Assembly (NCBI GenBank): GCA_024275825.1
Contig: JAJRYK010000014.1
Coordinates: 1-46,609, forward strand
Length of the DNA: 46,609 nt
Direction: 5' to 3'
DNA from: Alphaproteobacteria bacterium
Lineage (GTDB): Bacteria; Pseudomonadota; Alphaproteobacteria; Micavibrionales; Micavibrionaceae
A model generated the notes under the pieces. That model was not told where the DNA came from. It ran no database searches and was given only the letters and a program-made list of their open reading frames with translations. Below, piece by piece: positions 1-46,609 of this stretch; position 1 is the stretch's first letter; each line of letters opens with the position of its first letter. Both the position numbers and the translations under genes were made by a program.

Positions 1-135
1 CTAGAGAAAACCGGCAAGAAAGTAGGTGTTTTAAACATTCTCTACGCGTGTCGGCTTACCGCTCATGCCCAAGGGCCGCGCAGCGCCGGGCTTCACGTTA
101 AAAATTCTCTGATACCGATGGATTGGAAGACTGAA

Positions 136-211
136 TGGCAGGGGCATGGAGACTTGAACTCCAGACCTACGGTTTTGGAGACCGTCGCTCTACCAACTGA
201 GCTATACCCCT
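136..211 (-). tRNA. tRNA-Trp (CCA anticodon)
   Basis: Read on the minus strand, the sequence folds as a standard cloverleaf. The 7-bp acceptor stem pairs AGGGGTA with TGCCCCT. The D-arm is TAGCTCAGTTGGTAGAGC, the anticodon loop is CTCCAAA with anticodon CCA, and the T-loop is GTTCAAGTC. The 3' terminal CCA is encoded (136-138) after discriminator G (139). In many alphaproteobacteria tRNA-Trp lies just before secE; here secE is about 29 kb away and on the other strand. Confidence 0.96.
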
Positions 212-537
212 AAAAGCCTATTAAAGCGAGCTTATTCTTACTGTTTATTAAAGAAAATGGCAAGTGTTTGTGTGCTTAAAATTTTAGAAACTAAAATTAT
301 GACTGCTTATCTTTAGTGTCTTTATCTAGATCAAATCTAGAGACCTGTATTCCTTTCCCATTAACAAATTTGAATCCTCGCGGCGGGGGCAAAATGAGGA
401 GTGATAACCTTTAGTATGGCAGTATGTTGTCGTAGTGGACATTATCGTTTCTTAAATTTATTCATTATAATATTTTTTGAGGGGTAGTGGCGTTTAGTTC
501 GTATAAGAGGTAAGGTTGAACGAATGGAGTAAAAGAT
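212..537. other. Intergenic region between tRNA-Trp and the metal region
   Basis: No coding region is supported in this AT-rich gap. It contains two TCTAGA hexamers separated by five bases (325-341), which can form a small hairpin, and a perfect TATAAT box at 466-471. It serves as the divergent 5' flank of the tRNA gene and the first metal operon. Confidence 0.6.
442..471 (+). promoter_or_regulatory. Possible promoter of the cnrYXH-cusCBA-like operon
   Basis: A perfect TATAAT (466-471) has a weak -35 candidate TTATCG (442-447) 18 bp upstream. The gene start follows about 65 bp later. If the operon is activated by its own ECF sigma factor, a second, non-consensus promoter must exist in 472-537; I could not identify it with confidence. 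Confidence 0.35.
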
Positions 538-870
538 ATGTTGTTGAAAACCATTGATAAATTACTGGATCGGTCTTTTCAAAAAGAGCCGAATTGTAGC
601 CGTCTTAATCGGCTGGAATCTGATGTTTGGAGGCAGATCAGGCAGAGTAAAACAGCGCAGAGTGCCATATCATTCATGATGCCTGTCTGGGGCAATACAC
701 AGCTTCGTTATGCCTCTTTGAGCTTGGCTCTTATTGGTGGGCTGATGGTGTCGCAAGCTTCTATCCAACCCACGCCGCACGCTTATACATTGGGATTAGA
801 AGTATTTTCACCTAACGCCCCCTTTCCTATGACAGCAAGTTTTGAACAGCCGGACCCAGCCTCCTCATGA
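538..870 (+). CDS. CnrY-like membrane anti-sigma factor (putative)
   Basis: This is a 110-residue protein with a charged N-terminal half (about residues 1-55) containing LNRLESDVWRQI, one hydrophobic segment (about 58-75) and a short periplasmic tail. That is the layout of small single-pass anti-sigma factors such as CnrY/NccY, which hold an ECF sigma factor through the cytoplasmic N-terminus. Sequence identity to CnrY is not obvious, so the call rests mainly on size, topology and position. It is the first gene before a CnrX-like sensor and an ECF sigma factor, the same order as cnrYXH in Cupriavidus. The stop overlaps the next start (ATGA), so translation is probably coupled. The start ATG follows TGGAGTAAAAGAT, an acceptable ribosome binding site. 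Confidence 0.6.
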   Translation: MLLKTIDKLLDRSFQKEPNCSRLNRLESDVWRQIRQSKTAQSAISFMMPVWGNTQLRYASLSLALIGGLMVSQASIQPTPHAYTLGLEVFSPNAPFPMTASFEQPDPASS

Positions 871-1319
871 AAAACATTCCTCACATAGCCTTCTTTTTAG
901 TGATCGTCGCCTGCGCCGGGTTTGCCGGAGTTTGGATTGGTCAAAATACATTGATGGTGCGCCAGCATCCGCATGGAAATACTGGTGATATGCACTCTAT
1001 ACTGCACGACCAATTGGAGATCACAACACAACAAGAAGAGCAGCTCACGCCAATTGAGAAAGAGTTTAAGCGCCTGAAAGCCCTGTATCAAGGCCAGATG
1101 AAAACCGCAAATATGGAGCTGGCACAGGCTATTAAGGATGGCGGTTATGAATCCCCTGAAATTGAAACAATCGTTCATAAAATCCACAGCGCCATGGGAT
1201 CTTTGCAAAGCTTAAGTCTTGAGCATCTTGCGGATATGCATAAAACTCTGAGCGCAGAGCAAAATAAAAAACTGCAGGAGATGGTTGTTGAGCAGCTTCA
1301 ACGGAACGCCGGAGAATAA
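867..1319 (+). CDS. CnrX-like periplasmic metal sensor (Metal_resist/CpxP-like fold)
   Basis: This is a 150-residue protein with an N-terminal membrane anchor (about residues 7-26) and a helical periplasmic domain. In CnrX of Cupriavidus metallidurans the Ni/Co ligands are His42, His46, Glu63, His119 and Met123. This protein has His43, His47, Glu64, His120 and Met124: all five ligand types at identical spacing, shifted by one residue. It should therefore sense metal in the periplasm and signal to the anti-sigma factor encoded just upstream (4-bp overlap). The coding sequence overlaps the following sigma-factor gene by 35 bp. The exact metal is not settled, because the pump encoded downstream has copper/silver features rather than Ni/Co ones. 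Confidence 0.88.
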   Translation: MKNIPHIAFFLVIVACAGFAGVWIGQNTLMVRQHPHGNTGDMHSILHDQLEITTQQEEQLTPIEKEFKRLKALYQGQMKTANMELAQAIKDGGYESPEIETIVHKIHSAMGSLQSLSLEHLADMHKTLSAEQNKKLQEMVVEQLQRNAGE

Positions 1320-1902
1320 CAGCGCGCCGGATAATCGCAGCGATGGAGAAATTATGCTGGCTCTGCAAAGTGGTCAGGATAAGGCGCTTGATGCGTTAAT
1401 GCGTCGTTACAAACAGCAGCTTTTTCATTTCGTGACTCGTTATACGCGTGATGAAGATACGTCTTACGACATTGTGCAGGAAACATTTTTCCGCGTTTAT
1501 AATAAGGCTGAGAGTTTTAATCCGGCCTATAAATTCAAAACATGGCTTTATCAGATTGCGCTTAATTTATGCCGCGATTACGCGCGTAAAAAGAAGCTGC
1601 AATCCTTTGTGTCACTGGACACATGGATGGGTAGTGATGACGGCAGCGGATCGCTGCACGATATTTTGACCAGCGGTGAGAATATTGAGAGCCTGACCGA
1701 GCACCGTCAAACACTTAAACTGCTGAAAAATCAGATCGACCGGCTGCCGCATAAGTTAAAGACGGCTCTGATCTTGTTTGCCCTTGAAGGCCATTCACAA
1801 GAAGAATGCGCGCGTATCCTGGGCATTACACCAAAGACGGTGGAGATGCGGGTTTATCGCGCTCGAAAAACACTGCTGCAAACCCTCTCTAAGAAAATTT
1901 GA
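1285..1902 (+). CDS. CnrH-like ECF sigma factor
   Basis: This is a 205-residue RpoE-type sigma factor. Region 2 lies at about residues 35-105, with DIVQETFFRVYN and FKTWLYQIALNLCRDYARKKK-type core- and -10-binding features. Region 4 lies at about 145-203, with LPHKLKTALILFALEGHSQ and a helix-turn-helix ending VEMRVYRARKTL. No ATG fits upstream of region 2, so a TTG start is chosen at 1285 (a second TTG is at 1288). CAGGAG lies at 1275-1280, four bases upstream. The overlap with the sensor gene suggests translational coupling. It probably directs transcription of its own operon when the CnrX-like sensor releases it. Confidence 0.9.
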   Translation: MLSSFNGTPENNSAPDNRSDGEIMLALQSGQDKALDALMRRYKQQLFHFVTRYTRDEDTSYDIVQETFFRVYNKAESFNPAYKFKTWLYQIALNLCRDYARKKKLQSFVSLDTWMGSDDGSGSLHDILTSGENIESLTEHRQTLKLLKNQIDRLPHKLKTALILFALEGHSQEECARILGITPKTVEMRVYRARKTLLQTLSKKI

Positions 1903-1959
1903 GGGATTACGCTATACTCTTCGTACTAGACTTAAGTGACTTTAATTTCGGAGACTATT

Positions 1960-3237
1960 ATGACCTTCAAAATCGTTCTAAAATCCCATCTTTTTGCTTT
2001 GAGCGCGGCGCTTGTTTTATTAAGTTACGGCTCTAGCTTTGCCGTCTCGTTTGATGAGTATATGCAGCGCTTGAGCGATCACCCGCAGGTCATGAGTGTT
2101 TTGGCGCAGAGTGAGGCGACAAGAGCGCAAGCACAAGGGGAATTGGGATTGCCTGACCCAACTTTTTCAATCGGTGTTGATAATGTGCCGGTTTCAGATC
2201 CGGCCTTTGACCGGTTTTTACCGACCTCTAAAGTTATCGGGTTTAACCAGAAAATTCCAAATCCGGTCATGCTGCGCGCGAAATCAGACAAGTTGGAACA
2301 GCTTTCCGAGAAACAGAAGTTAATGGCAGACTACACGGCTGCGCGGCTGCGTTTTATGTTGGTGACCAAGCTGGCGGAGCATGAAGCGGTAAAAACGCAG
2401 ACGGGGCTAATTAAGAAGCAGCTTGGCTTTTATCACGAGCTGGAAGACACATTTAAAGGCCAGATTGAATCGGGGCGCGCGGTCTATCAACGGTTTTCTG
2501 AAGTGGATGTGGAGCGCGCCGAGGCCGAGCGGAAGCTGAATGATCTTGATGCTAAACTCACGTCAATTGAGGCGGAGTTTGTGCGGCTGATTGACGAGGT
2601 GCCGGAGGTTGAAATCCCTGAAATTGCTGAGGCAGGCTGGAATAAAGATTCTAGTGCGTTATACCCCGTTTTGATTGCGGCGCAGGATATTGATATCGCG
2701 AAGAAAGGCGTTGGTATTGCGGACGCAGCCTTCCTGCCGAACTTTGGCGTAAACGCCATTTATAAGCAACGCGAAGATGGAAAAAATGGAAGTTTTTCTG
2801 GAGATGACTGGTTCTCTGTCCAGGCGCAAATTACAGTGCCACTCTGGGCCTCACAAAATCGAAAACCCAAATTGAAAGCTGCCAAAAACCGTGAGCGCAG
2901 CGCGATGTTTGCTTATGATGATATGCGCCGCCAGTGGGTACAAAAAATGACAGCGTTGCAAAGTATGCGGGATGCGGCGGGTAAAAATGTTAAAGTTCTG
3001 CAGGATAAAGACCATGCGATGAAGGGCAAAATCAAAGCTGCACAGCGCAATTACGAAGCCGGAACAGCGGAGCTTGACGGTGTCTTGTTCGCCAAAATTG
3101 ACCGTCTGAATATTCAAGCACAACTCGCGCAGGTTAAGGCTATGCACACATCCAGAGCCGCAGAGTTTAATTCAAATATTATAAGTGGTTTTACGGCAGA
3201 TACTTCTGCTGATTTGCTAAAGGAGACACAAGAATGA
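1960..3237 (+). CDS. CusC/TolC-family outer-membrane efflux protein
   Basis: The protein has 425 residues from ATG 1960, which is preceded by CGGAG at a good distance. An upstream in-frame GTG at 1936 is less likely. A signal peptide (about residues 1-28, ending SSFA) is followed by two long coiled-coil repeats typical of outer-membrane factors, e.g. around ERAEAERKLNDLDAKL. The protein forms the outer-membrane channel for the adaptor and RND pump encoded next. Its stop overlaps the next ATG by 4 bp. No acylated N-terminal cysteine is visible, so it is probably not a lipoprotein like E. coli CusC. Confidence 0.88.
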   Translation: MTFKIVLKSHLFALSAALVLLSYGSSFAVSFDEYMQRLSDHPQVMSVLAQSEATRAQAQGELGLPDPTFSIGVDNVPVSDPAFDRFLPTSKVIGFNQKIPNPVMLRAKSDKLEQLSEKQKLMADYTAARLRFMLVTKLAEHEAVKTQTGLIKKQLGFYHELEDTFKGQIESGRAVYQRFSEVDVERAEAERKLNDLDAKLTSIEAEFVRLIDEVPEVEIPEIAEAGWNKDSSALYPVLIAAQDIDIAKKGVGIADAAFLPNFGVNAIYKQREDGKNGSFSGDDWFSVQAQITVPLWASQNRKPKLKAAKNRERSAMFAYDDMRRQWVQKMTALQSMRDAAGKNVKVLQDKDHAMKGKIKAAQRNYEAGTAELDGVLFAKIDRLNIQAQLAQVKAMHTSRAAEFNSNIISGFTADTSADLLKETQE

Positions 3238-5093
3238 AAAAATTAGTCCCGGTTCTGTTTTTGGCTCTGGCCTTTGTCGTTGCGCCATTATTTCTTTCGG
3301 CATTTGTAAAATCCCCGGCGTTTATAAGTGGGGCGGCCTTCGCAGCGGAGCAGCAATATACATGTCCTATGCACCCGCATTATGTGGCAGATCGCCCCGG
3401 ATCCTGCCCGATTTGCGGGATGGATCTGGTCGCCCTAGAAAGTGACGGGGATAGCGACGATGAAGAGAATGGCGCTATCGAGGAAGACGTGATGCAAGCA
3501 GCGCCTTCACCATCAACCAAGACAGGCGAGAGGAAAATTTTATATTGGGTTGCGCCGATGAACCCGAATTACAAAATGGATAAACCGGGCAAATCGCCTA
3601 TGGGTATGGATCTGGTTCCGGTTTATGCGGAAGATGATGCTGGCGATGATACATCCGCAGGTAAAAAGAAAGGGAGCAATAAACGCTCCGGTGTAACGAT
3701 TGCACCCGAAACCATTCAGAGCATTGGTGTGCGCACGGAAAAGGCGCAAATGGCAAGCTTTGGTACACTGGTACGCAGCTACGGCGATGTGACAGAAAAT
3801 GTGCGCTTGCAAAGTGATATTTCAGGCCGCGTATCGGGCTGGATTAAAGAGCTGAAAATCAAAGCGGAAGGCGACGAAGTTAAGAAAGGTGATCTTCTTT
3901 TTATGCTCGATAGCCCGGAGTTGATTTCCGCGCAGCAAGACTATATCAGCGCTCGCAGCACAGGAATTAAGGGTCGCATTAATGCCGCCAAAAGACGGCT
4001 CGGATCGCTTGGCGTACAAGATATGGCTATTCAGGAAATTAAAGGCAAAGCAAAGCCTTATATCCCGTTTTATGCCACGCAGGATGGGATTGTCAGTGAG
4101 ATCAATATCCGTGAGGGTAGCTACGTTAAGCCGGGTATGAAAGTCATTCAGATACAGGATTATTCATCAGTGTGGATCGATGTCAGCATTGCCGAGCAGG
4201 ATATTTCTTACGTGAACGGCGAAACCAAAGTCAGTGTAGCTTTTCCGAATTTAGGCATTCAGGCGCAAGACGCACAAATTGATTATATCTATCCCACCAT
4301 TGATCGCGCAACGCGCACAGGCCGCGTACGGCTGGTTTTGGACAACGCAGATAAGATGATTAAGCCCGGCGCGTATGCCGATGTAGAATTTGAAACGGGT
4401 GTAAAACGTCGCCTCTCTATCCCTAGCGATGCAATTCTTAAAAGTAAAGATGGAGATTTTGTTGTTGTCGCGATTAGAGAAGGACGTTTTCAACCGCGCA
4501 AAGTTTTGTCAGGATTGCGCTATAAAGGCCGCACGGAAGTTCTGGAGGGGTTAAAGAATAACGATAGCATTGTGGTGAGCGGTCAATTCTTGATCGATTC
4601 CGAAAGCGCCCTGCGGGAATCTTTCCGCAAAATGAAGCGTATGCAAACGGATCTAGCCGCGCTGGATATTGATGATGACCAAATGGTGATGATTGATCAT
4701 CTGGTTGATGCTGCGCTTTATATACATGCGGAAGTCACAGCCGGGCGTTCTCCTAACGCCAAAATGATTATGCCTGCCCTTACATTGGGTGATCACTTGA
4801 TTCCTGTCTTTCGCGGGACGCAATTACAATTTGTACTGGAAGATGCTGAGCGTGCGCTTATCAAAGGCAAAGAAAGCCTGACGGATAAGGAATGGCTGGA
4901 GACTATGAATGAACTGGTCATTGCTCTGAAGCCATGGATTTTAGAAGGAAAGCCCGATTATTATGTTTCTAAAGATGTGAACATTTATATGGATCACGCC
5001 TTAAATACATATTGGCTGCAAAGAGGCGATGCACCGCAGAACCCTTATAGCGATGGCATGGCGATGAAGGTGAGTAATACAGATGAAAAGTAA
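3234..5093 (+). CDS. cusB: CusB-like membrane fusion protein with heavy-metal-binding domains
   Basis: This is a 619-residue periplasmic adaptor. After a signal peptide (about 1-38) comes a heavy-metal-binding motif at residues 43-65 (CPMHP...CPICGMDL). Next is a CusB N-terminal motif at 102-131 in which Met109, Met123 and Met125 match the three copper/silver-binding methionines of E. coli CusB (APM, SPMGMDLVP). The barrel-sandwich and beta-barrel domains span about 175-455. An extra helical C-terminal part of about 150 residues follows, resembling the DUF3347-type extension seen in some CusB homologues. It overlaps both neighbours (4 and 11 bp), as expected in a tightly coupled CBA operon. 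It would link the inner-membrane pump to the outer-membrane channel and pass metal to it. Confidence 0.92.
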   Translation: MKKLVPVLFLALAFVVAPLFLSAFVKSPAFISGAAFAAEQQYTCPMHPHYVADRPGSCPICGMDLVALESDGDSDDEENGAIEEDVMQAAPSPSTKTGERKILYWVAPMNPNYKMDKPGKSPMGMDLVPVYAEDDAGDDTSAGKKKGSNKRSGVTIAPETIQSIGVRTEKAQMASFGTLVRSYGDVTENVRLQSDISGRVSGWIKELKIKAEGDEVKKGDLLFMLDSPELISAQQDYISARSTGIKGRINAAKRRLGSLGVQDMAIQEIKGKAKPYIPFYATQDGIVSEINIREGSYVKPGMKVIQIQDYSSVWIDVSIAEQDISYVNGETKVSVAFPNLGIQAQDAQIDYIYPTIDRATRTGRVRLVLDNADKMIKPGAYADVEFETGVKRRLSIPSDAILKSKDGDFVVVAIREGRFQPRKVLSGLRYKGRTEVLEGLKNNDSIVVSGQFLIDSESALRESFRKMKRMQTDLAALDIDDDQMVMIDHLVDAALYIHAEVTAGRSPNAKMIMPALTLGDHLIPVFRGTQLQFVLEDAERALIKGKESLTDKEWLETMNELVIALKPWILEGKPDYYVSKDVNIYMDHALNTYWLQRGDAPQNPYSDGMAMKVSNTDEK

Positions 5094-8000
5094 TAATGAA
5101 GACGAGCATCTCTCCCATGACCCAACGCAATCTTTTGTTGCGAAAATCATTGAATGGTCGGTGAATAACCAGCTTTTGATTGGCATGATGATGATCGCGC
5201 TTTTGATTGCGGGCGTGATGGCGATCAAGAATACGCCGCTTGATGCCATTCCCGATATGTCCGACACGCAAGTGATTATCAAAACTGAATTTGCCGGACA
5301 ATCGCCGCAAATTATCGAGGATCTGGTAACCTATCCGCTTTCCACCACTATGCTTGGTCTGCCGAAAACCAAGAATGTGCGCGGGTTTTCGATGTTCGGC
5401 ACGTCCTTTGTTTATATCATCTTTGAAGATAAGGTTGACCAATATTGGGCGCGTAGCCGCGTCATTGAAGCGCTATCTAAAATTCAGGGCGATTTGCCGC
5501 CCAATGTCGTGCCGCAAATTGGCCCGGATGCCACGGGGGTGGGCTGGGTTTATCAATATGCTGTGATTGATAAAACCGGGAAACATGATTTATCGCAGCT
5601 GCGATCTTTGCAAGATTGGTTCCTGAAGTTCGAGCTGGCCACCGTACCGGGCGTATCAGAAGTCGCCTCGGTTGGCGGGTTTGTGAAGGAATATCAGGTT
5701 CTGATCGATCCGAACCGCTTGCGCGCCTTTAACGTGCCGATCAAGCGTTTGATGGATGCGGTGCGCAGTGCCTCTATGGATGCGGGCGGGCGCGTGATTG
5801 AAAAGGCGGAGATGGAGCTGATGATCCGCTCCAAGGGCTATGTCACCAATATAAACCAGCTCAAAAAGATCGTGCTTTATGCGCGTGATGGAACGCCGGT
5901 GAAGCTATCGGATGTTGCCCGCGTGATTGAAGGGCCAGAGCTGCGGCGCGGCGTGACTGAGCTGAACGGCGAGGGTGAGGTTGTTTCCGGCGTGGTGATT
6001 ATGCGCTCTGGCGAGAACGCTCTGCATGTGATTGAGGGCGTGAAGGAAAAGCTCGAAGAGCTGCAACACGGCTTGCCCGAAGGGGTTGAGATTGTATCCG
6101 TGTATGACCGCGCGCCGCTGATTGAGGGCGCGGTTGAATATCTGGTGGAAAAATTGATTGAAGAAGGTTTTGTTGTTTTATTTATCTCCTTCATTTTCCT
6201 TTTACATGTGCGCTCGGCTTTTGTCGCGATTGTCACGCTGCCGCTTGGCGTTTTGGCGGCCTTCATTGTGATGTCGGCGCAGGGGATCACGGCCAACATC
6301 ATGTCGCTGAGCGGCATTGCCATTGCCATTGGCGCGATGGTGGATGCGTCCGTAGTGATGGTTGAAAATGCGCATCGAAAGCTCTCGGATTTAGGAGATG
6401 GTGCCACGCGAGAGGAAAAGAACGCGGCTATTCTGCTCTACACCAAGGAAGTTGGGCCGGGGCTGTTTTTCTCTTTGTTGATTATCACCGTGTCATTTAT
6501 GCCGGTTTTTGCGCTGACGGGGCAATCTTACCGCCTGTTCTCACCGCTGGCCTTTACTAAGACCTATGCGATGGGGTTTGCGGCAATTTTCTCCATTACT
6601 GTTGTGCCTGTTTTGATGCTCTGGCTTATACGCGGTAAAATCCGTAAGGAAGAAGAAAACCCGATTAATCGCTGGTTTATCCATATGTACAAGCCGCTTT
6701 TAAACGGCGCGCTGAAAAAGAAATATCTGACACTTATGCTCGCCTTTGCTTTGCTTTGCTCTATGATCTGGCCCATTGCAAAGACAGGCTCGGAATTCAT
6801 GCCGGCGCTTTATGAGGGGGAGCTGCTCTATATGCCCACCACCTTGCCGGGCGTGTCCATTACCAAGGCCAAGGAAATCCTCCAGCAAACTAACCGTATG
6901 ATCAAGCTGGTGCCGGAAGTGCATCACGTTTTCGGTAAGGTCGGCCGCGCCGATACCGCCACTGACCCTGCGCCGATTTCAATGATCGAGACATGGATCA
7001 AGCTCAAACCCAAATCGGAGTGGCGCGAGGGGATGGATGTTGATGCACTGATTAAAGATTTTAATAGCCGCGTGAAAATCCCCGGCGTGGTGAATAGCTG
7101 GGGCTATCCCATCACAACCCGGATGGATATGATCTCAACGGGCGTGCGCACGCCGATCGGGATCAAGATCGCAGGTGATGATCTGGATGTTATCGGACGG
7201 GTCGCGCTTGATATCGAGGCCAGTATCAAGGATGTTCCCGGCACGCGCTCGGCCTTTGCCGATCGCGTCACAGGCGGGAAATATCTGGAGATTGAGCCAA
7301 ATAGAGACGAGCTTGCACGGCGCAATATTGATCTGGGCGTGTTCCAAAACATTATCGGCACCGCGCTGGGCGGGATGAAAATGGCGGAATCTATTCAAGG
7401 GCGGGAGCGCTATAACATCATGCTGCGCTATGACCGCCCGTTTCGCGAAGACCCGGAAGATCTCTCTAATATCCTGATCCCGACACCGCAAGGCCAGCAT
7501 ATCCCGCTGGGCGAGCTGGCAAGCATTGAGTTTGTCGAAGGCCCCCCGATGATCAAGAGCGAAAATGCGCGTTTGACGGGCTGGGTCTTTGTTGATATCG
7601 AAGGTGTAGATATCGGTACATACGTCAAAAATGCACAAAAAATTGTCGCAGAAAAAGTTGACCTGCCGCCCGGTTACGCCCTGATCTGGTCGGGGCAGTT
7701 TGAGCAAATGATGGAGGCCAAAGCACGGATGCAAATTGCTGTTCCAGCGGCAATCTTTATTATATTTATGCTGCTGATGCTGCATTTCGGGCGGTTTGAT
7801 CGTACGCTTCTTATTATGCTCTCGCTTCCCTTCGGGTTGATCGGCGGGGTGTGGGCGCTCTATTTCGCGGGCTATAATTTCTCTGTCGCGGTCGGTGTTG
7901 GCTTTATCGCGCTGGCGGGCATAGCGGTGGAAACTGCTGTGGTGATGCTGCTCTACATTGACCATCAAGTGCGCGCCTATCCGCCCAAAACGCGCCAAGA

Positions 8001-8253
8001 GCTGTTCGATGCCGTTATGCATGGCGCGGTGCTGCGCGTGCGGCCAAAGCTGATGACCGTTAGTGTGATCCTTGCGGGCCTAACCCCGATTTTTCTAACC
8101 TCCGGGCTGGGCTCAGACGTTATGCGCCGCATTGCCCTGCCTATGGTTGGCGGCATGGTCAGCACGACAGTCCTAACCCTGATCGTTATTCCGGTTGTAT
8201 ATTATATCTGGGAAAGCCGCAGATTTAAAAAAGAGGAAAATTCTGAGGGATAA
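5083..8253 (+). CDS. cusA: CusA-like Cu/Ag efflux RND transporter
   Basis: This is a 1056-residue HME-RND pump with twelve predicted membrane segments and two large periplasmic loops. The copper/silver-site methionines of E. coli CusA (573, 623, 672) have counterparts Met584 (LLYMPTTLPG), Met634 (ISMIETW) and Met683 (DMISTG), with the same 50 and 49 residue spacing. The fourth membrane helix carries AIGAMVDASVVMVENAH, the pattern of the monovalent-metal (Cu/Ag) group, with the proton-relay Asp and Glu. It exports periplasmic or cytoplasmic Cu(I)/Ag(I) using the proton gradient, together with the two preceding gene products. The start overlaps the cusB-like gene by 11 bp. Confidence 0.95.
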   Translation: MKSNNEDEHLSHDPTQSFVAKIIEWSVNNQLLIGMMMIALLIAGVMAIKNTPLDAIPDMSDTQVIIKTEFAGQSPQIIEDLVTYPLSTTMLGLPKTKNVRGFSMFGTSFVYIIFEDKVDQYWARSRVIEALSKIQGDLPPNVVPQIGPDATGVGWVYQYAVIDKTGKHDLSQLRSLQDWFLKFELATVPGVSEVASVGGFVKEYQVLIDPNRLRAFNVPIKRLMDAVRSASMDAGGRVIEKAEMELMIRSKGYVTNINQLKKIVLYARDGTPVKLSDVARVIEGPELRRGVTELNGEGEVVSGVVIMRSGENALHVIEGVKEKLEELQHGLPEGVEIVSVYDRAPLIEGAVEYLVEKLIEEGFVVLFISFIFLLHVRSAFVAIVTLPLGVLAAFIVMSAQGITANIMSLSGIAIAIGAMVDASVVMVENAHRKLSDLGDGATREEKNAAILLYTKEVGPGLFFSLLIITVSFMPVFALTGQSYRLFSPLAFTKTYAMGFAAIFSITVVPVLMLWLIRGKIRKEEENPINRWFIHMYKPLLNGALKKKYLTLMLAFALLCSMIWPIAKTGSEFMPALYEGELLYMPTTLPGVSITKAKEILQQTNRMIKLVPEVHHVFGKVGRADTATDPAPISMIETWIKLKPKSEWREGMDVDALIKDFNSRVKIPGVVNSWGYPITTRMDMISTGVRTPIGIKIAGDDLDVIGRVALDIEASIKDVPGTRSAFADRVTGGKYLEIEPNRDELARRNIDLGVFQNIIGTALGGMKMAESIQGRERYNIMLRYDRPFREDPEDLSNILIPTPQGQHIPLGELASIEFVEGPPMIKSENARLTGWVFVDIEGVDIGTYVKNAQKIVAEKVDLPPGYALIWSGQFEQMMEAKARMQIAVPAAIFIIFMLLMLHFGRFDRTLLIMLSLPFGLIGGVWALYFAGYNFSVAVGVGFIALAGIAVETAVVMLLYIDHQVRAYPPKTRQELFDAVMHGAVLRVRPKLMTVSVILAGLTPIFLTSGLGSDVMRRIALPMVGGMVSTTVLTLIVIPVVYYIWESRRFKKEENSEG

Positions 8254-8307
8254 GCGTTTTTGCGCCGTACTATTATATGTGAGGCATAATTTAAAAAGGA
8301 GATCACT

Positions 8308-8616
8308 ATGAAGAAGAAAAACCTAGCGCTATCCATGACCATATCCACGGCAATCTTGAGCCTGTCGGCAGCGGGCGCTTTGGCGCATTTGGAGCCGCAG
8401 GACGGCGAAGACATGCAGAAATGCTACGGCGTGGTTAAGGCTGGCGAGAATGATTGCGCATCTGAAGCCAATCAACATGGCTGCGCGGGCATGGCGGAAA
8501 CAGATTCCGATGTGAATGAATGGATCAAAATTCCAAACGGCCTTTGTGACAAGCTGGTTGGCGGGGCCTTAGCAGAAGGCAAGACAGCCCAACTGGACAA
8601 AGACAAAAAAGATTAA
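8308..8616 (+). CDS. Bufferin-type (BufA1/DUF2282) secreted peptide precursor
   Basis: This is a 102-residue protein with a signal peptide (about 1-27, ending GALA) and the DUF2282 signature KCYGVVKAGENDCA, then HGCAG and PNGLCDKLVGG, giving four conserved cysteines. DUF2282 proteins have been described as bufferins, ribosomally made peptides whose cysteines are modified by MNIO (DUF692) enzymes and which help bacteria cope with copper. No DUF692 or DUF2063 partner lies in this window. It follows cusA after 54 bp with a strong AAGGAG site, so it is probably co-expressed with the pump and would bind copper in the periplasm. Whether it is modified here is unknown. Confidence 0.82.
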   Translation: MKKKNLALSMTISTAILSLSAAGALAHLEPQDGEDMQKCYGVVKAGENDCASEANQHGCAGMAETDSDVNEWIKIPNGLCDKLVGGALAEGKTAQLDKDKKD

Positions 8617-8644
8617 CCACCATAAAAGAGAGAGGATTTAAGCA

Positions 8645-9136
8645 ATGAAAAAAATATTTTTAGCAGCCATTATAACGGTTCTGACATTTCCGGCGATGGC
8701 AGATGAAATGAAAATGAAGGACGGCATGATGATGGACCATGACGCTATGCCTGCGCAAACAGACACAAATACAGAGACAAAGGAAGCGCACGAGGATGGC
8801 GCGCATGCTGACTGGTTGAAACCGGTTGAGGCTAAATATGTCTGTATGGTCAATAATGCACGCTTTGAGGATGTGCAAATTCCAACAGAGGTAAATGGCA
8901 AGACCTATTATGGCTGCTGCGAGATGTGCAAAGCCAAGCTGGAAGGCTCGCAAGAATTGCGTGAAGCAACAGACCCTGTCAGCGGGAATATTGTTGATAA
9001 AGCAACCGCCGTGATCGGTGCGGATGTGAGCGATGATGCCGTTTATTATTTCGAAAATGAAGAAAATTTCCAGAGCTTTTTGAATAGTCGCAAAAAAGAC
9101 AGCGACCATGAAGAAGATCACGATAATCACCATTAA
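8645..9136 (+). CDS. Secreted Cys/His-rich metal-binding protein (TRASH/YHS-like)
   Basis: This is a 163-residue protein with a signal peptide (about 1-19, ending AMA), a Met/His/Asp-rich stretch (residues 20-40, with KMKDGMMMDHD), and a small domain at about 64-145. That domain contains YVCMVNN and GCCEMCKAKL, a cysteine arrangement like the metal-binding TRASH/YHS family. The C-terminus is an Asp/Glu/His tail ending HEEDHDNHH. It lies 28 bp after the bufferin gene and probably acts as a periplasmic metal chaperone or sink for the Cus system. The exact family is not certain. Confidence 0.7.
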   Translation: MKKIFLAAIITVLTFPAMADEMKMKDGMMMDHDAMPAQTDTNTETKEAHEDGAHADWLKPVEAKYVCMVNNARFEDVQIPTEVNGKTYYGCCEMCKAKLEGSQELREATDPVSGNIVDKATAVIGADVSDDAVYYFENEENFQSFLNSRKKDSDHEEDHDNHH

Positions 9137-9153
9137 AAACGGGGAGCGCTGAT

Positions 9154-9720
9154 ATGCTGGGCATTGAGATCATACCAAACTGGCACCCGATCTTTGTACA
9201 TTTTACGGTTGGGCTTTTAAGCATATCGGCACTGTTTTACTTGGCCGGGCTGGTGCTGCGAAAGCCTAATTTTTTGCTTGTTGCACGGTGGAATCTTTGG
9301 GTTGGCGGCGCGATAACGGTTCTTACGGTTCTGGCTGGTTTTTATGCTTATGGCACGGTGGCGCATGATGCACCATCCCACGCCGCTATGACCGATCATA
9401 AAAACTGGGCTTTGGTTACAGCCTTTATTTTTGCCGGACTTGCCGGATGGTCACTGGCCAAACATCGCGGGGCGAAATCCGTAAGTTCTGGCTTTGTCGT
9501 TCTGATTTTACTGGCAACAACAGTGCTCGGCATTACAGGATTTAAGGGCGGCGAAGTCGTTTATCGTCACGGCACCGGCGTTATGCGTATGCCGGAGGTT
9601 TCCGGTGATGGTGGCCATGACAGCCATTCTCATGGTGAAAACACTATGGAAGGATCTCACGGCGGAGAAGAAAGTCAAATGCCGGAAAGTGATCATGATA
9701 GCAACCCACACGGACATTAA
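9154..9720 (+). CDS. DUF2231-family membrane protein with His-rich tail
   Basis: This is a 188-residue protein with four hydrophobic segments (about residues 13-33, 44-65, 85-101, 110-128). It starts with the DUF2231 hallmark NWHPIFVHFTVGLL. The C-terminal 45 residues are soluble and rich in His, Gly, Ser and Glu (DSHSHGEN, SHGGEE, NPHGH), suited to metal binding. The role of DUF2231 proteins is unknown; they recur near copper genes. It lies 17 bp after the preceding gene and is probably in the same transcript. Confidence 0.78.
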   Translation: MLGIEIIPNWHPIFVHFTVGLLSISALFYLAGLVLRKPNFLLVARWNLWVGGAITVLTVLAGFYAYGTVAHDAPSHAAMTDHKNWALVTAFIFAGLAGWSLAKHRGAKSVSSGFVVLILLATTVLGITGFKGGEVVYRHGTGVMRMPEVSGDGGHDSHSHGENTMEGSHGGEESQMPESDHDSNPHGH

Positions 9721-9750
9721 TTCCTGAACGCAATCAAAAAAGGAAGCACA

Positions 9751-9873
9751 ATGAAAAAATCTTTATTCACCATAGTCCTTTTACTCTTTATGAGCGCCGC
9801 TGTAACGGCCTGTTCAGACAAAGGTTACGTCCCACCCGGCGGACAACATCAAAGCGGTGGGCATTCGCATTAA
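9751..9873 (+). CDS. Small His-tailed lipoprotein (40 residues)
   Basis: This is a short reading frame from ATG 9751 with AAAAAAGGAAG just upstream. It encodes a hydrophobic signal sequence (residues 2-21) ending in the lipobox VTAC, so the mature protein would begin at Cys22 and be lipidated. Only 19 residues remain after processing: a Gly/Pro stretch and the tail QHQSGGHSH. It fits the pattern of small periplasmic His-bearing proteins in this operon. It is too short to assign to a family. It ends four bases before the MerR-type promoter. Confidence 0.7.
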   Translation: MKKSLFTIVLLLFMSAAVTACSDKGYVPPGGQHQSGGHSH

Positions 9874-9877
9874 AGGC

Positions 9878-9909
9878 TTGACCTTGGAGTATGCTCCAAG
9901 GTGTAGACT
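9878..9909 (+). promoter_or_regulatory. MerR-type promoter/operator
   Basis: The -35 TTGACC (9878-9883) and -10 TAGACT (9904-9909) are separated by an overlong 20-bp spacer, the hallmark of MerR-regulated promoters. The spacer region carries a perfect 9-4-9 dyad, ACCTTGGAG/CTCCAAGGT (9881-9902). It lies directly upstream of the merR-type gene, pointing into it, so the regulator most likely controls its own operon, which runs to the copper ATPase. Confidence 0.92.
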
Positions 9910-9932
9910 CTCCAGTGAAAGGGTTAAGAGCT

Positions 9933-10361
9933 ATGGGCAATATGACGATTGGGCAATTGGCGAAGGAAAGCGGCGTAAGAACGGATACTATTCGTTACTA
10001 CGAAACGCTGAAACTTGTTGAGCCTGTGGGCAGGACAAGCGCTGGTTACAGGCTCTATGACACAGATTCTATTGAACGCGTTTCCTTTATCAAGCGCGCA
10101 AAGTCGCTGGGATTTACCCTGTCTGATATCTCTGCCCTGCTGGAGCTGAAATCTACGCAGAGCGCAACCTGTCAGGAAATGCTTGATCGGACGGAAGCAA
10201 AAATCAAAGAAGCCAAAGACAATGTCCGGCATTTAAAACATATTCATGACGCACTGGAAAAACTGGCAAGCGCTTGCCCCGGCGGAGATATACCGCTCAG
10301 TGAATGTCCTATTCTTGATCATCTTTATCCTAAAAACAAAGCAAAGGAGCCAAAGTCATGA
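9933..10361 (+). CDS. MerR-family heavy-metal-responsive regulator
   Basis: The protein has 142 residues from ATG 9933 (ATG 9942 is also possible). The longer frame starting at 9891 would begin inside the operator and is rejected. The N-terminal winged helix-turn-helix (MTIGQLAKESGVRTDTIRYYE) is followed by the dimerisation helix and a metal loop. Numbered from MTIG, it has Cys77, Cys112 and Cys122. Cys112 and Cys122 are the usual loop cysteines. Position 77 is Ser in the Cu(I) sensor CueR but Cys in sensors of divalent ions such as ZntR; this protein has Cys. It should distort and activate the promoter at 9878-9909. It overlaps the next gene by 4 bp. The metal sensed is more likely divalent (Zn/Cd/Pb) than Cu(I), although the operon encodes a copper-type ATPase. 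Confidence 0.92.
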   Translation: MGNMTIGQLAKESGVRTDTIRYYETLKLVEPVGRTSAGYRLYDTDSIERVSFIKRAKSLGFTLSDISALLELKSTQSATCQEMLDRTEAKIKEAKDNVRHLKHIHDALEKLASACPGGDIPLSECPILDHLYPKNKAKEPKS

Positions 10362-10618
10362 ACCACGATCACGAACATTACCACAAGCCGGATAATAAGC
10401 AGCCATGGTGGAAAACGTCTTTCGGCATCACTTGCATATTCTTTTTTGCAGTAGCGGCTTATTTTTTAATTAAAGAACACGGCGCGCATATTGGGAATAA
10501 CTGGATTTACCTGATCTTGCTTGCCTGTCCGTTGATGCATGTGTTTATGCATGGTGGGCATGGCGGCCATGGTAGTCATGACGATAATGACAACAAAGAC
10601 AAAGACAAAGAGGATTAG
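10358..10618 (+). CDS. DUF2933-family small membrane protein
   Basis: This 86-residue protein has a His-rich N-terminus (NHDHEHYHK), two hydrophobic segments (about 20-38 and 47-63) and the motif LLACPLMHVFMHGGHGGHG typical of DUF2933 proteins, followed by an Asp/Lys tail. The Met, His and Cys residues at the end of the second membrane segment suggest metal binding at the membrane. The family is often found beside copper ATPase and efflux genes, but its function is not known. It is translationally coupled to merR (4-bp overlap). Confidence 0.82.
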   Translation: MNHDHEHYHKPDNKQPWWKTSFGITCIFFFAVAAYFLIKEHGAHIGNNWIYLILLACPLMHVFMHGGHGGHGSHDDNDNKDKDKED

Positions 10619-10621
10619 ATA

Positions 10622-11287
10622 ATGGAACATGCAATGCAATCTTATGGCCTCTGGTCACTGGTGATTTTAAATTCCCTGATTTTTATCATCTTCGCGTTTA
10701 GCTTTGCCAAACCGCAAACAAAAACGGACTGGCGAAGCTTTGGTGCTTTTTCAGGGTTTATCGTCGCACTTTTTACCGAGATGTACGGGTTTCCGCTTAC
10801 CATCTATCTAATGTCTGGCTGGCTCGCAGAAAAATATCCCGGTGTCGATTTTATGAGCCATGAAAACGGGCATTTATGGCACACCGTTTTTGGCTTTAAG
10901 GGCAATGCGCATTTCGACCCGATGCACATGGTCAGCTTTGTTTTCCTTGGTGGTGGTTTTTGGATTTTATCAGCCGCCTGGCCTGTGCTTTTCCAAGCAC
11001 AGCGCGCTGGAAAAATGGCTGTGACAGGCCCTTATGACAAAATACGCCATCCGCAATATATCGGGTTTATCGCGATTATGTTCGGGTTTTTGCTGCAATG
11101 GCCAACCATTCCGACCGTCGTACTGTTTCCGATTCTGACATATATGTATGTCCGGTTGGCGCGGAAGGAAGAGGCGGATGCGCGGGCTGAATTCGGCAAG
11201 GCCTATGATGATTACGCCGCCCATGTCCCGGCTTTTATTCCAAAATTTTCATCAACGAAACCAAACCATGAAGGAGCACAATCATGA
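10622..11287 (+). CDS. Membrane methyltransferase-like protein (ICMT/PEMT/NnrU-like)
   Basis: This 221-residue protein has five to six hydrophobic segments. The C-terminal region contains TGPYDKIRHPQYIGF and RKEEADARAEFGKAYDDYA, the signature of the isoprenylcysteine methyltransferase/phospholipid methyltransferase group, which binds S-adenosylmethionine at the membrane. Members recur in bacterial copper and multimetal operons, but their substrate there is unknown. It starts 4 bp after the DUF2933 gene and overlaps the following microprotein gene by 4 bp, so it belongs firmly to this operon. Confidence 0.85.
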   Translation: MEHAMQSYGLWSLVILNSLIFIIFAFSFAKPQTKTDWRSFGAFSGFIVALFTEMYGFPLTIYLMSGWLAEKYPGVDFMSHENGHLWHTVFGFKGNAHFDPMHMVSFVFLGGGFWILSAAWPVLFQAQRAGKMAVTGPYDKIRHPQYIGFIAIMFGFLLQWPTIPTVVLFPILTYMYVRLARKEEADARAEFGKAYDDYAAHVPAFIPKFSSTKPNHEGAQS

Positions 11288-11454
11288 CACATGAAGATAA
11301 ACAAGGCGGCGGCTGTTGCGGCGGTCACGATAAACATTCTGAAGTCGAAAAACCAAAAAAAGAAAATGGTGCTTGCTGTCACGATAAAGAAAAAGACAAA
11401 AAGCCTGAAAAAAATGAGTCCGATAGTTCTGGCGGGTGCTGCGGCGGACATTAA
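11284..11454 (+). CDS. CC/His-repeat microprotein, metallothionein-like
   Basis: This 56-residue frame runs from ATG 11284, which overlaps the preceding stop by 4 bp (ATGA) and follows AAGGAG. Three Cys-Cys pairs each sit next to histidines: CCGGHDKH near the N-terminus (residues 11-18), CCHDKEKD in the middle (31-38) and CCGGH at the C-terminus (52-56). Charged Lys/Glu/Asp linkers separate them. No signal peptide is present, so it should be cytoplasmic. The six cysteines and regular spacing strongly suggest a metal-binding buffer or chaperone, perhaps feeding the ATPase encoded two genes later. I recognise no named family. A longer overlapping frame (11291-11527) is only a shadow of this gene. 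Confidence 0.78.
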   Translation: MTHEDKQGGGCCGGHDKHSEVEKPKKENGACCHDKEKDKKPEKNESDSSGGCCGGH

Positions 11455-11475
11455 AACAAGGAAAGGGCCAAACTC

Positions 11476-12828
11476 ATGGATCATTCACAGCATGAAAAAA
11501 CCACACAATATAAAGCAGGAAGCCTGAGTTTGATTGGTGCGGTGTCCATGGGTACTGCTGTGATTATTGGCGCAGGCATTTTTGCATTGACCGGACAAAT
11601 TGCGGAGCTGGCAGGGCCGTGGTTTCCTTTGGCATTTCTGGTGGCCGCCGTGGTCACGGGCTTTAGCGCCTATTCCTATGTGAAGATGTCCAATGCCTAC
11701 CCTTCCGCAGGTGGCATTGCGATGTTTCTGCAAAAAGCCTACGGCAGGGGCACGATCACCGCAGCCGGGGCTTTGCTGATGTTTTTCTCCATGGTGATTA
11801 ACGAAAGCCTTGTTGCGCGCACTTTTGGCACATACACCCTACAATTATTCGATGTAAGCAAGGATAGCTGGCTTGTTCCAGCGCTGGGTGTGGGGCTGTT
11901 AATTTTTGCTTTTCTGATTAATATATCCGGCAATCGTATGATTGGGATGTTCTCCCTTATTATGTCCGTACTGAAAATTGGCGGAATTGCAGCGTTTGGC
12001 GTTGTCGGCTTGTGGTTTTCCGGTTTTTCCTTTGAGAGCTTTAACGCCGCATCTGCGCAAGCTTCCGGCGCTGGGGCGAGCGGTTTTTTGGCCGCTGTAG
12101 CGCTGGCCATCCTGTCTTATAAGGGGTTTACCACCATCACCAATAGCGGCAGTGAAATTGTTGATCCGCACCGCAATGTCGGGCGGGCGATTATTATATC
12201 CATTGCGATCTGCGTGGTTGTTTATTTTCTGGTTGCTTTGGCGGTGGCAGCGAATTTAAGCCTGCCTGAAATTGTTGAAGCCAAAAACTTTGCACTGGCC
12301 GAAGCGGCGCGTCCGGCCTTTGGTGATTTAGGCCTCTACTTCACAGTCATTTTGGCGATCGTTGCCACCGTATCAGGCGTGATTGCCAGTGCCTTTGCCG
12401 TCTCACGGATGCTGGCAATGCTCACCGATATGAAGCTGGTGCCGCATTCTCATTTCGGAATGCCGGGCGATATTCAAAAACATACGCTTGTTTATACGAT
12501 TGTACTGGCCATGTTCCTCACCGTGTTTTTTGATTTGAGCCGGATTGCCTCGCTGGGCGTGATTTTCTACATCGTCATGGATATTGCTGTGCATTGGGGA
12601 ATCTTGCGGTATTTGCGCAAGGAAATCCAAGCTAATGCCGCCATTCTGATCACCGCGATTGTGATGGATGTTGTTGTGCTGGGCGCATTCTTGATGATTA
12701 AGGCGCAAACGGATATGCTGGTGATCTATGTATCTATCGCCTCGATCATATTCATTTTTGCCGGAGAACGGCTGTTTTTGCGGGGTAAAATTAATGAAGA
12801 CAAAGGAGAACATCACCATGGGGGATAG
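11476..12828 (+). CDS. APC-superfamily permease with His-bearing termini
   Basis: This 450-residue protein has about twelve membrane segments. It begins with the APC pattern [23 protein letters not shown] in membrane segment 1 and continues with [17 protein letters not shown], as in amino-acid/polyamine transporters. The termini are unusual: MDHSQHEK at the start and GEHHHGG at the end, which echo the His-rich tails of its neighbours. It lies 21 bp after the microprotein gene and overlaps the ATPase gene by 11 bp. The substrate is unknown. Cysteine, histidine or another metal-binding amino acid would fit the setting, but that is inference. Confidence 0.85.
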
Positions 12829-15148
12829 TTGCTGTAACGAGAATCATGAAACTCAAGAGGGTGTTGTCAAAGACCCTGTATGCGGGATGGAGGTTGATCC
12901 AGAAGAAACCGTGCATCACTTCACATTTGAAAAGCAGGACTATCATTTTTGCTCTGAAAAATGTTTGCACAAATTTGAAGCCTCTCCGAAAGAATATCTG
13001 GGGCCGAGGGAAGCTGCATCCGTTATTGAGGGCGCTATTTACACTTGTCCGATGCATCCAGAAATTGAGCAGGTGGGGCCTGGAGATTGTCCGATTTGCG
13101 GCATGGCGTTGGAGCCTAAAAATGCAATGGAAGGCGCGGAAGACACAACCGAGTTAAAAGATATGAGCCTGCGCTTTTGGGTCAGTGCGGTTTTGTCTGT
13201 GCCTGTTTTACTGCTTGTGATGCTCGATCACCTTCCCGGCAGACCGATGGCGCAGTTTATATCTTCCGAAACCGCCATGTGGATAGAGTTTGCGTTGGCA
13301 ACGCCTGTGATGCTATGGGCCGCTATTCCGTTCTTTAAACGCGGCTGGGCTTCCATTGTTACGCGCAATTTGAATATGTTTACGTTGATCGCTATCGGCA
13401 CAGGTATGGCTTATCTCTATAGCGTCATCGGCGCGATTTCCCCGCAGGTTTTTCCTGCCGAGATGCGGATGGAGGGTGGCATGGTGGATGTCTATTTCGA
13501 AGCCGCCGCCGTTATCATCACGCTCGTATTGCTAGGGCAAGTGATGGAGCTTCGCGCCCGAGCCCAAACCAGTAGTGCCATTCGCGCTTTGCTTGATCTC
13601 TCCCCCAAAATCGCGCGCGTGATCCGTGATGATGGGAGCGAAGATGATAAAGAGCTGGATCAGGTGCAGGCAGGAGATCGCTTGCGCGTGCGCCCTGGTG
13701 AGGCTGTGCCCGTTGATGGGATTATTCTGGAAGGCTCTAGCACGATTGATGAATCCATGATTACGGGCGAGTCCATGCCCGCCACCAAGAAAGAAGGCGA
13801 TAGCGTCACAGGCGCAACGCTTAATCAAACGGGCGGATTTATCATGCGCGCAGAGAAGGTCGGCGCAGATACCGTGCTGTCTAAAATTGTACATATGGTT
13901 GCTGAGGCGCAGCGTAGCCGTGCGCCTATCCAGAAAATGGCCGATATTGTGGCCGGATATTTTGTGCCTGTAGTGCTTTTGGTTGCTGTTGTTACGGCTG
14001 TGATCTGGGGGTTATGGGGGCCGGAGCCGAGACTGGCTTTTGCAGTGATTAACGCGGTGGCTGTGCTGATCATCGCGTGTCCGTGTGCTTTGGGGTTGGC
14101 AACGCCGATGTCAATTATGGTGGGAACCGGGCGCGGGGCGCAGGCGGGTGTGCTGATTAAGAATGCTGAGAGTTTGGAGCTGATGGAGAAAATTGATGTG
14201 CTGGTCATTGATAAGACCGGAACATTAACCGAAGGTCGTCCGAAATTAACCTCCGTTATAACCACCGAAGAATTTAGTGAAGACGGTTTATTGTTTCTGG
14301 TCGCCAGCCTTGAAAAAGGTAGCGAGCATCCGCTGGCCACCGCCATTGTTGAAGGCGCGCAAAGCCTGGAGATTAAATTATCCGATGCAAAAGATTTTGA
14401 ATCCTTCACGGGCAAAGGCGTTGCAGGAACTATTGATGGGCGGAAAGTAGCGCTTGGCAATGATAAATTGCTGGAGACTCTGGGTATTGAAAAAACTGAT
14501 ATCATTGAGAAGGCTGACGAGCTGCGCGAACAAGGGCAAACGGTCATGCTGGTGGGCGTTGATGGAGAAATGGCAGGGCTTATCGCTGTTGCTGATCCAA
14601 TCAAAGAAACTACGCCACAAGCCCTCCGTGACTTGCGGGCGCAGGGGCTGCGTATTGTCATGTTGACCGGTGATAATGAAAAAACGGCGCGCGCCGTGGC
14701 TGGGCAGCTTGAAATTGATGAAATTGAAGCGGGCGTTTTGCCGGAGCGCAAAAGCGAAGTCGTTAAACGCCTGCAAGGCGAAGGCTATAAGGTTGCTATG
14801 GTGGGCGATGGCGTGAATGATGCCCCAGCTTTGGCACAGGCCGATGTTGGAATTGCCATGGGAACAGGTGCAGATATAGCCATGGAAAGCGCCGAAGTAA
14901 CACTGGTGAGGGGCGATCTAAGCGGTATAGTCCGCGCCAGAAAACTCAGCCGCGCTACGATGAAAAACATTCGCCAAAATCTGTTCTTTGCCTTTATCTA
15001 TAATGCGACAGGTGTGCCCATCGCCGCCGGGCTTCTCTATCCTGTTTTTGGCTTGCTCCTCAGCCCCATCATCGCCAGCGCCGCAATGACCTTTAGCTCT
15101 GTGTCCGTGATCTTAAATGCTCTGCGATTAAAGAAGGTAAAGTTATGA
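12818..15148 (+). CDS. copA: P1B-1 copper-exporting ATPase
   Basis: The protein has 776 residues from ATG 12818, chosen because AAGGAG precedes it by nine bases; ATG 12794 is possible. The usual N-terminal GMT-CxxC domain is replaced by Cys-Cys (5-6), a YHS domain (about 17-61, DPVCGMEV...FCSEKC) and a heavy-metal-binding motif (about 75-100, CPMHP...CPICGM). The core has the TGES actuator motif, CPC at 421-423 in the membrane, DKTGT with phosphorylated Asp465, the SEHPLA motif of the nucleotide domain, and [12 protein letters not shown] and MxxSS in the last two membrane helices complete the Cu(I)-ATPase (P1B-1) set. It pumps Cu(I), possibly Ag(I), from the cytoplasm to the periplasm, where the RND systems can take it further. 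Confidence 0.95.
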
Positions 15149-15149
15149 A

Positions 15150-15341
15150 ATGAAGAAAACATTAGCCGCCTTTCTATTCTTTCTAACATCACGACCAGCG
15201 CAAGCTGCACCTGTGACTTTCAATACAGCCCTTCCGGTCAGTCAGAGAGAGGTGATATGGCGGGAACAATTCATCTATAAGAAGTTTGAAAAAACACTTC
15301 TTACAGATGAAAAATTGACAGAGTTGTTCCCTGAAAAATGA
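15150..15341 (+). pseudogene. Short secreted protein, probable remnant of an outer-membrane MetA-type transporter
   Basis: This 63-residue frame starts one base after the ATPase stop. It has a signal peptide (about 1-19, ending AQA), then APVTFNTALPVSQREVIWREQFI. That segment resembles the mature N-terminus of the PF13557 family (MetA-pathway of phenol degradation, putative transporter), whose members are several hundred residues long and often sit in metal operons. After REQFI the similarity ends and the frame closes within about 20 residues. I therefore read it as a truncated gene. It could instead be a real short protein. Confidence 0.5.
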
Positions 15342-15457
15342 TTTACCTATTTAAGGGCATGGGGGAGGGCAGCGCTCTCCTTAAACTTAAAAAAGGCGAT
15401 TGCTGTGTATTTACTCTTGCCCGTTACATAATGGCTTGGAATTTAGATTATGAGCTG

Positions 15458-15486
15458 TTGTCAAAATTTATACTTAATGTTAGATT
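15458..15486 (+). promoter_or_regulatory. Promoter of the CzcI-like/CzcCBA-like operon
   Basis: TTGTCA (15458-15463, 5/6 match) and TAGATT (15481-15486, 4/6) are separated by 17 bp. The expected transcription start falls at or next to the ATG at 15494, which lacks a Shine-Dalgarno sequence, so the first gene may be read from a leaderless or nearly leaderless mRNA. Confidence 0.55.
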
Positions 15487-15493
15487 ACTCTCG

Positions 15494-15799
15494 ATGAAGA
15501 ATGTTTTGTTTTTGATATGCGCTCTTGCACTTTTTTCCGCTGGTCTTGTTTCGGCGGCACATGCTCATGTTGAAAAACAAAGTCCGGATCAACAAATCGA
15601 ACTAAGCATTGATCAGGACACTGCAGACGGCGCAAACCCTTCCGATCCCTTATGTGATATACATTGTCACAATCATATGACGCCGGCAAATTTCACACAA
15701 AAAGCTCTTCCGAAAGTAACAGGCCAGCGTCTTTCTGTGCTTTCTGAGAATGCTGTATCTTCCCTTATTTACGGACTTAAACGCCCCCCAAGACTCTAG
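15494..15799 (+). CDS. CzcI-like small periplasmic metal-response protein
   Basis: The protein has 101 residues from ATG 15494; the longer frame from 15338 has no good start and puts the signal peptide in the interior. A signal peptide (about 1-24, ending AHA) is followed by a short domain with CDIHCHNHM and the C-terminal ending KRPPRL. Small proteins of this form (signal peptide, CxxxC/H motif, RPP ending) precede czcCBA-type operons and are called CzcI or CopL-like; their role is thought to be regulatory or in metal binding. The similarity is in layout rather than strong identity. Confidence 0.55.
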   Translation: MKNVLFLICALALFSAGLVSAAHAHVEKQSPDQQIELSIDQDTADGANPSDPLCDIHCHNHMTPANFTQKALPKVTGQRLSVLSENAVSSLIYGLKRPPRL

Positions 15800-15956
15800 G
15801 TTCAGGGGTGCGGTGTATCTTGATTCAGGCTCTAGAAAACTACGAGTCCGCTTGAATTAATCTTTCCAAACATTCCCTTGTATGACTGTGTACCGAGAGC
15901 TGTTCTCGCTCGCGTACTGTTTTTTATTGCCTCAAATAATTATAAGGATTACTAAA

Positions 15957-17207
15957 ATGAGACAACAATTAAGATTATTAACTTGTTTAACTATTGTGGG
16001 GTTATCGGCCTCGGCACACGCGCAGGAACAGGTGGCTCTGGATAAACCAAACATAGAGCGTTTTATAAACCATATCTGGGATTTTAGCCCCACCATTGCG
16101 GAATCTGAGGCTAGAGTTTTGGCTGCTGAGGCTGGCCAGCGTGCGGCTTCAAAATGGCGACATAACCCGGAAATTGAATTTGGGTTAGAGGATGTCGACG
16201 GTGAAGATAAAACCAAGACGCTCGGCATAAGCCAAACGATAGATTGGAGTGGTAAATTCCTGTCATCGGGGCAGGCGGCCTCCTTTGAGTTGCAAGCCGT
16301 GGAAGCGGAGCGTGATGGGGTTCGCCAAGATACGGCGCTGAACGTCCTCTCTAGCTTGGCTGATTACCGTGCGGCAAAGGATATTTATAATCTTGCTGTA
16401 GAGCGCTCCGGTTTGATGGAGCGTTTTGCAACACTGGCGCAAAAGGGCTTTAAGGCCGGAGATATTGATCAGAGTGAGAAAAATCTGGCGCAACTGGCGC
16501 TGTCCGAAGCACTTATTGTGCAGGCAGATGCGGAAAATGAACTGGGGGAAACGAAGCAGGCATTGGATTCTTCTGTTGGTTTTCCATTAGAGAATGGTTT
16601 TAGCTTACCGGAATTGCCCGGCAGCTTGCCAGAGCTTCCAGAAACGCTGGATGAAGAGCAAATTTTAATGGCCCTTCCCTCTTTGCGCGCGATGAGAAGC
16701 CGCGAAGCGGCTGCGAAAGCTGTGATCACAGGTGCGTGGAAAAATCGCTTACCAGACCCCACCATTGGCATTACAGGCGGTCAGGATACCGGCGCGGATA
16801 TGATTGGGTTTTCGGTGTCGGTGCCGCTCAATATTTTCAATACATATGGTGCGGAAGTGGACAGGGCTAAGGCGGACGCCCTTGCCGAAGCCAAGGCTGG
16901 ACAGAATGCGTTTTATAGCGCCAGGACACGCATTAAAGCCGCAAAGCGCTCTTACCAGCTCTCGCGAAAAGCATGGGAGAACTGGCAAGGAAATGGCGCG
17001 CAGGCTTTGGCCGAGCAAGCCGATATTCTTGATCGTAAATTTAAAGTTGGAGATTTAAGCGCGACTGATTATCTGGTGCAGATCGAACAAGCGCTGGATA
17101 CGCAGGTTGCAGCGGAAGAGCTTCATGCAAAAGTGTGGAGGTCATGGTTTTCATGGCTGGCCGCATCAGGAAAAACCGAACAATGGATTCAAAATTCAGG
17201 AGAATAA
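15957..17207 (+). CDS. CzcC-like outer-membrane efflux protein
   Basis: The protein has 416 residues from ATG 15957, preceded by AAGGAT. The 25 extra residues of the longer frame (from 15882) do not form a signal peptide. The true N-terminus does (about 1-22, ending AHA). The mature part is a TolC-family outer-membrane factor with two helical repeats; the first begins HIWDFSPTIAESEARVLAAE. It is the outer-membrane channel for the adaptor at 17213 and the RND pump at 18555. It diverges clearly from the first outer-membrane factor at 1960, so the two are not a recent duplication. Confidence 0.87.
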   Translation: MRQQLRLLTCLTIVGLSASAHAQEQVALDKPNIERFINHIWDFSPTIAESEARVLAAEAGQRAASKWRHNPEIEFGLEDVDGEDKTKTLGISQTIDWSGKFLSSGQAASFELQAVEAERDGVRQDTALNVLSSLADYRAAKDIYNLAVERSGLMERFATLAQKGFKAGDIDQSEKNLAQLALSEALIVQADAENELGETKQALDSSVGFPLENGFSLPELPGSLPELPETLDEEQILMALPSLRAMRSREAAAKAVITGAWKNRLPDPTIGITGGQDTGADMIGFSVSVPLNIFNTYGAEVDRAKADALAEAKAGQNAFYSARTRIKAAKRSYQLSRKAWENWQGNGAQALAEQADILDRKFKVGDLSATDYLVQIEQALDTQVAAEELHAKVWRSWFSWLAASGKTEQWIQNSGE

Positions 17208-17212
17208 ACGAA

Positions 17213-18490
17213 ATGAAAAAATTATTACTTTTAAGCACAGTTGCATTATTTACCTTCTCAAACTCGGCTTTTGCGGAAGATGACGGGCATGGTCATGGGG
17301 AGGAAGAAAAGCCTCATGCTGTATCTGAGGCCGACCATGATGACCATGATGATGAGGGTCACGATGATGAGGGTAATGGGGAGGATGACCATGATGATGA
17401 GGAAGAAAAAGAAGATGACGGTCACGGTCATGCAGAAAGTGGCGGCGGAGAGCATGACGAAGAAGGTGGCGCAGAGGTCGATTTAAGCCCTGAAAACATG
17501 AAAGAAGCCGGCATTCTTGTTGAGCCTTTAACACTGCAAAATCTGGAAGCTGAGGTGAAGGCACCGGGCGAGGTAAAGCTGAACTCTTACCTGAGCAGCA
17601 AGGTGACACCGCGCATCGAAGCGCAAGTGGTGGAGCGCCATGCCAAGCTGGGCGAGGTTGTTGAAAAAGGTCAGCCGCTTGTGACGCTATCGGGCGTGGA
17701 TATGGCCGAAGCGATTGGCGCGCTTATGGTCGCGCATAAAGAATGGAAGCGCGTTAAGCAGCTTGGTTCTTCGGCGGTATCAGCTAAGCGTTATAGCGGC
17801 GCGAAAATCGCTGATGAGCAGGCCCGCGCAAAGGTCATGGCTTATGGCATGACCGAGAGCCAGGTTAAAGCGCTGCATGAAAAAGGCTCTGGCGGTAATC
17901 CTGGCATGTTTCAACTGGTTGCGCCGCAAGGCGGTACAATTGTCAGCGATGATTTCATCGAGGGCGAGTTGATCGAGCCGGGGCGCGTGTTGTTCAATAT
18001 CGTGAATGAGGACTTCCTGTGGGTGGAAAGCCGCCTGTCCCCTGAGCTGGCTAAGAGTGTGGATGTTGGCGCAGGGGCGCGTGTTCATATTCCCGGTAAT
18101 GGCTGGCTGCAAGGCGAGGTTGTGCAGAAACATCATTTACTGGATGAGGAAACCCGCACGATTGGTGTACGCATCGCGGTGGATAACGAGGAAGATCGCC
18201 TCCATCCCGGCATGTACGTTGATACGCGCATTCAAAGCGGCAATGGGGCGCAGTATCTTGCTGTGCCGACGGCTGCTGTTTTGCGCTCCTCCGATGGGGA
18301 CTGGGTGGTTTTTGTTGAGAGCGAGGGCAGGACCGGAGAGTTTAAGCCTGTGGAGATTGAAATGTTGCGTAACATTGAGAATTACACCGTGATTAAAGGC
18401 TTGCCCGAAGGTACACGAATCGTGACCGAAGGCGCTTTCTTTGTGCAATCCGAACTCGCCAAAAGCGGGTTTTCAGTACACAACCATTAA
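17213..18490 (+). CDS. CzcB-like membrane fusion protein with His/Asp/Glu-rich segment
   Basis: The protein has 425 residues from ATG 17213 (CAGGAG upstream), five bases after the czcC-like stop. A signal peptide (about 1-22, ending AFA) is followed by some 65 residues made almost only of Asp, Glu, His and Gly (residues 23-87), a likely metal-collecting arm. The adaptor core follows, with barrel-sandwich halves around VTPRIEAQVVERHAKLGEVV and LVAPQGGTIVSDDFIEGE. It connects the RND pump to the outer-membrane channel and may capture metal in the periplasm. The coding DNA of the acidic arm consists of degenerate gatgat/catgat repeats. Confidence 0.9.
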   Translation: MKKLLLLSTVALFTFSNSAFAEDDGHGHGEEEKPHAVSEADHDDHDDEGHDDEGNGEDDHDDEEEKEDDGHGHAESGGGEHDEEGGAEVDLSPENMKEAGILVEPLTLQNLEAEVKAPGEVKLNSYLSSKVTPRIEAQVVERHAKLGEVVEKGQPLVTLSGVDMAEAIGALMVAHKEWKRVKQLGSSAVSAKRYSGAKIADEQARAKVMAYGMTESQVKALHEKGSGGNPGMFQLVAPQGGTIVSDDFIEGELIEPGRVLFNIVNEDFLWVESRLSPELAKSVDVGAGARVHIPGNGWLQGEVVQKHHLLDEETRTIGVRIAVDNEEDRLHPGMYVDTRIQSGNGAQYLAVPTAAVLRSSDGDWVVFVESEGRTGEFKPVEIEMLRNIENYTVIKGLPEGTRIVTEGAFFVQSELAKSGFSVHNH

Positions 18491-18554
18491 AACTTGTACC
18501 GAGTAAGTGCGAGGTGCCCGATAGGGCGGAAAAAACAAAAGGAAATAAATAATT

Positions 18555-21500
18555 ATGCTGAATACAATTATTGACGGCGCGGTGCGTAACCGCCTGATGG
18601 TGGTCTTGATGCTTATATCCATTGTGGTTGGGGCATTCATGATGCTGCCGAAACTCAATCTGGATGCCTTTCCTGATGTGACGAATGTTCAGGTGACGAT
18701 TAACACCGAAGCCCAAGGGCTGGCCTCTGAAGAGGTTGAGCAGCTTATTACCTACCCTGTTGAGGCGGTGATGTATTCCCTGCCTGATGTGGAAGAAGTG
18801 CGCTCGATCTCCAAAACAGGGCTTTCGCTCATTACGGTGGTGTTTAAAGAAGGGGTGGACATATATTTTGCCCGCCAGCTTGTGTTTGAACAGCTGCAAG
18901 ATGCACGGGAGCAAATCCCCGACGGCGTGGGAACGCCGGAGATTGGGCCAAACACGTCCGGGCTGGGGCAGGTTTTTCAATATATGCTAACCACCGATAA
19001 TCCTGAAAAATTTGATATTATGACCTTGCGATCCCTGAATGACTGGGTTGTGAAATTGCTGCTTATGCCGATTGATGGCGTAACGGAAATTTTGTCTTTC
19101 GGCGGTGATGTGCGTCAATATCAGGTGCAGCTAGAGCCTGCCAAACTTCTGTCTTACCAGCTCCACGCTGAGGATATTGTGAGCGCGATTGAGGATAATA
19201 ACAGCAATGCAGGCGGCTGGTATCTCAACCGGGGCGCGGAGCAGCTTGTTATTCGCGGCGTTGGCTGGGTGCGCGGCGGGGAAGACGGTATCCGCGATAT
19301 TTCCAATATCCCTGTGAAGGACGAAGATGGCGTGGTTGTGCGCGTGCGTGATGTTGCAAAAATAGCTTACGGCTCAGAAATACGCCAGGGCGCGGTGAGT
19401 ATGACCCGGCGCAATGAAGACGGAAGCGCCGGTCCGATGGGCGAGGTTGTTGCCGGCATCGTTATGAAACGTATGGGCGCCAACACCAAAAATACGATTG
19501 ACGAGATTAATGCGCGCCTGCCGATCATTCAAAATGCGTTACCAGAGGGCGTGAAAATCGAAGCCTTTTATGATCAAGCTGAATTAATCAGCAAGGCCGT
19601 TTATACGGTTACTCAGGCTTTAACCCAGGCCTTTATATTGATTGTTATTATATTATTCTTGTTTCTTATGAATATCCGCGCTGCATTTTTGGTTCTGATT
19701 TCCGTGCCTATTTCTATCATTCTGGCCTTGATGGCGATGGCCTATTGGGGAATTTCTGCCAATCTGATGTCGCTTGGCGGGCTAACCATTGCCATTGGGA
19801 TGATGGTGGATGGCGCGGTTGTGATGATGGAGAATATTTTTAAACACCTCTCCCATCATGATGAGGAGGAAAACCCGGAGAGCGTAAAACTTCGTATTTT
19901 AGAAGCCGCTCGTGAAGTCGGCCGCCCTATATTTTTTGCAGTATTGATCATCATTGTCGTCTTTATGCCCCTCTTTACATTGGAGGGTGTGGAAGGGAAA
20001 TTATTCCAGCCCATGGCATCTTCTATTGTGCTGGCCATGTTGGGATCATTGATTGTGGCGCTCGTTGTTATTCCTGCGCTCTGCATATATCTCTTCAAAA
20101 AAGGCGTTGATCATAAATCAAACTTTTTAATTGATGCGTTTGATGCGGTTTATAAGAGGGCTCTAACGGGGGCGTTAAAAGCCAAAAAGACGGTGGTGGT
20201 GACAGCCATTGCAATCTTTGTTGGTTCACTTTTACTCGTGCCATTCCTCGGCACTGAATTTGTACCGGAGCTGGAAGAAGGCACGCTCAATATCCGCGTC
20301 ACGCTTGCGCCGTCCTCCAGCATGGAAACATCTCTTGGCGTTGCCTCTAAATTAGAGCTGAGGCTTCTGGAGTTCCCGGAAGTGCTCTATGCTTTTAGCC
20401 GTGTCGGCCGCCCGGAGCTTGGCGGTGATCCGGAGCCTGTGTCCAATGTTGAGATTTATGTCGGCATGAAACCTGTCAATGAATGGACATCAGCTAAAAA
20501 CCGCTTTGAGCTGCAAAAACTTATGGAAGAAAAAATGTCTGTTCATCCGGGTTTGCTCTTCACCTTCTCTCAGCCGATCGCTACGCGTGTAGATGAGCTG
20601 CTGTCCGGCGTAAAGGCACAGCTTGCGATTAAGCTGTTTGGCCCTGATCTTGATGTTTTGGCCGAAAAAGGCAAGGCCATTGAAACGTTGGTGCGCACAA
20701 TTGAAGGTGCGCAATCGGTGGAGATGGAACAGATTGCGGGAGAAGCGCAGTTGGTCGTGCGCCCTGATCGCGACAAGCTCGCCCGATACGGCATTCCGGT
20801 GGGCCAAGTCATGGCTCTGGTATCGGACGCGATTGGCGGGGCCGCCGCCGGACAGGTCATTCAAGGCAATGAGCGTTACGATATTTATGTGCGCTTTGCT
20901 AAAGAGTACCGCAATGACATAGAGGCAATATCCGACATTATCATGCAAGCCCCAAGCGGTGCATGGGTCAGGCTGGGCGATGTGTCTGATGTGTCTATCG
21001 AATCGGGGCCGCCGCAAATCAGGCGCGATGATGTGCAGCGCCGCGTGGTGATACAGTCCAATTTAAGCGGGCGCGACATGGGCAGCTTTGTTGAAGAAAT
21101 CAATGAGCGCATTAAGGAAGAAATCAACCTCCCGTCCGGTTATTCCGTGGTATTTGGCGGGCAATTTGAGAACCAGAAACGCGCGCAAGCACGGCTCATG
21201 ATCGTGGTGCCGCTTTCGCTGGGGTTGATTTTCTTGCTCCTGTTCTTTGCCTTTGGCTCGGTCCAGCAAGCCGCTCTGATCATGCTTAACGTCCCGCTGG
21301 CCATGATCGGCGGTATTGCTGCGCTGTATTTCTCCGGGCAATATTTATCTGTGCCGGGCTCTATCGGTTTTATCGCCCTGTTTGGCGTAGCGGTGCTTAA
21401 CGGCGTGGTGATGGTCAATGCCATTAATTTGCTGGTGGAAAGCGGGACAGAGGCAGGCCGAGCTGTCTTTGACGGCGCATCATCGCGCCTGCGCCCCGTT

Positions 21501-21692
21501 CTTATGACTGCATTTACAACAGCGCTGGGGCTAATCCCGATGCTGCTGGCCACCGGCATTGGATCAGAAGTGCAAAAACCGCTGGCTACGGTCGTGGTTG
21601 GGGGATTATTTTCCTCAACTTTGCTGACATTATTTGTCTTGCCGGTTCTCTACAGCGCATTCTCGCAGCGACTCATTAATGAACGTAGGTAG
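18555..21692 (+). CDS. CzcA-like heavy-metal efflux RND transporter
   Basis: This 1045-residue HME-RND pump has twelve membrane segments. Membrane helix 4 reads TIAIGMMVDGAVVMMEN. It keeps the counterparts of CzcA Asp408 and Glu415 (Asp419, Glu426), but the counterpart of CzcA Asp402 is Ala413. The helix is thus intermediate between divalent-metal CzcA and Cu/Ag CusA. The methionine triad of CusA is absent, which argues for a divalent substrate such as Zn, Cd, Co or Ni. It is preceded by 64 bp with AAAGGAAATAAATA as ribosome binding site and is the last gene of the metal region. Confidence 0.92.
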   Translation: MLNTIIDGAVRNRLMVVLMLISIVVGAFMMLPKLNLDAFPDVTNVQVTINTEAQGLASEEVEQLITYPVEAVMYSLPDVEEVRSISKTGLSLITVVFKEGVDIYFARQLVFEQLQDAREQIPDGVGTPEIGPNTSGLGQVFQYMLTTDNPEKFDIMTLRSLNDWVVKLLLMPIDGVTEILSFGGDVRQYQVQLEPAKLLSYQLHAEDIVSAIEDNNSNAGGWYLNRGAEQLVIRGVGWVRGGEDGIRDISNIPVKDEDGVVVRVRDVAKIAYGSEIRQGAVSMTRRNEDGSAGPMGEVVAGIVMKRMGANTKNTIDEINARLPIIQNALPEGVKIEAFYDQAELISKAVYTVTQALTQAFILIVIILFLFLMNIRAAFLVLISVPISIILALMAMAYWGISANLMSLGGLTIAIGMMVDGAVVMMENIFKHLSHHDEEENPESVKLRILEAAREVGRPIFFAVLIIIVVFMPLFTLEGVEGKLFQPMASSIVLAMLGSLIVALVVIPALCIYLFKKGVDHKSNFLIDAFDAVYKRALTGALKAKKTVVVTAIAIFVGSLLLVPFLGTEFVPELEEGTLNIRVTLAPSSSMETSLGVASKLELRLLEFPEVLYAFSRVGRPELGGDPEPVSNVEIYVGMKPVNEWTSAKNRFELQKLMEEKMSVHPGLLFTFSQPIATRVDELLSGVKAQLAIKLFGPDLDVLAEKGKAIETLVRTIEGAQSVEMEQIAGEAQLVVRPDRDKLARYGIPVGQVMALVSDAIGGAAAGQVIQGNERYDIYVRFAKEYRNDIEAISDIIMQAPSGAWVRLGDVSDVSIESGPPQIRRDDVQRRVVIQSNLSGRDMGSFVEEINERIKEEINLPSGYSVVFGGQFENQKRAQARLMIVVPLSLGLIFLLLFFAFGSVQQAALIMLNVPLAMIGGIAALYFSGQYLSVPGSIGFIALFGVAVLNGVVMVNAINLLVESGTEAGRAVFDGASSRLRPVLMTAFTTALGLIPMLLATGIGSEVQKPLATVVVGGLFSSTLLTLFVLPVLYSAFSQRLINERR

Positions 21693-22096
21693 GGAGTGAA
21701 ATATATTTTGCTTTAAAGAAAGGATGTGATGTAGAGAATAGTTAGCACCAGATTGCAAGCACTGCCATTCGTGATAGTTACCCAAATTGACCAATATGTC
21801 GAAGGATGTATCTAGCGTGTAGCATAGCTTTCCGCTGATTAGAGAAAAGCTCGAAAACACATATCCGAGAAGTTAGCATTTTCCATCGATTTCCGAACTT
21901 TTAAAGATGTCTCCCTATTTAACAAAGGCTCTAAACTAACAAATCTATATTGCTAGTCTAGAGCCTAACAAATTAACTATATTCTGGTCAAATCTCCCAC
22001 TCGGCTTCCATACAGGCATCCGATAAAGCTTCCCCTCGATCGTTCGCGGTTAAGGTTTAAATGCCGCAAGAAATTTTATCTGTATGGGGCGGGGCG
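21693..22096. other. Intergenic region at the end of the metal region
   Basis: Nothing coding is seen between the converging czcA-like and recQ genes. A 7-bp inverted repeat, GGCTCTA/TAGAGCC, lies at 21927-21965 with a 25-base loop and no T-run, so it is not a clear terminator. No transposase, integrase or copy of the tRNA-Trp end was found. Confidence 0.55.
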
Positions 22097-23934
22097 TCAA
22101 GTGCAAAGCGTATCGAGAAAAACCTGACCATATTTGTTCAGCTTTGATTGACCTATGCCATGGATCAGGGACATGTCGAGCAGCGTTTTGGGCTTTTTAG
22201 TCGCCATATCAATTAGGGTTTTGTCGTGGAAGATAACGTAGGGGGGGACGTTATGCTCTTTGGCGATGCTCATGCGCAGGGTTTTTAGCGTGGCAAAGAG
22301 TGCGCGGTCTTCGTCTGTCTCCAGGCTTTGTGCGGGGTCGGTTTTTGCGCTGGAGGTGCGATTGGAGGTGCTGCCGATCGTGGCGGGATCTAAGCGGAGC
22401 TGGATTGTGTCTTTATCACGCAGGAAAGCCGCGCCCTGATCTGTTGTTTTTAGGCCGCCGTGATTGTCGGTGTCGACATAGATCAGCCCGCGCGCGACCA
22501 TCTGGCGGATCAGGCTTTGCCATTCTTTGGCGCTATGCTCTGTGCCGATGCCGTAGGTGCTAAGGTTTCCATGACCGAATTTTTTGATGCGCTCATTATC
22601 CTTGCCCAGCAGGACATCGATCACATAGCCGGAGCCAAACATATTACCGGTGCGGTAGATGCAGGAGAGAATTTTTTGCGCAGCCACCGTGCCGTCAATG
22701 GTTTTGGGCGGCGTGATACAGGTGTCGCAATTGCCGCAGGGCACGCCGTCATCATCGAAATAATTGAGCAGCACTTGGCGGCGGCAGGTCGCGCTTTCGC
22801 AAAAGCCGAGAAAGGCGGTGAGCTTTTGTCGTTGCACGCGCTTTTGCTCGTCCGGGCTATCACCGCTTTCGATCATGGAGCGTTGCAGCGCGAGGTCTTG
22901 CAGGCCGTAGACCATCCAGGCGACAGCGGGCAGGCCGTCACGTCCGGCGCGGCCGGTTTCCTGGTAATAAGCTTCGATATTTTTCGGCAGGTCCAGATGC
23001 GCAACAAAGCGCACATCGGGTTTATTAATGCCCATGCCAAAGGCGATCGTGGCAACCATGATCACGCCGTCTTCCTTAAGGAAGCGTTCCTGATTTTCGG
23101 CGCGTGTTTCAGGCGTTAGGCGGGCGTGATAGGGCAGAGCGTTATAGCCCTTGTCCTTCAGCCAGCGCGCCGTGTCCTCAACCTTGCGGCGGGATAGGCA
23201 ATAGACGATGCCGCTTTCCTCTGGCGCGCGGGCCTTGAGGAATCGTTGAAGCTGCGCGCGTGGGTTGTCTTTGATCGAGACGTAATAGGATATATTGGGG
23301 CGATCAAAGCCAGCGATATAAAGTTTAGGCAGGGCTAGCCGATCCACAATGTCTTTGCGCGTGGGCGCGTCCGCTGTGGCAGTTACCGCAATGCAGGGCA
23401 CATCCGGATAGCGCGTGCGCAGGAGGGAGAGCTGCCGATATTCCGGCCGGAAGTCATGTCCCCATTGGGAAATGCAGTGCGCTTCGTCAATCGCAAATAA
23501 TGCGAGGGTGATGTTATCGAGAATATCAAGAAACTCATCATTGACCAGGCGTTCCGGCGCGACATAGACGAGGTCGAGCTGCCCGTCTCGCAGATCATTC
23601 ATCGCCTGACGCAGACCTTGGTAGTCAGCGCGGAGTGGATAGCCGCGGCCTTTATGCCCAATTCGTTCAGCGCCATCACCTGATCCTGCATCAGCGCAAT
23701 CAGCGGTGAGATAATGACGCCCACCCCATCGCGGCACAGCGCGGGGATTTGATAGCAGAGTGATTTCCCGCTGCCCGTGGGCATCAATACGCCGCAGCTA
23801 TCCCCGGCGATAACGCTCTCGATGATCTCTTTCTGCTCACCACGGAAACTGTCATAGCCGAAAATGGTTGAGAGAATTTCGGCAGGGTTTTTGCTCTCTA
23901 TGTCGAGCGGAGCGGTTGCAGGGTGCGCAGTCAT
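22097..23934 (-). pseudogene. recQ: RecQ DNA helicase, frameshifted
   Basis: RecQ is split over two frames. The N-terminal part (23934-23599, 111 residues) has Walker A MPTGSGKS (51-58) and motif Ia. The C-terminal part (reading to 22097) has DEAH ([13 protein letters not shown]), the SAT-like motif VTATADAP, the helicase domain [12 protein letters not shown] and [10 protein letters not shown], the zinc-binding cysteines (CRRQ...CGNCDTC) and a C-terminal HRDC domain. The two frames meet at about 23615-23640: IHSALT in one frame continues as [11 protein letters not shown] in the other. The shift matches loss of one base; restoring it gives the same spacing as E. coli RecQ between NS and LLYIAPERL. 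It is either a genuine recent frameshift or an assembly error. Confidence 0.9.
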
Positions 23935-24041
23935 GGAAATATCTTCTTAAAATTTGTGCAAAATTATATTTTTGATCATAGCCCTATAGACTCTTGCCTG
24001 CAAAATGGTAATTTAATTTTTCTCATAACGAAGGTGGATTG

Positions 24042-25154
24042 ATGAATTTAAAAACTGCATTGCATGAACTGCATTTAGAGCTGGGCGCGAAGATGGGACC
24101 GTTCGCGGGCTATGACATGCCGCTTTATTATGATCTTGGTGTGATGAAGGAACATTTATGGGTACGTGAGAGCTGCGGCCTGTTTGATGTTTCGCATATG
24201 GGGCAGGTGATGATCAAAGGAGCTGGCGCACGTGAATTGCTCGAGCGTTTGACACCGTCCCCCTACAAAAAGCTCGGCATTGACCGTACGAAATATACGG
24301 TGCTAACGAATGAGCAGGGCGGAATTATTGATGATCTGATGGTCACCAAAACTGGCGAAGACAGCTTCCATCTGGTGATCAATGCGGGGTGTAAGGATAA
24401 AGATATCGCTTGGATCAAAGAGCATCTGAGCGATGATCTGGAGTTTATCTATTTTGACGATTGGGCGCTGCTGGCGTTGCAGGGGCCGAAGGCGGAAGTG
24501 GCGCTGAAAAATGCGCTGGGCATTGATACATCGGATATGCCCTATATGGCGATGATCCCGGCTCAGTTTGAGGGCAAGGATATTTATGTGAGCCGCTTGG
24601 GTTATACCGGCGAAGACGGTTTTGAGATTGCTGTGCAGAATGACAGCGCCGCCAATATGGCGCGAAAATTACTCGCTGAGGAGGCTGTGAAGCCGATTGG
24701 CCTTGCGGCGCGCGATAGCTTGCGTCTTGAGATGGGGTATTGTCTCTATGGTCATGATATTGATGCGGAAACCTCACCGATAGAGGCCGATCTGGGTTGG
24801 GTGACAAGCAAGAATAACGAGGGCTTTATCGGCGCGGATGTGGTGTTGAAGCACAAGAGTGAAGGTACGCCGAAAAAGCGCGTCGGTGTGCGCTTGACCG
24901 GTAAGGGCGTTGCGCGCGAGGGCGCTGAAATTCGCAATGAAGCTGATGAAATTGTGGGCACATTAACAAGTGGCGGGCATTCGCCGAGCCTTGGTCAGTC
25001 GATTGGTCAGGGCTATGTGCCTGCGGATATGGCTGCGCCGGGCACGAAGATTTTTGTGAATGTCCGCGGGCGTAATATTGCCGCAGAAGTGGCGCACATG
25101 CCCTTCATGCCGGCGCAAACGAAATCAATGAAGAAAAAAGAAGAAGCAGCATAA
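24042..25154 (+). CDS. gcvT: Glycine cleavage system T protein (aminomethyltransferase)
   Basis: This 370-residue protein transfers the methylene group from lipoyl-GcvH to tetrahydrofolate and releases ammonia. Recognisable parts are FAGYDMPLYY near the N-terminus, GLFDVSHMGQ, the folate-binding region with LGYTGEDGFEI, and the C-terminal barrel with GTLTSGGHSPSLG. The ATG at 24042 follows GAAGGTGG; a TTG directly before it (24039) is not needed. It heads the gcvT-gcvH-gcvPA-gcvPB operon and is divergent from recQ across about 100 bp. No glycine riboswitch is visible in that short gap. Confidence 0.96.
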   Translation: MNLKTALHELHLELGAKMGPFAGYDMPLYYDLGVMKEHLWVRESCGLFDVSHMGQVMIKGAGARELLERLTPSPYKKLGIDRTKYTVLTNEQGGIIDDLMVTKTGEDSFHLVINAGCKDKDIAWIKEHLSDDLEFIYFDDWALLALQGPKAEVALKNALGIDTSDMPYMAMIPAQFEGKDIYVSRLGYTGEDGFEIAVQNDSAANMARKLLAEEAVKPIGLAARDSLRLEMGYCLYGHDIDAETSPIEADLGWVTSKNNEGFIGADVVLKHKSEGTPKKRVGVRLTGKGVAREGAEIRNEADEIVGTLTSGGHSPSLGQSIGQGYVPADMAAPGTKIFVNVRGRNIAAEVAHMPFMPAQTKSMKKKEEAA

Positions 25155-25169
25155 AAAGGAACTTATAAA

Positions 25170-25547
25170 ATGCCAAACTTAAAATTTACCAATGATCATG
25201 AATGTTTGCACGTCGATGGCGATGTGGCATGGGTGGGAATCACCAAATACGCGCAAGAGGCGTTGGGCGATTTGGTGTTTGTTGAATTGCCAGATGTTGG
25301 CAAGCAGGTGAGCAAGGGCGATGAGCTGGCCGTTGTGGAATCGGTAAAAACCGCGGCGGAAGTGTATTCTCCTGTTGATGGTGAAGTTGTTGAGGCGAAT
25401 AGTGACATGGAAGGCGATCTAGATTTGATGAGCAAAGATGTTGGCGATGGTGGCTGGATTGCTAAAATTAAAATGAGTGATGCTGCGCAGCTTGAGGGCT
25501 TGATGGATGAAGCAGCCTACGCTGAATATTTGAAGACTGTAGACTAA
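25170..25547 (+). CDS. gcvH: Glycine cleavage system H protein
   Basis: This 125-residue lipoyl carrier protein shuttles the aminomethyl group between GcvP, GcvT and the dihydrolipoamide dehydrogenase. The lipoylated lysine is Lys60 in VVESVKTAAEVYSPVDG. Length and sequence are normal for the family. It is 15 bp after gcvT, with AAAAAGGA as ribosome binding site. Confidence 0.97.
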   Translation: MPNLKFTNDHECLHVDGDVAWVGITKYAQEALGDLVFVELPDVGKQVSKGDELAVVESVKTAAEVYSPVDGEVVEANSDMEGDLDLMSKDVGDGGWIAKIKMSDAAQLEGLMDEAAYAEYLKTVD

Positions 25548-25580
25548 AACTAAAAAATAAAAAAATAGGTGGAATAGAGT

Positions 25581-26873
25581 ATGCGTTACCTCCCTCAAAC
25601 TCAGGCATCACGTGATGAGATGCTCAGCGCCATTGGCGTGGACAGTGTTGATGCGCTGTTTAAAGATGTGCCGAAGCGCGCCTTTGTTGATGGGCTGGTT
25701 GATTTGCCAAACCATATGGGCGAGCTGGAGGTTGAGCGCCAGCTCGGTGCTTACGCCAATGAAAACATGGGCGCATCCGATGGTCCGTTTTTTCTGGGCG
25801 CCGGGGCGTATTACCACCACATTCCCGCCAGCGTTGATCATATCATTCAGCGCTCTGAATTCTTGACGGCCTACACGCCGTATCAACCAGAAATCGCGCA
25901 AGGCACGTTGCAGGCCTTGTTTGAGTATCAAACCTTTGTTGCGCAGCTGACCGGGCAAGATATTGCCAATGCTTCGCTTTATGATGGCGCGAGCGCAACC
26001 GCCGAGGCTGCGCTGATGGCAATGCGCGTGACGAAACGCAGCAAGGTCGTGATCGGGAATGCGCTGCATCCTGATTACCGCGAGGTTTTAAAAAGCTATG
26101 TTGATAATTTTGAGGGCACGGTTTTGGGTGATGGTGGGCTCGATGATCTTGATAATGAAACGGCTTGCATCATTATTCAATCCCCTGATTTTTATGGTGC
26201 GCCGCATAAATACGAAGCGTATCGTAACAAATGTGATGAGGTGGGTGCATTACTGATTGTTGTGGTAGCAGAAATTGTTTCGCTTGGGCTTTTACCTGCT
26301 CCTGTGGAGGCTGATATCGTCTGCGGTGAAGCGCAGAGCATTGGCTTGCCGATGAGCTTCGGCGGCCCGCATCTTGGGTTTTTTGCGTGCCGGGAGAAAT
26401 TTGTGCGTCAGGTGCCTGGGCGCTTATGCGGCGCGACGGAAGATGCGGATGGTAAGCGCAGTTTTGTGTTAACGCTCAATACGCGTGAGCAACATATTCG
26501 CCGCGAGAAGGCAACGTCGAACATCTGTACAAACCAAGGGCTGTGCGCGCTGGCGTTCACGGTGCATATGGCGTTGCTGGGTGAGGATGGTTTTAAGCGC
26601 CTCGCGCGCCTTAACCACGAAGCGGCGTGTAAGCTTGCGGATACGCTGAGCGCTGTCGACGGTGTGGAAATGGTGAATGATACATTCTTTAACGAGTTTA
26701 CAATGAAGCTGTCCAAGGATAGTAGGGAGGTTGTTGAGGCTCTGGTCTGCAAAGGCATCATCGCTGGCCTGTCGACCGATGATGGCCAGCATTTGATTGT
26801 TGCCGCAACCGAAATGAGCCGCGATGAAGACATGGAGGCTTTTGCAGAAGGCTTAACGGAGGCGCTGGCATGA
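25581..26873 (+). CDS. gcvPA: Glycine dehydrogenase (decarboxylating) subunit 1
   Basis: This 430-residue protein is the N-terminal half of the two-subunit form of the P protein, which decarboxylates glycine with pyridoxal phosphate. Clear family landmarks are GAGAYYHHIPASVDHI, TAYTPYQPEIAQGTLQALFE, YDGASATAEA and SFGGPHLGFFA. It overlaps gcvPB by 4 bp, consistent with equimolar heteromeric assembly. The split form, rather than the fused GcvP of E. coli, is common in alphaproteobacteria and Gram-positives. Confidence 0.96.
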   Translation: MRYLPQTQASRDEMLSAIGVDSVDALFKDVPKRAFVDGLVDLPNHMGELEVERQLGAYANENMGASDGPFFLGAGAYYHHIPASVDHIIQRSEFLTAYTPYQPEIAQGTLQALFEYQTFVAQLTGQDIANASLYDGASATAEAALMAMRVTKRSKVVIGNALHPDYREVLKSYVDNFEGTVLGDGGLDDLDNETACIIIQSPDFYGAPHKYEAYRNKCDEVGALLIVVVAEIVSLGLLPAPVEADIVCGEAQSIGLPMSFGGPHLGFFACREKFVRQVPGRLCGATEDADGKRSFVLTLNTREQHIRREKATSNICTNQGLCALAFTVHMALLGEDGFKRLARLNHEAACKLADTLSAVDGVEMVNDTFFNEFTMKLSKDSREVVEALVCKGIIAGLSTDDGQHLIVAATEMSRDEDMEAFAEGLTEALA

Positions 26874-28393
26874 GTGCAGATGCGAAGGTAGTAGAAATGA
26901 CACAAGACGAACAAACAGAAATGAACCGCGGTCTTCATTATGAGGAAAATTTGCTGTGGGAGAAAAAGCGGAGCGATCATCCGGGCGTTGATTTGCCCCA
27001 GCCTGCGGGGCTGAAGAGCCGCACGGGCGTGCTAGAGCGAGGCGATATTGGCTTGCCGCAAGTGTCTGAGCCGCAGGTCGTGCGGCATTTTGTGCGGATG
27101 AGCACGTGGAATTACTCCATTGATCACGGGTTTTTTCCGCTTGGGTCCTGCACGATGAAGCATAATCCGCGTCTGAATGAAAAGCTCGCGCGGCTTCCGG
27201 GCTTTGCGCATATCCACCCAATGCAGCCGGAAAGCACGGTGCAGGGCGCGCTGAAGCTGATGTATGAGCTGCAGGATTGGCTGGCGGAGCTGACGGGTTT
27301 GCCGGGCGTGTGTTTGGCACCGGCCGCGGGCGCGCAGGGCGAGCTTGCGGGCATGATGACGATTAAGCGCGCGCATGAGCTGAAGGGGCAAAGTCAACGC
27401 AAGGTTGTGCTTGCACCTGACTCCGCGCATGGGACGAACCCGGCGACGGCGGTGATGTGCGGTTATGAGATGCGCACCATTTCGACCAAGCTGGACGGTC
27501 GTTTGAGCATTGAGAGCTTTAAAGAGGCGCTGTATAAAACCTGCGATAAGGGCTCTGACATTGCCGGGATGATGGTGACCAACCCCAATACGTGCGGTTT
27601 GTTCGAAACCAATATTGTTGAAATTTCTGACTTGCTGCACAAGGCTGGCGGGTATTTCTATTGCGATGGTGCGAATTTCAACGCGCTGATCGGGAAAATT
27701 CGTCCCGGTGATTTTGGTGTTGATGTGATGCATCTTAATCTTCATAAAACATTTTCTACGCCGCATGGCGGCGGCGGGCCGGGCTCTGGGCCGATCTGCA
27801 CGACCGATGAGCTGGCGCCCTATATTCCTGTGCCGACGGTGGTGAAGGAGGGCGATCGCTATGCTTTGCAATGGGCGGATAGCCGCGAAACCACGCTGGG
27901 CCGGATGAAGGGCTTCGTGGGACAGTTCGGGATGCATGTCCGCGCGCTGGCCTATATGATGAGCCACGGCGCTGATGGGCTGAAGCAGGTTTCTGAAGAT
28001 GCCGTTTTGAATGCTAATTATATTCTCAGTCAGCTCAAGGATGATTACTACGTGCCTTATGATGGGCCGTGCATGCATGAATGCATGATTACCGATAAAC
28101 ATCAAAAGGAGGCCGGTGTCACCACGCTCGATATCGCCAAAGGGCTTTGTGAGTATGGCTATCACCCGATGACGGTTTATTTTCCTCTGGTTGTGCCCGG
28201 CACGATGTTGATTGAGCCGACAGAGACGGAAAGCAAGGATTCCATCGATCGTTTTATCACCGTGATGAAAGGTTTCGCGGCCGATGTGAGGGCCGGAGAC
28301 ACTGAGAAATTCCACGACTTTCCGCTCTCTACCCCGCGCAGACGTTGTGATGAAGTGAAGGCGGCGCGCAATCCTGTTTTACGGTGGCGGTAG
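26870..28393 (+). CDS. gcvPB: Glycine dehydrogenase (decarboxylating) subunit 2
   Basis: This 507-residue protein is the pyridoxal-phosphate-binding half of glycine decarboxylase. The cofactor lysine is Lys293 in LNLHKTFSTPHGGGGPG. Other landmarks are LGSCTMKHNPRLNE, SAHGTNPATAVMCG and MVTNPNTCGLFE. It works with GcvPA, GcvH and GcvT in glycine breakdown to CO2, ammonia and methylene-tetrahydrofolate. It ends the operon; no clear intrinsic terminator follows within 130 bp. Confidence 0.97.
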   Translation: MSADAKVVEMTQDEQTEMNRGLHYEENLLWEKKRSDHPGVDLPQPAGLKSRTGVLERGDIGLPQVSEPQVVRHFVRMSTWNYSIDHGFFPLGSCTMKHNPRLNEKLARLPGFAHIHPMQPESTVQGALKLMYELQDWLAELTGLPGVCLAPAAGAQGELAGMMTIKRAHELKGQSQRKVVLAPDSAHGTNPATAVMCGYEMRTISTKLDGRLSIESFKEALYKTCDKGSDIAGMMVTNPNTCGLFETNIVEISDLLHKAGGYFYCDGANFNALIGKIRPGDFGVDVMHLNLHKTFSTPHGGGGPGSGPICTTDELAPYIPVPTVVKEGDRYALQWADSRETTLGRMKGFVGQFGMHVRALAYMMSHGADGLKQVSEDAVLNANYILSQLKDDYYVPYDGPCMHECMITDKHQKEAGVTTLDIAKGLCEYGYHPMTVYFPLVVPGTMLIEPTETESKDSIDRFITVMKGFAADVRAGDTEKFHDFPLSTPRRRCDEVKAARNPVLRWR

Positions 28394-28524
28394 GTATTCG
28401 CACCGGTTTCTTATAGTTCGTTTGTGAAAGCATACGCAAGGGGCGCGAATGGTGTTTGCGAGGCATGTATTAGGATAAAATTCCTATTTTGTAAAGGGAT
28501 GGTGAGCCGCCGCCGCAATAACTC

Positions 28525-29088
28525 CTACTTCTGATATTTCTCCAGCACCTTTTGCAGGCTGCCCAGTAGGGGCTCAACATCGGCGCAGAATTTTTCGCGT
28601 TTTTCTTCGGGGATGTCCTCGCTGATGCGCTCAACCATATCGCTCATTTGATCAAAGAAATTAGATGTGTTTTTGAAATGCTCCATCTGGCCCTTGGTTG
28701 TGCTGCGCAAGCGGCGGGCCAGAACGTTGATCAGGGCGCGGACGGCTTTGTCATCTATGCCCTTAATACGCCCCTCGACCTCATCCCGGGAAATGGTGGT
28801 GACCACGGTTTCGCTTAATGCTTGTACGCTGGCGGAGCGCGGAGCGTTATTGATTAGCGCCATTTCGCCGAACAGATCGCCGGCGCTAAGCTCTGTGACT
28901 TTAAGCTCTTTCGTGCCGTCCTTGATGATGATTGCCACCGTGCCCTTTTCGATGTAAAAGGCGCGATTTCCGTCATCGCCCTGATGAACGATGATATCGC
29001 CGTCATAATAGACTTGGCGGTTTAAAATCTCGCCCGGTTGTCCATTATTTTGTGACCTGGGGTCTAAATCTTTGCTTTCGCTATTCAT
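28525..29088 (-). CDS. Cyclic nucleotide-binding domain protein
   Basis: This 187-residue protein has one cNMP-binding (CRP-like) beta-barrel at about residues 20-135. It contains the phosphate-binding cassette LFGEMALINNAPRSASVQA, with the conserved Glu and Arg that contact cAMP or cGMP. There is no helix-turn-helix and no catalytic domain. After the barrel there is a helical tail with an Asp/Glu/Lys-rich end. It could be a regulatory subunit acting by protein contact; partners are unknown. It is a single gene transcribed toward gcvPB. Confidence 0.85.
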   Translation of the reverse strand: MNSESKDLDPRSQNNGQPGEILNRQVYYDGDIIVHQGDDGNRAFYIEKGTVAIIIKDGTKELKVTELSAGDLFGEMALINNAPRSASVQALSETVVTTISRDEVEGRIKGIDDKAVRALINVLARRLRSTTKGQMEHFKNTSNFFDQMSDMVERISEDIPEEKREKFCADVEPLLGSLQKVLEKYQK

Positions 29089-29413
29089 TTTTTGTGCTCC
29101 ACCCTAAGCTACAGTATAGATCGTTATATATTTACATAAAAACAAAGCGCTTTTATAAGCGCATTTTTGAAAGTGACATCAAAGAGATTTAAAAGGACTA
29201 TAGAGCCTGTGTAAAGCGATCTTAAATCAGTCTCATTTTATATTTAGAGGCATAAGCTAGCATATTTTTCTGGATTTGCAGGAATTTTTGATGTATCACA
29301 GTGGCATTCCCTGACAATTTAGTTCCTTTGACCCGCGCCACACAAGAGACGCAATCGCCGGAACTCTGTCTGGGAGTTTGGTTTTAGCGCCGATAACAGG
29401 AAAGAAATACGTG
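29089..29413. other. Intergenic region upstream of secE
   Basis: The gap separates the divergent cNMP-binding gene and secE. It contains a hairpin, GCGCTT-TTAT-AAGCGC (29147-29162), followed by ATTTTTGA, which resembles an intrinsic terminator although no gene in the window obviously ends there. The secE promoter must lie in the second half, but I see no convincing -35/-10 pair. Confidence 0.5.
29147..29168 (+). terminator. Hairpin with T-run, possible bidirectional terminator
   Basis: A 6-bp GC-containing stem with a four-base loop is followed by ATTTTT on the plus strand and by a weaker T-rich stretch on the minus strand. Because it sits between two divergent genes, it may insulate them rather than end a transcript. 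Confidence 0.4.
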
Positions 29414-29626
29414 ATGTCGCAAAATGTTGAAAAGAAGAGTTCTCCGGTAGAATTTGTGGGCCAGGTGCGCTCGGAAATGAAAAAGGTCACTTGGCCGTCT
29501 CGCCGTGAAACGATGGTGAGCACGATTGCTGTTTTCATTATGGTCACGATTGCGTCGCTGTTTCTGTATTTCGCCGATCAGATTATCGCCTGGGCGGTAC
29601 GGCTGATCATGAGCATTGGCCTTTAA
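29414..29626 (+). CDS. secE: Preprotein translocase subunit SecE
   Basis: This 70-residue protein has a single membrane span, the short form normal outside enterobacteria. The cytoplasmic helix has the conserved VRSEMKKVTWPSRRET, followed by the membrane segment (about residues 40-62). It is an essential part of the SecYEG protein-export channel. The ATG at 29414 is chosen because the alignment starts there; upstream TTG (29378) and GTG (29411) extend it without reason. It is followed after 50 bp by nusG, as usual. Confidence 0.95.
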   Translation: MSQNVEKKSSPVEFVGQVRSEMKKVTWPSRRETMVSTIAVFIMVTIASLFLYFADQIIAWAVRLIMSIGL

Positions 29627-29676
29627 AGAATTTTAGAGCATTAACGATTTAACTATACAAAGAAGAGAGAAAAACG

Positions 29677-30213
29677 ATGTCTGCAGCAAAATGGTATGTC
29701 CTACATGTTTATTCAGGGTTTGAATCTAAAGTGGCCGATGCCATTAAGGAAAAGGCGCGCAAGCTTGGTTTGGCCGAACAGGTTGAGGAAATTCTGGTGC
29801 CAACCGAAGAAGTGGTCGAGGTGCGCCGTGGACAGCGCGTGAGCAGAGAGCGCAAATTTTTCCCCGGATATGTTCTGGCGAAGCTGGATATGGATGATAA
29901 TGTCTGGCACTTGATCAAGGACACGCCAAAGGTCAGCGGTTTCCTGGGCGCCGGCGGGAATAAGCCTGTGCCGATCAGTGAGGCCGAAGCGCAGCGCATC
30001 ATGAACCAGGTGCAAGAAGGTATCGAGCGTCCGCGTCCATCCGTGATCTACGATATTGGCGAAGAGGTTAAGGTTGTTGACGGACCGTTCGCGTCCTTTA
30101 ATGGCAGCGTTGAGGAAATTGACGAAGAAAAGGCGACGCTGAAGGTGTCTGTGTCTATCTTTGGGCGTGCGACGCCGGTTGAGCTTGAGTATTCGCAGGT
30201 TGAGAAAATATAA
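29677..30213 (+). CDS. nusG: Transcription termination/antitermination factor NusG
   Basis: This 178-residue protein has the NGN domain (WYVLHVYSGFE at the start, FFPGYVLAKLDMDD around residues 67-80) and a C-terminal KOW domain (VKVVDGPFASFNGSVEEID). It binds RNA polymerase, suppresses pausing and links polymerase to Rho or the ribosome. The length is typical. It is preceded by AAGAAGAGAGA and follows secE in the standard order. Confidence 0.97.
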   Translation: MSAAKWYVLHVYSGFESKVADAIKEKARKLGLAEQVEEILVPTEEVVEVRRGQRVSRERKFFPGYVLAKLDMDDNVWHLIKDTPKVSGFLGAGGNKPVPISEAEAQRIMNQVQEGIERPRPSVIYDIGEEVKVVDGPFASFNGSVEEIDEEKATLKVSVSIFGRATPVELEYSQVEKI

Positions 30214-30340
30214 AACTTGCATTTAATTCTGGGCGGGCTTATTGTCCGCTCCGAACCTGTGGAAGGTTGTCTGCGTACCGTTAAGTCCATGCGCTAGAGC
30301 CGCACCACGAACTCTTAATTTTTTTGCTTAGGAGGATATA

Positions 30341-30772
30341 ATGGCAAAGAAGAAAGTATCAGGTTTTATTAACCTGACAATTTTGGGTGGCTCGGCCAAC
30401 CCATCTCCGCCTGTTGGGCCAGCGCTTGGTCAACACGGCGTTAATATCATGGAATTCTGTAAGGCGTTTAACGCCAAAACGGAAGATAACAAGGGCATTC
30501 CAATCCCGGTTGTCATCACCGTTTATGAAGACCGCTCATTCGACTTTATCACCAAAAAACCTCCGGCGAGCTATTTCATCAAGCAGGCTGCGAAGCTGAA
30601 AAAAGGTGGAAGTACGCCCGGACGTGAGGTTGCTGGTCAAATCAGTAAATCACAGGTAAAAAAGATTGCCGAAGAGAAAATGGTTGATCTTAATGCAAAT
30701 GACATAGAGGCCGCGATGCTGATTATAGCAGGATCTGCGCGCTCTATGGGCATCGAAGTATTGGAGGATTAG
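30341..30772 (+). CDS. rplK: Ribosomal protein L11
   Basis: This 143-residue protein has the L11 N-terminal signature with [20 protein letters not shown] and the RNA-binding C-terminal domain ending ARSMGIEV. It binds the GTPase-associated centre of 23S rRNA. It is preceded by a strong TTAGGAGGATATA site. A 127-bp gap to nusG probably contains leader sequence; no clear promoter was found there. Confidence 0.98.
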
Positions 30773-30776
30773 GGCA

Positions 30777-31475
30777 ATGACAAAACAAACAAAGAAAATG
30801 AAAGCCGCCTTGGCCAAAGTTGATCGCGAGCAGTTCTATAAGGTTGATGAGGCTGTTAAAATCCTTAAAACCTGCGCAAAGGACCGTAAATTTGATGAAA
30901 CGATCGAGGTGTCGATGAATCTGAGCGTTGATCCAAAGCATGCGGACCAAATGGTGCGCGGTATGGTCAGTCTGCCGAACGGCACAGGCGCAAGCGTGCG
31001 CGTGGCCGTATTTGCCAAGGATGATAAGGCCAAGGATGCGAAGGCCGCCGGAGCGGACATCGTGGGCGCAGAAGATCTGGCTGAGAAAATCAAGGGCGGG
31101 GAGATCGATTTCGATCGCCTGATCGCCACGCCGGACATGATGCCGCTGGTTGGTCAGCTTGGTAAGGTTTTGGGTCCGAAAGGCCTGATGCCAAACCCGA
31201 AGTTGGGCACGGTAACGCCGGATGTGGCCAAGGCCGTAAAGGATGCCAAGGGCGGCGCGATTGAGTTTCGCGCTGAAAAAGCTGGTATCGTGCATGCGGG
31301 CGTTGGTAAAGCTTCCTTCGATGAGAAAAAGATCGTCGAAAATGTGGTGGCATTCATTGATGCGATCCAGAAAGCCAAGCCAACAGGCGCCAAAGGCAAC
31401 TACATCAAGAAAATCACACTGAGCTCGACAATGGGTCCAGGGATTAAGATTGATCTTGAAAGTTTGGCCGCTTAA
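30777..31475 (+). CDS. rplA: Ribosomal protein L1
   Basis: This 232-residue protein has family landmarks [26 protein letters not shown] and the C-terminal [16 protein letters not shown]. It forms the L1 stalk that helps eject tRNA from the E site, and in other bacteria represses its own operon. It lies 4 bp after rplK. A palindromic repeat and a terminator follow, so rplKA and rplJL appear to be separate transcripts. Confidence 0.98.
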
Positions 31476-31484
31476 GGCGTCGCC

Positions 31485-31567
31485 TTTTTGTTCGCTAGCG
31501 TCGTTAAATCCCGGTTCACGTACTCAAGCGTACGCTTCACCAGAATTTACCTAGCCACGAACAAAAA
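31485..31567. repeat. Palindromic intergenic element after rplA
   Basis: The ends are perfect 10-bp inverted repeats, TTTTTGTTCG (31485-31494) and CGAACAAAAA (31558-31567). Inner stems include GCTAG/CTAGC, AAAT/ATTT and CGTAC/GTACG around a TCAAGC loop, so nearly the whole 83 bp can fold into one interrupted hairpin. It encodes nothing and looks like a REP-type or miniature mobile element. Confidence 0.75.
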
Positions 31568-31594
31568 TATTTAGCCTGGTTTCATGTAAAATTC

Positions 31595-31627
31595 AAAAGC
31601 CCTTGAGAGCGATCTTGAGGGCTTTTT
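31595..31627 (+). terminator. Rho-independent terminator of rplKA
   Basis: The stem AAAAGCCCT (31595-31603) pairs with AGGGCTTTT (31618-31626) over 9 bp, and the T-run ends it. Confidence 0.88.
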
Positions 31628-31637
31628 AAATAAAAGC

Positions 31638-31666
31638 TTGACGTGGGTGCGGGGCTACTTTAAAAA
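31638..31666 (+). promoter_or_regulatory. Promoter of rplJL
   Basis: TTGACG (31638-31643) and TAAAAA (31661-31666) are 17 bp apart, just after the rplKA terminator. The -35 lies in AAAAGCTTGACG, a 12-base string that also occurs at the rpsL promoter. Confidence 0.6.
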
Positions 31667-31884
31667 GGCCGCAAGATTATAAACCTGATCCAAGACCGCA
31701 GGGGCCAAGAGGCTTAATGAACCTGCATAGAGTAAGGAAAGAAAGACCCGAAGCACTGACGTAGGGTTATCTTTTGTTTTGGATGAGGGGGGTGAGCTTA
31801 GCGGCTCATCTTTTTTTGTTTTTGGGTTTGCGCCTCCCTGATGTGAGTGGGGCGTGAATAAAATGGATAAGAAGGAGTTTTGTT
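31667..31884 (+). promoter_or_regulatory. L10-type autoregulatory leader of rplJ
   Basis: This is a long untranslated leader between the promoter and rplJ. It includes a purine-rich segment, GGAAAGAAAGACCCGAAGCAC, of the kind bound by the L10(L12)4 complex, and an attenuator hairpin (31791-31817). Such leaders let excess L10-L12 shut down rplJL. The assignment rests on position, length and the attenuator; I have not aligned it to the family model. Confidence 0.6.
31791..31817 (+). terminator. Attenuator hairpin in the rplJ leader
   Basis: GGTGAGC (31791-31797) pairs with GCTCATC (31804-31810) around TTAGCG, followed by TTTTTTT. A second copy of the 5' strand (GATGAG, 31781-31786) could pair with the same 3' strand, giving a possible alternative fold. 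Confidence 0.72.
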
Positions 31885-32403
31885 ATGGGCATGAGCCGGA
31901 CGGAAAAAGAAACAGAAGTAAAGGCGCTTAATGAGCGTTTCGCCAATGATGAGTTGGTGGTTGTCACGCAATATTCTGGTTTGACTGTGAAGGAAATGTC
32001 AAATTTGCGCGCTAAGCTGCGTGAGCAGGGCGCACAATATAAGGTAACGAAGAATTCACTGGCGAAGATCGCAATTAAGGGTACGCGTTTTGAGCCGATA
32101 TCTGATTTGTTCACTGGCCCGACGGGGATGGCGACATCGACAGACCCAGTTGCGGCGGCAAAGGGCGCTTATGATTTTGCCAAGACGAATGACAAGCTTA
32201 TTATTGTCGGCGGCGCGCTTGGTGATAAAATTCTGGATGAAGCGGCGATTAAAGAACTTGCTAGCTTGCCATCCGTTGATGAAATTCGCTCTAAGCTTGT
32301 TGGCTTGCTTGTGGCGGCGCCGACGAAACTTGTTGGATTGTTGCAAGCCCCGGCGCGTGACATGGTCGGTGTGACTAAAGCATACGGCGAGAAAAGCGAA
32401 TAG
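31885..32403 (+). CDS. rplJ: Ribosomal protein L10
   Basis: This 172-residue protein has the rRNA-binding N-terminal domain (VVVTQYSGLTVKEMSNLRAKLREQ) and a C-terminal helix that carries the L7/L12 dimers. The ATG at 31885 follows AAGAAGGAG. It forms the base of the ribosomal stalk and with L12 represses its own leader in other bacteria. rplL follows after 79 bp. Confidence 0.97.
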   Translation: MGMSRTEKETEVKALNERFANDELVVVTQYSGLTVKEMSNLRAKLREQGAQYKVTKNSLAKIAIKGTRFEPISDLFTGPTGMATSTDPVAAAKGAYDFAKTNDKLIIVGGALGDKILDEAAIKELASLPSVDEIRSKLVGLLVAAPTKLVGLLQAPARDMVGVTKAYGEKSE

Positions 32404-32482
32404 AATTTAGGTTGACTGACTGTTGTAGGTCGGTCGCTTTGATAAGGTTTTTAAATTAGCTATAGATAAAAGGAGAAACATT

Positions 32483-32857
32483 ATGGCTGCTAACTTGGAT
32501 AAAATTGTTGAAACTCTCTCTGAACTGACTGTTCTGGAAGCTGCTGAGCTTTCAAAGCTTCTTGAAGAGAAATGGGGCGTTACTGCCGCTGCTGCTGCTG
32601 CGCCTGTTGCCGCTGCTGCTGGCGGCGCTGCTGCGGAAGAAGAGCAAACAGAATTTAATGTTGTTCTTGAAAGCACAGGCGGAAATAAGATTGCCGTTAT
32701 TAAAGAAGTACGCGCAATCACAGGTCTTGGCTTGAAAGAAGCGAAAGACATGGCCGAAACTGCTGGCGCTGTTGTTAAAGAAGGCGCGTCTAAGGACGAA
32801 GCAGAAGAGATCAAAGGCAAGCTTGAGGCTGCTGGCGCGACTGCAGTACTTAAGTAA
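32483..32857 (+). CDS. rplL: Ribosomal protein L7/L12
   Basis: This 124-residue protein has the dimerising N-terminal domain ([20 protein letters not shown]), an Ala/Gly-rich flexible hinge (about residues 37-52) and a globular C-terminal domain ([12 protein letters not shown]) that recruits translation factors. It is preceded by AAAAGGAG and followed by an intrinsic terminator. Confidence 0.98.
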
Positions 32858-32873
32858 GATTATACTACTGAAT

Positions 32874-32933
32874 AAGCATTTCCCGTTTGGGCCCTTTTTT
32901 AAGGCAGCCTTGTGAGCGGGAGATGCTTTTTTA
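32874..32933 (+). terminator. Terminator after rplL
   Basis: A long interrupted stem pairs AAGCATTTCCCG (32874-32885) with CGGGAGATGCTT (32917-32928) with one mismatch, followed by TTTTTA. It should separate rplJL from rpoBC at least partly. Confidence 0.8.
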
Positions 32934-32945
32934 TGCCTGTGGCGC

Positions 32946-32974
32946 TTGACATTCAAGCGCGGCTGGGCCATAAA
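32946..32974 (+). promoter_or_regulatory. Promoter of rpoB
   Basis: A perfect -35 TTGACA (32946-32951) is followed after 17 bp by CATAAA (32969-32974). It lies 13 bases after the rplL terminator and about 290 bp before rpoB, and it would give the polymerase genes their own promoter. Confidence 0.65.
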
Positions 32975-33267
32975 GCGATCAACATTTTCGATAGAGAAAC
33001 GTGAGCGGCGCAATTAAACATAGACACCAACACCGCTAAGCGGTTGATTTTTAACCACTTCAATCTTCTTTTCAAGGAAGGCTGTAAGGGGTTTTTGCGC
33101 ATTTTTGGCGCATGTCATGTGCGCGAATCTAACGTTCGACAACGAAAATACGCTGTAATGGGCCGCTGTAATGGGCGAAATGAGAATATTTTTTAAGATC
33201 ATTGGGGGGGTAATCCACCGTTATGGTCTTTTGGCAGATTTGAATTTTTAACAGGTAAGGGCTAAAA
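32975..33267 (+). other. Long leader upstream of rpoB
   Basis: No coding region is supported here. The leader contains a short hairpin, ACCGCTAAGCGGT (33030-33042), and a near-direct repeat of GCTGTAATGGGC (33150-33176). The rpoB start is preceded by AACAGGTAAGGGC. Confidence 0.5.
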
Positions 33268-36200
33268 ATGAGCGCAGCGAAATCTAAAAACACAGAAAAG
33301 CAAATTCCTCCCGCAAACAGTATTGAGACATTTACAGGCCGCAAACGCGTGCGCCGTAATTTCAGTAAAATTCCAGAGGTTGCGCCTATTCCTAACCTGA
33401 ACCAGGTTCAGTATGATTCATACAAACTGTTTCAGCAGAAGGACACGCCCTCCGAGGATCGCCTGATGCAGGGTATTCAAGAAGTGTTCTCGTCTGTGTT
33501 TCCGATCAAGGATTTCTCTGATCGTGCTGAGATTGATTTTGTTAAATACGAATTTGAAACGCCAAAATATGATGTTGAGGAATGTCAGCAGCGCGGCATA
33601 ACCTATGCGGCGCCGCTGCGCGTGACGCTCCGTTTGTCTGTGTTTGATGTTGATGAGGATACGGGCTTGCGCTCTATCCGCGACATTAAGGAGCAAGACG
33701 TTTATATGGTCGATATGCCGTTGATGACCGATAACGGGACATTTGTGGTGAACGGAACGGAGCGCGTGATTGTATCGCAAATGCACCGCTCTCCCGGTGT
33801 GTTCTTCGATCATGACGGCGGCAAGACGCATGCGAGCGGGAAGTACCTCTTCTCCTCACGTGTTATTCCTTACCGTGGTTCATGGCTCGATTTTGAATTT
33901 GATGCGAAAGATTTGATGTATGTGCGTATTGACCGTCGCCGTAAATTGCCGGTCACGACGTTCCTGCGCGCGCTGGATTCCGCGAGCACGCAAGCCTATC
34001 GCAAAGAGTGCGAAGAAAAGGATGTTGATGTTGATCCGTTGATGGTTCAAGGAATGAGCAATGAAGAAATTCTAAGCACATTCTATGAAACAGTATCCTA
34101 CACAAAGGACAAAAAGGGTTGGAAAACATCGTTTGATGGCGAGCGCATGCGCGGTGTGAAGCTGGTGGCTGATCTTGTTGATGCGAAGACCGGTAAGGTT
34201 GTTGCAGAAGCGGGTGAGAAAATCAGCCCGCGTAAGGCGAAGAAATTCGTTGAAGATGGCCTGAAGGATATTTTGGTGCAATCTGATGATTTGCTGGGTA
34301 AATACTTGGCTACCGATAAATTTGATGCCAAGACCGGCGAAATTTTGTTTGAAGCCGGCCATGAAATCACAGAAGAAGATCTGGAGGCTTTTGAAGAGCA
34401 GGGCGTTAAGGAGCTTCCTGTTCTGGCCATTGATGACCTCAATGTTGGGGGCTATGTTCGTGACACGATGATCGCTGATAAATGTGACACGCGTGAAGAA
34501 GCGCTGATCGATATTTATCGCGTGATGCGTCCGGGTGAGCCGCCGACGGTTGATTCTGCGAGCGCATTGTTCGACACGCTGTTTTTTGATCCGGAGCGTT
34601 ATGATCTGTCCCCTGTTGGCCGCGTGAAGATGAATGCACGTTTGGAGCTGGAGGCGGATGATCAATTCCGCGTTCTTGAAAAGGCCGATATTCTGGCAAT
34701 TTTGAAATATTTGCACGGTCTGAAAGACGGCTTGGGCGAAGTGGATGACATTGATAACCTTGGCAACCGCCGTGTGCGCTCCGTTGGTGAATTGATGGAA
34801 AACCAGTTGCGCGTTGGCCTTTTGCGCATGGAACGTGCAATCCGCGAGCGTATGAGCTCGGTTGAGATCGACACATTCATGCCGCATGATCTGATTAACT
34901 CTAAACCGGCGCAGGCCGCTGTTCGTGAGTTCTTTGGCTCATCACAGCTGTCACAGTTTATGGATCAGACTAACCCGCTATCCGAGATTACGCATAAGCG
35001 CCGTCTTTCTGCGCTTGGGCCGGGCGGCCTGACGCGCGAACGTGCGGGCTTTGAGGTGCGCGATGTGCACCCAACGCACTATGGCCGGATCTGTCCGATT
35101 GAAACGCCTGAGGGGCCGAATATTGGCCTGATTAACTCACTCGCTACATTTGCCCGCGTGAACCAGTATGGCTTTATTGAGAGCCCATACAGAAAAGTGA
35201 ATAACGGCAAGGTCACAGACGAAGTGATCTACATGTCAGCGATGGAAGAAGCGCGTTACACGATTGCGCAGGCTAATTCTGAGCTTGATAAGGCTGGCAA
35301 GTTCACAAGTGATCTTATTTCTTGTCGCTCCGGCGGTGAGAACGTGATGTCTAACCCCGAGCAAATTGAATATATTGACGTTTCGCCAAAGCAGATTGTA
35401 TCTGTCGCCGCTTCGCTGATCCCGTTCCTTGAGAATGATGATGCGAACCGCGCCTTGATGGGGTCAAATATGATGCGTCAGGCTGTGCCGCTTTTGACAT
35501 CTTCCGCACCATTGGTTGGTACGGGTATGGAAGCGACTGTCGCCCGCGACTCTGGCGCCGCCGTTTCTGCGCGCCGCGCAGGGGTTGTGACCAAGGTTGA
35601 TGCGATGCGTATTGTTGTGCAAACCACCGAAGCGCTGAAGATTGGCGAGCCTGTTGTTGATATTTACAAGATGGCGAAATTCCAACGCTCTAACCAAAAT
35701 ACCTGCATTAACCAGCGCCCGCTGGTGAAGGTTGGTGATAAGGTTATTGCCGGTGATATTATTGCCGATGGCCCGTCCACACAGTTTGGTGAGCTTGCGC
35801 TTGGTAAGAACGCATTGGTCGCGTTTATGCCGTGGAATGGCTATAACTTTGAGGATTCAATTCTGATTTCTGAGCGTATTGTGCGCGATGATGTTTACAC
35901 GTCCATCCACCTTCAGGAATTTGAAGTGATGGCGCGTGACACGAAATTAGGCACCGAAGAAATTACGCGTGATATCCCCAATGTTGGGGAAGAAGCGCTG
36001 AAGCATCTTGATGAAGCCGGCATCGTTCATATTGGCGCCGAAGTTGGTCCGGGTGATATTCTGGTGGGCAAGGTAACGCCAAAGGGTGAAAGCCCGATGA
36101 CGCCGGAAGAAAAGCTTCTGCGCGCTATTTTTGGTGAGAAAGCGGCCGATGTTAAGGATACATCGCTGAAGCTGCCGCCGGGCGCAGTGGGCACCGTTGT

Positions 36201-37515
36201 TGAGGTGCGCGTGTTTAACCGCCGCGGCGTTGACAAAGATGCGCGGGCCATGGCGATTGAGGCGCAAGAAATTGAACGTCTCGCGAAAGACCGTGATGAT
36301 GAGCGCAAGATCCTAGAGGACGGCTTCTATGACCGTCTGCGCGATACTTTGACGGGCCATACTGTGGCCAAAGCGCTTAAGGATGCTGGCCTGAAGAAGG
36401 GCACGAAGCTGACGGCTTCTGACCTTGATGGCATCGAAAAGCGCGGTTTGTGGCGTCAAATTGCGATCGAAAATGAAAAACGCATGGCAGAGATCGAAGC
36501 TATGTCGCAGACATTTGATGACGCGGTTGATGGCATTAAGGAGCGTTTCGAGAACAAGGTTGAAAAACTTCAGCGCGGTGATGAATTGTTACCAGGCGTG
36601 ATGAAGATGGTTAAAGTCTTCGTGGCCGTGAAGCGTAAAATGGCGCCGGGCGATAAAATGGCCGGCCGTCACGGAAACAAGGGTGTGGTCTCCAAGGTTA
36701 TCCCGATGGAAGACATGCCCTATACCGAGGATGGTGTGCCGGTTGATATCGTACTGAATCCATTGGGCGTTCCGTCACGGATGAATGTGGGTCAGATTCT
36801 TGAAACTCATTTAGGCTGGGCTTCGGCAACGCTTGGGAAGCAAATTGGCGATCTGATTGACGGCTTTGCTGACAAAAAGAAAATGGCAGATGCAGAGAAG
36901 AAAAAGCTCTGTGCGAAGCTGAAGGATGCTTATGGCGAGCGCGAATATGATGAGAAAATCACCAAGCTTGATGATACGCAGCTTCTTGAAATGTCAAATA
37001 ATCTGCGTGACGGGGTGCCGATGGGCACGCCGGTCTTTGATGGTGCGCATGAGGGCGATATTTCTGAGCTGCTTGAGCATGCTGGCCTGGATACATCTGG
37101 TCAGGTGACGTTGGTTGACGGGCGTACGGGTGAGAAATTCCACCGCCCGGTGACTGTGGGCCGTATGTATATGCTCAAACTGCACCACTTGGTTGATGAT
37201 AAGATCCACGCGCGTTCAATCGGGCCATATTCACTCGTAACGCAGCAGCCGCTGGGCGGTAAAGCCCAGTTCGGTGGTCAGCGCTTCGGAGAGATGGAGG
37301 TGTGGGCGCTGCAAGCCTACGGCGCGGCCTATACGCTTCAGGAAATGCTAACGGTTAAGTCCGATGACGTGGCCGGTCGCTCGAAAGTGTATGAAAGCCT
37401 CGTGCGCGGCGAAGACAATTTCGAGATTGGTATCCCGGAAAGCTTTAACGTTCTGACGAAGGAACTAAGAGCGCTGGGGCTGAATATTGATTTGAAGCAG
37501 AGTGGGAACGGTTAA
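33268..37515 (+). CDS. rpoB: RNA polymerase beta subunit
   Basis: This 1415-residue protein is the beta subunit forming half of the RNA polymerase active-site cleft. The rifampicin region reads [17 protein letters not shown], then [20 protein letters not shown]. It matches E. coli except for Thr at the position of Asn518 and conservative changes. [16 protein letters not shown] and the C-terminal [23 protein letters not shown] are intact. The alphaproteobacterial insert with DAKTGKV and DAKTGEI repeats lies at about residues 308-360. Unusually, rpoC does not follow directly: an MNT-HEPN gene pair lies between. Confidence 0.98.
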
Positions 37516-37527
37516 AACCTTCCACAG

Positions 37528-37552
37528 TCGTCATCCCGGCGCAGGCCGGGGG
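37528..37552. repeat. Short GC-rich palindrome after rpoB
   Basis: CCCGGC-GCAG-GCCGGG (37535-37550) sits inside GTCGTCATCCCGGCGCAG, a form typical of the short palindromic repeats scattered through alphaproteobacterial genomes. It has no T-run, so it is a weak terminator at best. Confidence 0.6.
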
Positions 37553-37604
37553 GGCTATTGGACGGTAAGGATTGGGCTGAATTTTTTAACGCGAAGGCAA
37601 AAAC

Positions 37605-37904
37605 ATGAATGAACTAAATGCAGTGATTGATGCTTTGAAGGCGCACAGGGATGTGTTGGCCACAAAGGGTGTTGTTCATGCTTCTGTATTTGGTTCAACG
37701 GCGCGCGGGCAGCAAACGGCGGATAGTGATGTTGATATTTTGATTGATCTGGATGAGAGCCGCACGATTAATGTGTTTGATTATGCCTCAATCAAGGATG
37801 AGATTAAGCAAATTGTTGGCGGCCGCGTTGACGTTGTAACGCGCGAGGGGCTGAAAAAAGCGTTGCGTGAACAGGTTGAAAAGGAGGCTGTGGATGTCTT
37901 TTGA
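37605..37904 (+). CDS. MntA-type nucleotidyltransferase (putative antitoxin)
   Basis: This 99-residue protein has the minimal nucleotidyltransferase motif GSx10DxD: Gly30-Ser31 (VFGSTARG) and Asp42/Asp44 (SDVDILID), with a third acidic residue in RVDVVT (Asp76). MntA proteins of this family neutralise HEPN partners by attaching AMP to a tyrosine. It overlaps the next gene, encoding a HEPN protein, by 11 bp, the normal arrangement of the pair. All catalytic acids are present, so it should be active. The location between rpoB and rpoC is highly unusual for such a module. Confidence 0.93.
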   Translation: MNELNAVIDALKAHRDVLATKGVVHASVFGSTARGQQTADSDVDILIDLDESRTINVFDYASIKDEIKQIVGGRVDVVTREGLKKALREQVEKEAVDVF

Positions 37905-38238
37905 GAGTGCAAAGGTGCCTCTGCTCGATATTTTAGAAAATATTGTGAGAGCTGAGACTTTTGTGAAAGACATTGATTTTGAACAATTTTTAGAGGAGCC
38001 GATATATGCCTATGCAGTTATTCGTGCGTTAGAAATTATATCGGAGGCGTCGCGGAAGCTGCCCGAGGATATGAAGGAGAAATATCCGGAAATCCCATGG
38101 AAGCAAATTGCCGGATCAGGAAATATTTTTAGGCATGATTACGAGGATGTTTTGGAAAAAATTGTTTGGAGTACGGTAAAGGATGCTTTAGGGCCGCTGG
38201 AGGCCATTGTAAGAAAAGAATTAGAAAATCTGGATTAG
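37894..38238 (+). CDS. HEPN-domain protein (HepT/DUF86-like, putative toxin)
   Basis: The protein has 114 residues from ATG 37894, preceded by AAGGAGG; a longer frame from 37867 is not favoured. It is all-helical, with the DUF86 pattern YAVIRALEIISEASRKLP and IPWKQIAG. The usual RNase motif R-x4-6-H-x-Y is altered: it reads GSGNIFRHDY, so the position five before His81 is Gly76, while an Arg (80) lies next to the His; Tyr83, the AMP acceptor in the known family member, is kept. The variant occurs in other DUF86 proteins, so it may be a working subtype, not a decayed one. It lies 27 bp before rpoC. Confidence 0.88.
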   Translation: MSFESAKVPLLDILENIVRAETFVKDIDFEQFLEEPIYAYAVIRALEIISEASRKLPEDMKEKYPEIPWKQIAGSGNIFRHDYEDVLEKIVWSTVKDALGPLEAIVRKELENLD

Positions 38239-38265
38239 ACTAAAAAAGGAAAAAGGGCGAAAAAA

Positions 38266-41200
38266 ATGAATGAATTAATGAACCTATTTGGTACACCGAC
38301 AGGGACGCAGAGCTTTGATAGTTTGCGGATCTCGATTGCTAGCCCGGAGCAGATCCGTAGCTGGTCGTTTGGTGAGGTGAAGAAGCCCGAAACGATTAAT
38401 TATCGTACATTTAAGCCCGAGCGTGATGGTCTTTTCTGTGCGCGGATTTTTGGCCCGGTTAAGGATTATGAATGTCTGTGCGGCAAATATAAGCGCATGA
38501 AATATAAGGGCATTATTTGTGAGAAATGTGGCGTTGAAGTCACGCTGACCAAGGTGCGCCGCGAGCGTATGGGCCATATTGATCTGGCCAGCCCGGTGGC
38601 TCATATTTGGTTCATGAAATCACTGCCCAGCCGTATTGGTTTGATGATTGACATGACGCTCAAGGAACTCGAGCGCGTTTTGTATTTCGAAAACTTTATC
38701 ATTATTGAGCCGGGTATGACGCCGCTTAAGCCGTTCCAGTTGCTTAATGAAGAAGAATATTATGCTGCGCAGGATGAGTATGGCGATGAAAATTTCCGCG
38801 CCGGGATTGGCGCTGAAGCGCTGAAGGAAATTCTGGCTGCTTTGGACATGGAAGCGGAAAAAGAAAAAGTTGAAGAAGATCTGCGCGAGACAGGATCAGA
38901 GGCCAAGCGTAAAAAATACGTGAAGCGTTTGAAGCTTTTGACGGCATTTATTGAATCTGGCACGAGGCCCGAATGGATGATTTTGGACATTGTTCCTGTT
39001 CTTCCGCCGGAGCTGCGCCCTCTGGTGCCGCTTGATGGTGGCCGTTTTGCGACGTCCGATTTGAATGATTTATATCGCCGAGTGATTAACCGCAACAACC
39101 GTTTGAAGCGTTTGATGGAGCTTCGCGCGCCGGATATTATTGTGCGCAATGAAAAGCGGATGCTGCAGGAATCTGTGGATGCGCTGTTTGATAATGGCCG
39201 CCGTGGCCGCGTGATTACGGGCGCGAACAAGCGTCCGCTGAAATCTCTGTCTGATATGCTTAAAGGGAAGCAAGGTCGTTTCCGCCAGAACCTTCTTGGG
39301 AAGCGCGTGGATTATTCCGGGCGTTCCGTGATTGTGGTTGGGCCGGAGCTAAAGCTGCATCAGTGCGGAATTCCGAAGAAAATGGCGCTCGAGCTGTTTA
39401 AGCCGTTTATTTATCACAAGCTTGAAATTTATGGCATGGCCTCCACTGTGAAGGCGGCCAAGAAGATGGTGGAAAAGGAACGCCCGGAAGTTTGGGATAT
39501 TCTTGAGGAAGTTATCCGCGAGCATCCGGTTATGCTTAACCGCGCGCCAACGCTTCACCGCCTTGGGATTCAGGCCTTTGAGCCGATCTTGATTGAGGGC
39601 AAAGCCATTCAGCTCCACCCGCTGGTTTGTACAGCGTTTAATGCGGATTTTGATGGTGACCAGATGGCCGTTCACGTGCCGCTATCGATCGAAGCGCAGC
39701 TTGAAGCGCGCTGTTTGATGATGGCGACGAATAACATTCTGGCTGCCTCTAACGGGAAGCCGATTATCGTGCCGTCGCAGGATATTATTCTGGGTCTATA
39801 TTATATGTCGCTTGAGCTGCCAAACCAGCTTGGTGAGGGCATGATTTTCCGCGGTGTGGGCGAGATTACGCACGCGCTGGAGAACAAGGTTGTGTCTTTG
39901 CATGCGAAGGTGAAATGTCGCTACCGCACAGTTGATGCGGAAGGGAACGATATTTTGCAGATCGTTGAATCAACACCGGGCCGCATGATGCTTTCTGAGC
40001 TTTTGCCGCGCCACATTGAGGTGCCGTTTAGCACAATCAATCAGGTTCTGACGAAGAAGGAGCTGTCCAACGCCATTGAGGATGTTTATCGTCATTGTGG
40101 TCAAAAAGCGACTGTAATCTTTGCTGACCGTATGATGAAGCTCGGGTTTAAATATGCGTGCATTGCCGGTATTTCTTTCGGTAAGGATGATCTGATTATT
40201 CCTGATGCGAAGAAGTCTTTGGTTGAAGAAGCCAATGGTAAAGTTGCCGAATTTGAGCAGCAATATCAGGATGGTTTGATCACCAAGGGCGAGAAATACA
40301 ATAAGGTGATCGATATTTGGTCAAAATGTACCGATGACGTTGCCGACGCGATGATGAGCCATATCTCGAACATTGATGAGGGTAACCTCAACTCTGTTTA
40401 CATGATGGCGCATTCTGGAGCGCGTGGTAGCGCGGCCCAGATCCGTCAGCTTGCCGGTATGCGCGGTTTGATGGCCAAGCCGTCTGGTGAGATTATCGAG
40501 ACGCCGATTATTTCCAACTTTAAGGAAGGTCTGTCGGTTCTTGAATACTTTAACTCCACCCACGGCGCGCGTAAGGGTTTGGCTAATACGGCCTTGAAGA
40601 CTGCGAATTCCGGGTATTTGACGCGTCGTCTGGTTGACGTTGCACAGGATGCGATTATTACCGAAGTGGATTGTGGCACGAAAGATGGCGTTTCAATGCG
40701 CGCGGTTCTAAACGGTGCAGATATCGTTGTATCGCTGGCTGAACGTATTCTTGGTCGCTCTGCAGCATTGGATATTAAAGATCCACTGTCTGGTAAGATG
40801 ATTGTGAAGGCGGGCGTTATCATTGATGAGATAACGTCAGAGCAAATTGAAACCTCCGGCATTGATGATGTGCAAGTGCGCTCTGTTTTGACCTGTGAGG
40901 GTGAGGCAAATGGTATTTGTGCGGCCTGTTACGGTCGTGATTTGGCGCGCGGCACCGAGGTGAATATCGGTGAAGCGGTTGGTGTTGTCGCGGCGCAGTC
41001 TATTGGTGAGCCGGGTACACAGCTGACAATGCGGACATTCCACATTGGCGGCGCAGCGCAGAAGGGCGCAGAGCGCTCTCAGGTTGATTCAAATATGGAT
41101 GCGATTGTTGAGGTCTTGCATGAGAATGTTGTTAAGAACTCAGACGGTATTAACATCGTGATGGGCCGTAATACAGAGGTCGTGCTGAAGGATAAGAAGG

Positions 41201-42486
41201 GCTCTATTAAGGCCTCTCACCGTATTCCTTATGGTGCGCGCCTGTTGGTTGAAAACGGTAAGCCCGTTAAAGCCGGCGATAAAATGGCCGAGTGGGACCC
41301 GTATACGGTTCCGGTCATCACCGAAAAAGACGATGTGGCGCATTACTTTGATCTGGTTGAAGGTATTTCTGTTGCGGATGAAGTTGATGAAGCGACGGGC
41401 ATTTCTTCGAAGAAGATTATCGATTGGCGCAGCCAGCCGAAGGGTGGCGATTTGAAGCCGCGGATTTCTTTACTCGACAAGAAAGGCAAGGTTATTAAGC
41501 TGCCGAACGGCTTGCCTGCGAACTATTACCTGTCTGTAGATACGGTTTTGTCGATTGAGCCAGAGCAAGAGGTGAAGGCCGGTGACGTGATTGCGCGCAT
41601 TCCGCGTGAGACATCGAAAACGCGTGATATTACCGGTGGTCTGCCACGTGTGGCGGAACTCTTTGAAGCGCGCCGTCCGAAGGACTTTGCGGTGATTTCC
41701 GAGATTGATGGTTATGTTGAGTTTGGCAAGGACTATAAGTCCAAGCGCCGGATCAACGTGAAGCCCGCCAATGCGGAAGATGGTGAAACACGTGAATATA
41801 TGGTGCCGAAGGGTCGTCACTTGGCCGTTGTCGAAGGTGACTTCGTGCGTAAGGGTGATCGGATTCTCGATGGTGCGCTTGTGCCGCATGATATTCTTGA
41901 TGTTATGGGCGTGGAAGCGCTGTCCGATTATCTGACCCAGGAAGTGCAGGATGTTTACCGTCTGCAGGGCGTGAAGATCAATGACAAGCATATCGAGGTG
42001 ATTGTGCGCCAGATGATGCAGAAAATTGAGATCCACGAGGTTGGCGATTCAACTTATCTGGTCGGTGAAAATGTAGACCGTGAGGAATATGACGAGGCTG
42101 TGGCTAAATACAAGGCTGATGGCTTGCGTCCGCCAAACGGTAAGCCGGTTCTGCAAGGAATCACGAAGGCCTCTCTACAGACTCGCAGCTTTATCTCTGC
42201 CGCGTCGTTCCAGGAGACCACGCGCGTTCTGACCGAAGCCGCCGTTCAAGGTAAGGTTGACCGTTTGCACGGCCTGAAGGAAAACGTGATTGTTGGTCGC
42301 TTGATCCCGGCCGGTACAGGCGCGTTTGTGGCCGACATGAAACGCATTGCCTCCGAGCGTGATGCTGTGATCCTGGAAGAGCAGCAAAAGCAGCGCGCTC
42401 TGGAAGAAGCAGCTTACGCTGCAGCTAATCCACCACCAGCCGAAGATGTGCCGGAAGATGACGGCAAGGAAGCGGCTGCCGGTTAA
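38266..42486 (+). CDS. rpoC: RNA polymerase beta' subunit
   Basis: This 1406-residue protein is the beta' subunit. The N-terminal zinc finger is [20 protein letters not shown] (about residues 71-90). The catalytic NADFDGD motif that holds Mg2+ is at 459-465. The second zinc site has CGTKDG, then [14 protein letters not shown]. The trigger loop region has [16 protein letters not shown]. Length and domains are normal for alphaproteobacteria. It is preceded by the MNT-HEPN pair and followed by a strong terminator. Confidence 0.98.
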
Positions 42487-42512
42487 GAGGCTAGCATTTG
42501 ATATTAGAGTTT

Positions 42513-42539
42513 AAAAAGGAGCCATTTGGCTCCTTTTTT
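42513..42539 (+). terminator. Terminator after rpoC
   Basis: AAAAAGGAGCC (42513-42523) pairs perfectly with GGCTCCTTTTT around ATTT, followed by a further T. It ends the rpoB-mnt-hepn-rpoC transcript. Confidence 0.95.
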
Positions 42540-42580
42540 CCGCGCAAGAGAGATTTGTGCCATTTTCCCGAAACAAAAGC

Positions 42581-42610
42581 TTGACGCGCGGGCAGGTTAT
42601 CGACTATATT
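42581..42610 (+). promoter_or_regulatory. Promoter of the str operon (rpsL-rpsG-fusA-tuf)
   Basis: TTGACG (42581-42586) and TATATT (42605-42610) are separated by 18 bp. The -35 is embedded in AAAAGCTTGACG, shared with the rplJ promoter. A leader of about 260 bases follows. Confidence 0.8.
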
Positions 42611-42726
42611 CCGCGCAACTTCGAAGAATCGGCGCAGTTTATGAGCGCTTTTTTATTGAAGTTTGATTGAGATATTGGCGTTTTTTCGCGGGGTTTTGGC
42701 CTCTATAGAGATGAAGAAGCGCGTAA

Positions 42727-42813
42727 CATCCACCGGTTTAATTTAACCGTTCGGATGCTCTGCATAAGTCTAGAAGTACGGCGAGAGATGTCAACATGTT
42801 GACTAGGCCGTAC
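42727..42813 (+). promoter_or_regulatory. Structured leader RNA upstream of rpsL
   Basis: Two hairpins lie back to back. The first (42727-42757) pairs CATCC with GGATG and CGGTT with AACCG. The second (42776-42813) has an outer 7-bp stem GTACGGC/GCCGTAC enclosing the perfect palindrome GTCAACATGTTGAC (42790-42803). No T-run follows, so they are not terminators. A role in control of the ribosomal operon is likely but unproven. Confidence 0.6.
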
Positions 42814-42873
42814 ATTCCACGCTAAATGCACGCATCCTGACATTATAGACGTTTAAAAAGAAGGGCTTGATAT

Positions 42874-43245
42874 ATGCCAACGATTAACCAATTGATCCGT
42901 AACCCACGGAAAAAAGTTGTGAAGCCAAAGAAAAACCGGGCGCTGAAAAGCAATCCGCAGCGCCGCGGCGTTTGTACGCGCGTTTACACAACCACGCCAA
43001 AGAAGCCAAACTCGGCTTTGCGTAAGGTTGCCAAGGTGCGTTTGACCACGGGGCACGAAGTTATTTGCTACATCCCCGGCGAAGGCCACAATTTGCAAGA
43101 GCACTCCGTTGTTCTTGTGCGCGGCGGCCGGGTAAAAGATTTGCCGGGTGTGCGTTACACCATCATCCGCGGAACGCTCGATACACAGGGTGTTGGCGAT
43201 CGTAAACAGTCCCGTTCACGTTACGGGACGAAGAGACCGAAGTAA
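42874..43245 (+). CDS. rpsL: Ribosomal protein S12
   Basis: This 123-residue protein has the decoding-centre loop [18 protein letters not shown], including the wild-type lysine linked to streptomycin sensitivity, and the second loop [12 protein letters not shown]. It is the first gene of the str operon, preceded by AAAAAGAAGGGC. A palindromic repeat separates it from rpsG. Confidence 0.98.
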
Positions 43246-43257
43246 TAAAGGAAGTAT

Positions 43258-43350
43258 TCACCACAAAGTCACAAAGGGCACAAAGATCCTCAAAGTATTT
43301 TTTATTTTATTCTTTGTGAAACTTAGAGAGCTTTGAGCCTTTGTGGTGAA
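43258..43350. repeat. Palindromic CACAAAG repeat between rpsL and rpsG
   Basis: A perfect 12-bp terminal inverted repeat, TTCACCACAAAG (43258-43269) and CTTTGTGGTGAA (43339-43350), encloses further CACAAAG/CTTTGTG units, so the 93 bp folds as one long imperfect hairpin. It resembles dispersed intergenic repeats made of CACAAAG or CACAGAG units known from many bacterial genomes. It lies inside an operon and would be transcribed. Confidence 0.8.
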
Positions 43351-43376
43351 ATTAGAAAGAAAAGAAGGAAAATTGA

Positions 43377-43916
43377 ATGTCACGTCGTCATAGAGCAGAG
43401 AAACGCGAAATTCTACCAGATCCGAAATTCGGAGATTTGGTGCTGTCGAAATTCATCAATAACTTGATGTTGTGCGGTAAGAAAGCCAAGGCGGAAAGCA
43501 TTGTTTACAGTGCGATCGATATTTTGGAGAGCAAGGCCTCTAACGAGAATAAAAAATCGGATGGCGATGAAGAGGGCGAATCCGAAGGCGGCGATGCCAT
43601 TATGATGAAGAGCGCTGGCCTGCGTCTGTTCCATGATGCGTTGAAAAACGTAAAGCCAAAGCTTGAGGTTCGTTCACGCCGCGTGGGCGGGGCGACCTAT
43701 CAGGTGCCGCAGGAGGTGCGCTCTGAACGCGCGCTGGCGCTGGCGATGCGCTGGATCATCGGCGCAGCGCGCAAGCGCGGCGAGAAAACAATGATTGACC
43801 GCGTGGCCAACGAATTATTCGAAGCCGCCAACGAGCGCGGCTCCGCCGTAAAGAAAAAAGAAGACACCCACAAAATGGCCGATGCGAACAAAGCATTTGC
43901 GCACTTTAGATGGTAG
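43377..43916 (+). CDS. rpsG: Ribosomal protein S7 with acidic insertion
   Basis: This 179-residue protein aligns with the 156-residue E. coli S7 at both ends (ILPDPKFGD at the start; [29 protein letters not shown] and [10 protein letters not shown] later). The 23 extra residues lie at about 55-80: a Ser/Asn/Lys stretch, then [12 protein letters not shown] and AIMMKSAG. The insertion falls between two helices on the protein surface. S7 organises the 3' domain of 16S rRNA and represses the str operon in E. coli. The ATG follows AAGAAGGAAAATTGA. Confidence 0.96.
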
Positions 43917-43932
43917 GTAGAGTATTGATTTT

Positions 43933-44181
43933 ATGGAAGTAGATTTAAAGGGATTGATAAGAAAATTGGAGCAACTTCCAAGCGTTGTGTCTGGATTTAA
44001 AGAGGTAACTCATGAAGGTGAGGAGATGATAATAACTTCTGGGGCAATACTTTCGGAAGAGCAAAGAGAAGCGATACTAGAGCATATGGGTTCACAGGCG
44101 GTGACTATAAGGGACGCTCAGCCATCGTTGGCGGTGGGTCGCTCTGTCGATATAGACCCAGAAGAATTGAATAACGGTTAA
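43933..44181 (+). CDS. Hypothetical 82-residue protein between rpsG and fusA
   Basis: This small acidic protein has no signal peptide or membrane segment, and I recognise no family. It reads as two short helical/strand units: MEVDLKGLIRKLEQLPSVVS at the start, a middle with EEMIITSGAILSEEQREAILE, and the tail VGRSVDIDPEELNNG. It starts 17 bp after rpsG with a weak ribosome binding site and ends 32 bp before fusA, so it must be co-transcribed with the str operon. Its codon choice is more AT-rich than that of its neighbours, which hints at a separate origin. It may be a spurious frame, but the length and the spacing between two genes support a real one. Confidence 0.6.
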   Translation: MEVDLKGLIRKLEQLPSVVSGFKEVTHEGEEMIITSGAILSEEQREAILEHMGSQAVTIRDAQPSLAVGRSVDIDPEELNNG

Positions 44182-44213
44182 ATAGAAGAATTTAAGAAAG
44201 AGAATACAAGACA

Positions 44214-46322
44214 ATGGCACGCGAGCATCCAATTACGCATTACCGGAATTTCGGCATTATGGCGCATATCGACGCGGGTAAAACCACGACGACTGAGCGC
44301 ATTTTGTTTTATTCCGGCAAGTCTCACAAAATTGGTGAGGTGCATGACGGCGCGGCGACTATGGATTGGATGGAGCAAGAGCAGGAGCGCGGCATTACGA
44401 TCACCAGTGCGGCTACCACAACATTCTGGGATTCGCAAAAAAGCGGCCAGTTTGCCGGCGAGCGTTTCCGTTTGAACATCATCGACACGCCCGGTCACGT
44501 GGATTTCACGATTGAGGTTGAGCGCTCCCTTCGTGTGCTTGATGGCGCGATTGCGGTGTTTGATGCCAATGCAGGCGTTGAGCCGCAGACCGAAACCGTA
44601 TGGCGTCAGGCTGATAAATACAAAGTGCCGCGTATGTGTTTCGTGAATAAAATGGATAAGATTGGCGCAGATTTTTATAACACTGTGGATATGATCATTG
44701 ATCGTCTGGGCGCGGTGCCGTGTATTGTTCAGCTGCCCATCGGTGCAGAGAATGACTTTGCCGGTAATATTGACCTTGTGAAAATGAAGGCTGTTGTTTG
44801 GGATGGAGAGGCGCTGGGCGCAACATTTAACTATGAAGACATTCCAGCCGATCTGGCCGACAAGGCCGCCGAATACCGTGAAAAGCTGGTTGAGCTTGTT
44901 GTTGATCAGGATGATGCGGCGATGGAGGCATACCTTGAAGGCAATGAGCCTGATGAGAAGACTCTGCTGGCGTGCATTCGTAAAGGCACAATCGCCGGTG
45001 ATTTCGTGCCGGTTTTGTGCGGAACAGCGTTTAAGAATAAGGGCGTTCAGCCAATGCTTGATGCCGTTGTTGAATTTTTGCCAAGCCCGGCCGATATTGG
45101 CGCGGTTGCGGGTAAGAAAATTGATTCTGACGAAGATGAAATGCGCGACCCAAGTGATGATGCGCCGTTCTCTGCGCTGGCGTTTAAGATCATGAATGAC
45201 CCGTTTGTGGGCTCGCTCACATTCGCGCGTCTTTATTCTGGCACCGTTGAAGCTGGATCTTATATTCACAACTCAGTCAAAGACAAGCGTGAGCGCGTTG
45301 GCCGTATGCTCTTGATGCATTCAAATAACCGCGAAGAAATTCAATCAGCGCATGCGGGCGATATTATTGCCTTCGTGGGCATGAAGGACACAACCACAGG
45401 CGATACGCTTTGCGACAAAGACCAGCCCGTTGTGCTGGAGCGTATGGAATTCCCTGAGCCGGTGATTGAGATCGCGATTGAGCCGAAAACCAAGGCTGAC
45501 CAGGAAAAAATGGGCGTGGCGCTGCAACGTTTGGCGGCCGAAGATCCATCATTCCGCGTGTCTGTTGATCATGAAAGTGGTCAGACGATTATGGCGGGCA
45601 TGGGCGAGCTTCATCTTGACATTCTTGTCGATCGTATGAAGCGTGAATTTAAGGTGGAAGCCAATATCGGCGCGCCGCAGGTTGCATATCGGGAGAGCAT
45701 CACGAAGAAATGCGAAATTTCTTACACGCATAAAAAGCAAACCGGTGGTTCTGGTCAATTTGCGAAAATCGAGCTGATCTTTGAGCCCGGCGAAGCGGGC
45801 AGCGGCTTTGTGTTTGAAAGCAAGGTTGTTGGCGGTAACGTGCCGAAGGAATATATTCCCGGCGTTGAAAAGGGTCTGACCATGGCCAAGGAAACGGGCA
45901 TCGTTGCCGGCTTCCCGGTTTTGGATTTCAAGGTAACCTTGGTTGATGGCGGATATCACGATGTTGACTCTAGCGTTATGGCGTTTGAAATTGCAGCGCG
46001 CTCCGCCTTTAAGGAAGGCATGCAGCAATCTGGCCCGCAACTTTTGGAGCCAATGATGAGCGTTGAAGTGGTAACCCCGGAAGATTATATGGGCGATATC
46101 ATTGGCGATCTAAATTCCCGCCGCGGTCAGGTGGCCGGCATGGAAGATCGCGGAAACGCAAAGGTAATTACGGCGATGGTGCCACTGGCGAACATGTTCG
46201 GCTACATCAATACGCTGCGCTCAATGTCACAAGGCCGCGCAAACTACACGATGCAGTTCGATCATTATGAACCTGTTCCTGCTGCGGTGGCGCAAGAAGT
46301 TAAAGAGAGCTTGGGGGCTTAG
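44214..46322 (+). CDS. fusA: Translation elongation factor G
   Basis: This 702-residue GTPase drives ribosomal translocation. G1 motif AHIDAGKTT is at residues 17-25, the switch II region DTPGHVDFT is near 90, NKMDK is near 144, and domain IV carries the [11 protein letters not shown] loop. Length is typical. The ATG at 44214 follows AAGAAAGAG. It is followed by a repeat and tuf. Confidence 0.98.
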
Positions 46323-46338
46323 GGGAAAGAAGAATTTT

Positions 46339-46413
46339 ACCGCAGATGAACGCGGATAAACGCTGATAAAGAATAAAATAAAAAATCTGCGTATATCTGC
46401 GCTTATCAGCGGT
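46339..46413. repeat. Palindromic CGCAGAT/CGCTGATAA repeat between fusA and tuf
   Basis: The left arm (46339-46370: ACCGCAGATGAACGCGGATA and the following bases) pairs imperfectly with the right arm ending in GCGCTTATCAGCGGTTT. The arms are built of about ten-base units of the type CGCAGATNAACGCNGAT, a pattern seen in dispersed intergenic repeats of many bacteria. It differs in sequence from the repeat before rpsG. Confidence 0.75.
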
Positions 46414-46468
46414 TTAAGAAAAAAGTTTAATTGAATTGTGATTTTAATACGAAAGAAGGAGAAGTATC

Positions 46469-46609
46469 ATGGGTAAGGAAAAATTTGAGCGTAACAAACC
46501 GCATGCGAATATCGGCACTATTGGTCATGTTGATCATGGGAAGACGACATTGACGGCGGCATTGGCGCAGAAATATGGTGCGGGTGAGTCTGTTGAGAAT
46601 ATCGATAAA
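46469..46609 (+). CDS. tuf: Elongation factor Tu, N-terminal part (cut by window end)
   Basis: The frame starts at ATG 46469 with AAGAAGGAGAAG upstream and is open to the window edge (47 codons). It contains [20 protein letters not shown] and KTTLTAAL, the EF-Tu start and G1 motif. EF-Tu delivers aminoacyl-tRNA to the ribosome. It follows fusA as in the standard str operon. Confidence 0.97.

Follow-up and report, generated by a model that had tools for sequence, protein, structure and literature searches.

A CnrYXH-type regulatory module upstream of a Cus-type pump in a bacterium related to Micavibrio

In a bacterium related to Micavibrio, a regulatory module of the CnrYXH type is located upstream of a pump of the Cus type. 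In the 46,609-nucleotide stretch of contig JAJRYK010000014.1 analysed here (the window), the open reading frames place the six genes of this YXH-cusCBA cluster, all on the forward strand, where the preliminary description had put them. They code for a predicted CnrY-like membrane anti-sigma factor (Y, 538..870), a CnrX-like periplasmic metal sensor (X, 867..1319), an ECF sigma factor with an uncertain start codon (H, 1285..1902), a CusC-like outer membrane factor (1936..3237, with the ATG at 1960 as the likely start; OEP domain PF02321), a CusB-like adaptor (3234..5093) and a CusA-like Cu/Ag RND pump (5083..8253). The order anti-sigma, sensor, ECF sigma, C, B, A had been equated with that of the cnr operon, and the arrangement cnrYXHCBAT on pMOL28 agrees with this. 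The cluster is likely to provide a self-contained response to copper (and probably silver), in which YXH would control itself, cusCBA and a gene coding for a small, bufferin-like DUF2282 protein (8308..8616, forward strand; PF10048, E = 6e-21) that is a predicted member of the regulon.

According to the mechanism proposed, X would be anchored in the inner membrane and expose its sensor domain to the periplasm, and as long as no metal is bound H would be held by X together with the membrane-bound Y. When periplasmic copper or silver rises, its binding to X would cause Y to free H, which would guide RNA polymerase to promoters of the form TGAGGG-N16-CGTA before YXH, cusCBA and DUF2282, and the loop would be closed by the export of the metal through the pump. 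Release of H by Y would be expected from homology with cnr, and copper is suggested as the signal by gene linkage and by a His-x-x-Met pair in the sensor.

With respect to the pump, CusA scores 1153 bits against E. coli CusA, as compared to 548 bits against ZneA and 492 bits against CnrA (30% identity). Its residues M584, M634 and M683 align with M573, M623 and M672 of E. coli CusA, which we take to be the methionine triad of that protein, and CnrA has S, A and E at these positions. By bit scores and triad residues alike, the pump thus falls outside the CnrA/NccA class of cnr/ncc nickel-cobalt resistance. CusB carries two HMBD domains (Pfam, E = 2.6e-22), followed by a C-terminal part of about 150 amino acids without a Pfam match, and in the second HMBD Met 109, 123 and 125 stand at the positions of what are presumably the metal-binding methionines of E. 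coli CusB. Both the methionine triad and the CusB methionines of the preliminary description are therefore present. The cus operon of E. coli is under two-component control by CusRS, includes cusF and codes for a CusB without an additional HMBD. While the cluster described here resembles cusCFBA in the triad, the CusB methionines and the tripartite build of the Cu/Ag pump, it differs by its ECF sigma and anti-sigma factors and by the additional HMBD in CusB; Pfam revealed no CusF domain in the genes at 1936-9720, and the annotated cluster genes include no two-component gene.

The sensor X belongs to the Metal_resist family (PF13801, E = 1.2e-11), and a comparison with the PDB yielded seven matches below E = 0.01, all of them CnrX or NccX (4wwb, E = 6e-11), with the next match at E = 0.53. 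X shares 27% identity with CnrX over 128 amino acids, and since the alignment runs without gaps from residue 38 to 147 at an offset of one, H43, H47, E64, H120 and M124 of X correspond to H42, H46, E63, H119 and M123 of CnrX, as had been claimed from the spacing of these five ligands. The AF2 model of X has the CnrX fold (Foldseek TM 0.86 by target length), and its 15 top fold matches are CnrX or NccX. X further contains a His-x-x-Met pair, H107 and M110. X is weakly similar to Spy (E = 0.003, well short of the cut-off) and has a fold match to ZraP at E = 0.4, and like these distant kin it might sense envelope proteins damaged by copper instead of the metal itself; however, the metal ligands are conserved, and the ligand-poor sensors L151-L157, which have lost several of them, are without a Cop or Cus gene in the fetched stretches (four of the seven being shorter than 8 kb), so that this explanation appears very unlikely. 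A further gene with PF13801 in the genome (L001) does not have these ligands and is part of another ECF cluster.

Y, a protein of 110 amino acids, has no Pfam match but is matched by a profile of the Y proteins of Cnr, sphingomonads and Caulobacter (probability 95.8, E = 7e-9), and with its short cytosolic part, a single hydrophobic transmembrane stretch (about residues 58-76, by hydropathy) and a short tail it has the build of a CnrY-like class II anti-sigma factor; it is predicted to act as the anti-sigma factor of H. H itself contains the Sigma70_r2 and Sigma70 r4_2 domains (Pfam) and is 30% identical to CnrH over 189 amino acids.

The preliminary description had regarded the locus as a mixed system, and had left open whether the CnrX-like site senses copper or a Ni/Co-type signal induces a copper pump. 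In the latter case X would sense nickel or cobalt like CnrX, and the pump would have been captured by the wrong regulator, as might be suggested by the exact spacing of the five ligands and by the fold matches. However, YXH is followed by Cus genes in nine other genomes of the same order, across genera; seven of them have a complete cusCBA, whereas in G466 the contig ends within cusB and in G467 cusC stands alone before an unlabelled ORF. In a phylum-wide sample, 20 of the 22 strong sensor places outside this locus are accompanied by copper genes (CopAB or Cus) and two by Cnr pumps, with copA or CusA on the same strand within 8.5 kb downstream in 16, copper genes nearby in four and CnrA downstream in two, although the samples are biased towards copper, most sensors in the search profile being copper-linked. 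L089 has YXH-copA-copB-CusCBA in a single run, and L085, counted as copper-linked, has YXH-CusCBA followed by a CnrA-like gene. YXH together with copAB was also found on sphingomonad plasmids (7 of 47 and 6 of 79 plasmid records viewed) and in many alphaproteobacterial genomes. For this survey, neighbourhoods were newly fetched for 20 of the 61 genomes with sensor matches in one search, six weak matches of one search and two of the phylum-wide search were left out, and contigs were scanned with the closer alignment A2, alignment A1 being too diverse. As this type of switch is mostly found beside copper genes in the sampled relatives, the combination seems to be a copper system and no odd hybrid, and the notion of a mixed or unusual system is not supported. 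The open-access literature searched yielded no account of copper genes controlled by a CnrYXH-type module.

Comparison of the sensors points in the same direction. The complete ligand set is kept in all five distinct Cnr-linked sensors and in 39 of the 45 distinct copper-linked ones, and since it is common to both it is no nickel signature and was discarded as a marker for nickel. His-x-x-Met, in turn, is present in 43 of the 45 distinct copper-linked but in none of the five Cnr-linked sensors, all of which have Glu/Ala at these positions; yet the latter are few and form one branch of the sigma tree (8 duplicates and one row without a sigma reading left out), so that the contrast may mark merely a clade, and a test on independent pairs had no power, with two supported pairs. 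Given the shared ligands, the deviating residues at 107/110, the recurrent linkage and a promoter motif that in relatives mostly precedes copper genes (see below), induction by a Ni/Co-type signal is very unlikely, and of the two options the sensing of copper by the CnrX-like site is the better one.

There are exceptions to these patterns. For seven distinct His-x-x-Met sensors, the stretch examined contains neither copA nor copB nor a Cus pump gene, namely L041 (cut off by the contig end), L113 (next to a TonB receptor), L087 (beside another RND class) and L160, L162, L163 and L166 (with copC/copD nearby), and L044 has copAB downstream yet no His-x-x-Met. Val replaces the ligand Met in the Cus-linked sensors L034 and L035, and L090, a broken sensor reading, was omitted from one residue count and is an exception in the final counts. 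X could also be a broad periplasmic sensor of transition metals (Cu, Ag, perhaps Zn, Ni and Co), with specificity residing in the promoter-bearing genes and not in X, as crystal structures of CnrX with Cu, Ni, Co and Zn exist (3epv, 2y39, 2y3b and 2y3d, by their PDB titles) and as L042 and L087 adjoin other RND classes and L043 lies near a CnrA-like pump. The retention of His-x-x-Met in copper-linked sensors and the replacement of its Met by Gln in L042 and L043 nevertheless argue for some selectivity, albeit from few events, and a broad sensor is considered unlikely.

A wider reading, put forward tentatively and somewhat more doubtful than probable, is that the CnrYXH switch was at its root a copper switch: one ECF sigma family with a common promoter and a His-x-x-Met sensor would run alphaproteobacterial copper regulons, and cnr would be an offshoot which lost His-x-x-Met and exchanged the pump with little change to the sigma-promoter code. 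As the sigma tree is rooted by midpoint only, the direction from copper to nickel is left unproven. CnrX serves as the model for how an ECF system senses nickel and cobalt in the periplasm. Should many of its relatives use these five ligands to sense copper, the choice of metal would lie elsewhere in the protein, for which His-x-x-Met offers a testable two-residue hypothesis, and, provided that the copper reading is correct, annotating such loci as nickel resistance from CnrX similarity would be misleading. Cus and Cop genes would then have a further mode of control besides two-component and MerR-type regulators, and the promoter code would allow the regulon to be read from sequence.

This putative sigma-H promoter, TGAGGG-N16-CGTA, is not mentioned in the preliminary description and occurs in exact form once each before Y (478..503, CGTA ending 34 nt upstream of the start codon), before cusC (1900..1925, overlapping the H stop codon) and before DUF2282 (8244..8269, overlapping the CusA stop codon), all on the forward strand. 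These three exact matches in the window compare with a shuffle mean of 0.03, none of 200 shuffles reaching three; with up to one mismatch there are five (three exact and two with one mismatch) against a mean of 1.77, five being reached in one of 100 shuffles. The rest of the genome has four more exact matches (spacing 15-17), all inside ORFs, and a pattern with different spacing was at chance level (5 matches, shuffle mean 7.05). Over 71 distinct loci (1.02 Mb), 105 matches stand against one for the reversed pattern. Of these, 79 are at gene starts (Y 28, copA 20, cusC 12, copper-binding protein 6, copC 6, Cu-type ATPase 3, DUF2282 2, DUF305 2), where a counted site may fall as much as 160 nt within the longest reading of its gene, the first start codon having been used to draw the ORFs; one is at the start of X and 25 are at no labelled gene. 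The motif before cusC is kept in relatives, even with a MerR gene between H and cusC (L037-L039), and it also precedes DUF2282 in L034. L011 and L012 carry the motif ahead of other copper genes, with no strict match found before Y. A slightly looser form is likewise not present throughout: of 46 copper-linked loci (8 duplicate rows dropped), 32 have it upstream and 27 have it downstream of H, as compared to 2 of 5 and 0 of 4, respectively, among loci with copper genes only nearby. Judged by sequence, promoter-like elements thus precede both Y and the first effector gene, as in a CnrYXH module. On pMOL28, CCGTA ends 8 nt upstream of the starts of cnrYp and cnrCp as mapped in PMC9045368, and the strict TGAGGG form was not found at the Cnr loci scanned.

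Amongst known systems, cnr of pMOL28 is alike in gene order, CnrX fold, the five ligands, the CnrY-like anti-sigma factor and promoter-like elements before Y and C that are similar in sequence and in distance to the gene, but has a CnrA pump instead of the CusA class and Glu/Ala instead of H107/M110. The sphingomonad plasmid clusters, in which X is annotated as 'periplasmic heavy metal sensor', share the three-gene module, His-x-x-Met, copper genes and, in most, TGAGGG-N16-CGTA; their effectors are copA (a multicopper oxidase) and copB, frequently joined by copC/copD, in place of CusCBA. SigAb-AabA-AabB of Acinetobacter is likewise a copper-responsive ECF system with a small membrane anti-sigma factor modelled as CnrY-like, but its sigma gene comes first, and its direct regulon comprises sigAb, relA and a small RNA, while its effect on metal pumps is indirect (PMC12153292). 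SigF-NrsF of Caulobacter is induced by copper and has a DUF2282 gene in its cluster, but uses the anti-sigma factor NrsF and the promoter GTAACC-N16-CGAA, and a CnrX-type sensor is absent from the descriptions available (PMC8224329, PMC3511200). CorE of Myxococcus is, according to PMC10141476, a copper-controlled ECF sigma factor for copper genes which senses via its own C-terminal extension without an anti-sigma factor, in contrast to the separate periplasmic sensor described here.

The DUF2282 protein matches the BufA2 model weakly, under the cut-off. The two genes that follow (8645..9720, forward strand), with a weak TRASH domain and a DUF2231 domain, respectively, are possibly cotranscribed with it, judging from gaps of 17 and 28 nt. 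No cnrT-like gene was found by Pfam among the three genes after cusA, a further difference from cnr of pMOL28, which has cnrT. A tRNA-Trp gene adjoins the cluster in the window and lies about 1.7 kb away in L033; as an integration site it was rejected, since the remaining 11 of the 12 loci searched for it, some of them short contigs, did not show it. In favour of the copper reading, the genes downstream of the cluster include, besides DUF2282, a MerR regulator, a DUF2933 gene and a P-type ATPase that exceeds the TIGR01511 (copper) cut-off (601 versus 397).

On one strand of the window (538-8253), genes for a CnrY-like anti-sigma factor (Y), a CnrX-like periplasmic sensor (X) and an ECF sigma factor (H) are followed, with overlaps in most cases, by those for CusC, CusB and CusA, as stated in the preliminary description. 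Over 128 amino acids, X shares 27% identity with CnrX, the alignment having no gaps over residues 38-147, and each of the five proposed metal ligands (H43, H47, E64, H120 and M124; HHEHM) indeed aligns to a CnrX ligand. The predicted model has the CnrX fold (mean pLDDT 76.7, with the ten-residue blocks spanning 51-130 at 90 or higher), and its best 15 Foldseek matches are all CnrX or NccX (top TM score 0.86 by target length). By the features tested the module is of the CnrYXH kind, and by its pump it is not a cnr/ncc system: the proposed copper/silver class of the pump was confirmed by the score of CusA and by its three methionines. The RND class signatures, the E. coli CusA and CusB residues and bufferin biology serve as general background here. 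The C-terminal part of CusB (about 150 residues, 4620-5093) has no Pfam match, and the CusB at L034, another Cus-linked locus, is about 160 residues shorter overall.

The pairing itself had been regarded as mixed, a view that does not hold in this lineage, as nine other genomes of the same order carry YXH followed by Cus genes; the proposed search for further such clusters yielded seven other genomes with a complete CusCBA set, three of them with a MerR gene between H and cusC. Overall, the sensor was found in 13 of 142 genomes of the order, at 14 places including the window. In G466 the contig stops within cusB, and in G467 (locus L036) YXH and cusC alone are followed by an unlabelled ORF of 284 residues and a tRNA-Gly near the contig end, with no cusB. 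A second copy in G460 precedes copAB, another RND class lies downstream in G492, a MerR gene and, upstream, a CnrA-like pump accompany the module in G448, and in G422 it reaches the contig end. Among relatives with a name, the nearest ones found are MAGs, of which several are labelled Micavibrio sp. Across the phylum, 19 of 398 sampled genomes gave a match, and the 22 strong non-own places comprise 16 with copA or CusA at most 8.5 kb downstream, four with either gene near and two with CnrA. Copper is favoured in these samples by a search profile that consisted mostly of copper-linked sensors. Such sensors are present in 61 of 149 genomes of the G838 family (neighbourhoods seen for part) and in 6 of 249 of the G751 family, all six Cnr-linked. 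Sphingomonad plasmids combine the module with copAB; in L113, a plasmid locus of Sphingobium yanoikuyae A3, a module with an intact site adjoins a TonB-dependent receptor and not metal-efflux genes. Two MAG contigs, L085 (YXH-CusCBA, then a CnrA-like gene) and L089 (YXH-copA-copB-CusCBA), form a bridge between the types.

Among 70 distinct sensors, HHEHM is found in 39 of the 45 whose downstream genes are Cus/Cop and in 5/5 with Cnr genes downstream; the five ligands do not tell copper from nickel. At the helix 3 positions of H107 and M110, His and Met occur in 43/45 sensors with Cus/Cop genes downstream and in 4/4 with such genes near, Glu and Ala in 5/5 Cnr-linked sensors, and His and Gln in L042 and L043, which are linked to or near other pumps. 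Such a His-x-x-Met pair could fit Cu(I)/Ag(I). Seven sensors (L151-L157) with partial ligand loss all have Tyr in place of the third His (H120) and lack the His of the pair, with Met retained in three; no Cop/Cus genes occur in the stretches fetched, four of which are shorter than 8 kb, and these modules may sense something else. In the Cus-linked L034 and L035, Val replaces Met124 in an otherwise intact site. In a sigma factor tree of 71 rows, in which the Cnr-linked rows form a single branch (SH-aLRT 99), four changes of the pair are required, namely on the Cnr branch, on the L151-L157 branch, in L042/L043 and in L044. The first three coincide with the absence of copA/Cus linkage, the one in L044 does not, and since the pair test is without power the association with copper linkage is to be read as suggestive.

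With respect to control by H, the window has exact matches to TGAGGG-N16-CGTA at 478, 1900 and 8244, one each in front of Y, cusC and a DUF2282 gene, compared with a mean of 0.03 matches in shuffled windows, none of 200 shuffles reaching three. The whole genome (1.92 Mb, the window being one entire contig) has seven exact matches at spacing 15-17, and the four outside the cluster all lie within ORFs. Counted in distinct loci, a looser form ([TA][GA]AGGG-N15-17-CGTA) is present upstream in 32/46 and downstream of H in 27/46 copper-linked loci, against 0.2 and 0.16 expected from shuffles and none with the reversed pattern. The respective numbers are 2/5 and 0/4 for loci with copper genes near, 5/13 and 2/12 without a labelled pump, 2/2 and 2/2 with other RND pumps, 1/1 and 0/1 for the locus with CnrA near, and 0/5 and 0/5 for Cnr-linked loci. 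Where MerR intervenes (L037-L039), the motif still directly precedes cusC. In 71 loci the strict motif was counted 105 times and the reversed pattern once; Y, copA, cusC, copper-binding proteins, copC and Cu-type ATPases account for most of the sites, and 25 are at no labelled gene. In pMOL28, CAAGGG or CGAGGG is followed by CCGTA ending 8 nt before the cnrYp and cnrCp transcription starts, whose positions were mapped there according to an excerpt of PMC9045368. A form adapted accordingly ([AG]AGGG-N15-18-CCGTA) is found upstream in 3/5 and downstream in 3/5 Cnr loci; judged from these related motifs, the sigma-promoter code seems to have undergone little change, in contrast to the sensor and the effectors.

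Parts, motif and conservation are direct observations; the metal and the release step are inferred. Quite probably, periplasmic copper or silver would bind X, metal-bound X would free H, and freed H would drive transcription of the operon that encodes it, of the Cus pump genes and of DUF2282. The latter, bufferin-like gene (8308-8616) has its own predicted sigma-H promoter, and no maturation enzyme is encoded among the adjoining genes; the single match to PF05114 (DUF692-type) that the genome yielded lies elsewhere (G000:C13, L177), in a frame containing one TAA, adjoining another DUF2282-like gene.

Among the open-access papers listed, no title or opening of an abstract places copA/copB or cus genes under CnrYXH-type control; ECF reviews may hold an earlier mention. 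CorE is the copper ECF factor named in the excerpted marine copper-signalling review (PMC10141476), and, as far as the excerpts of the respective papers go, SigAb of Acinetobacter (PMC12153292) and SigF of Caulobacter (PMC8224329, PMC3511200) are the nearest copper-responsive ECF factors with an anti-sigma factor.

Downstream of CusA follow DUF2282, a weak TRASH-domain protein, DUF2231, a MerR regulator, DUF2933, a methyltransferase-like protein, a permease, a Cu-type P-ATPase and a second RND pump. The MerR-family regulator (9891-10361), upstream of the ATPase, scores between the ZntR, MerR and CueR models, under their cut-offs. The second complete C-B-A set (15882-21692) matches TIGR00914 above cut-off and has R/N/E at the positions of the Cus triad; no exact sigma-H motif precedes it in the window. 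The metal genes are flanked (136-29677) by a tRNA-Trp encoded on the opposite strand and by housekeeping genes (recQ and glycine cleavage genes, followed by nusG and, farther on, rpoB and rpoC), and may represent an insertion beside core genes.
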